Source: Phycisphaerae bacterium (lineage in GTDB: Bacteria; Planctomycetota; Phycisphaerae; Sedimentisphaerales; Anaerohalosphaeraceae). Taken from it: a stretch of 36,500 bases of DNA. Positions 1 to 36,500 of this stretch are shown in pieces. The notes under the pieces are model-generated. The model did not search any database and was not told where the DNA came from. It saw only the letters and a list, made by a program, of their open reading frames with translations. Every line of letters starts with the position of its first letter. The first letter of the stretch is position 1. The stretch is from positions 1 to 36,500 of the forward strand of contig JAHDQI010000171.1 of assembly GCA_018433925.1 (NCBI GenBank), given 5' to 3'. The position numbers and the translations under genes are program-made.

Positions 1-310
1 ACGACAGAGACCCCAGGCCTTATGCCCGGGCCGGGGTTTGTATCCTGATCAAACAAAGAGGGTTTGGACCATTGGGGCTCCTTCGATGCGCGGCCCCTGA
101 AGGAGGTGCAGGATGGGGACAGGAATTGCCGGTTGCTGAGGTTTAGAAAATGTCCTGATACGGGCGGCCGGGGGATTTGTAAGTGTTTGTTATATAAGCA
201 CTAAGGGGGTTGTTAAGTCGTCTTCTGAATCGGCCGATATGCTTTTTATTGAGGGAGATTGTTTATTCATTGCTTGATCGCCGATGTTACGCTGTTTCGA
301 AAGAGACGTC
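1..310. other. Upstream region with no supported gene; two RNA-like structures
   Basis: I see no gene that can be supported here. A + strand frame is open from position 3 to a TAG at 144-146 (47 codons), so the tail of a preceding gene is possible, but its composition is not convincing. Positions 10-37 form a GC-rich hairpin (ACCCC-A-GGCC against GGCC-GGGGT) followed only by TTT, so it is at best a weak terminator. Positions 74-105 hold two interleaved complementary pairs (GGGGC 74-78 with GCCCC 93-97, and CTCCTTC 78-84 with GAAGGAG 99-105) that could form an H-type pseudoknot or alternative hairpins. No clear promoter for the downstream receptor gene was found. Confidence 0.35.
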
Positions 311-2362
311 ATGAACGAGCTTTTCAGAGACGATTGGCCGCATCCGGAATCTCCCGGCCGGAGGCCGTTTGTCAGGATGTGGCCGGTTTTTGTTTTGCTA
401 TTGGCTATTTTCGGGATTGGCCGGGCATCCGGCGGACCTGATCCGGCGGACCTGGCGGATATGTCTCTGGAAGAATTGATGGAAATCGAGGTTACCAGTA
501 CTTCCAAGACGCCGACTCATTTGAACCGGGCGCCGGGGACGGTGTACTCGTTTACGGGCGATCAACTGCTGGATGAGGGGATTTTGACGCTGGAGGATCT
601 GCTGCGGCGGATTCCGGGTACGCAGCTTGTGCCGAACCGTTCGGGGCATACGAATATCTGGTTTCGGGGCGTACAGAACCGGTATAACAACAACATCCTG
701 CTGATTGTGGATTCGGTTCCGGTGCGGGATTTTGTGTACGGCAATTTCCTGATCGATGAGATGTATCCGATTGAACAGATTGATCGGATCGAGATTCTGC
801 TGGGTCCGGGATCGGTTCTTTACGGGGCCAATGCGCAGGCGGGGATTATTACCATTACCACGAAAAGACACGCCAACGAGATTCTTGGGATGGCTACGAC
901 GTTCGACAGTTATTCCGGGTCGATGCATGTCGGCCACAAGAAGCTGTCTGCGTTTGTCAAGTACCTGGAGACGCACAGCGGGTTTGATCCGGAGTTGGGC
1001 CGGGACGGGCGAGAACGCCGGTGGCCGCAGGATCAGGATCGCCGGCTTTCGGTGTTTGATGTGCAATATGATGTATGGGAGGATTTGACGCTGAAGCTGA
1101 GCAAGACCCGGCACGCGTATCCGTATCCGTATTCGAAGTATAACCGCTCGCAGGTTCAGTTTCGCGAGCCGCTTACGCTGAGCATGAATTACAAGCACGG
1201 GACGCTTGAAGAGGGCCGGTTTGATGTGGTCGCCTATTATGTGGATTATGATTTTGATGAGGAGGCGTATCGCGTGACCGGCAGTTTGACGCCCCGTGAA
1301 CTTAAGCTTGAGGCGTATCATTCTGAGTATTACGGGATGGACGCGTATTATTCGAAGCGGTTTGACGCGCATACGCTTTTGTTCGGTACATCGCTTCTGT
1401 ATCACCGTGCGACGGACGGGGCGATTCGGCAGGATATTGATCTTCGAAATCCGTTGCCGGAAATGGCCAAATACGGCGCGACTCTTCAGGATCCGGACCG
1501 GATGTTCACGGATTACGCCTTTTATGTTCAGGATCAATGGTCGGTGACGGAGAACCTGGATCTAACGTTTGGCGCCCGGTATGACAAGCCGGAGGGATTT
1601 GACAAGGAATGGAGTTTTCGGTTCGCCGCGGTTCGCACGCTGGGTGAGGATTGGTTTGTCAAGTTTCTTGTTGGTACGTCTTTTCGGACGCCGACGTATC
1701 GGGAGTTTCGCAAGACCGACCCGGACGGGACGGCGCTGTTTGATGAGTCGCTGGCGGCCGAGCAGATGAAGACGTATGAGGTTTCGATAGGACGCAGGAC
1801 GAAGAAGCATAACAGTTGGCTGCTGACGGGTTTTTATAATAAGTTTACGGATTTTATCGCGGATGAATATGACGCGGGGCTGGACGATGAGATTTTTCAT
1901 AATTACAGCGAGCGTGTTACGCAGGGGATTGAACTGAGCGGCAATCTCTGGCTGATTCCGAAGGCGCTTGATTTACGCGGGGGGATTACTTATGTCAATG
2001 GGCGGGACAAGGCGATTCGGGATGAATTTCACGGGCTTTCGAACTGGCTGGGCTATGCGAGTTTTCGGTATCAGTATGACAAGAAGCTTTCGTTCGGGGT
2101 CAGCGCCAATTATGCCTCGCGGCCGCATGTGGACGAGGCCTATCAGACGGAGTCGGATACGCAGGATGCGGGGCTGAACAAGGCCATTCTGACCTTTGGG
2201 GCGGATATCCGCTATGCGCTTAACGAGCATACGGATTTGCAGTTGATCGGCCGGAATATCACGAATCGAAAATATTACTCGCCTCATTTCGGTCCGAGCA
2301 GCGATTATGATTATGAGTGGCCGGGTGCGGAATTTCTGTTTGTGATTCGGAGCCGGTGGTAA
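311..2362 (+). CDS. TonB-dependent outer membrane receptor
   Basis: This is a 683-residue TonB-dependent receptor, an outer-membrane beta-barrel that imports a ligand using TonB energy. A hydrophobic stretch WPVFVLLLAIFGIG followed by ASG serves as signal peptide. The mature N-terminus has MSLEELMEIEVTSTSK, the TonB-box-proximal motif of this receptor class. A plug domain follows (TVYSFTGDQLLDEGI, LEDLLRRIPG, WFRGVQNRYNN, IEILLGPGSVLYGANAQAG), at about residues 60-190. The rest is barrel strands, ending in the aromatic C-terminus FLFVIRSRW typical of BAM substrates. The start is uncertain: ATGs lie at 284, 311 and 377. I chose 311 because AAAGAG precedes it at suitable distance, while 284 has no ribosome binding site; 377 has GGAGG 12 nt upstream and would still leave a usable signal peptide. 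The ligand cannot be read from sequence. It is not adjacent to an obvious transport operon or SusD partner, so a role in glycan uptake is only a guess. Confidence 0.88.
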   Translation: MNELFRDDWPHPESPGRRPFVRMWPVFVLLLAIFGIGRASGGPDPADLADMSLEELMEIEVTSTSKTPTHLNRAPGTVYSFTGDQLLDEGILTLEDLLRRIPGTQLVPNRSGHTNIWFRGVQNRYNNNILLIVDSVPVRDFVYGNFLIDEMYPIEQIDRIEILLGPGSVLYGANAQAGIITITTKRHANEILGMATTFDSYSGSMHVGHKKLSAFVKYLETHSGFDPELGRDGRERRWPQDQDRRLSVFDVQYDVWEDLTLKLSKTRHAYPYPYSKYNRSQVQFREPLTLSMNYKHGTLEEGRFDVVAYYVDYDFDEEAYRVTGSLTPRELKLEAYHSEYYGMDAYYSKRFDAHTLLFGTSLLYHRATDGAIRQDIDLRNPLPEMAKYGATLQDPDRMFTDYAFYVQDQWSVTENLDLTFGARYDKPEGFDKEWSFRFAAVRTLGEDWFVKFLVGTSFRTPTYREFRKTDPDGTALFDESLAAEQMKTYEVSIGRRTKKHNSWLLTGFYNKFTDFIADEYDAGLDDEIFHNYSERVTQGIELSGNLWLIPKALDLRGGITYVNGRDKAIRDEFHGLSNWLGYASFRYQYDKKLSFGVSANYASRPHVDEAYQTESDTQDAGLNKAILTFGADIRYALNEHTDLQLIGRNITNRKYYSPHFGPSSDYDYEWPGAEFLFVIRSRW

Positions 2363-2419
2363 AGGGCCGCGGCCGGGGTCTTTGGCGGGGGGAGTCGAGG
2401 CGTTTTTCTGAACTGTGGG

Positions 2420-2448
2420 TTGCATTTGGAAGGAAGATTTATTATATT
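2420..2448 (+). promoter_or_regulatory. Sigma70-type promoter for the GT2 gene
   Basis: TTGCAT (2420-2425), 17 nt spacer, TATATT (2443-2448). Transcription would begin near 2455, downstream of the first in-frame ATG at 2415, which supports the start at 2499. Confidence 0.55.
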
Positions 2449-2498
2449 TCCCTCTATTCAGGATATCCCTTAGCCGTTACGCAGCGGGAGCGAGGTTT

Positions 2499-3437
2499 AT
2501 GGAAAAAACCAGTAGAATTGGCGTTGTTGTGCCCTGTTACCGAGTTTCAGAAACCATTGAGAAGGTTCTTCGTGGGATTCCGGATTGGGCGGATCGCATT
2601 TATGTTGTTGATGATGCCTGTCCGGAACAGTCAGGCCGTCTGGCAGAAGCGATGGGTCTGTCTCGTGTGACGGTACTTTATCATGAGACCAATCTCGGTG
2701 TGGGGGGGGCGGTGATTACGGGATACCGGAAGGCCCTGGAGGACGGATGCGAGATTATTGTCAAGGTTGACGGGGATGACCAGATGGATCCGGCTTATCT
2801 GCCGGCCCTGGTCGAGCCGCTGCTTGCCGGCCGGGCGGATTATACGAAAGGCAATCGATTTGTGGACTTCAAGGCACTGCGGCGGATGCCGAAAATCCGT
2901 CTGTTCGGCAATAATTTGCTGTCGTTTCTGGAAAAAGCGTATTCGGGGTATTGGACTATTATGGACCCGACCAATGGATATACCGCGATTCATCGCCGGG
3001 TCCTGGAAAAGCTGGAGCCGGAGAAGCTTGCGAAGGATTATTTTTTTGAATCCCATATGCTGCTGCATCTGAACCTGGTCGGAGGTGTTGTTGAGGATGT
3101 CCCGATTCCGGCCCGTTACGGCAGCGAAAACAGTTCCCTGAAGATCGGGAACGTATTGCTTCATTTTCCGGGCAGGCTTCTGTGCGGATTGATCCGGCGC
3201 CTCCTTTTGAACTATTTTATCTACAATTTCAATATGGCTTCGGTGTATTTGCTGATCGGGATTCCGATGCTTTTGTGGAGCTTGCTATTCGGTACGGTCA
3301 AATGGGTTGAATCGCTTCAGGAGGGTGTTGCTCAGCCGACCGGGACCATTATTCTTGCGGCCCTTCCGCTGATTCTGTCGGTGGAACTGCTCTTGCAGGC
3401 GATCAACATCGATATTCAGTCGGTCCCGAAGCGATAG
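2499..3437 (+). CDS. GT2 family glycosyltransferase (DPM1/GtrB-like)
   Basis: This 312-residue protein is a family 2 (GT-A fold) glycosyltransferase resembling polyprenyl-phosphate sugar transferases. Visible signatures are VVVPCYRVSETI at the N-terminus (nucleotide-binding strand), IYVVDDACPEQS, NLGVGGAVITGYRKAL, and the DGDDQMDP metal/nucleotide motif at 91-98. NGYTAIHRRVLEKL further on resembles the acceptor-side motif of DPM1-type enzymes. Two hydrophobic segments near residues 245-262 and 284-302 should anchor it in the inner membrane, as in GtrB. The start at 2499 is chosen because GGGAGCGAGG precedes it at ideal distance and because the promoter lies between this ATG and the upstream one at 2415. 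The gene converges with a GT-C type glycosyltransferase 6 nt away. A lipid-linked sugar made by this enzyme could feed that one, but this is inference. Confidence 0.88.
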   Translation: MEKTSRIGVVVPCYRVSETIEKVLRGIPDWADRIYVVDDACPEQSGRLAEAMGLSRVTVLYHETNLGVGGAVITGYRKALEDGCEIIVKVDGDDQMDPAYLPALVEPLLAGRADYTKGNRFVDFKALRRMPKIRLFGNNLLSFLEKAYSGYWTIMDPTNGYTAIHRRVLEKLEPEKLAKDYFFESHMLLHLNLVGGVVEDVPIPARYGSENSSLKIGNVLLHFPGRLLCGLIRRLLLNYFIYNFNMASVYLLIGIPMLLWSLLFGTVKWVESLQEGVAQPTGTIILAALPLILSVELLLQAINIDIQSVPKR

Positions 3438-3443
3438 GGCAGA

Positions 3444-4997
3444 TCAGGGGATTTCCTTCAGGTAATTGAGGGTGATGTTTTCTTTGGGGAAATTCCCGGT
3501 GACCACCACGGCGCACTTGAACTGTCGATACCAATCCCGGTTGAAAAGAACCGCGTTTTCGGGGCGTTCCGAGTATTCGAAGAGGCAGACATCGGCGTCC
3601 TGGGGGTTGACGATCCGAAAGCGATACCCATAGGGTGCGTAATAGATAATCGAGGGCCGAATGGTCTGGATTTTTTTGGCATAGGTAATTGCCCAGACCC
3701 GCTTTGGATTGATGCTTTTGAGTTCCTTGAGAAGCTGCCGGGGAGCGGATTGGAGTCCTACGGCGCTGTAGGGATTGGGTTTTTGCTGCCAGGTCATGAT
3801 GGCCATCCAGGCGATGGCCAGGGTCAGGAACAGAGTTTTGGGCAAGCCGGCTCTGTAATGAGCGAGGCATTGGTCGACGGCCAGGACCGCAGCGAGCATG
3901 GAGAGGGGAATCAGAAAGATTTGATTGCGTGAATAGCCGAGGGGCAATTTCAGCACAACGCTGTAGAGAAAGAGGACCAGGAATGTAAGGATGGTCAACA
4001 GGTAGATCCATCCCCGCGGTGTCTGCGTGAAAAAGGCAAGTTTCGATTTGCCGCCGGTTTTGTATTTCAGGTTCCACCGGATTGCCCAGACCATTACGAG
4101 GACTGCGAGGATCAGGAACAGGATCAGGGCGATTTTATTGAGCGGCGAATTTTGAGAAAAGACCCATGTTCCGAAGAATTCGCGGAGGTATTGCCAAAAG
4201 GGATGGCCCTGAAACGGATCGGTGGTGAGGGTTTTTCTCATTCGTTTGAGGACCCCGGCGTAAATCCCAAAAGTCAGCAGTCCGGAAAGAAGGGCCGTGG
4301 AGAAAAGGTGCCAAAGCATTGTTTTGGCCGGTTTTACACAGTCTTTATAAAAGAAGGGGGAGGCCAGGACAAAGCTGATGTTTATGGCCGCCATGATCTG
4401 GAGGGTTGTGAGCATGGAACCGATGTTGAAGGCATTCAAGAGACAGAACACGAGAATGGGGATCCAGGCGCGCGACGTGTGGATTTTTTTCTTCAGAAGC
4501 CACAGAACCAGTACGATTTGCAGGAAAATACCCGCTAATGCGAGGGCGTATCCCCGTGCCATAAAGGAAAAAACAAACACGAATCGGTTGAGCAAAATCA
4601 TGGCCAGGGCCGCCGGCAGAATCAGGCGGGTTTGAACCAGTCGCAGGAGAAGGCAGAGCACACAGGTCATGAAAATGACCCCTGCGGTTACGGATGGGAT
4701 GCGGATAAAATGGTGGTAAGATGCGAAGGGTCTTACGAGTCGTGTCAAGAAGGAAAAAATGATGTGGTTGCCCGCTTTGTGGTATTTTGTATAGGCCGTT
4801 TTGAAGTCTTTGGTGAAGGTAAAGTAGGCCACGGCTTCATCATGCGAGACGCCGGCTTCATGAGTCATGAAAAAGAGGAGGCCGAGGATGGCGATAAATA
4901 AGGTGATCGTCAGGGTTAGCAGGATTGTATTTGCGCTGACTTTTTTTCCGCCGCAGATAATTCCCGGCTCTTCGAGAGATTGTTTGATTTCGCTCAT
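3444..4997 (-). CDS. Polytopic GT-C/GT39-like membrane glycosyltransferase
   Basis: This 517-residue protein has roughly ten hydrophobic segments spread over residues 23-420, followed by a soluble C-terminal part of about 110 residues. After the first membrane segment it has the acidic motif HEAGVSHDEAVAYFTF. This matches the conserved Asp-Glu of the first extracytoplasmic loop in GT-C enzymes (the PMT/ArnT/dolichyl-phosphate-mannose transferase group), which use polyprenyl-phosphate sugars outside the cytoplasmic membrane. The start ATG at 4997 has AAGGAT upstream and a near-consensus promoter about 40 nt before it. The donor and acceptor cannot be read. The converging GT2 neighbour is of the type that makes lipid-phosphate sugars, so a shared pathway for surface polysaccharide or protein glycosylation is plausible. 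Low sequence conservation is normal for this class, so the exact family is less sure than the fold. Confidence 0.75.
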   Translation of the reverse strand: MSEIKQSLEEPGIICGGKKVSANTILLTLTITLFIAILGLLFFMTHEAGVSHDEAVAYFTFTKDFKTAYTKYHKAGNHIIFSFLTRLVRPFASYHHFIRIPSVTAGVIFMTCVLCLLLRLVQTRLILPAALAMILLNRFVFVFSFMARGYALALAGIFLQIVLVLWLLKKKIHTSRAWIPILVFCLLNAFNIGSMLTTLQIMAAINISFVLASPFFYKDCVKPAKTMLWHLFSTALLSGLLTFGIYAGVLKRMRKTLTTDPFQGHPFWQYLREFFGTWVFSQNSPLNKIALILFLILAVLVMVWAIRWNLKYKTGGKSKLAFFTQTPRGWIYLLTILTFLVLFLYSVVLKLPLGYSRNQIFLIPLSMLAAVLAVDQCLAHYRAGLPKTLFLTLAIAWMAIMTWQQKPNPYSAVGLQSAPRQLLKELKSINPKRVWAITYAKKIQTIRPSIIYYAPYGYRFRIVNPQDADVCLFEYSERPENAVLFNRDWYRQFKCAVVVTGNFPKENITLNYLKEIP

Positions 4998-5035
4998 GTA
5001 TCCGGCATCCTTCGTTTGAATTTTTCAAAAGAGGT

Positions 5036-5063
5036 ATTATACGTTCTGTTTGATTCCGGTCAA
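5036..5063 (-). promoter_or_regulatory. Consensus promoter for the GT-C gene
   Basis: On the minus strand: TTGACC (5058-5063), 16 nt spacer, TATAAT (5036-5041). The leader to the ATG at 4997 is about 30 nt. Confidence 0.75.
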
Positions 5064-5105
5064 GAGAATCCCGGAGGGGGGAGGAGAAAAAGGTATCGGT
5101 TTTGG

Positions 5106-6611
5106 CTATGGGGTTGTGTTTTCCTGCTGGTTATTCCAGTTTTTTGATCGCAGGACGGCTTGTTTCCATTGGGCGCGTTTTTGGGCTACCTTGTCGGGTT
5201 TCATTTGCGGGTAGAAGACGCGGTCCATTTGACAGTGGTCGGAGAGGGCCTCGATGGAGGGCCAGAAGCCGACGGCCAGGCCGGCCAGGCAGGCGGCTCC
5301 GCGTGCGGTACTTTCGACGCTTTTGGGTCGGGCCACGGGGATTTGGAGGAAATCAGCCTGCATTTGCAGCAGGAGGTTATTGGCGGCGGCCCCGCCGTCT
5401 GTCTGCAACTGAGAGATGGGGATGCCTGAATCGGCGGCCATGGCCTGGAGGACATCGGCGACCTGATGGGCGACGGCTTCAAGGGCCGCCCGGGCGATGT
5501 GGGCGGCGGTGGTATCTCGCGTCATTCCGAGGATCGCTCCCCGTGCCCAGGGATCCCAGTGGGGGGCTCCCAGTCCGACGAAGGCGGGTACAAAGCAGAC
5601 GCCTCCGGAATCGGGTACGGAGGCGGCCAGGGTTTCGCTTTCGGCGGCGGTGTGGATGACTCCAAGGGCATCGCGCAGCCACTGGACGACCGCCCCGGCT
5701 GTAAAGACGCTGCCTTCGAGGGCATAGCGGGTCTTTCCGTTTATGTTCCAGGCGATGGTGGTGATCAGTTTATTGGCGGAGACGACGGGCTCGTCGCCTG
5801 TGTTCAGAAGCATGAAGCAGCCGGTGCCGTAGGTGTTCTTGACCCTGCCTTTTTGAAGGCATGCCTGGCCCAGCAGGGCGGCCTGCTGGTCGCCGGCCAG
5901 GCCGGCGAGGGGGATGGGCCGGCCGAAGAGGTTTTTGTCGGTATGGGCATCCAGCGGGCTGGAGGGCATCACTTCGGGGAGCATGGCAGGGGGGATTTGG
6001 AAGAGGTCGAGGAGTTGAGGGTCCCAGCGGGCTGTGTGGATATCGAAGAGGAGGGTCCGCGAGGCGTTGGTGGGGTCGGTGATGTGTCGTTTTGCGCCGG
6101 TCAGTTTCCACAGCAGCCAAGTGTCGATTGTGCCGAAGGCCAGACGGCCGGCCTCGGCTTTTTGTCGGGCTCCGTGGACATGATCGAGAATCCATTTGAT
6201 CTTGGTTGCGGAGAAATAGGGGTCGATCAAAAGGCCTGTTTTTTCGCGAATGATGGGTTCGTGTCCCTGCTGTTTGAGCTTTTCGCAGAGGGCAGCGGTG
6301 CGTCGATCCTGCCAGCCAATCGCGTTGTAAAGTGGCCGGCCGTCGGAGCGGTCCCAGACGAGAGTCGTTTCGCGCTGATTGGTGATTCCGACGGCCGCGA
6401 TTGAATCGGCGGCGGCGTTTTTGGCGATCACTTCTTTGGCGACGGTGAGCTGGGAGGACCAGATTTCTTCCGGGTCTTGTTCCACCCATCCCGGGCGGGG
6501 ATACTGTTGGGATATTTCTTTTTGTGCCAGGCCCGCGATGCAGTCCTGTTTATCGAAGAGAACGGCCCGCGAACTGGTGGTGCCCTGGTCTAATGACAGT
6601 ATGTATTTCAT
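5106..6611 (-). CDS. glpK: Glycerol kinase
   Basis: This 501-residue protein phosphorylates glycerol with ATP to sn-glycerol 3-phosphate in the cytoplasm. Length matches the family (about 500). The FGGY-kinase signatures are all visible: LSLDQGTTSSRAVLFD (phosphate-binding loop) at the N-terminus, VGITNQRETTLVWD, GWQDRRTAALC, FGTIDTWLLWKLTG with TDPTNASRTLLFDI, AGDQQAALLGQA, NTYGTGCFMLLNTG, and LQTDGGAAANNLLLQMQAD near the C-terminus. The longest frame begins 48 codons earlier at 6755. I place the start at 6611 because GGGAG precedes that ATG and because the family begins with this exact motif. The gene appears monocistronic, with its own promoter. No glpF or glpD lies beside it, so regulation by glycerol cannot be inferred here. 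Confidence 0.97.
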   Translation of the reverse strand: MKYILSLDQGTTSSRAVLFDKQDCIAGLAQKEISQQYPRPGWVEQDPEEIWSSQLTVAKEVIAKNAAADSIAAVGITNQRETTLVWDRSDGRPLYNAIGWQDRRTAALCEKLKQQGHEPIIREKTGLLIDPYFSATKIKWILDHVHGARQKAEAGRLAFGTIDTWLLWKLTGAKRHITDPTNASRTLLFDIHTARWDPQLLDLFQIPPAMLPEVMPSSPLDAHTDKNLFGRPIPLAGLAGDQQAALLGQACLQKGRVKNTYGTGCFMLLNTGDEPVVSANKLITTIAWNINGKTRYALEGSVFTAGAVVQWLRDALGVIHTAAESETLAASVPDSGGVCFVPAFVGLGAPHWDPWARGAILGMTRDTTAAHIARAALEAVAHQVADVLQAMAADSGIPISQLQTDGGAAANNLLLQMQADFLQIPVARPKSVESTARGAACLAGLAVGFWPSIEALSDHCQMDRVFYPQMKPDKVAQKRAQWKQAVLRSKNWNNQQENTTP

Positions 6612-6646
6612 CGCATCTCCCGGGAAAATGTCGGAAACAGGTTGAA

Positions 6647-6674
6647 ATCGTATTTGGAAAAGAGGGTAAGTCAA
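6647..6674 (-). promoter_or_regulatory. Promoter of glpK
   Basis: On the minus strand: TTGACT (6669-6674), 16 nt spacer, TACGAT (6647-6652). The leader would be about 30 nt. It sits inside the longer open frame, which supports the start at 6611. Confidence 0.6.
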
Positions 6675-6748
6675 TACATTTTTTTGGAGGAGGACGGGGA
6701 AAGGGTTTTGGGTCAAGTGAGCTCTGTCTGGAATTTTTTTAAAAAAGA

Positions 6749-6776
6749 TTGACATTCGACATAAAGTGGATATAAT
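6749..6776 (+). promoter_or_regulatory. Perfect-consensus promoter for the giant protease gene
   Basis: TTGACA (6749-6754), 16 nt spacer, TATAAT (6771-6776); both boxes match sigma70 consensus exactly. The leader runs about 165 nt to the ATG at 6949. The 6612-6948 interval holds this promoter and the divergent glpK promoter and no other gene. Confidence 0.8.
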
Positions 6777-6948
6777 AGATTATAATTGATTTTTTAGGGC
6801 TATAAGCACTTTTTCAAAAAAACTCTGTAACATTTCCGGTCTTTTGGGACAGAGAGTATGGATTTTGGTATTTTGGATGCAGGAAGAGAATGAGGGTATT
6901 GAGGATATACCATTTTTGAGAGCAAACTTAACAAAAGGAGGATTTTTC

Positions 6949-9900
6949 ATGAAAGCCAACTCTATCGCAACCGCAACATCTGAAAAAATCAGTTATGTCA
7001 TGTATTTGTTCCTTTTTGCTTTTCTTGTTTTAAGTCCATCGTTGGCCTGGGCTTCCCTGGTCGTTACTCCGGCGGACGGTTTCGAACCGTCCGGACAGGA
7101 AGGGGGCGATTTTGCTCCGTCTTCGAAGGAGTATCTGCTGTATAATGACGGGGTTGCTACTCTTTATTGGGGGGCGGAGTGGAATGAGATATGGATCAAT
7201 ACGGCTCCGGAATGGGGAGTCTTGGATCCCGGTGAATCGGTTCCTGTTCTTGTTTCTCTGACACCGGCGGCGGAATTGCTATCGGAAGGGATTTATACGG
7301 ATGCGGTAGTATTTACGGATATTACTCACATGGCGGATTATACAAGGCAGGTTTTATTGACTGTGACAGAGTCTGCGGATACCGGCCTTGCTGCCTGGTG
7401 GATGCTGGATGAAGAGAGCGGGGCCACGGCTTCTGACAGCAGCGGGAACGAGCATCACGGAACGCTGGTCAATATGGATTCCAACGACTGGGTGGCGGGG
7501 AAGATCGGTAACTGTCTGGACTTTGACGGGGCGGATGATTATGTGGAGGCGACCGGTTATTTGGGTATTGGAGGCAGTCAGGTAAGGACGTGTTGTGCGT
7601 GGATTCGAACGATTGAGTCAAGCGGATCCATATTAACCTATGGGAGCGGATCGGTTTTGTACGGTGAATGGTTGTTTATCCTGAATGGAGAGGGCCGGTT
7701 GCAGCTCGGGATTAACGGAGGCAATATCATCGGGACAACTATCGTTTCTGATGGACAATGGCACCATGTGGCAGTTGTCCTGGAAGCCCCGATATCAGGT
7801 CCGGTCAAAGTTCAGGATCTTCGGCTTTATATCGATGGGCTGCCGGAGTTGGGCATATATACGAATCCAGATGCGGAGTTCCATACCGAATTATCCTTTC
7901 CTGTTCGGATTGGAGTTAAAGAAAGCGGTGTGGGAGGCGTATTGGGTCTTTTCTTTTCAGGTCAAATTGATGATGTGCGGATTTATAATCGTTCGCTGAG
8001 TGAGGCCGAGATTGCTGAACTGGCGGGGATTGGGCCGCTGGTTGTTTCGCCGGATGAATCCTTTGACGCCTCCGGCGAGCCGGGGGGGCCGTTTACGCCG
8101 GCTTACCAGGATTATACGCTTAAAAATCTAAGCGATCAGTCCCTCTACTGGGGGATTGATTCCCTGCCGGACTGGCTGGATACAGACCGTTCTTTTGGAA
8201 GTCTGAATTCGGGCGAGAGTGCGACCGTGCGTGTCTTTTTGACGGAGCAGGCCGACCTGCTGGATGAAGGGTTTTACACCGATTCCGTTGTATTCAACAA
8301 TCTGAGTATTTCGCAGGATCCGGTGGTGCGGGAGGTTTCCCTGGATATCCAGTTTGTCGGGGGCATCTGGACGGATCCGCACTTGTTTGAAGCGGAATTG
8401 ATCAAGGGAACGACGGCGCAGGAGAATCTGCGGGTCGGTAACAACAGTGCGGAAACATATTCATTTACGGTACGGACGCGCACTGTTCAATCTCCCGCCG
8501 CGGCCCAGAAAGAAAAAATCACCCGGGACAGCGGCGGAGATATTCCGGATCAGATTTATCTGGATCCGGGTTCAGACTATCCAGATGGGCAGGTTCTGGT
8601 TCGGTTTCAGACTTCGGGCAAGAAACAGCTTTTGAAAAAATCATTCCAGGAGGCGGTGCTTTCCGAGTCCGGGCAGGCGGTCGTTGAGCGGCAGTATTCC
8701 CTGATTCCGGGATTGAGCCTGGTGCAGCTTCCTGCCGGCATGACGGTTGAAGAGGCCATCCAGACCTATCGCCCCATGGAGGAGGTTCTGTATATCCAGC
8801 CGAATTACCGGGTGCATGCCGACTCAACATTTCCCAACGATCCCCGGTTTTCGGATTTGTGGGGACTGCATAACACCGGCCAGAGCGGGGGCAAACTTGA
8901 TGCAGATATCGACGGCCCGGAGGCGTGGGATTTTATATTCGGCAGTGACCAGGTTATCGTGGCGGTGATTGACACGGGAGTGGATTATACCCATGAGGAC
9001 CTGGCGCCGAACATGTGGATTAACCAGCCGGAATGGAACGGAACGCCGGGGGTGGATGATGACGGGAACGGGTATGTGGATGATATTTACGGGTATGATT
9101 TCCGCAACGAAGATCCTAATCCGATGGATGATCATTACCATGGAACGCATTGCGCCGGAACGATCGGGGCGGCGGGCAATAACGGCAAGGGCATTACGGG
9201 GATCTGCTGGGATGTGAAAATCATGGCGCTGAAGTTTCTCGGTTCCTCCGGCAGCGGAACTACTTCGGACGCGATCCAGTGTATTCAGTACGCCGTGCAG
9301 ATGGGGGCGAATGTGATGAGCAACTCCTGGGGCGGCGGAGATTACAGCCAGGCCCTGTATGATGCGATTCAGGCGGCTGGGAATGCCAATGTGCTGTTTG
9401 TAGCGGCCGCGGGCAATAACGGGTCGAACAACGATACGTATCCTCATTATCCTTCCAACTATACGCTGCCGAATGTGATTTCAGTGATGGCGACGGATCG
9501 AAATGACACTCGGTCCGATTTTTCGAATTACGGGCCGACTTCAGTGGACCTGGGAGCACCGGGGACCAGCATCCTGAGCTGCGAACCGGGCAATCGGTAC
9601 CAGTATCTAAACGGAACCTCCATGGCCTGTCCGCATGTGTCCGGGGCCTGTGCCGCATTGTGGTCGCTGAACCCGGGACTTTCGGCCGACGAAGTGAAGA
9701 ACATTCTGCTGTCCACGGTGGATCCGACGCTGCCGGGACGCTGTGTATCCGAAGGGCGTCTGAATCTGTATAACGCGGTCCTGGAGACCAAAGTGCCCTG
9801 GCTTTCGTTTGATGTCGAAGAGGGGACGCTCGGGCCGGATGAATACGCGGATATCCAGGTCACGATCAGTGCGATGGCTCTTGAGCCGGGCTTCTACGCG

Positions 9901-12693
9901 GCGGAAATCCTGATTCTTTCGGATGATCCGATGCGTCCGACGACGGTGATCCCGGTGGACCTGGCGGTGCTGCCGGACCCGCTGGAGGTGCTGCCGGAAC
10001 ATGGATTTGACCCTAACGGCTTTGAAGGGGGGCCTTTTGCGCCGGAGGCCATGACTTATACGCTTAGGAATGTCGGAAGCCAGCCGCTTGAGTGGCAATT
10101 GGAGTATTCGGCCACGTGGGTGGATGCTGACGTGACCAGCGGTATATTGAATCCGGCCGAATCTCAGACTGTCCATCTCCAGTTAGGTGAATCGGCTTAT
10201 CAATTGGGTGCGGGATTTTATGAAGATATACTGATTTTCAGGAATCTGCTGCTGGGCAGTCAGCAGTTTCGGCCAGCCGTGCTGAGTGTTCAGCCACCGG
10301 ATCTTTTCACCGAGTCTTTTCGGGGTGACTTTGATCTGTCGGGCAAAACGATTCGTTTTCGCCCGGCGGGGAATATTGCTTATTATGCCTGCTGTGTGGA
10401 GGCCGATGACGCTGCCGACTTTGCGTTCGACCCGGCGGCCGGAACTTTTCTGTCTTTGGGAGATGATGATTTTGCGGAGGTTGTATTTACAGGCGGCCGA
10501 GAGTTTCTCTTTTACGGCGTTTCCTATGATCGTGTCTATATCGGCAGTAACGGATATTTGACGTTCGGGGAGGGGGACTGGTGGTATGAAGGATCGCTGG
10601 AGGACCATTTCATTCTTCCCCGGATTTCCATGCTGTTTACGGATTTGACTCCGCCGAACAATCAATGTATTTCCTGGCAGCAACTGGAGGATCGATTTGT
10701 TGTGACTTTTGAGAACGTGCCGATTTTTGGCGATAAGATGAAGAAAAGCAGTTTTCAGGCAGAGTTGTTCTTTGCTGACCAGGTGATTCGTATGACCTAT
10801 CTTTCGGCAGAAACTGACGGCAGCATCATCGGGCTTTCGAGGGGTCTCGGGCTTCCTGAGTTTTTCGCGGAAAGCGATTTGAGCAGCTATCTGAACTGCT
10901 GTTCCTGCGGAGACCTGGAAGGGGATGGATATGTGGGGATGTCCGACTTGTCAGAGGTTGCGGTGGCCTGGCTTCGCGGTGATTGTATGGGGCCTGACTG
11001 GTGCGGGTGGGCGGATCTGAACCGGGACTCTGCAGTGGACGGGGCCGATCTTTCCCTACTTGCTTCACACTGGCAGGAGGATATGTCGGAGTATGGCTGG
11101 TCCGAGTCGCAGATCTTTCCGGAATTGAATGACGGAACCAATTTTGCCCTCACTCCCTGTTTATCGGGAGACGGCCTTTCAATTTATTTCAGCCGGGATA
11201 TTCCTTCTCTGGGCATTCGCTGTATTGTTCAGGCCACACGAAGCGATCCGGAAGGATCTTTTACTTCCGAGAGAATCCTGACGGAATTGGATACGACCGG
11301 ACTGGGCTTTATGGCGCCCTGGCTTTCTTCGGACGGGCTTCGTTTGTATTATCATGAAAACGATGAAAGTGGAAAGAGTATCATTAAGAAGGCGGAGCGA
11401 GAACCAAATGATTCAATATGGGCCTCTGTGACGGTCTTGGCCGGACTGCCCGAAGATTCATTTCATGCATCATTGACTGAAGATGAAATGCAGATCTTTT
11501 TCTGCAGATCAACAACTGAGGGCTCTGTTTCCGGAAGCGACTGTGTGATGTGGACTGCTTCACGCAGTTCAACAGGGGAGCCGTTTGCTAATGCCCGTCC
11601 TCTGGATGAACTGAATTGTTCGAATCGGCATTATACTCCCCGTATTATGCCGGATGGGTTAACTTTATATTTCTGCTCGAATCGATATGATCCTGCAGAT
11701 TACGATATTTTTCGAGCAAGGCGAAGTGAAGCGAATTTCCTTTTCGGACCAATAGAACGAATCGATGCAGGCAATAATACAAATCATATATTTGTAACAA
11801 GGGATGAAAAAGCGATTTATTTTGTTGAAAATAAGGGCGCCTATCTTGGTATCGGTATGAGCAGACTGGAAAAGAAGGAGTATACATGGTCTGAGCCGCA
11901 GTTATTGGCGGAACTCAATGATGGAGCCAATGTTGCGAATTTGCCGTGTTTGTCCTCTGATGGATTGTCTATTTACTTTGCCCGTTTTATTCCCAGTCTC
12001 GGCTGTTCCTGTATTGTTGAAGCCACCCGTTTGGTACCGGAGGGATTATTTGGCTCCGAACGGGTTTTGTCTGAATTAATGACCACGGGCGATCATGTAC
12101 GAGGTCCCTGGATATCAGAAGACGGTTTTCGACTCTATTATAAGGAAGCTCAACAGTCAGGTCCGGAGTTGTTTCGGATGGCTCGACGAGATTCTCTTGC
12201 GGATCCGTGGATTCCCGCCTTGCGAACATTTCCAGAACTTAATGTCGAGGAAACAGGGATTGCTGAACTCGCTCTAACAAGAGATGAGTTAGTTATTTTT
12301 TATCAAAAGGTTCCCCCGGTTGGTTTTTCGGATATTTACATGGCTACCCGATCCTCAATTGAAGAACCGTTTTCAGATGTTGCCAATGTGGCAGAAATTA
12401 ATACTTTACAATATGAGCAAGGTCCCTATGTAACACCGGATGGGTTTACGATTTATTTTAATTCGGATGGTGCCGAACCCGGTCAGCATGACCTATATAA
12501 AGCGACAAGAATATCCACAATAGAGCCGTTCAGCAAAGTTCAAAAAGTCTCCGCGAGTACTCCGAATAAAGATAGTGTGCCTTGGATTGATTCTACGGAG
12601 ACGATTCTATATTTCTACAGTGAATGGGGCGACAAGAAAGGGATCTGGTTTTCAAAGAAGGAGCCGGTTACAAATTCCTGTCTGCCGCGGTAG
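6949..12693 (+). CDS. Giant secreted subtilisin-family (S8) protease with LamG, BACON-like, dockerin and propeller modules
   Basis: This 1914-residue secreted protein begins with a signal peptide (hydrophobic YVMYLFLFAFLVLSPSLAWA, cleavage after about 35). Module order, by eye: a BACON-like Ig domain (about 37-140), a LamG/concanavalin-like domain (147-360), a second BACON-like repeat (362-460), a fervidolysin-like propeptide (546-622), and a peptidase S8 domain (625-945). Further Ig/BACON-like modules follow (946-1115), then a beta-rich module of unknown family (1115-1315), a two-loop dockerin-like segment (1316-1380), and two tandem 263-residue blocks of PD40/TolB-like propeller blades (1382-1914). 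The catalytic triad is complete: D675 in VIDTGVD, H731 in HGTHCAGT and S891 in NGTSMACPHVSG. The start at 6949 has AAAAGGAGGA seven nt upstream and a perfect promoter; an in-frame TTG at 6844 gives no sensible leader. Active proteolysis is likely. The substrate, and whether the propeller binds glycan or protein, is unknown. The last 1.3 kb looks richer in A/T than the rest. Confidence 0.93.
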   Translation: MKANSIATATSEKISYVMYLFLFAFLVLSPSLAWASLVVTPADGFEPSGQEGGDFAPSSKEYLLYNDGVATLYWGAEWNEIWINTAPEWGVLDPGESVPVLVSLTPAAELLSEGIYTDAVVFTDITHMADYTRQVLLTVTESADTGLAAWWMLDEESGATASDSSGNEHHGTLVNMDSNDWVAGKIGNCLDFDGADDYVEATGYLGIGGSQVRTCCAWIRTIESSGSILTYGSGSVLYGEWLFILNGEGRLQLGINGGNIIGTTIVSDGQWHHVAVVLEAPISGPVKVQDLRLYIDGLPELGIYTNPDAEFHTELSFPVRIGVKESGVGGVLGLFFSGQIDDVRIYNRSLSEAEIAELAGIGPLVVSPDESFDASGEPGGPFTPAYQDYTLKNLSDQSLYWGIDSLPDWLDTDRSFGSLNSGESATVRVFLTEQADLLDEGFYTDSVVFNNLSISQDPVVREVSLDIQFVGGIWTDPHLFEAELIKGTTAQENLRVGNNSAETYSFTVRTRTVQSPAAAQKEKITRDSGGDIPDQIYLDPGSDYPDGQVLVRFQTSGKKQLLKKSFQEAVLSESGQAVVERQYSLIPGLSLVQLPAGMTVEEAIQTYRPMEEVLYIQPNYRVHADSTFPNDPRFSDLWGLHNTGQSGGKLDADIDGPEAWDFIFGSDQVIVAVIDTGVDYTHEDLAPNMWINQPEWNGTPGVDDDGNGYVDDIYGYDFRNEDPNPMDDHYHGTHCAGTIGAAGNNGKGITGICWDVKIMALKFLGSSGSGTTSDAIQCIQYAVQMGANVMSNSWGGGDYSQALYDAIQAAGNANVLFVAAAGNNGSNNDTYPHYPSNYTLPNVISVMATDRNDTRSDFSNYGPTSVDLGAPGTSILSCEPGNRYQYLNGTSMACPHVSGACAALWSLNPGLSADEVKNILLSTVDPTLPGRCVSEGRLNLYNAVLETKVPWLSFDVEEGTLGPDEYADIQVTISAMALEPGFYAAEILILSDDPMRPTTVIPVDLAVLPDPLEVLPEHGFDPNGFEGGPFAPEAMTYTLRNVGSQPLEWQLEYSATWVDADVTSGILNPAESQTVHLQLGESAYQLGAGFYEDILIFRNLLLGSQQFRPAVLSVQPPDLFTESFRGDFDLSGKTIRFRPAGNIAYYACCVEADDAADFAFDPAAGTFLSLGDDDFAEVVFTGGREFLFYGVSYDRVYIGSNGYLTFGEGDWWYEGSLEDHFILPRISMLFTDLTPPNNQCISWQQLEDRFVVTFENVPIFGDKMKKSSFQAELFFADQVIRMTYLSAETDGSIIGLSRGLGLPEFFAESDLSSYLNCCSCGDLEGDGYVGMSDLSEVAVAWLRGDCMGPDWCGWADLNRDSAVDGADLSLLASHWQEDMSEYGWSESQIFPELNDGTNFALTPCLSGDGLSIYFSRDIPSLGIRCIVQATRSDPEGSFTSERILTELDTTGLGFMAPWLSSDGLRLYYHENDESGKSIIKKAEREPNDSIWASVTVLAGLPEDSFHASLTEDEMQIFFCRSTTEGSVSGSDCVMWTASRSSTGEPFANARPLDELNCSNRHYTPRIMPDGLTLYFCSNRYDPADYDIFRARRSEANFLFGPIERIDAGNNTNHIFVTRDEKAIYFVENKGAYLGIGMSRLEKKEYTWSEPQLLAELNDGANVANLPCLSSDGLSIYFARFIPSLGCSCIVEATRLVPEGLFGSERVLSELMTTGDHVRGPWISEDGFRLYYKEAQQSGPELFRMARRDSLADPWIPALRTFPELNVEETGIAELALTRDELVIFYQKVPPVGFSDIYMATRSSIEEPFSDVANVAEINTLQYEQGPYVTPDGFTIYFNSDGAEPGQHDLYKATRISTIEPFSKVQKVSASTPNKDSVPWIDSTETILYFYSEWGDKKGIWFSKKEPVTNSCLPR

Positions 12694-12720
12694 TACGTTT
12701 GATCTGTTTGAAGAGTTTAT

Positions 12721-12756
12721 AAAAAAGCCCGCCTTTTGGGGCGGGCGGGCTTTTTT
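12721..12756. terminator. Bidirectional rho-independent terminator
   Basis: A GCCCGCC/GGCGGGC stem (12727-12733 with 12744-12750) is flanked by A6 (12721-12726) and T6 (12751-12756). It lies between the convergent protease and recombinase genes and can end transcription from both sides. Confidence 0.92.
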
Positions 12757-12785
12757 GCTTCTATACCATGGGTCTTAATGTTGTC

Positions 12786-13784
12786 TTATAATGCCTCGCG
12801 GGGATGGGCGTTTTGGTATTGTTCCTTCATGCGGCTGGTGGTCACATGGGTGTAGATCTGGGTGGTTGAGAGGGACTGGTGTCCGAGCAGTTCCTGGACG
12901 CTGCGGAGGTCGGCCCCGTTGTTGAGCATGTGAGTGGCGAAACTGTGCCGCAGGGTATGGGGGCTGATGGTCGGGTCCAGTCCGGCTTCGCGTAGGTACT
13001 TGTCCATTTTCCGTCGGACGCTGCGTGTACTGAGCCGCTTGCCGTGCTTGTTGGCGAAGAGGACCTTGCTGTCAAAGCCCGAATCGTTCAACATGCGCCG
13101 GTTTCGGAATTCGATATAATGCTGGATCGACTGGAGGGCGCTGGAGCCGATGGGGCAGATGCGTTCTTTTTTGCCTTTGCCCCGAATGTGGATGACCTCG
13201 CCGAGGAAGTCCACATCCTCGAGGTTCAGTCCGACCAGTTCGCTGACCCGCATGCCGGTGCTGTAGAGGACTTCGAGGATAGCGCGGTCGCGTGCGCCGA
13301 GCCAGGAATCGGAGGGCGGGGTGTTCAGCAGTCGCTGGACCTGTTCATATTCGAGGAATTTCGGCAGCTTTTTGTCCTGCTTGGGTGTTTTGAGGGTGCT
13401 GACGGGGTTGCTGCCGATGATGTTTCGCTTGACGAGGAATTTGTAGAAGCTTCGCAGGGTCGCCAGTTTTCGGGCGGCGGTGGACTTGGTATAGTTTCGC
13501 TCGCTGAGAAAGGCCATGAACTTTCGCATGGTCTGGACATCGGCCTGGCGAAGCAGCTCGTCGATGTGGACCTGTGTCTGGGTTTGTGTGGCCGTCTGCG
13601 TGCCGCCCGCGGAGGATTGCCAGTCGGCGGGACCGGCAGGTTCCGGCTCGGCCCCGTGATCGGCTTTCAGGAAGTCCGAAAACTGTTCGAGATCAGCGCC
13701 GTAACACTTGGCGGTGTGATCGGAGAAATGCTTTTCAAATTTTAAATATCCCAAGAAATCCTGAATAATTGCCGAGTCTTTCAT
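12786..13784 (-). CDS. XerC/XerD-type tyrosine recombinase
   Basis: This 332-residue tyrosine recombinase cuts and rejoins DNA. The housekeeping members resolve chromosome dimers at dif with FtsK. The N-terminal SAM-like core-binding domain (IIQDFLGYLKFEKHFSDHTA, then FMAFLSERNYTKSTAARKLA) precedes the catalytic domain. Active-site residues are visible: Arg179 in STGMRVSELVGL, the Lys of IRGKGKKERICP, HTLRHSFATHM (His and Arg), LLGHQSLSTTQIYTHV (His and nucleophile Tyr). An extra, low-complexity insertion rich in Gln/Thr/Ala (about residues 44-72) splits the N-terminal domain, unlike E. coli XerC. The start at 13784 is preferred to the frame opening at 13820 because GAAGGAAT precedes it. It follows a small ORF in the same direction by 45 nt. 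Whether it is XerC or XerD, or an accessory integrase, cannot be decided; no att site or phage gene is nearby, which favours the housekeeping role. Confidence 0.92.
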   Translation of the reverse strand: MKDSAIIQDFLGYLKFEKHFSDHTAKCYGADLEQFSDFLKADHGAEPEPAGPADWQSSAGGTQTATQTQTQVHIDELLRQADVQTMRKFMAFLSERNYTKSTAARKLATLRSFYKFLVKRNIIGSNPVSTLKTPKQDKKLPKFLEYEQVQRLLNTPPSDSWLGARDRAILEVLYSTGMRVSELVGLNLEDVDFLGEVIHIRGKGKKERICPIGSSALQSIQHYIEFRNRRMLNDSGFDSKVLFANKHGKRLSTRSVRRKMDKYLREAGLDPTISPHTLRHSFATHMLNNGADLRSVQELLGHQSLSTTQIYTHVTTSRMKEQYQNAHPREAL

Positions 13785-13829
13785 AGCTATTCCTTCGTGA
13801 CAAATTTTTTCAAAAACCATATAAGCGAG

Positions 13830-14099
13830 TTACTCTGTGTCGTCATAGTCACTGTATTGTTCAAAGGACTGCATGGGCAGGGGCAGGTCTTTGTACAACA
13901 ACTGGTCGGCCTGTCCGATCAGGGACTGGGTAAGTCGAAAACTGAGCACGGCCGCGTCAAACCAGTCAAAATCCGTTCGTGGATCCGTCGCCGCAGCGAC
14001 GAGGGCATCGAGCAAGGGGCCTTCCTGTCCGGCCTCATAGCGAAAGATGTATCTTTCCGTCCCTTTGTTGAGAACCAGTTGTTTTTTTCCGGTATCCAT
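13830..14099 (-). CDS. Small hypothetical protein upstream of the Xer recombinase
   Basis: This 89-residue acidic protein was not recognised. It contains KKQLVLNKGTERYIFRYEAG, two short strand-like runs, and then a predicted helical part DWFDAAVLSFRLTQSLIG. It ends in an acidic tail (YSDYDDTE). It has no signal peptide, membrane segment or cysteines. The ribosome binding site is poor (GGTGATATCTT before the ATG). It lies 45 nt upstream of the recombinase on the same strand with no terminator between them, so co-transcription is likely. Amino acid composition and lack of a competing frame support it being real, but no function is proposed. Confidence 0.6.
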   Translation of the reverse strand: MDTGKKQLVLNKGTERYIFRYEAGQEGPLLDALVAAATDPRTDFDWFDAAVLSFRLTQSLIGQADQLLYKDLPLPMQSFEQYSDYDDTE

Positions 14100-14281
14100 A
14101 AGATATCACCCGATAAACAAACATCACTACATGATTTATCGGTCGAAAAGGGGGATTCTAAAGCAATTTTTTAATATTTTTATCAGACAGTGCAGGAAAA
14201 GGGATACCGGGCGGAGGATACGACCGATAAAACCGCATGGAAAAGGGATTGTGATTTATACGGGGCGGGGTTTTGGGCCTC
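14100..14281. repeat. Intergenic spacer with GACCGATAAA repeats
   Basis: The spacer between the radical SAM gene and the small ORF carries CCGATAAA three times: 14110-14117 (+), 14135-14142 (inverted, as TTTATCGG) and 14224-14231 (+). The second and third copies extend to a 10-bp match, GACCGATAAA. The two nearest copies form an inverted pair across 17 nt, just upstream of the minus-strand ORF start, which is where an operator would lie. No convincing -35/-10 pair was found here. A small hairpin (GCCTCC/GGAGGC, 14278-14293) overlaps the stop codon of the radical SAM gene but has no T tract. Confidence 0.4.
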
Positions 14282-15223
14282 CTACGGGAGGCAATAAAAA
14301 GGTCTTCCCTGCTGGTTTTTGACCTGGATTTTTCCCTGCTCCTGAAGATGTTGAAGATGTTTTACGGCGAGATTGGGAGCGATTCGCAAACTTTTGCAGA
14401 GTTCTTCGAGTCCGCAGGGCCTGCGTTTGATGGTTTCGAGGATGTGTTCTTCGGAGACGCGGGTTTGTTCGGAGGTCGCAGCAGCGGGGAAATCGGCGAT
14501 GATTTCGGCGTCGGGACGGAGCCGCGCGGCAATGGAATGGAGTTTATCGGGGTTAACGGCTTTGACATCGGGGTGGGCGGTCGGCCGCACGGCGGTATTT
14601 AACTGGACTCGATCGGGCTTGATCTGTTCGATGAGACGGCCGATATTCCGGACAGATTCGCTCCCGGTATTGATGCCTTCGCAGAAAAAGACTTCCAGCC
14701 AGATGGGGCCGGAGTATTCCTTTCGAAAGGCAATCAGGCCGTCAACGAACGCAGAAAAGGATAAATCCGGATGCGGTTTGTTGATTTGCTGAAATGTTTT
14801 TTCGTCTCCGGCATCGAGGGAGGGCAGGACGAGGTCGGCTTTGCAGGATTCCCGGCGGACCTGCGGGAGTGTGAACAGCGTGGCGTTGGTAATCAGGGCG
14901 ATGGGAACCTTTGTGACGGCGCGGATTTGGTCGATGATGTTTCCGAGCCGGCTGTGGAGGGTGGGTTCTCCGGAGCCGCTGAGGGTGATGTAGTCGGCCA
15001 TACCGCCGGCCTGAAGCCATTGTTTGAGTTCCTCAATGACTTCCTCCGGGGGGACGTAGGGCTTTCGTTCCATGACGAGCTTGCCGTCTCGGCCGAGTTG
15101 GCAATAGAGGCAATTTTGTGTGCATGTTTTGAAGGGGATCAGGTCCACTCCCAGACTCAGGCCGAGCCGGCGGGAGGGGACGGGTCCGAACAGGTATCGA
15201 TATTTCTGGGGGGTCGTGCTCAT
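14282..15223 (-). CDS. Radical SAM protein (COG0731-like) with C-terminal winged helix
   Basis: This 313-residue radical SAM enzyme starts with FGPVPSRRLGLSLGVDLIP. The iron-sulfur cluster motif CTQNCLYC follows (Cys34, Cys38, Cys41; CxxxCxxC). YITLSGSGEPTLH is the Gly-rich SAM-binding region, and PIALITNATLF and WLEVFFCEGIN lie further on. This pattern is that of the COG0731 Fe-S oxidoreductase group, related to the wyosine-forming family, whose bacterial substrates are mostly unknown. Residues about 250-310 (EEHILETIKRRPCGLEELCK then VKHLQHLQEQGKIQV) look like a winged helix-turn-helix, suggesting nucleic acid or protein contact. It is the last gene of the leuS-led operon; its ATG overlaps the kdsA stop by 4 nt (ATGA), indicating translational coupling. 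Whether it modifies tRNA or activates another enzyme cannot be said. Confidence 0.85.
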   Translation of the reverse strand: MSTTPQKYRYLFGPVPSRRLGLSLGVDLIPFKTCTQNCLYCQLGRDGKLVMERKPYVPPEEVIEELKQWLQAGGMADYITLSGSGEPTLHSRLGNIIDQIRAVTKVPIALITNATLFTLPQVRRESCKADLVLPSLDAGDEKTFQQINKPHPDLSFSAFVDGLIAFRKEYSGPIWLEVFFCEGINTGSESVRNIGRLIEQIKPDRVQLNTAVRPTAHPDVKAVNPDKLHSIAARLRPDAEIIADFPAAATSEQTRVSEEHILETIKRRPCGLEELCKSLRIAPNLAVKHLQHLQEQGKIQVKNQQGRPFYCLP

Positions 15224-16053
15224 AGTTTTGTGCGGATTGCCTTAAAAATGGATTGACAGGTTCGTATCAGGGGTTCGACCTGATTGATGGGGAGCATGCA
15301 TTCGGCATCGCAGAGGGCTTTTTCGGGGTTTGGGTGGACTTCCATGAACAGTCCGTTGGCCCCGGCGGCGACGGCCGAGCGTGCGAGCAGGGGGGCCAGT
15401 TCCCGACGGCCCGCACTGGCATGGCCGAGTCCGCCGGGCTGCTGTGTGCTGTGGGTGGTGTCAAATATGACGGGGCAGCCGAGGTGCTGCATGGCGGGGA
15501 TGGCGGTCATGTCGTTTACGAGTCGATTGTATCCGAAAAAGGTGCCTCGTTCGGTCAGGAGGATTTTTTGGTTGCCGGTGGAGCGGATTTTGTTGACGGC
15601 GTTTTTCATCTCCTCGGGGCTGACAAACTGGCCTTTTTTGACGTTGACGGGTTTTTGTGTGTTTCCGCAGGCGACGAGCAAGTCGGTCTGGCGACACAAA
15701 AACGCGGGAATCTGGATGATATCGGCCGTTTGTGCGACGGCGGGTGCCTGGGCGGGTTCGTGGATGTCGGTCAGGATGGGCAGGCCCGTTTTCCGGCGGA
15801 CTTTTTCGAGGACGGCCAGTCCTTTTTCGAGGCCGGGACCGCGGAAACTGTCGATGCTGGAGCGGTTGGCCTTGTCGAAGCTGGCTTTGAAAATGAAGGG
15901 GACGCCTGTTTTCTGTTGGATGGCCAACAGTTTTTCGGCGATTTGGAGACACAGGTCCTCGCTTTCAATGACGCAGGGGCCGGCGATTACAAAAAGGTCT
16001 TCGGTGAGGCCGATTTTGACGGGTCCGATTTGAAACGAGTCATTTTTTTGCAT
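15220..16053 (-). CDS. kdsA: 3-deoxy-8-phosphooctulonate synthase (KdsA)
   Basis: This 277-residue enzyme condenses phosphoenolpyruvate with arabinose 5-phosphate to Kdo 8-phosphate, the first committed step to the Kdo of LPS, in the cytoplasm. Family signatures are FVIAGPCVIESEDLCLQIAE, PFIFKASFDKANRSS, RGPGLEKGL, ILTDIHEPAQAPAVA, IPAFLCRQTDLL, VNVKKGQFVSPEEM, ILLTERGTFFGYNRLV, FDTTHSTQQPGG and MEVHPNPEKALCD. The Cys in AGPC marks the metal-dependent class (as in Aquifex), in contrast to the Asn of the metal-independent E. coli enzyme. The frame opens with a GTG at 16065 that lacks a ribosome binding site; I prefer the ATG at 16053, which has GGAA upstream. It lies 22 nt behind the lipid kinase gene and overlaps the radical SAM gene by 4 nt. 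Confidence 0.96.
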   Translation of the reverse strand: MQKNDSFQIGPVKIGLTEDLFVIAGPCVIESEDLCLQIAEKLLAIQQKTGVPFIFKASFDKANRSSIDSFRGPGLEKGLAVLEKVRRKTGLPILTDIHEPAQAPAVAQTADIIQIPAFLCRQTDLLVACGNTQKPVNVKKGQFVSPEEMKNAVNKIRSTGNQKILLTERGTFFGYNRLVNDMTAIPAMQHLGCPVIFDTTHSTQQPGGLGHASAGRRELAPLLARSAVAAGANGLFMEVHPNPEKALCDAECMLPINQVEPLIRTCQSIFKAIRTKL

Positions 16054-16075
16054 ATTCTGTTCCACGGTTGATTTT

Positions 16076-17020
16076 TTATCCGATCATTCTGAGCAGGCGT
16101 GTGCGGATGCCCGCGGGTTTGGCTTTGGGGGGGACGAGCACCCGGATGGCCTGGGGAATTATTTGAATGGCGGCGGGCGGGGCCGGGCCGGGGTCGCCGT
16201 CAATTTGACAAAAGACATTTTTTTCGATGGGTTCTATGGTGATTTCTTTGGCCTGTCGATAGATGACATCGGAACCCTGCGTGTGCATTTTGAGGACGGT
16301 GGCGGCGGCGTGCTTGATCAGGCGTGCCTGGCTTCGGCAGCGGTAGATGCACAGGTCCAGTTTGCCGTCTCCATAGTCGGCGTGTTTGCAGATTTGCAGG
16401 CCGATGGCGTATCGGGAGATATTTCCGACGAAGACCAGTCCGCGGCCGGCAAAGCATTCCTGTCCGTCGGCGGTGACTTTCATGGGGGGGAAATCGTATT
16501 CCCAGAAGGATCTCCAGATCGGCCAGAAATAATCGAGATGGCTGATGTGGCCGGTGCGCCAATGATCGATTCGATCGATGACATCTCCGTCGAAGCCGAA
16601 TCCGCAGATGGAGGTAAAATGCCTGCCGTTGATGATGCCCAGATCGAGCGGTCGGATAGTGTTGTTTTCATAGGCCTGGATGAGGGTTTCGGCCCGGAGG
16701 TCGAATCCGAGTTCGTTGGCCAGCAGGTTTTCGGTTCCGGAGGGGACGATCAGGAGGGGCTTGTCGCTTCCTTCGAGTCCGTGAACGACTTCGCGGATGG
16801 TTCCATCGCCTCCGGCGGCGGCGACGAGCGTGCAGTCGTAATCGACGGCGGCCTGGTTGGCCAAGTCGCAGGCGTGGCTGAGGGATTCGGTAAAGCAGGT
16901 TTTGACCCGGCAGCCCTTGTGCTCAAAATAATCCTGCAGAGGGGTGACCAGATGCTTGTAGCTGCTGGCTCCCGACTTGGGATTGATGATATAAAAAATG
17001 TATCCTTCCGGATTGGCCAT
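16076..17020 (-). CDS. Diacylglycerol/sphingosine kinase-like lipid kinase
   Basis: This 314-residue protein belongs to the DAGK catalytic (YegS/BmrU) family, which uses ATP to phosphorylate lipid hydroxyl groups at the membrane. The N-terminal motif INPKSG is the family nucleotide-binding start. LVAAAGGDGTIREVVHGL is the catalytic glycine-rich loop, and IVPSGTENLLANELG follows (the family usually has P-x-GT-x-N; here PSGTEN). The C-terminal beta-rich half has FTSICGFGFDGDVI and VFVGNISRYAIG, and ends with a DG motif in CQIDGDPG. The start ATG at 17020 lies 5 nt after the CYTH gene stop. Its place between leuS and kdsA suggests an envelope-lipid role, but the substrate is not known and annotation beyond the family would be a guess. 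Confidence 0.88.
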   Translation of the reverse strand: MANPEGYIFYIINPKSGASSYKHLVTPLQDYFEHKGCRVKTCFTESLSHACDLANQAAVDYDCTLVAAAGGDGTIREVVHGLEGSDKPLLIVPSGTENLLANELGFDLRAETLIQAYENNTIRPLDLGIINGRHFTSICGFGFDGDVIDRIDHWRTGHISHLDYFWPIWRSFWEYDFPPMKVTADGQECFAGRGLVFVGNISRYAIGLQICKHADYGDGKLDLCIYRCRSQARLIKHAAATVLKMHTQGSDVIYRQAKEITIEPIEKNVFCQIDGDPGPAPPAAIQIIPQAIRVLVPPKAKPAGIRTRLLRMIG

Positions 17021-17025
17021 TGGTT

Positions 17026-17580
17026 TTATTCCGTTTTCGATTTTTTCGCCTTTTGGGTCAGTCGGGCGTATCCTTGTGAAATATGGGGCCGGTCGGCGAG
17101 ATCCAGCCGGCGGAGCATATCGCGGACCCGGTTTTCGTCGGGGCCTTCGATTTCGACGAAGGCGCCCAGATGGGGCAGTTCGTCGAGGCAGATGAGGCAG
17201 GGGCCGAAGGTCCAGACCTGGCGGGATTTTTCGACCCGGACGGCGGGGGTCAGGCCAAGCTGCTGAAAGAGAGCGACGACGGCGTCATAATCGGAGACCT
17301 GAAATTCGGTTTCCTGCCGGCTTTTGTAGGGGCCCGGCATCCGGGGTCCCTTCCAGGTGAGGGTGAGGGTTTGCCGGGTTGCGTCGGTCTGGCGCCGGAG
17401 GCGCAGGCCGCAGTCTTTTTTGAGCCGGCGGTTTTCGGGGTCTTCGAGATAGAGGTCTTCCTGGCGGGTGACCGGGCCGGCGTCGGCGCCGAGGCGCTTT
17501 AGCCGCTCCCGGATCGGCTCCAGCGACGGGACGGCGATCTTGGCTTCCACTTCAAGATGTATTGAGGTTTTGTTCTGCAC
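17026..17580 (-). CDS. CYTH-domain protein (class IV adenylate cyclase-like)
   Basis: This 184-residue protein is a CYTH-fold enzyme. The defining ExExK motif is E10-V-E-A-K14 near the N-terminus. Charged strands of the tunnel fold follow: DLYLEDPENRRL, CGLRLRRQTD, TLTLTWKGPR, RQETEFQV, RVEKSRQVW, CLICLDELPHLGAFVEIEG. Family members bind triphosphates with divalent metal and act as thiamine triphosphatase, tripolyphosphatase or CyaB-type adenylate cyclase; sequence alone does not choose between them. The start is a GTG at 17580: an in-frame TGA at 17593-17595 excludes any earlier start, and no good ribosome binding site is seen, so coupling to leuS (stop 16 nt upstream) may help translation. 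An ATG directly after the leuS stop is in another frame and closes after a few codons. Confidence 0.88.
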   Translation of the reverse strand: MQNKTSIHLEVEAKIAVPSLEPIRERLKRLGADAGPVTRQEDLYLEDPENRRLKKDCGLRLRRQTDATRQTLTLTWKGPRMPGPYKSRQETEFQVSDYDAVVALFQQLGLTPAVRVEKSRQVWTFGPCLICLDELPHLGAFVEIEGPDENRVRDMLRRLDLADRPHISQGYARLTQKAKKSKTE

Positions 17581-17596
17581 AGGAAGTCGCGTTCAT

Positions 17597-20209
17597 TTAC
17601 GCAATAATATTTACCAGTCTGGATTTAATGACGATTATCTTTTTTGGGGTCCGGCCGTTGAGCAGGGTCTGAATTTTGGGTGCGGCCAGGGCTTTTTGTT
17701 CGATTTCCTTTTCGTCGGCGTCGGCGGAAACGAGGATGCGGTCCTTGATTTTGCCGCCGATCTGTACGGCCAGTTCGATTTCCTTTTCTTTGGTCAGCAT
17801 GGGATCGAAGGCCGGCCAGGGCTCGTAGGCGAGGGTTTGGGGATGGCCGAGCCGCTGCCAGAGTTCTTCGGCGACATGCGGGGCAAAGGGGGAAAGGAGG
17901 AGGACATAGGTTTCGAGGACTTCTTTGGGCCGGACCTGCCGGCGGCTGAGATGATTGACAAAGATCATCATCTGGCTGATGGCGGTATTGAAGGCGAAGT
18001 GCTCGATGTCGCCGGTGACTTTTTTGATTGTCTGATGGAGGATTCGGAGGGTTTCCTCGTCGGCTTTGGCGTCCCGGACGGCGTCCTGCAGGGCGCCGGT
18101 ATCGGGATTGACGATCATTCGCCAGCTTTTGTTAAGGAAGCGGTGTACGCCCTCGACGCCGCGCATGCTCCAGGGTTTGGCGGCTTCGAGGGGTCCCATG
18201 AACATTTCGTAGAGCCGCATGGAATCGGCGCCGTAATCGGCGATGACCTGATCGGGATTGATGACGTTGCCTCGTGATTTGCTCATCTTCTGGTTGTCCT
18301 CGCCGAGGATCATACCCTGGTTGACGAGCTTCCTGAAAGGTTCAGGGGTGGAGACGTATCCGAGATCGTAAAGGAGCTTGTGCCAGAAGCGCGAGTAGAG
18401 CAGGTGGAGGACGGCGTGTTCGGCTCCGCCGATGTAGAGATCGACGGGCATCCAGTATTTTTCGACGAGGGAATCAAAGGCGGCGGATTGGTTGTCGGGG
18501 TCCATGTATCGCAGGTAGTACCAGCAGCTTCCGGCCCACTGGGGCATGGTGTTGGTTTCGCGGCGTGCCTTGCGTCCGTCGGGGAGGGTGATGCTGACCC
18601 AGTCAGCGGCCCTGGCTAGAGGCGGCCGGCCGTTTTCGGTGGGTTTGTAGTCCTCCATTTCGGGCAGGCCGAGCGGGAGATCCTCTTCGGAGAGGGCGAG
18701 GGTTTGGCCGTCTTCGACATGGAGGATGGGAAACGGTTCGCCCCAGTATCGCTGGCGACTGAAGAGCCAGTCGCGAAGTTTGTAATTGACGGCTTTTTTT
18801 CCGAGTTGTTTATCTTCGAGCCAGGCGGTGATTTTTTCCTTGAACTGGGGTGTCGAAAGCCCGTTGAAGGGTCCGGAATTGACGGCGGTGCCATTGCCGA
18901 TGAAGCAGGCCCTGGCGGATTCGACCTGGGCGGCCAGCGTTTCGTCTTCCGGGCGGACGACCGGGATGATCGGCAGGCCGAACCTGGCGGCGAACTCAAA
19001 ATCCCGTTCGTCGTGGGCGGGGACGGCCATGATGGCGCCGGTGCCGTAACTGATGAGGACATAGTCGCTGATCCAGATGGGGATTTTCTGTTCATTGACG
19101 GGATTGACCGCATAGGCGCCGGTGAACTGACCGGTTTTGTCTTTGGCCAGGTCGGTGCGGTCGAGGTCGCTCTTGCGGGCGGCCTGCTCTTTGTAGTCCG
19201 CGATGGGTTGTTTGTATTCTTCGGTGGTGAGGGCATCGACGAGGGGATGTTCGGGGGCCAGGACCATGTAGGTGGCGCCGAAGAGGGTATCGGGACGGGT
19301 GGTGAAGACGCGGATGACATCGTCGCGGCTGTCCACTTTGAAATCCACCTCCGCGCCGATGCTTTTGCCGATCCAGTCGGCCTGGAGTTTTTTGATGGAT
19401 TCGGTCCAGTCCAGATCCTTCAGCCCGTCGAGAAGCCGCTCGGCGTATTTGGTGATTCGCAGCATCCACTGTCGCATGGGTTTGCGGATGACGGGGTGGC
19501 CGCCGCGTTCGCTGAGGCCGCCGACTACTTCTTCGTTGGCCAGGACGGTGCCGAGGGCCGGGCACCAGTTGACGGGGGCCTGGGCCTCATAGGCGAGGCG
19601 GTGATCGTCTATGTATTGCCTGACGGCTTTTTCGCCCCGGTTGCGGATGTCTTCCGGGATCGGCAGTTCTTCAATCGGCCGTGCTTTTTGCTGTGTGTCA
19701 TCAAACCAACTGTTGAAAAATTTGAGGAAGATCCACTGGGTCCATTTGTAGTAGTTGATGTCCGTTGTATCGACCTGGCGGTCCCAGTCGTAGCTGAAGC
19801 CGAGGGCCTGAATCTGTCGCCGCATATTGGCGATGTTTTTCTGCGTGGTGAGGGCCGGGTGGGTTCCGGTCTGGACGGCGTACTGCTCGGCGGGCAGGCC
19901 GAAGGCGTCCCAGCCGATGGGGTGGAGGACGTTGAAGCCGGTCATGCGTTTGTAGCGGGCGACGATATCGCTGGCGGTGTATCCCTCGGGGTGTCCGACA
20001 TGAAGGCCCTGTCCGGAGGGGTAGGGGAACATATCGAGGACGTAATACTTGGGCCGCAGGTGCAGGGGGGCTTTCGGGTCGGGCTTTGCGGGGGATTTTG
20101 TGTCAGCGGTCGGCGCGCCATTGGGGGCCTTGAAGGTCTTTTGGCTGAGCCAATAGTCCTGCCACTTTTTTTCAATCGCGTTAAAATCGTATCGGCCGTT
20201 ATCCATCAT
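17597..20209 (-). CDS. leuS: Leucyl-tRNA synthetase
   Basis: This 870-residue class I synthetase charges tRNA-Leu with leucine. The HIGH motif is H-V-G-H at 70-73 ([16 protein letters not shown]) and the KMSKS motif is at 641-645 ([14 protein letters not shown]). The CP1 editing domain is present ([20 protein letters not shown]), as is the downstream leucine-specific motif [18 protein letters not shown]. The anticodon-binding and C-terminal regions complete the expected length (E. coli 860). A proline/lysine/alanine-rich insertion lies at about residues 25-48, just before the HVGH region. The frame opens at 20233, but AGGA lies immediately before the tandem ATGs at 20209/20206, so I start there. 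It leads a five-gene operon with a consensus promoter 80-105 nt upstream; no T-box structure was seen. A tRNA-Leu gene lies on the opposite side of that promoter. Confidence 0.98.
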
Positions 20210-20287
20210 CCGGTTCCTGAAAATATAAATCATTAAACGATAAGCAATTGCGTGTTTTTGAGCCAGGCAATTCGTAAAGAATCACCT

Positions 20288-20315
20288 ATTATAGCGTTCC
20301 TGCCGCGGAAGGCAA
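20288..20315 (-). promoter_or_regulatory. Promoter of the leuS operon
   Basis: On the minus strand: TTGCCT (20310-20315), 16 nt spacer, TATAAT (20288-20293). The leader is about 70 nt long. Confidence 0.65.
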
Positions 20316-20382
20316 GATTCAAGCGGCGAAAGGTCGAATTTGTGCTCATGAGGCCGATGGTGATTCATTTTCGTAATAAGTC

Positions 20383-20410
20383 TTGACGAATCTGAAAAAC
20401 AAGATATATT
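20383..20410 (+). promoter_or_regulatory. Promoter of tRNA-Leu
   Basis: TTGACG (20383-20388), 16 nt spacer, TATATT (20405-20410). It sits about 10 nt upstream of the mature tRNA 5' end, giving a very short leader. Confidence 0.65.
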
Positions 20411-20420
20411 TCACTTTTTC

Positions 20421-20504
20421 GCGGATGTGGCGGAATTGGCAGACGCGCAGGCTTCAGGTGCCTGTGGGCATTAGCTCGTGGAGGTTCGAGTCCTCTCATC
20501 CGCA
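20421..20504 (+). tRNA. tRNA-Leu (CAG)
   Basis: This is an 84-nt cloverleaf with a 7-bp acceptor stem GCGGATG/CATCCGC and discriminator A. The anticodon stem CAGGC/GCCTG encloses the loop TTCAGGT, giving anticodon CAG (codon CUG). It has the long variable arm of leucine tRNAs and the T-loop GGTTCGAGTCC. CCA is not encoded. Confidence 0.97.
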
Positions 20505-20608
20505 TTCTCTTCTTTTTCAGGGCGGGGGATTTGGGGGACTTTTTCTCTGTCAAGTCTTTGTTTTGAAACAGGTTATGGGAGCTTGGATTCGGGGAGCCGC
20601 CGGTTTGT

Positions 20609-22492
20609 TTACTGAATCCAGTCGGCGGCCAGATCGACAAGCTGCTCGATGGAATAGGGATTGGTCCAGCCGGCCGAGAGGGCGGCCAGGTCGTCTATAT
20701 CCACCTGGGTGTCTTTGTTGAAATCGCCGTCGGGATAGGGATTGAGGCACGGCAGGGTAAGCTCAATATAATCGAGGAACATCCAGCCCCAAAAGTGCTC
20801 AATGCGAACGGTGTTGCTGCCGGCGTTTAGCGTAATCTCTCCGAAATCAAAATCAGCCCAGTAGCCGCCTGTATTCAGGAAATTTGGTGTCCAAACCAGT
20901 TGGCCGTTGACCAGGACGTGGTTTTTTTTGTCGCCTGAACCAAGAGGGATCAGGTAGCGAATGATCATCGGGTAATTGCCGGGCTGATTTGCGAAGACGG
21001 TAAAGGTGACCCCTGTTCCAGAGACGGCATCAAAACGCATCGAGCCGGCGCCGGAGTAGCCGATGTAGTTTGTGCTGAAGCTGGGCCCATCGGAGACGGC
21101 GTCTTCGGCTTCGAAGCGAACCGGCCCGGGAAGGGCTTCGCTGCCGACAAAGAGGGAGATTTTTTCGGAGGTGGTGACCAGGCCGGTGCTGTCGGTTGCC
21201 TTTGCCTTGAGGGAGCAGGGTCCGGGGGGGATTTGATTCCATGTGCAGGTATACGGGGGTACGGTATCTTCGCCGAGCTTGGTTGTGCCGTTGAAGAATT
21301 CGACTTTGGTGATGGTTCCGTCGGCATCGTCGGCGTCGGCCCGGATTGTCAGATCGGCGTATTCGGGGATTTTGATCCGGTTCCACGGCCAGGTTATTGA
21401 GCCGCTTGGCGGGCTGGTGTCGTGGGGGTAGTTTTTCCAGTCGATGAGTTCATCCAGCGTGATGATGTCCGGGTCGTGATAGACATCGGACAGGTAGTTG
21501 GGGTCCGTCTCCCATATAAAATGGCCGGACCAGACGGAAAACCAGATCCACCAGACGTCGTCTACCCTGATTTTGTCCGGGTCGGGGAGGATTCCCGATT
21601 CGGTCAGGGCCACGAGTTTGGTTCCTTCGTGGCGGTTTTGCGTGTCCTGCCAGAAGGCGACCATGCTGGTGGGACCGTCTGGATAGATGTCCATGCCCGC
21701 GATGTCCACGTAGTCGTCGCCGGGATACCAGGCGGGGTCGCCGACGGTATAGACCCAGATCAGGTGGTGGAGGCCGTGGATGTTGACGTATCGATCATAC
21801 ATGAGATGCCAGAGCTCGATGAAGGGGCCGGGGCCTTTGGCTCCCCACCAGAACCAGCCGCCTGAGGCCTCGTGGAGCGGCCGCCAGAGAACGGGGATGC
21901 CGTCCTGCTGAAACTTGGCCAGCTCGAGGGCGATGGCATCGAGGTCGCGGATGAGGAGCTGGTATCGCCAGCTATTCGGATCGGCCAGGGCTGCCTGGAT
22001 ATCAAATGTGGTTCCATTGGTATAGAATCCCCGCCACCAGGGATATTCTTCGGATTCGATCAGGTCTGTTGGGGCGTTCCAGTGCCAGCTTAAGCTGACG
22101 ATTCCGCCGCCGATCTGTGCCCAGTCGATCCAGCTTTCTGTCTGGCCGGTCGGGTTGGCTCCGTGTTCGATTCGAGAGGGGGAATAATTTATCAGATCGA
22201 AGACGCCGACAGCGGGCTGTTTTCCGGAGATGGCTTCGACGTAGAAGATGTCTTCGAGGGATTGCTGTCCGGAAAGGACTTTGTGGCCGTAGGAATCGAC
22301 CAGAAAGGACAGGAGTGATTTTGCCTCGTTCGTGGCCTGTGGGTTGGTCAGATTTTTTGGGGGTCTCAGCAGGCCGATTGAGGTGGTCAGGGCGGATTGG
22401 GCGGCCGAAAGGGCGGTTTGGGCGGGATGGGCCTTCACCGCCGGGGACGCGTACAGAACGCATAACATCAGGATTAATCGAGCTTTGCGCAT
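20609..22492 (-). CDS. Secreted GH26 endo-mannanase-like hydrolase with Ig, CBM and dockerin-like modules
   Basis: This 627-residue secreted protein has a signal peptide (RLILMLCVLYASPAVKA). The GH26 domain (about 40-358) carries VLSGQQSLEDI, SWHWNAPTDL and the acid/base WRPLHEASGGWFWWG (Glu208). The nucleophile is in KLVALTESGILPD (Glu298). GH26 members cleave beta-1,4-mannan (or less often beta-1,3-xylan) with retention. An Ig-like module follows (about 362-452), then a CBM6/35-like jelly roll (455-580: RFEAEDAVSDGPS, IGYSGAGSM, GWMFLDYIELTLP). Last is a C-terminal dockerin-like tail whose first loop DGDFNKDTQVDIDDLAAL is canonical, while the second half lacks the Asp-rich loop. The ATG at 22492 is chosen over a TTG at 22510, though neither has a strong ribosome binding site. 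It follows the GH5 gene by 88 nt and is probably in its operon. Confidence 0.9.
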   Translation of the reverse strand: MRKARLILMLCVLYASPAVKAHPAQTALSAAQSALTTSIGLLRPPKNLTNPQATNEAKSLLSFLVDSYGHKVLSGQQSLEDIFYVEAISGKQPAVGVFDLINYSPSRIEHGANPTGQTESWIDWAQIGGGIVSLSWHWNAPTDLIESEEYPWWRGFYTNGTTFDIQAALADPNSWRYQLLIRDLDAIALELAKFQQDGIPVLWRPLHEASGGWFWWGAKGPGPFIELWHLMYDRYVNIHGLHHLIWVYTVGDPAWYPGDDYVDIAGMDIYPDGPTSMVAFWQDTQNRHEGTKLVALTESGILPDPDKIRVDDVWWIWFSVWSGHFIWETDPNYLSDVYHDPDIITLDELIDWKNYPHDTSPPSGSITWPWNRIKIPEYADLTIRADADDADGTITKVEFFNGTTKLGEDTVPPYTCTWNQIPPGPCSLKAKATDSTGLVTTSEKISLFVGSEALPGPVRFEAEDAVSDGPSFSTNYIGYSGAGSMRFDAVSGTGVTFTVFANQPGNYPMIIRYLIPLGSGDKKNHVLVNGQLVWTPNFLNTGGYWADFDFGEITLNAGSNTVRIEHFWGWMFLDYIELTLPCLNPYPDGDFNKDTQVDIDDLAALSAGWTNPYSIEQLVDLAADWIQ

Positions 22493-22580
22493 TTTTAATA
22501 GAGAACGCAACCCGTCTTTTTCGGATTTCTATCGACATCGGCCGCGGCTATCGGCGACCGATTGGCTGCATTATATCCGA

Positions 22581-23831
22581 TTATTGTCCGCAAAGCCAGT
22601 ATTTTGTGAATTCCGCGAGGTCGTCGATCTCCACGGCGCCATCGTGGTAGAAGTCGCAGTCCTGGCACCATGTGTTGTCCGGGCCGCAGTCTGTGCTGTT
22701 CCACCAACCGGCAAAACGGGCCAAGTCATCGAGGGTAAAGCAGCCCCAGCCGGGCTGGTTGTCATTGCGTTTTAAGTACAGCCGATCCTTGGCAAAACAT
22801 CCCATTTCGCCTTCGCCGCAACGGAGCTGCCAGGGGCCGGGCAGCCAGACGTTATCGGGGCGCCAAAACATCGAGGGCTCCCAGTCATAACTGGCGATCC
22901 AGCCGCTGTGGCTGATTTGGTATTGCTCGAAAAAGTCGTGAATGGGCTGGCCGTAGTTGGTGATTGTGCCGTCACTGAGGGAGCCGGATGAGGCGGTTTC
23001 GCTGAATCCCCATTCGGTGGCAAAGACAGGGAAGACCGCGGCGCAGTCGGTGACATGCTTGAGGAACGAGGTTTTGTTCGGGGGAAGCCAACTGTTGTCG
23101 AGCCATTGGAGGGGATACAGGTGGGATGTGTATACGATATTTGTGCCGCTGATGGGGTTGCTGACGACCGGGGTCAGTACTTTGCAATAGTCCGGGGTGC
23201 CTACGAGGATGAGGTTGTCGGGGGCGTAGGTGCGGACGAGATCGACCCAGTTCTGCATGTCGGTGCGGACACTGGCCCATTTTTGCGAGTCCAAGAGGAA
23301 GTCCCGGTTGACGGGTTCCTGGAAGAGCTCAAAGAGGACGTGGCTATCGTTGGCGAATTTCGGGGCCATATAGGTCCAAAATTCGTTTGTGGGCTGAATG
23401 TGGTCGAATGTGTTCCTGCTATAGTGCCAGTCGATAATGGCATAGACATCTCTCTGGGCGCAGCGGTCCACGGCCGCACGAAGCAGATCATAGAGAATGG
23501 TATCGTTGGGGTTAAAAGGGTAGGGCCGTGATGCGATATCGGGGGGCGTGATGCACAGGCGGATGACTCTTGTGTACCAGCCGGAGGAGGCGCCCTGGGA
23601 GTCGGTTTTGTCCGTGAGGCGGTCGATCATATTAATGACGCCGCCGTGCCATTGCTCGACGGAGCCGATATCGACCATGTCAATCCCCCTGAGGACCACG
23701 ACGTTTCCGGCGGGGTCTTTGATTTTGTTGCCATCTACATGCAGCCAGGGCAGGGCCGCGAAGAGAGGGGACATCAGGGCAAGAAAAAGGACCAGGGAGG
23801 CCACGGCAGAGTTTTTGTATTCCTTCATCAT
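22581..23831 (-). CDS. Secreted GH5 glycoside hydrolase with dockerin-like tail
   Basis: This 416-residue protein has a signal peptide (SAVASLVLFLALMSPLFA). The GH5 clan-A barrel spans about 28-345 and starts with WLHVDGNKIKDPAGNVVVLRGI, which is typical for this family. YAIIDWHYS (the strand-4 His) and the acid/base segment VLFELFQEPVNRD (Glu172) follow, then VYTSHLYPLQW and the nucleophile in FATEWGFSE (Glu273). GH5 enzymes cut beta-glucans or mannans; beside a GH26 gene, mannan is the likely substrate, but this is inference. The residue before the acid/base is Gln171, where the family almost always has Asn. The tail (357-416) holds two dockerin-like halves: a degenerate first one (FTLDDLARFAGWW) and a second with CDFYHDGAVEIDDLAEFTKYWL. 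AAGGGATCG precedes the tandem ATGs at 23831/23828. It is the first gene of the GH5-GH26 pair. Confidence 0.9.
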   Translation of the reverse strand: MMKEYKNSAVASLVLFLALMSPLFAALPWLHVDGNKIKDPAGNVVVLRGIDMVDIGSVEQWHGGVINMIDRLTDKTDSQGASSGWYTRVIRLCITPPDIASRPYPFNPNDTILYDLLRAAVDRCAQRDVYAIIDWHYSRNTFDHIQPTNEFWTYMAPKFANDSHVLFELFQEPVNRDFLLDSQKWASVRTDMQNWVDLVRTYAPDNLILVGTPDYCKVLTPVVSNPISGTNIVYTSHLYPLQWLDNSWLPPNKTSFLKHVTDCAAVFPVFATEWGFSETASSGSLSDGTITNYGQPIHDFFEQYQISHSGWIASYDWEPSMFWRPDNVWLPGPWQLRCGEGEMGCFAKDRLYLKRNDNQPGWGCFTLDDLARFAGWWNSTDCGPDNTWCQDCDFYHDGAVEIDDLAEFTKYWLCGQ

Positions 23832-23985
23832 CGATCCCTTCTGAAATATAGCATTAACAGGTATACAATTTATTTATATACGAAATTAGTAGTCAAGGTT
23901 ATCCGTAAGTAATCTGCCTGCCAACAGGTATAAATCGAATCGGTTGCAGCCGATTATAAATTAACCAATAATATTTGCGATCTAA

Positions 23986-24009
23986 TACTATAATATTTGT
24001 ATTATAGTA
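23986..24009. repeat. Perfect 10-bp palindrome over the GH5 promoter -10 box
   Basis: TACTATAATA (23986-23995) and TATTATAGTA (24000-24009) are perfect inverted copies separated by TTTG. The right arm contains the minus-strand -10 box. The position fits an operator that a dimeric regulator could occupy to block the GH5-GH26 promoter; the palindrome could also simply arise from two mirrored TATAAT boxes. Confidence 0.6.
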
Positions 24010-24029
24010 AATGCGGGTTTTCAGGTCAA
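24001..24029 (-). promoter_or_regulatory. Promoter of the GH5-GH26 pair
   Basis: On the minus strand: TTGACC (24024-24029), 17 nt spacer, TATAAT (24001-24006). The leader is about 165 nt to the ATG at 23831. The AT-rich interval 23832-24223 contains no gene I can support. Confidence 0.75.
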
Positions 24030-24223
24030 CGAAAAAAGAAAAAAGCGGGAAAAGGGAAAAAAATACAAAAAGTTGAAGAGTTTTTTTTTGAAGAAAGACT
24101 GTGTATTGAGTGCAAAAAAGACGGCTCAAAATTTTATAAGTATTTGTTTTAAATGGATATAGAGAAAATATAGGACGTTCTTTTCGGGCCTTTGTTAAAT
24201 TTTCGCTTTTTTTTGGTTTTGCC

Positions 24224-24252
24224 TTGACTTAAAAAGTTCGAAAAAGTACAAT
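24224..24252 (+). promoter_or_regulatory. Promoter of the PEP-CTERM gene
   Basis: TTGACT (24224-24229), 17 nt spacer, TACAAT (24247-24252). It diverges from the GH5 promoter about 200 bp away. Confidence 0.7.
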
Positions 24253-24258
24253 TCAAAT

Positions 24259-24575
24259 ATTGTAGTAGCCGATTGTTAATATTATAGGCGTTTTTTTGAG
24301 GACCTTATTTTGAACCTATTTGCGGAGGAAAGATTGGGAACTTTATTTGGGCCCTGTTGCTCGTATGCAGATCCTGATTTGGCGGGGGCATGTCAATTTG
24401 GAGAGGGCAGGGGTTTTCTGCCTGGTCTCGTGTTCTGAAGCCGTTTTCCTGCGGGGCGTGTTCTGTGAGTATGCTCCGCCGGAAGAGATAGAGTGTGAAG
24501 TGTGTTTATTTCTCGTTGTGTTTGTGTGTGTGGTGCGAAAGAAATCAAATTAACTTTTTTGGATGGAGGTACGAA
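24259..24575 (+). other. Long untranslated leader of the PEP-CTERM gene
   Basis: If the promoter at 24224-24252 is correct, about 315 nt are transcribed before the ATG at 24576. The stretch includes a GC-rich middle part (about 24380-24490) unlike the AT-rich surroundings. A 77-codon frame starts at a TTG at 24320 behind GGAGG-like sequence, but its product is Cys-rich and unconvincing, so I do not call it. I recognise no known riboswitch class. Confidence 0.4.
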
Positions 24576-25145
24576 ATGAGAAAGAATGCCGTGGTTTTTG
24601 GACTGTTGCTGGTTTTTGCCGGGTATGCGATGGCGGACCTTGTTACCGTGAATGACAGCGCGTTGCTTCAGTTTACGACGCCGGGCGGTTCTTCGGGCAG
24701 TACGCTGGATGCCGTGACGGATATCCCCGGCAATCCGGGTGTGCAGTTTGATTTTACGTTTAACAATCAAGCCGGCTGGACAGATGTGACGGCCAAGAAA
24801 AGCTTTGCCGGGGAATTTGAGATTGGGGATACCTGGGAAGCGAAGTTTCTAAACACCGATGACTACACGCTTACGGTCTATCTGTTCATGCAGTATAACA
24901 GCGGCTGGACCTACAAACAGGGTACAGGCGTGAATATCGGGTCCGGCCAGGAGGCCGTTGTCAGTCTTTATATTGATCCGCTGCTTGTGACCGATTCGGT
25001 AAAGGCCATTGGAGTTAAGTTTGGTACGAACACGTGGACGGGCCGTCCGGATGGTTCCTCGGCTTCCATTCAGGTGGTTCCGGAGCCGGCGACGCTGGTT
25101 TTGCTGGGTCTTGGCGGACTGCTTCTGGGTCGGAAAAGAAGCTAA
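24576..25145 (+). CDS. PEP-CTERM sorting domain protein
   Basis: This 189-residue exported protein has a signal peptide (NAVVFGLLLVFAGYAMA, cleavage near residue 20) and a beta-rich middle. It ends with the PEP-CTERM signal: VPEPATL, a hydrophobic helix LVLLGLGGLLLG, then RKRS. Such tails are recognised by exosortase, which cuts and usually hands the protein to the cell surface or exopolysaccharide matrix. The middle domain (FTTPGGSSGSTLDAVTD, FDFTFNNQAGWTDVTAKKSF, SLYIDPLLVTDSVKAIGVKF) was not recognised. GGAGGT lies 5 nt before the ATG at 24576; the longer frame from 24495 has a cysteine-rich, implausible N-terminus. No exosortase gene is in the window. Its position beside the glycan-binding proteins suggests a surface or matrix role. 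Confidence 0.88.
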   Translation: MRKNAVVFGLLLVFAGYAMADLVTVNDSALLQFTTPGGSSGSTLDAVTDIPGNPGVQFDFTFNNQAGWTDVTAKKSFAGEFEIGDTWEAKFLNTDDYTLTVYLFMQYNSGWTYKQGTGVNIGSGQEAVVSLYIDPLLVTDSVKAIGVKFGTNTWTGRPDGSSASIQVVPEPATLVLLGLGGLLLGRKRS

Positions 25146-25221
25146 CCTTCCGATTATAAGAGGGTCCGGCGGCGGTTTCGGCCGCGGCCGGGAAGTGCAG
25201 TATAAGCGCATGTTTTTAACG

Positions 25222-25286
25222 TACTTCTTTTGCGGTGAGAAAAGGGCTGTTTGAAAAAACGACTTTTCGAAACCGCAAAAGAAGTA
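25222..25286. repeat. Long inverted repeat downstream of the PEP-CTERM gene
   Basis: TACTTCTTTTGCGGT (25222-25236) is repeated in perfect inverted form at 25272-25286. An inner 6-bp pair GAAAAG/CTTTTC (25239-25244 with 25263-25268) extends the stem. There is no T tract on either side, so it is not a standard terminator. The rest of the 25146-25468 gap holds a GC-rich hairpin near 25165-25192, no gene, and no convincing promoter. Confidence 0.7.
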
Positions 25287-25468
25287 TGTGAGCCAGACCG
25301 GGTGCGATGGAGGGGTGAATAAAATAGGGTAATCAGGCAGACCTGTAGAAACAAAATACATTGAGTTTGTTGAGTGATGTGCTCTCATAAAATAACGGGT
25401 TTCAATCAAGAAAAAAAACGACATGGTATCGCATGTATTCTTTGAACGTTCTGTGAAAGGAGATTGCT

Positions 25469-27430
25469 ATGCAATTCAATAGAGGGTATCTTTTTCAGGC
25501 AATCACAGGTCTGTTTTTGGCTGTTTTTTTGAGCGGGCCGGTATTGGGGGATCCGAATTTGCTGCCGGCGATTCGATTTGAGGCCGAGGGAGGTACCTTT
25601 ACGGGGCCGCTGGTTAAGGTAAGCGATGCGGTGGAGGGGTATTCGGGAGCCGGTTATGTGACGGGCTTTCAGCGTGTGGACCCGAACGATGAAATGGTCA
25701 TGGTGGCCGTCTATGCCCACGAGGCGGAAGATTATCCGCTGATTATCGGGTATCGTTCTCATCACGCGACAAAGAAAAACCGACTTTTTGTCAACGACAT
25801 AGACGTCGTGGGCGATCATATCTATTACCCGATGTCGGCGGAGTTTACGGAGCTGGCCTACGGAGCGATTCCGCTGCAGGCCGGGACCAATACGGTCAAG
25901 TTTGCCGTTGCGCCCGGAGGGGAGGGGTGGATGGATGTGGATTATTTTGATATTAAGGCGCTGAATCCTCAGGCCATGGAGCCGAGTCCGAAATACGGGG
26001 CAACGGTTTTTCCGGGGACCGATCAACTGTGCTGGCTGAATCCGGATGCCGGTCCGGGCGACATTATTACCTGCGATGTGTATCTCGGTACGAGTGAGCC
26101 GGATGATCTGCTGGCCGATTACGGGCTGACGAAGATCGCTTCGGGGTTGTGGGGAAGCTGCGTATCAATTCCCTTTGAGCTTGAATCGATGCAGACTTAT
26201 TACTGGATTGTGGACTGCACGGATTATAACGGGGGCTCGCCGATTTTGCTGCGGGGGCCGACCTGGACCTTTACGACGGGGATTGCCCCGACTCTTGTGG
26301 AGGCCGAGGACGGGTATATTACCGGGCCGGAGATGCGGGCAGCCACCGTTGTGCCGGGCTACTCGGGCGACGGTTATGTGACGGGCTTTAATCAGATTGA
26401 TCCGCCGAATGAGAAAGTGACGGTTTCGTTCTTTGCCGCGGAGGCGGGGGATTATCCGCTTTCGATGGGCTTTCATTCTCCGTACGGGGACAAGGCGCAG
26501 TATCTGTTTGTCAACGGGGATCAAAAGGCCGATGCGGCCTTTTTCGGAACGGAGGACTGGGACGTTTTGGACTATGGCGATGTCGCCCTCGAGGAGGGGA
26601 TGAATACCATCACCGTTTCGACTCGATGGGGATGGTTCTATTTGGATTATTTTATGATTCAGAATCTGGCGCCGGCGGCTTCGAGTCCGAAGCCCGCTCA
26701 TCTTTCGACGGCCGGAACGGATCTGGCTCAGTTGTGCTGGACGAATCCGAATCCGGGTCCGGGGGATACGATTACCTGCGATGTTTATTTCGGGGATGAT
26801 CCGAATTTGCTGGCTCCTTATGATAATTTTGAGCTGCCTTTGCTGGCGTCGGGCGTGTCGGGCGATTGCGTTTCGATTGCCGGTCCGCTGGAACCGTCGC
26901 ATGATTATTACTGGGTGGTGAACTGCTGGGATTCCGAGGACGGGACGCCGGTTTTTCTGCGGGGCGGCCTGTGGAATTTCAAAACGGGCAATACCCCGCC
27001 TGTGGTTACTGCCGGTCCGAATCTCCAGGTCTGGCTGGGCAAAGACGGCGTTCCGGGGCAGGTGACGGTCGAGATTGACGCGACGGTGACCGATGACGGA
27101 CTGCCTTCGGGGACGCTGACGTATCTGTGGACCCAGCAGTCGGGCGAGGCCACCGTGGAGATCGATCCGGATGATACGGAAGATATTTCGTTGACCTTTA
27201 CGGAAGTGGGTGTGTACGGTTTTCGTCTGGAGGCCAGTGATACGGTCTTTTCGAGGACTTCGACGATGTATGTGACTGTGACGGAGACGCCGTGCCAGGC
27301 GGCGATGGCCAGTTCGGCCTACCAGCCGTATGACGGCGACCTGGACGATGACTGTTATGTCAGTCTGAGCGATTTTGCGATGCTGGCTTCGGACTGGCTG
27401 AATTGTACGGACCCGGATGGTTGTCAATAA
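25469..27430 (+). CDS. Secreted non-catalytic CBM/Ig/PKD protein with dockerin-like tail
   Basis: This 653-residue secreted protein has a signal peptide (LFQAITGLFLAVFLSGPVLG). Modules by eye: a CBM6/35-like jelly roll (about 30-165: IRFEAEGGTFTGP, GYSGAGYVTGFQ, GWMDVDYFDI), then an FN3/Ig-like module with paired cysteines (170-270: CDVYLGTSEP, YYWIVDC, WTFTT). A second jelly roll follows (275-397: VEAEDGYITGPEM, GYSGDGYVTGFN, WGWFYLDYFMIQN), then a second Ig module (400-505), a PKD-like module (510-605) and a single Asp-rich EF-hand loop DGDLDDDCYVSLSDFAML near the end. No catalytic domain is visible, so binding or scaffolding is the likely role. GAAAGGAGA precedes the ATG. The next gene, 52 nt downstream, has the same modular plan and a near-identical ribosome binding region. 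Confidence 0.85.
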   Translation: MQFNRGYLFQAITGLFLAVFLSGPVLGDPNLLPAIRFEAEGGTFTGPLVKVSDAVEGYSGAGYVTGFQRVDPNDEMVMVAVYAHEAEDYPLIIGYRSHHATKKNRLFVNDIDVVGDHIYYPMSAEFTELAYGAIPLQAGTNTVKFAVAPGGEGWMDVDYFDIKALNPQAMEPSPKYGATVFPGTDQLCWLNPDAGPGDIITCDVYLGTSEPDDLLADYGLTKIASGLWGSCVSIPFELESMQTYYWIVDCTDYNGGSPILLRGPTWTFTTGIAPTLVEAEDGYITGPEMRAATVVPGYSGDGYVTGFNQIDPPNEKVTVSFFAAEAGDYPLSMGFHSPYGDKAQYLFVNGDQKADAAFFGTEDWDVLDYGDVALEEGMNTITVSTRWGWFYLDYFMIQNLAPAASSPKPAHLSTAGTDLAQLCWTNPNPGPGDTITCDVYFGDDPNLLAPYDNFELPLLASGVSGDCVSIAGPLEPSHDYYWVVNCWDSEDGTPVFLRGGLWNFKTGNTPPVVTAGPNLQVWLGKDGVPGQVTVEIDATVTDDGLPSGTLTYLWTQQSGEATVEIDPDDTEDISLTFTEVGVYGFRLEASDTVFSRTSTMYVTVTETPCQAAMASSAYQPYDGDLDDDCYVSLSDFAMLASDWLNCTDPDGCQ

Positions 27431-27482
27431 AAGAAACGCTTCGAATAAACAGATGAAACAGCGATCTGAAAGGAGATAAGAA

Positions 27483-28718
27483 ATGCTAAGCGGAAAGAAT
27501 CGATATATGTTTTTATTGGCAGCCCTGTTTGCGGTTCTGTTTGGTCAGCTCTCTCCGGCGGAGAGAACACAGACCCTTCTTCTGGAAGCGGAAGAGGCGG
27601 TCGCGGATGAAAACGGGCCGTATTTTTCGACGGCGATTGCCGGCTATTCCGGTATCGGGCATATGGTTTATGGGGGTCTGACCCAGAATAATACGGGCCT
27701 CAATTTTTCCGTGTCTGCGCGGGATACCGGTTCTTATCCTATTACGATCCGGTTTTGCAGCCCGTTCGGCGATAAGAGTAATGATCTCTTTGTGAACGGC
27801 GCGAAGGAATCGAGCATCAATTTCTATCTGACAGATTACACATGGCATGACTATGTATACGGCGATATTTCCCTGAACGAAGGAAATAATACGATTCGAA
27901 TCCAGGAGGACTGGGGTTACTTTTATGTTGATTATATCACGCTGGGGAATTTTCCGGTGACGGCGACTGATCCGGTGCCGGCGATTGATGAAACGGTCGG
28001 CGGGAATCTGTCTGTGTTGTGCTGGACGAAGCCGGACCCGAATGATCCGCAGCATGTCGTTACCTGCAATGTTTACCTCGGCACTACGCCGCCGAACCGG
28101 TCTTTGCCGGGATACGGATTAACCCAGATTGCCACCGAGACTGACCAGACGTGCGCGTCGATTCCGTTTTCGCTGGACCCGTTTGAAACGTACTATTGGG
28201 TGGTGGACTGCTGGGACGACGGCGGCCAGGGGCCTTATCTTCTTCGGGGCTATACATGGACCTTTAATACCAACAATGATTTCCCCACGGCCGATGCGGG
28301 GCCGGATCAGTATGTGGCCCTGGGCAATGACGGGGATCCGCTGAGCGCAACCGTCACGCTGGACGGAACGGGGACTACGGATGACGGGCTGCCTTCGGAT
28401 ACGCTGAATTACCTGTGGCAGCAGGTGAGCGGGCCGGACGGGATCATCATTTTCCCGTATGACGCGGCCGAGACAGAGGTTGTGCTGCCGGCGCTGGGGA
28501 CTTATGTGTTTTCTTTGACGGTGGACGATACGGACCTGGAGGATAGCGATACGGTTGCGATCCATGTCTTTGAGAACCGGTGCGAGGCCCTGAAGTCACA
28601 GGCCGGTTTTGAAACAGACCTCGGCGATATCAACGAGGACTGTTCTGTGGATATTACGGACCTGTCCTTGCTGGTTGCGGATTGGCTGGAATGCAACAGC
28701 TTGATGCCCTGTATTTAA
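27483..28718 (+). CDS. Secreted CBM/Ig/PKD protein with dockerin-like tail (shorter paralogue)
   Basis: This 411-residue secreted protein has a signal peptide (YMFLLAALFAVLFGQLSPA). One CBM6/35-like jelly roll (about 32-155: LLEAEEAVADENGP, IAGYSGIGHMVYG, DWGYFYVDYITLG) is followed by an Ig/FN3-like module with cysteines (157-265: CNVYLGTTPP, YYWVVDCWDDG, WTFNT). A PKD-like module comes next (268-362: ADAGPDQYVALG, LNYLWQQVSGPD) and then a single dockerin-like loop DINEDCSVDITDLSLLVADW. It is plainly a shortened relative of the upstream protein (one CBM-Ig unit instead of two), most likely by duplication. GAAAGGAGA lies before the ATG and the two genes are 52 nt apart, so they are probably co-transcribed. 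No catalytic site is seen. Confidence 0.85.
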   Translation: MLSGKNRYMFLLAALFAVLFGQLSPAERTQTLLLEAEEAVADENGPYFSTAIAGYSGIGHMVYGGLTQNNTGLNFSVSARDTGSYPITIRFCSPFGDKSNDLFVNGAKESSINFYLTDYTWHDYVYGDISLNEGNNTIRIQEDWGYFYVDYITLGNFPVTATDPVPAIDETVGGNLSVLCWTKPDPNDPQHVVTCNVYLGTTPPNRSLPGYGLTQIATETDQTCASIPFSLDPFETYYWVVDCWDDGGQGPYLLRGYTWTFNTNNDFPTADAGPDQYVALGNDGDPLSATVTLDGTGTTDDGLPSDTLNYLWQQVSGPDGIIIFPYDAAETEVVLPALGTYVFSLTVDDTDLEDSDTVAIHVFENRCEALKSQAGFETDLGDINEDCSVDITDLSLLVADWLECNSLMPCI

Positions 28719-28787
28719 GGATAGTAAAAAGCGGAGTTTTGATATACAGAATGCCTGTGTAAATATTTTAATAATTTATGATAATAT

Positions 28788-28816
28788 TTGCATAGAGAGA
28801 CAAACTGTGGTATTAT
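28788..28816 (+). promoter_or_regulatory. Promoter of the pseudopilin gene
   Basis: TTGCAT (28788-28793), 17 nt spacer, TATTAT (28811-28816), giving a leader of about 80 nt. An AT-only inverted pair AAATATT/AATATTT (28761-28767 with 28783-28789) lies just upstream. Confidence 0.5.
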
Positions 28817-28904
28817 ATAAATTGAATGCGGAACGAATCGTCGGCCGGAGAACGGAAACGGGTTTTTTCCCGGCCCAATGATGGATGCAATGGGAGGTTT
28901 CATT

Positions 28905-29702
28905 ATGAAACGGAAAAACGCATTTACGCTCATTGAACTGCTCGTCGTCATCGCGATTATTGCCATGCTGCTTGCCATTATCATGCCGGCCCTGAAGATC
29001 GCTAAAATGCAGGCCCAGGGGATCGTGTGCCTGGCGAATCTGCGTGGGTTGGCGATGTCGTGGCATTCGTATGCCGAGGACCATGACGGGCGTTTGGTGC
29101 CGGGCAATATTCCTAATAACAACCCCTCTCCGAACTATTGGGTTGCCTCTCCGCAGGATCTGCAGGGGAATTTTATGGGCACCAAGCCGGTTCTTCTGGA
29201 GAATGAGTTAAATGGAATCCGGAAAGGGCTTCTTTATCCTTATGTCGGCAACACGGATAATTACCATTGTCCGGGCGACAAGGGAATGACGCAGCATGAG
29301 GGGGGGTATCGCTCGTATTCGATTACCGGGTTGATGAACGGAGAGCAGAATAAGGCGGAAGATAAAGCGTATTACGTCAAGAAGACCATCGAAATCCGAA
29401 TGCCTGACAAGAAGTGTGTCTTTTTGTCGAATGTTGACCCTCGCGGCTGGAATATCGGTTCGTGGATTATGGATTATAAATTGCCGGAGTGGGGAGACCC
29501 GCTGACGATTTGGCATAATAAAAAGGGTACCCTTGGATTTGCCGACGGTCACGCGGAGATGCGCCGCTGGGTGGATGATTCGACAATTTACATCGCTGAG
29601 AACCAGAAGCGACCGCCTTATACCATTCCGAAAGACAGTGAAGATTTGACGTTTATGCAGAAGGCGTATATTCCCGGTAAATTTAATCCGGTGATGCCCT
29701 GA
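28905..29702 (+). CDS. Type II secretion-type pseudopilin with H-x9-DG motif
   Basis: This 265-residue protein has a prepilin N-terminus: MKRKNA then FTLIELLVVIAIIAMLLA, with cleavage by prepilin peptidase expected between Ala6 and Phe7 and Glu at +5. The hydrophobic helix continues to about residue 30. The C-terminal half has IWHNKKGTLGFADGHAEM, which fits the H-x9-DG motif of the large planctomycete pseudopilin family exactly. Such proteins sit in the envelope, and many occur singly next to secreted enzymes; their function is mostly unknown. GGAGGT precedes the ATG at 28905; an upstream ATG at 28878 lacks a ribosome binding site and would bury the prepilin signal. It lies between CBM proteins and a sulfatase, suggesting a link to export or display of the glycan-processing proteins, which is inference. 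Confidence 0.92.
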   Translation: MKRKNAFTLIELLVVIAIIAMLLAIIMPALKIAKMQAQGIVCLANLRGLAMSWHSYAEDHDGRLVPGNIPNNNPSPNYWVASPQDLQGNFMGTKPVLLENELNGIRKGLLYPYVGNTDNYHCPGDKGMTQHEGGYRSYSITGLMNGEQNKAEDKAYYVKKTIEIRMPDKKCVFLSNVDPRGWNIGSWIMDYKLPEWGDPLTIWHNKKGTLGFADGHAEMRRWVDDSTIYIAENQKRPPYTIPKDSEDLTFMQKAYIPGKFNPVMP

Positions 29703-29801
29703 GAATATAGGCTGAAAACGGGTTCCGAAAAAAGACAATTTTGTGGAACTTTCCTCAGCTTCTGAACGATTGGTTCTTCGGGTCTCTTTTTGGAAGGATC
29801 T

Positions 29802-31256
29802 ATGATAACTCGATGGAGTGATTGGGCCTTCAGGGTGGCTGCCGTGTGTGTGGCGTTGGCGGGATTAAGCTGCCATGTGACGCAGAGAGGGGCTGAGGGG
29901 CCAGGGGGCGAGAGAAAGCCCAACATTATTGTGATTTTTATTGATGATCTGGGCTACGGGGATCTTGAGCCGTTTGGGTCTGCGCAGAATAAGACGCCGC
30001 GTCTGGACCGCATGGCGGCTGAGGGAATCAAGTTTACCTCTTTTTATTCCGCGGCTCCGGTCTGTTCTCCTTCCCGCGCGGCTTTGATGACGGGCTGCTA
30101 TCCGAAGCGGGTGGGTCTGGCGGCCGGGTCGAATTCGCGTACGGTGCTGTGGCCGAAGGACACGATGGGGCTGAATCCGGACGAGAAGACGCTGGCGGAG
30201 ATTCTTCGTGAGGCGGGGTACGCGACCGGTTGTTTCGGCAAGTGGCACCTGGGCGATCAGCCCGCGTTTTTGCCAGGGCAACAGGGTTTTGATCGCTACT
30301 TCGGGATTCCGTATTCCAATGATATGTGGCTGCTTCATCCTCGCGCGGAGGAATGGAATTTCAGCCGGCTTCCGCTTTTGCGAGATCATCAGGTGGTCGG
30401 CGAAGTTGAAACCATGGCCGATCAGGCGGATTTGTGCCGGCGTTTTACGGAGGCGGCGATTGCTTTTATTCGAGAGCATCGGGATCGGCCGTTTTTTGTG
30501 TATCTGCCGCACGCATTCGTTCATGTGCCGCGCAGCGCCCGCCCCGCGTTTTTGCGACGGGCGGGAATTACCGAGCCGCTGGATGAGGAACAAATGGCTG
30601 TGGATATTCACTATTTTGAGCAGGCGCGTGCCCGTGCGCAGATTGAGGAGGTGGACTGGTCGGCGGGTCGCATCCTGGATACTGTTCGTGATCTTGGCCT
30701 GGCTGAGCATACGGTGGTGATCTTTACTTCGGATAACGGGGGCGATCAAGGGTGCAGTAATGCGCCGCTTCGGGGTCATAAAGGGACCACCTGGGAAGGG
30801 GGGATGCGTGTGCCGGCCATTGCCTGGTGGCCGGGCAGGATTCCGGCAGGGGGCGTTTGTGATGAAGTGACCACGACCCTGGATTTGCTGCCTACGCTGG
30901 CGGTGCTGGCGGGGGGAAGCGTTCCTGAGGGGCGGGTTATTGACGGCCGGGATATTCGGGGGCTGCTGTTTGGTCAGCCCGGGGCCAGGTCGCCGCATGA
31001 GGCGTTTTTTTATTACAGCGGCAATGAATTGAAGGCGGTTCGCGCGGGGGCGTGGAAACTGCATACGAACGGTGCGCTTTATGATCTGGAAGAGGACATC
31101 GGCGAGAACCGGGACGTTGCCGCATCGCATCCGGAGGTGGCGACGCGGCTTCGAGGGTACCTGGATCAGGCGGATCGGGACCTGGGGTGTGAAGCGAATT
31201 GCCGGCCGGCGGGCGAAGTGACTGAGCCGGAATTTTTGCTGCCTATTGCAAGGTGA
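29802..31256 (+). CDS. Secreted sulfatase (arylsulfatase family)
   Basis: This 484-residue sulfatase removes sulfate esters. The formylglycine signature CSPSRAALMTG is present with Cys88 as the residue to be converted, and it is of the CxPxR type used by anaerobic and aerobic FGly systems. KPNIIVIFIDDLGYGDLEPF supplies the metal-binding Asp pair, and FGKWHLGDQ, TVVIFTSDNGGDQG and GHKGTTWEGGMRVPAI are further family motifs. A hydrophobic leader (FRVAAVCVALAGLSC) implies export; the Cys at its end is not in an ideal lipobox, so lipidation is uncertain. The start at 29802 has AAGGAT upstream; the longer frame begins at a TTG. Only 4 nt separate it from the next gene, a CBM/MBL-fold fusion, so the two are almost certainly one operon. 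The natural substrate, perhaps a sulfated polysaccharide, cannot be read. Confidence 0.93.
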   Translation: MITRWSDWAFRVAAVCVALAGLSCHVTQRGAEGPGGERKPNIIVIFIDDLGYGDLEPFGSAQNKTPRLDRMAAEGIKFTSFYSAAPVCSPSRAALMTGCYPKRVGLAAGSNSRTVLWPKDTMGLNPDEKTLAEILREAGYATGCFGKWHLGDQPAFLPGQQGFDRYFGIPYSNDMWLLHPRAEEWNFSRLPLLRDHQVVGEVETMADQADLCRRFTEAAIAFIREHRDRPFFVYLPHAFVHVPRSARPAFLRRAGITEPLDEEQMAVDIHYFEQARARAQIEEVDWSAGRILDTVRDLGLAEHTVVIFTSDNGGDQGCSNAPLRGHKGTTWEGGMRVPAIAWWPGRIPAGGVCDEVTTTLDLLPTLAVLAGGSVPEGRVIDGRDIRGLLFGQPGARSPHEAFFYYSGNELKAVRAGAWKLHTNGALYDLEEDIGENRDVAASHPEVATRLRGYLDQADRDLGCEANCRPAGEVTEPEFLLPIAR

Positions 31257-31260
31257 GGGA

Positions 31261-32784
31261 ATGAAAAAAACATTTTCTTTCGTGCCGGCCATTTTGCTCT
31301 GGTCTGTCCTTTTTGTCTATGGGGCAGACGAGTTTCCGGGGGCGGTGTCGTCTTCTGCGGAGGTCTTTTGCCGTGTCTATGAAGCTGAAGAGGCGACGCT
31401 TTTGGATGCTATCGCGATTGGGAATGACGCGTCTGCAAGCGGTGGGAAATTTTTGCGTATGGGAGAGTCGGGCGGCGTGCGTTTTCAGGTGTTTGTTGAA
31501 AAGCCGGGGCGGTATGCCGTCGGCATTCGATACCGTACCGACGGGGGAGGCAAGGCGCAGCGGCTTTTGATCAATGACAGGCCATACGCACCGGAGATCG
31601 GGTTTCCCGGCTGTGCGGAATGGAATGAGATGGAGACGCGTGCGGGCCTGCGGGCCGGGGCCAATACCATCGAGGTGAGGAAATCCTGGGGCCACATGGA
31701 TCTTGATTCCATGACCATCAGGGGGCCGGTTTTTGAACGGCCGGAAATAACGCCTGTCTCGAATATTTATTATCTTGAGCAAAGTCAGAGCGACCTGTTT
31801 ATCCAGGTTGAGAAAAAGCAGAATGAATTTCTTTCGATCATGCAGGATCAAAAACCGGTTCCCTTTGCCCAGGAGGAGGTTTCGTATTTGCAGGATGCGA
31901 TCCGCGTTCGGATCGGGCGGGATTTCCTGGAGACGCTGGAGGCGGGGACGAGAGAACTGGCTTTTTGTTTTCGGGATACGCAGCCGGTCCGGTTTCGACT
32001 GGAGATTCGGGAGGCCGTGCCGAAAGCGGCCCTGTGTATTGTTTCGTTTGATGTCAGTCACGGGGCATCGGTGTTGATTGTTTTGCCGACGGGCAAGACG
32101 CTTCTTGTTGACACCGGCAAAGAAAGCATGTGCAAAGAACGGGTTCTTCCTTTCCTGGAGCGGCACCGTATTACGCCGGATACCCTGTGGATTACTCATT
32201 ATCACGAGGACCATTGCGGGGGAGAGGGGCTGCTGACGGAAAAATTCAGCGGCCTTGTCAAAAAAGATTACCGGGATTTTAAAACGGAAGATACCTTTGA
32301 ATTTGAAGGGGTTGAGGTAACGATTTTGAATTCTTATGCGGACGGTCAGTGCGAGAATTCACGGTCACTGGCTTTTCGAATGGAATACAAGGGATTTATT
32401 TATCTTCATGACGGGGATATTTACGGGCAGAACCAGCAGCGCATTCTCCGCCGGTATTACGCACGAAACAAGGCGCCTCTGCCGGAGGCCGATGTGTACC
32501 ATGCCAATCACCATTTTCACGGCTCAGTGGATGTCCCTTATCTGCGAACGATCAATCCGTTCTTGATCCTTGTATCGGCTGAAGAGCATGTGTACGGCAG
32601 GGGGGCCTATACCTATGATGTGCAGCGACAGGTGTACCCGTACCTGAGGGAAAGCGGGCGGCTTATTGAAGATTTGCTTTCGTTTGAGACGGGACATGCC
32701 GTCATTCGGGTTATTGACGGCGACACCTGGAGTTATGAAACGTATAAGGATCTGGATGCTGTGATTGCCGGGCTGGCGCGGTAG
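31261..32784 (+). CDS. Secreted CBM fused to a ComEC-like metallo-beta-lactamase-fold domain
   Basis: This 507-residue exported protein has a signal peptide (FSFVPAILLWSVLFVYGA). Residues 35-160 form a CBM6/35-like jelly roll (VYEAEEATLLDAIA, GGVRFQVFVEKPGRYAVGI, SWGHMDLDSMTIRGP). Residues 161-250 look like a CBM_X2-type Ig module (FLETLEAGTRELAFCF). Residues 255-507 are a metallo-beta-lactamase fold: LLVDTGKES, the metal site THYHEDHCGG (His313, His315, Asp317, His318), then FIYLHDGDIYG and HANHHFHGS (414-422). The order and spacing of the last motifs resemble the C-terminal MBL domain of ComEC/COG2333 proteins, with two extra residues in the HHGS motif. It could be a secreted phosphodiesterase, nuclease or esterase held on glycan by its CBM; the substrate is unknown. 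The ATG lies 4 nt after the sulfatase stop, with GAGGG overlapping that stop. Confidence 0.85.
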   Translation: MKKTFSFVPAILLWSVLFVYGADEFPGAVSSSAEVFCRVYEAEEATLLDAIAIGNDASASGGKFLRMGESGGVRFQVFVEKPGRYAVGIRYRTDGGGKAQRLLINDRPYAPEIGFPGCAEWNEMETRAGLRAGANTIEVRKSWGHMDLDSMTIRGPVFERPEITPVSNIYYLEQSQSDLFIQVEKKQNEFLSIMQDQKPVPFAQEEVSYLQDAIRVRIGRDFLETLEAGTRELAFCFRDTQPVRFRLEIREAVPKAALCIVSFDVSHGASVLIVLPTGKTLLVDTGKESMCKERVLPFLERHRITPDTLWITHYHEDHCGGEGLLTEKFSGLVKKDYRDFKTEDTFEFEGVEVTILNSYADGQCENSRSLAFRMEYKGFIYLHDGDIYGQNQQRILRRYYARNKAPLPEADVYHANHHFHGSVDVPYLRTINPFLILVSAEEHVYGRGAYTYDVQRQVYPYLRESGRLIEDLLSFETGHAVIRVIDGDTWSYETYKDLDAVIAGLAR

Positions 32785-32895
32785 AAAGCGTCCATCAGAT
32801 TTTCACTTTGCCCGCTTTTCCGGGCTGGGCATGTTCAAATCCTCACCTTTTTCTTCCGCACTTTCAGTGAAACAGCAAAACAGGCAGGGTCTGTC

Positions 32896-32924
32896 TTGAC
32901 TTTGAAAGGCCAATCTGGTATACA
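32896..32924 (+). promoter_or_regulatory. Promoter of the pseudo-receiver/GGDEF pair
   Basis: TTGACT (32896-32901), 17 nt spacer, TATACA (32919-32924). Transcription would start near 32931, so the long open frame beginning at 32896 cannot be the true start; the ATG at 32956 fits. Confidence 0.65.
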
Positions 32925-32955
32925 TAATATCTGGAATACGAGGGTAAAAGCGGAA

Positions 32956-33456
32956 ATGAATTCCCCTATGAAGAGCAAAATCCTGATTATCGATCCTCCG
33001 CAGGGTCTGGTTCGGACGGCCGTAATGTCCCTTTTTGACGGTATGGAGGCGGTCTGTGAGGTCTGTGACCACCTTTATGAGGCGGTGAGTATTCTTGCGG
33101 ACATGCCGGCCGAGCGGCCTGTTATCGCGGCCGGTGCCGTGGGGGAACTGATTGCGGAAAACGGATCGTTTTTTTCTTTTTTGGCTAAACATCCCAATTT
33201 TTTGTGCATTTCTCTGGACCCTATCGGTCTTGATTGGCCGTATTTTATCCGGCAGGCGGTCTGGAGAGGGCAGCTTTTGATCTGCCGGACGCCGGAGGAA
33301 ATGCAGCAGGCGTTCCGCTGGGCGCTGGACGGGCGCGGGGTGCGGGAATCGCAGCCGTCCGCGGCCTGGGCGGTTACGCCGCCGGCGCAAGCGGCGCCAA
33401 AGGCCGAATTACATATCAGCCCGGAGGAACTGGATGCCCTGTTTAATCCGGAGTGA
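32956..33456 (+). CDS. Hypothetical protein with receiver-like fold, upstream of the GGDEF gene
   Basis: This 166-residue cytoplasmic protein was not recognised from a named family. Residues about 7-130 alternate short hydrophobic strands and helices in the manner of a receiver domain (KSKILIIDPPQ, DHLYEAVSILADM, NFLCISLDPIG, GQLLICRTPEEMQQAFRWAL). The acidic pocket and phospho-acceptor Asp of true response regulators are not evident, so it looks like a pseudo-receiver. The C-terminus is Ala/Pro-rich and then ends LHISPEELDALFNPE, a short acidic helix that could be a docking peptide. The start is set by the promoter at 32896-32924; an ATG at 32968 is also possible. It is followed by the diguanylate cyclase gene 6 nt later, so the two probably work together. 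Confidence 0.7.
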   Translation: MNSPMKSKILIIDPPQGLVRTAVMSLFDGMEAVCEVCDHLYEAVSILADMPAERPVIAAGAVGELIAENGSFFSFLAKHPNFLCISLDPIGLDWPYFIRQAVWRGQLLICRTPEEMQQAFRWALDGRGVRESQPSAAWAVTPPAQAAPKAELHISPEELDALFNPE

Positions 33457-33462
33457 TTGAGT

Positions 33463-34542
33463 ATGCCAACTTCTGCGAAAATTCTGTTGATCGGACGGCC
33501 TCAAACGGCGTTTATGGCTCCCGTTCCTTCGCCGCCTCATCTGACGTTCTGTGAATCGATTCTTGAAGGGATTGAGCGGGCGAGAAAAGAACCGTATGAT
33601 ACGATTTTTGTGGTGCTTGCCGGGATTGAGGGACGTGCCCGGCAGGCCCTTGAAACCCTGCGTAAGATCAATCCGCAGGCTTCGCTGATTTTGCTGGCGG
33701 CAATGGTGGAAGAGCCCCTTGCGATCAAGCTGGTCAGTGAGGCGGGGACGGGGCGCCGAATTGCCGATGATTATTCTATTTGCCCGGTTCGTCCTGAGGA
33801 TCTGCTGCGACCGAAAGCGTCCCCGGCAGTCGGGGCGCCGCTGACGGCGGAAAAGGAACTGGATTACCAGCGGCGAATCCGTGAGCTGGAAATTCTGGCG
33901 ACACAGGATGATCTGACGGGGTTGAAGAACCGCCGGTATCTCAATCAGTTTCTGATTCAGATTCTTTCGCTGGCCCGGCAGTATCACTTTCGGATCACGC
34001 TTTTGCTTTTTGATATTGATAATTTCAAGCATTATAACGATCAGTACGGACATGGGGTGGGTGATAACGTTCTGCGTCAGGCAGGGCAGTTGATTCGGCA
34101 TTGCTGCCGCAGTCATGATGTGGTGGCACGCGTGGGGGGCGATGAGTTTGCCGTGGTGTTTTGGGATCTTCCGGAAAAACGCAGATCCGCCCGTCAAACA
34201 CGTGTTGAACAAGAGCGGCGAAAGGCAGAAGGAAAACATCCGAGGCAGCCCATTTTTATGTCGGAACGATTTCGGAAAGAGATTAATGCTGCGCGGCTTC
34301 CGTTTTTAGGGCCACAGGGCCGGGGCAAGCTGACGATCAGCGGGGGGCTGGCATCTTTTCCCGATGATGGGAAAATAGCCAATCAGCTTATGGCACGGGC
34401 CGATGAGGCGCTGCTTGAGGCCAAACGAACGGGCAAAAACAAAATCGTAATTATCGGGCAGAAGAATCATCATTCGCACGCCGCTGAAATCAAGGCCTGG
34501 AATGAGATCGATTCGCAGGCAAACGCATCTGAAGAGACCTGA
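33463..34542 (+). CDS. Diguanylate cyclase (GGDEF) with N-terminal pseudo-receiver
   Basis: This 359-residue protein should make cyclic di-GMP from two GTP. The GGDEF domain (about 145-335) has DDLTGLKNRRYLNQFL, LLLFDIDNFKHYND (metal and GTP binding), the active site RVGGDEFAVVF (GGDEF at 225-229) and a C-terminal TISGGLASFP with ADEALLEAKRTGKNKI. The inhibitory site RSHD lies at 216-219, exactly five residues before GGDEF, so product inhibition is expected. A charged insertion (about 238-285) lengthens the loop between the active site and the last strands. Residues 5-115 resemble a receiver fold (AKILLIGRPQ, YDTIFVVLAGIEG, LILLAAMVEEP) but lack the expected phospho-acceptor Asp. The start at 33463 follows GGAGTGATTGAGT, and the upstream gene's stop is 6 nt away. 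No membrane segment is seen. Confidence 0.93.
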   Translation: MPTSAKILLIGRPQTAFMAPVPSPPHLTFCESILEGIERARKEPYDTIFVVLAGIEGRARQALETLRKINPQASLILLAAMVEEPLAIKLVSEAGTGRRIADDYSICPVRPEDLLRPKASPAVGAPLTAEKELDYQRRIRELEILATQDDLTGLKNRRYLNQFLIQILSLARQYHFRITLLLFDIDNFKHYNDQYGHGVGDNVLRQAGQLIRHCCRSHDVVARVGGDEFAVVFWDLPEKRRSARQTRVEQERRKAEGKHPRQPIFMSERFRKEINAARLPFLGPQGRGKLTISGGLASFPDDGKIANQLMARADEALLEAKRTGKNKIVIIGQKNHHSHAAEIKAWNEIDSQANASEET

Positions 34543-34550
34543 TGTGTTTT

Positions 34551-35399
34551 TTATAGAATCGAGGCCAGCGGGACGATTCCCTCGCTGAGGAGTTCAACGT
34601 TATAAAAGCGGTCGAGGGTGAAGGTCAGGAGGCATCCGTGGCTGTGCTCAGAAGCCAGGATCAGGGCATTGTCACCGGCGATTGTCCATCCTTCATCCTG
34701 CGGCTGGTGGCCGAGAACAAAGACATCCACGTCCAGTCTCTGGGCGAGCCGATCGAGGGTGTCCTGGCTGTGTCTGCGGCCCCAGGTCAGGAGGTAGACG
34801 GGGTTGGGCCGCCGCATGTCGGCGATTGTGTAGGGGCGGTTTAGAATTTCGGTATCGAAACTGTCGATGTATCGGTCGGCCGGCAAGGAATGGGAAATCC
34901 AAATCCTGTTTTGGCACTTGACGGCCAGCGGCTGCGAAAGCAGATAGCGGATGAGGGCTTCATTGACCAGCTCGTAGTCGTTTTGATACTGGCGTTTCAT
35001 GGCATCTTTCATGGCGGTATTCATTTCTTTGCCGTTTTTCAGTACGCTTCCGTTGGTGATAACGGCCGTGTCGTGATTGCCGAGGAGGATGTGGACCTGG
35101 CCGGGATAAAGGAGTTTGTAGCGGATTGCATCCAGCAGGAGGCGATAGGAAAGGCAGCCGCCTTTCTCATCCTCCGGCCCGCCGTGGATGATCTCCTGGA
35201 AAATGACATGGGTTTCGGGGTGATTTTCGAGGTCCGCGTAATCGACAATTTTTTCGAAATGCCTGCGATGGCCGTGCAGGTCCCCGGAGACAATAACCCG
35301 TCCCTGATCCGGCAAACAAATGATATTGCCCTGCCGACAGGGATCAGATTGATTGGCCTGGGCCCCCTTGAGGTAGAGTTGTATGGTCTGTTGCGGCAT
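34551..35399 (-). CDS. Calcineurin-like metallophosphoesterase (PPP-like), paired with the kinase
   Basis: This 282-residue protein has the metallophosphoesterase signature set: VIVSGDLHGHRRHFEKI (GDLHGH at 39-44), IIHGGPEDEKGG in the position of GDxxDRG, ILLGNHDTAVI (GNHD at 107-110), WISHSLP (His170) and VFVLGHQPQDEG (His231). The order matches PPP-type serine/threonine phosphatases, but the second motif is altered and GNHE is GNHD, so the true substrate (phosphoprotein, nucleotide or other) is open. No signal peptide. The chosen ATG at 35399 lies inside the 3' end of the kinase gene, giving a 56-nt overlap; the frame is open to 35429 but has no better start. The overlap implies that kinase and phosphatase are co-expressed and probably act on the same targets. 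Confidence 0.85.
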   Translation of the reverse strand: MPQQTIQLYLKGAQANQSDPCRQGNIICLPDQGRVIVSGDLHGHRRHFEKIVDYADLENHPETHVIFQEIIHGGPEDEKGGCLSYRLLLDAIRYKLLYPGQVHILLGNHDTAVITNGSVLKNGKEMNTAMKDAMKRQYQNDYELVNEALIRYLLSQPLAVKCQNRIWISHSLPADRYIDSFDTEILNRPYTIADMRRPNPVYLLTWGRRHSQDTLDRLAQRLDVDVFVLGHQPQDEGWTIAGDNALILASEHSHGCLLTFTLDRFYNVELLSEGIVPLASIL

Positions 35400-36240
35400 T
35401 GGCCTGGGCTCGGTTACCAAAGATTTCACGAATCATAATATCCAGCCGGGCAATGATTTCCGACATATTGGAGGGCCGGTCGGCCGGACGCTCCTTGACG
35501 CATTCCATGACGAGGTTTGAAAGTGAGGCAGGGATCTTTCGGTAGATTTCGCTGGGCGACCTGCATTCCATGGTATTCGGGACGGAGAAGCCGTATTCGT
35601 TCTTCTTGGGGATCAGGGTGGGGACGTTTTTTCCGGTCAGGGCCCAATACATGGTGGCTCCGAGATTGAAAATGTCGGTTCGGTGGCTCAGGTGCTCCCG
35701 GCGGACCTGCTCGGGGGCAATGTAGTCCGGTGTTCCCTGGATTCTCTTTTTAATTTCTCCGATTTTGCAGCTTTGCCCGAAATCGATGATTTTGATGGAT
35801 CCCTTTGGGCTGAATAGGATATTATTGGGCTTGATGTCACAATGGACGTAGCCCTTCTGGTGCATGGCGTTGAGAGCGGTGGCGACCATGCGAAAAACCA
35901 GCAGGATATCGCCTAAACTGATACCCGGCAGCTCTTCGAGACTCTGGCCGTCGAAGTACTCCATGCTTAGCAGTAACTCTTGTGTTCGCAATAGTTTGCG
36001 TTTTCTTAATATCTTGTGGCATTTGCGGATATAAGGATGGTCGATCTGTCTGCTGATTCGGAATTCCGTCTCCATTTGTTCGAAGATGCGCATATCTTCG
36101 GGGGTTTCCATAATCGCTCGTTTGAGGGCGACGGTTTCCCTGGTTTCTTCGTCTGTGGCCAGGTAAATAAAACTTCGGGCTCCCGATCCGATTCGTTTGA
36201 TAATCGTAAAGCCCTCTATGTCAATCACATCTTTCGGCAT
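35344..36240 (-). CDS. Hanks-type serine/threonine protein kinase
   Basis: This 298-residue cytoplasmic kinase is nearly only a kinase domain. Visible elements are the glycine-rich loop IGSGARSFIY (18-27), the ATP-anchoring Lys40 in TVALKRAI and a helix-C Glu near 57-59. The catalytic loop YVHCDIKPNNILF has Asp135, IIDFGQSCKIG has DFG at 153-155, and GTPDYIAPEQ is the APE segment at 169-178. The residue before the catalytic Asp is Cys (HCD rather than HRD), which marks it as a non-RD kinase, so activation-loop phosphorylation is probably not needed. There is no membrane segment or extracellular sensor, unlike PknB-type kinases, so it should sense an internal or partner signal. A promoter lies about 100 nt upstream, and the 3' end overlaps a metallophosphoesterase gene. 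Confidence 0.95.
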   Translation of the reverse strand: MPKDVIDIEGFTIIKRIGSGARSFIYLATDEETRETVALKRAIMETPEDMRIFEQMETEFRISRQIDHPYIRKCHKILRKRKLLRTQELLLSMEYFDGQSLEELPGISLGDILLVFRMVATALNAMHQKGYVHCDIKPNNILFSPKGSIKIIDFGQSCKIGEIKKRIQGTPDYIAPEQVRREHLSHRTDIFNLGATMYWALTGKNVPTLIPKKNEYGFSVPNTMECRSPSEIYRKIPASLSNLVMECVKERPADRPSNMSEIIARLDIMIREIFGNRAQANAATDHTTLPQGGPGQSI

Positions 36241-36337
36241 TCTTCTAAGTCTTTCTGTGGCTGTAAGTTACCTCTCTTCCGCCCAGGATCAAATTATCCT
36301 GGGGTCTCCCTGTTTTCAGAAAAAAACTGATGGGCAA

Positions 36338-36366
36338 ATATTAATAAATCGACGCCGATTTGTCCA
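36338..36366 (-). promoter_or_regulatory. Promoter of the kinase-phosphatase pair
   Basis: On the minus strand: TGGACA (36361-36366), 17 nt spacer, TAATAT (36338-36343). The leader is about 90 nt. Confidence 0.5.
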
Positions 36367-36412
36367 GTATTGAGTTTTTTAATCGCAAAATATATTTTTT
36401 TGGCTTAGAACC

Positions 36413-36439
36413 TTGACAAAACGGGCGAAATTGTAAAAA
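36413..36439 (+). promoter_or_regulatory. Probable promoter of tRNA-Asn
   Basis: A consensus TTGACA lies at 36413-36418 with an A/T-rich -10 candidate TAAAAA at 36434-36439 (spacer 15 nt). The -10 is poor; the site is supported mainly by the -35 box and the tRNA about 25 nt downstream. Confidence 0.45.
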
Positions 36440-36464
36440 TGAGTTGTTTTGTGGTGTGCTTTTT

Positions 36465-36500
36465 TCCCCGATAGCTCAATCGGTAGAGCGAGCGGCTGTT
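36465..36500 (+). tRNA. tRNA-Asn (GTT), cut by the window end
   Basis: The first 36 nt of a tRNA are present: acceptor strand TCCCCGA, D arm GCTC-AATCGGTA-GAGC, anticodon stem strand AGCGG, and loop CTGTT. The anticodon positions read GTT, which is asparagine. The 3' half lies beyond the window. Confidence 0.9.

Follow-up and report, generated by a model that had tools for sequence, protein, structure and literature searches.

What does a metallo-beta-lactamase (MBL) domain of the type found in the competence protein ComEC do in a protein that is exported and carries a carbohydrate-binding module (CBM)? This question is raised by a gene near the end of a 36,500-nucleotide stretch of DNA from a Phycisphaerae bacterium (contig JAHDQI010000171.1, positions 1 to 36,500), referred to below as the window. 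The original prediction, made from the sequence of the window, had described a secreted CBM joined to a ComEC-type MBL domain whose metal ligands are intact, in a setting of glycan breakdown, and had coupled it to the sulfatase gene that precedes it. Pfam and TIGR00361 matches, alignment and AlphaFold/Foldseek comparisons confirmed that observation, and the interpretation placed on it was partly supported.

Domain architecture of the CBM-MBL protein

The open reading frame is unbroken (Table 1) and its ATG lies 4 nt past the TGA stop codon (31254-31256) of the upstream gene, which, as predicted, encodes a sulfatase, of genuine S1 type with a CSPSR motif. The sequence immediately 5' of the ATG is AGGTGAGGG. 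Sequence and structure comparison gave the protein an export signal, a CBM35 and an MBL fold. The AxA signal-cleavage site is clearer in the homologues than in the window protein. The CBM35 matched PF16990 at 43.7 bits (gathering score 28; E 4e-11), and the jelly roll that had been called CBM6/35-like is accordingly a CBM, of family 35 and not of family 6. The nearest CBM35s in related genomes belong to GH5-Big_7-CBM35 proteins. W143, the likely stacking tryptophan of the CBM35 SWG motif, is kept in the window protein and in L008 and is lost in two of the four copies (L049 2215-3717 and L050 790-2289, which have KSRG and RAR-G). The CBM_X2-like module scored 18.3 bits against PF03442 in the window protein, below the gathering score of 28.9, which two homologues passed at 45.3 and 43.9 bits.

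In the comparison with the ComEC/Rec2 model TIGR00361, residues 260-441 aligned with its MBL portion (E 2e-14), and the score of 52.5 bits fell short of the model's cut-off of 190. The domain scan of the 507-aa protein found no transmembrane competence (channel) domain, just the signal peptide, CBM35, X2 and MBL regions. An AlphaFold model built on 49 sequences had a mean pLDDT of 75, with about 95 across the MBL core and low values at residues 441-451, and superseded an earlier two-sequence model (pLDDT 39). With this model Foldseek ranked the ComEC MBL domain 9IC4 first (E 2.9e-12, TMt 0.70), a match that is not fully independent because ComEC-type relatives were in the AlphaFold input alignment. 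Second came 3ZM8, a GH26-CBM35 mannanase, and the CBM35 structure 2W1W was matched at TMt 0.82. When the MBL family profile was compared with solved structures, ComEC again came first, followed by Pce/CbpE and then by other MBLs. A fold search of a viral library returned partial matches alone, of uncertain meaning. Conservation in three homologues, together with the model's matches to both 9IC4 and CBM35 structures, shows that this architecture did not come from a chance match.

Table 1. Positions of the CBM-MBL gene, its domains and motifs, and neighbouring genes in the window.
Feature	Position	Strand	Basis
GH26-Big_7-CBM35, predicted endo-mannanase	20609..22510	-	Pfam 2e-69; PDB 3zm8 1.7e-100
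GH5	22581..23831	-	Pfam 1e-25; PDB GH5 endoglucanases
Two-CBM35 + PKD protein	25469..27430	+	Pfam
CBM35-PKD protein, dockerin-like tail	27483..28718	+	Pfam
S1 sulfatase (CSPSR)	29790..31256	+	Pfam 7e-56; motif; 4 nt upstream of CBM-MBL
CBM35-X2-MBL gene, 507 aa	31261..32784	+	Pfam, TIGRFAM, AlphaFold, Foldseek
Predicted Sec signal peptide, residues 1-21 (approximate)	31261..31323	+	By-eye reading; homologues MKKT...AFA/GQ
CBM35, mannanase-type, residues 39-153	31375..31719	+	Pfam 4e-11; PDB 3zm8, 2w1w
X2-type Ig module, residues 163-243	31747..31989	+	CBM_X2, stronger in homologues
ComEC-type MBL domain, residues 255-507	32023..32781	+	Profile, fold and tree comparisons
Motif II, H313-Y-H315-E-D317-H318	32197..32214	+	H313, D317, H318 in 43/43 relatives
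Motif IV, D386, bridging metal ligand	32416..32418	+	D in 43/43 relatives
Motif V, H417-H418-F-H-G-S, changed from HHGS	32509..32526	+	HH in 43/43 relatives
H443-V-Y-G-R447-G448 in place of NxYGHP	32587..32604	+	Alignment

Active site and ComEC-type relatives

Judged from the alignment, all the di-metal ligands of the MBL family are present in the window protein. The ComEC-type signature, H-x-[HD]-x-D-H with the motif IV D and the motif V HH, is found in THYHEDHCGG (residues 312-321), D386 and HHFHGS (residues 417-422); position 315, His here, is split among the 43 relatives between H (21) and D (22). HHFHGS and HVYGRG stand where a ComEC-type nuclease has its substrate motifs HHGS and N-x-[YF]-G-[HF]-P. 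After the motif V HH the other relatives have G, S or A, where the window protein has FHGS. At the NxYGHP site all 43 relatives share N, H and P, for which each of the four CBM-MBL proteins has H, R and G; the site reads NRYGFP in two solved ComECs. The Ser of HHGS is known to aid nuclease activity in ComEC (PMC12455585). Because the loops are rewritten in this way (NxYGHP to HxYGRG; HHGS to HHFHGS), the CBM-MBL protein is no ordinary competence nuclease, and since they depart from both ComEC and its secreted relatives, homology does not fix the type of ester that would be cleaved.

The premise that ComEC-type MBL domains are normally tied to a DNA channel did not survive comparison with viral contigs. 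A scan of these contigs with a profile of the secreted relatives returned 57 loci. Judged by eye, nearly all of the 45 frames that we read seemed to carry a signal peptide or lipobox, with too little length for a channel domain. Several of ten relatives subjected to a domain scan carried SLH + HHH, SLH, choline-binding, Excalibur or lamin-tail modules. With so many viral-contig relatives secreted and several anchored, proteins that combine export, a ComEC-type MBL and an anchor are an already known kind. Two of these loci (L068 1904-3532 and L069 1865-3526) encode secreted SLH proteins with a ComEC-type MBL and HHH_3, possibly surface nucleases, and a third (L113 2375-4021) resembles Pce in layout, joining an MBL to choline-binding repeats, although the MBL itself best matches ComEC structures.

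In a tree that was unrooted and unevenly sampled, the CBM-MBL proteins grouped as a separate clade (support 100/100) on a stem of length 1.84, to the exclusion of the seven ComECs and 49 secreted relatives sampled. We rejected the idea of a displaced ComEC, based on this placement and on the full ComEC encoded elsewhere in the genome. A phage origin was not supported, there being no phage match and the full architecture being absent from the viral contigs. Nor was a defence nuclease: PADLOC matches to MBL parts were weak and no defence gene was seen among the Pfam-named neighbours.

Distribution and gene neighbourhood

The CBM-MBL protein is rare within its order, its carriers being 4 of 161 genomes, one of which (G558) has merely a contig-edge fragment matching the CBM part. 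Three homologues with 57-60% identity and the same architecture over their sequenced length were found in two other genomes of the order, G440, with two copies, one of them on the Phycisphaerales MAG contig A3_bin-117 and cut at its end, and G441, with one; G564 and G561 appear from their match coordinates to be these two genomes again. Searches of the order (161 genomes) and of evenly drawn sets from the class (397) and the phylum (392) turned up no further full-length match, and the five other members of the genus that were searched lacked the protein. The whole-genome searches covered Planctomycetota, and the all-species scan was sensitive to near-exact peptides only.

The neighbourhoods of the homologues point to mannan. 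On contigs C49 of G440 and C18 of G441 the gene lies between a GH5 gene and a GH26 gene on a single strand (GH5 > CBM-MBL > GH26), and the MBL stop overlaps the GH26 start by 4 nt. On contig C2 of G440 a GH5 gene precedes the CBM-MBL gene, the contig ends after it, and a SASA acetylesterase gene is divergent upstream. The GH26 proteins matched solved endo-mannanases in the PDB comparison, while the operon GH5 matched 1vjz and the bifunctional mannanase/glucanase 3w0k. The window genome, G440 and G441 have two GH26 genes each, one of which adjoins the CBM-MBL gene (about 9 kb off in the window, where the GH26-CBM35 and GH5 genes lie at 7-10 kb from it). GH5 adjacency alone is weaker evidence because GH5 matches are plentiful in G440 (20) and G441 (17), and the operon shared by the two genomes amounts to roughly one observation because they are close relatives.

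These searches did not bear out the coupling to a sulfatase, which is local to the window genome: the closest homologues come after GH5 genes and, on contigs long enough to show it, before GH26 genes. A PF00884 scan found no convincing S1 sulfatase in G440 or G441, each of which has one weak partial match (18.9 and 25.2 bits), and a sulfatase is therefore not a general partner of the CBM-MBL protein. G558 lacks GH26 and gave eight sulfatase matches, and the neighbour of its fragment is a polysaccharide-export gene, a context that weakens the link to mannan.

The window has other features of note. C-terminal dockerin-like segments (DxNxD...DLxxL...W) occur in its GH26 and GH5 proteins and in both CBM35 proteins (Table 1), and the CBM-MBL protein is without such an end. 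The contig that carries the mannan genes also encodes a tyrosine recombinase of the phage integrase family (12786-13820), a subtilase of 1949 aa with Laminin_G_3 and PD40 repeats (6844-12693) and, on the reverse strand, a Ser/Thr kinase and a calcineurin-like phosphoesterase whose genes overlap by about 86 nt (34551-36240).

A candidate accessory enzyme of mannan breakdown

Based on the family-type metal ligands, on the nearest structures being ComEC and then CbpE/Pce, and on the GH5 and GH26 neighbours, we propose, with a probability of roughly 0.4, that the CBM-MBL protein is a secreted accessory enzyme of beta-mannan breakdown, most likely a phosphodiesterase acting on a glycan substituent. 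Mannan is a plant and algal polysaccharide, and we infer that it is the ligand on which the CBM35, perhaps together with the X2 module, would hold the protein. The di-metal MBL domain would then hydrolyse an ester on or in the glycan by means of a metal-activated water, presumably with phosphodiester chemistry and presumably in vivo. The most likely target would be a phosphodiester-linked substituent, much as Pce removes phosphorylcholine from teichoic acid, and its removal would give the GH26 and GH5 mannanases access. On bpNPP the ComEC MBL domain acts as a Mn-dependent phosphodiesterase, and its monoesterase activity is negligible (PMC8579336); Pce, a phosphodiesterase that removes phosphorylcholine from glycan (PMC10704324, PMC4929436), belongs to MBL family cd07731 (PMC10704324). 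Several findings count against a mannan phosphodiesterase, namely the loss of W143 in two of four copies, the absence of GH26 from G558, the rewritten loops, and literature searches that found no phosphodiester substituent of beta-1,4-mannan. Slightly more tentatively, the protein could be described as an MBL-fold enzyme devoted to polysaccharide breakdown, a mannan-targeted phosphodiesterase or esterase from the ComEC/Pce branch that removes an undescribed beta-mannan substituent. As far as sequence can speak to it, a role in mannan breakdown is plausible, and so is the new esterase or phosphodiesterase originally envisaged.

The choice of substrate and chemistry admits other readings. The closest structure is that of a DNase domain (PMC12455585) and the SLH-anchored relatives L068 and L069 carry an HHH_3 of DNA-binding type, both of which would fit an extracellular nuclease that has kept its ComEC-type activity and is tethered by its CBM35 to polysaccharide particles or biofilm with extracellular DNA. 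We consider this unlikely, as HHGS and NxYGHP are both rewritten in all four CBM-MBL proteins, the window protein has no DNA-binding module, and the neighbours are predicted mannanases, not nucleic-acid genes. A carbohydrate esterase or lactonase of MBL fold, deacetylating glucomannan or opening a lactone on it, is unlikely in our judgement: the nearest characterised families are phosphodiesterases, and no carbohydrate esterase family is known to us to have an MBL fold, even if mannans are often acetylated, the SASA acetylesterase gene lies close by on G440 C2, and the His at position 315 yields the canonical HxHxDH.

The S1 sulfatase gene 4 nt upstream might suggest that the CBM-MBL protein is itself a sulfatase, one of MBL fold that partners the S1 enzyme on a sulfated mannan. 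Such enzymes exist (PMC5426288), and one structure, PDB 8gyg, matched the secreted-MBL profile; this match was far weaker than those to ComEC or Pce, however, and the genomes of the closest homologues have only their weak partial PF00884 matches, which leaves this reading quite improbable. Least credible of all, and very improbable indeed, is the reading in which a decayed piece of ComEC, or an error of assembly, was joined to a CBM by accident. The protein is rare and patchy, including among members of its genus, but the same architecture with intact ligands recurs in three homologues from two other genomes, and a ComEC of the genome itself is encoded on contig C129 (203.7 bits) and falls outside the CBM-MBL clade.

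If the proposed phosphodiesterase is active on mannan, an MBL-fold hydrolase would join the mannan-degrading toolkit, and mannans may bear a substituent that nobody has sought. More broadly, the MBL domain of the ComEC/Pce type may have been retargeted to different polymers through swaps of its anchoring module, as suggested by comparison with known systems. The C-terminal MBL domain of ComEC/Rec2 (9IC4, 30BT), the top structural match, has its fold and metal-ligand motifs in common with the CBM-MBL proteins, which differ in lacking the channel and OB domains, in being secreted and fused to CBM35-X2, and in their rewritten HHGS and NxYGHP. Their motifs II and IV are closer together by about 24 residues than those of the secreted relatives (68-71 vs 91-95), and a deletion of this size after motif II was dropped as a diagnostic feature because the solved ComECs 9vcb and 9vcf are likewise short. 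Pce/CbpE (1WRA, 2BIB), nearest after ComEC in the profile searches, is similarly a secreted phosphodiesterase of MBL fold that is anchored to glycan by a separate module, but its anchor consists of choline-binding repeats and not a CBM35, and its motif III His (PMC8579336) is absent from the window protein, which has Asn366 there, as in ComEC. The secreted stand-alone ComEC-type MBLs share a signal peptide and the MBL family with the CBM-MBL proteins, and several have an anchoring module, but none of the ten that were scanned has a CBM35. That module has its best PDB match, and the model its second-ranked fold match, in the mannanase PaMan26A (3ZM8), where the CBM35 is borne by a GH domain, whereas in the window protein it is borne by an MBL.
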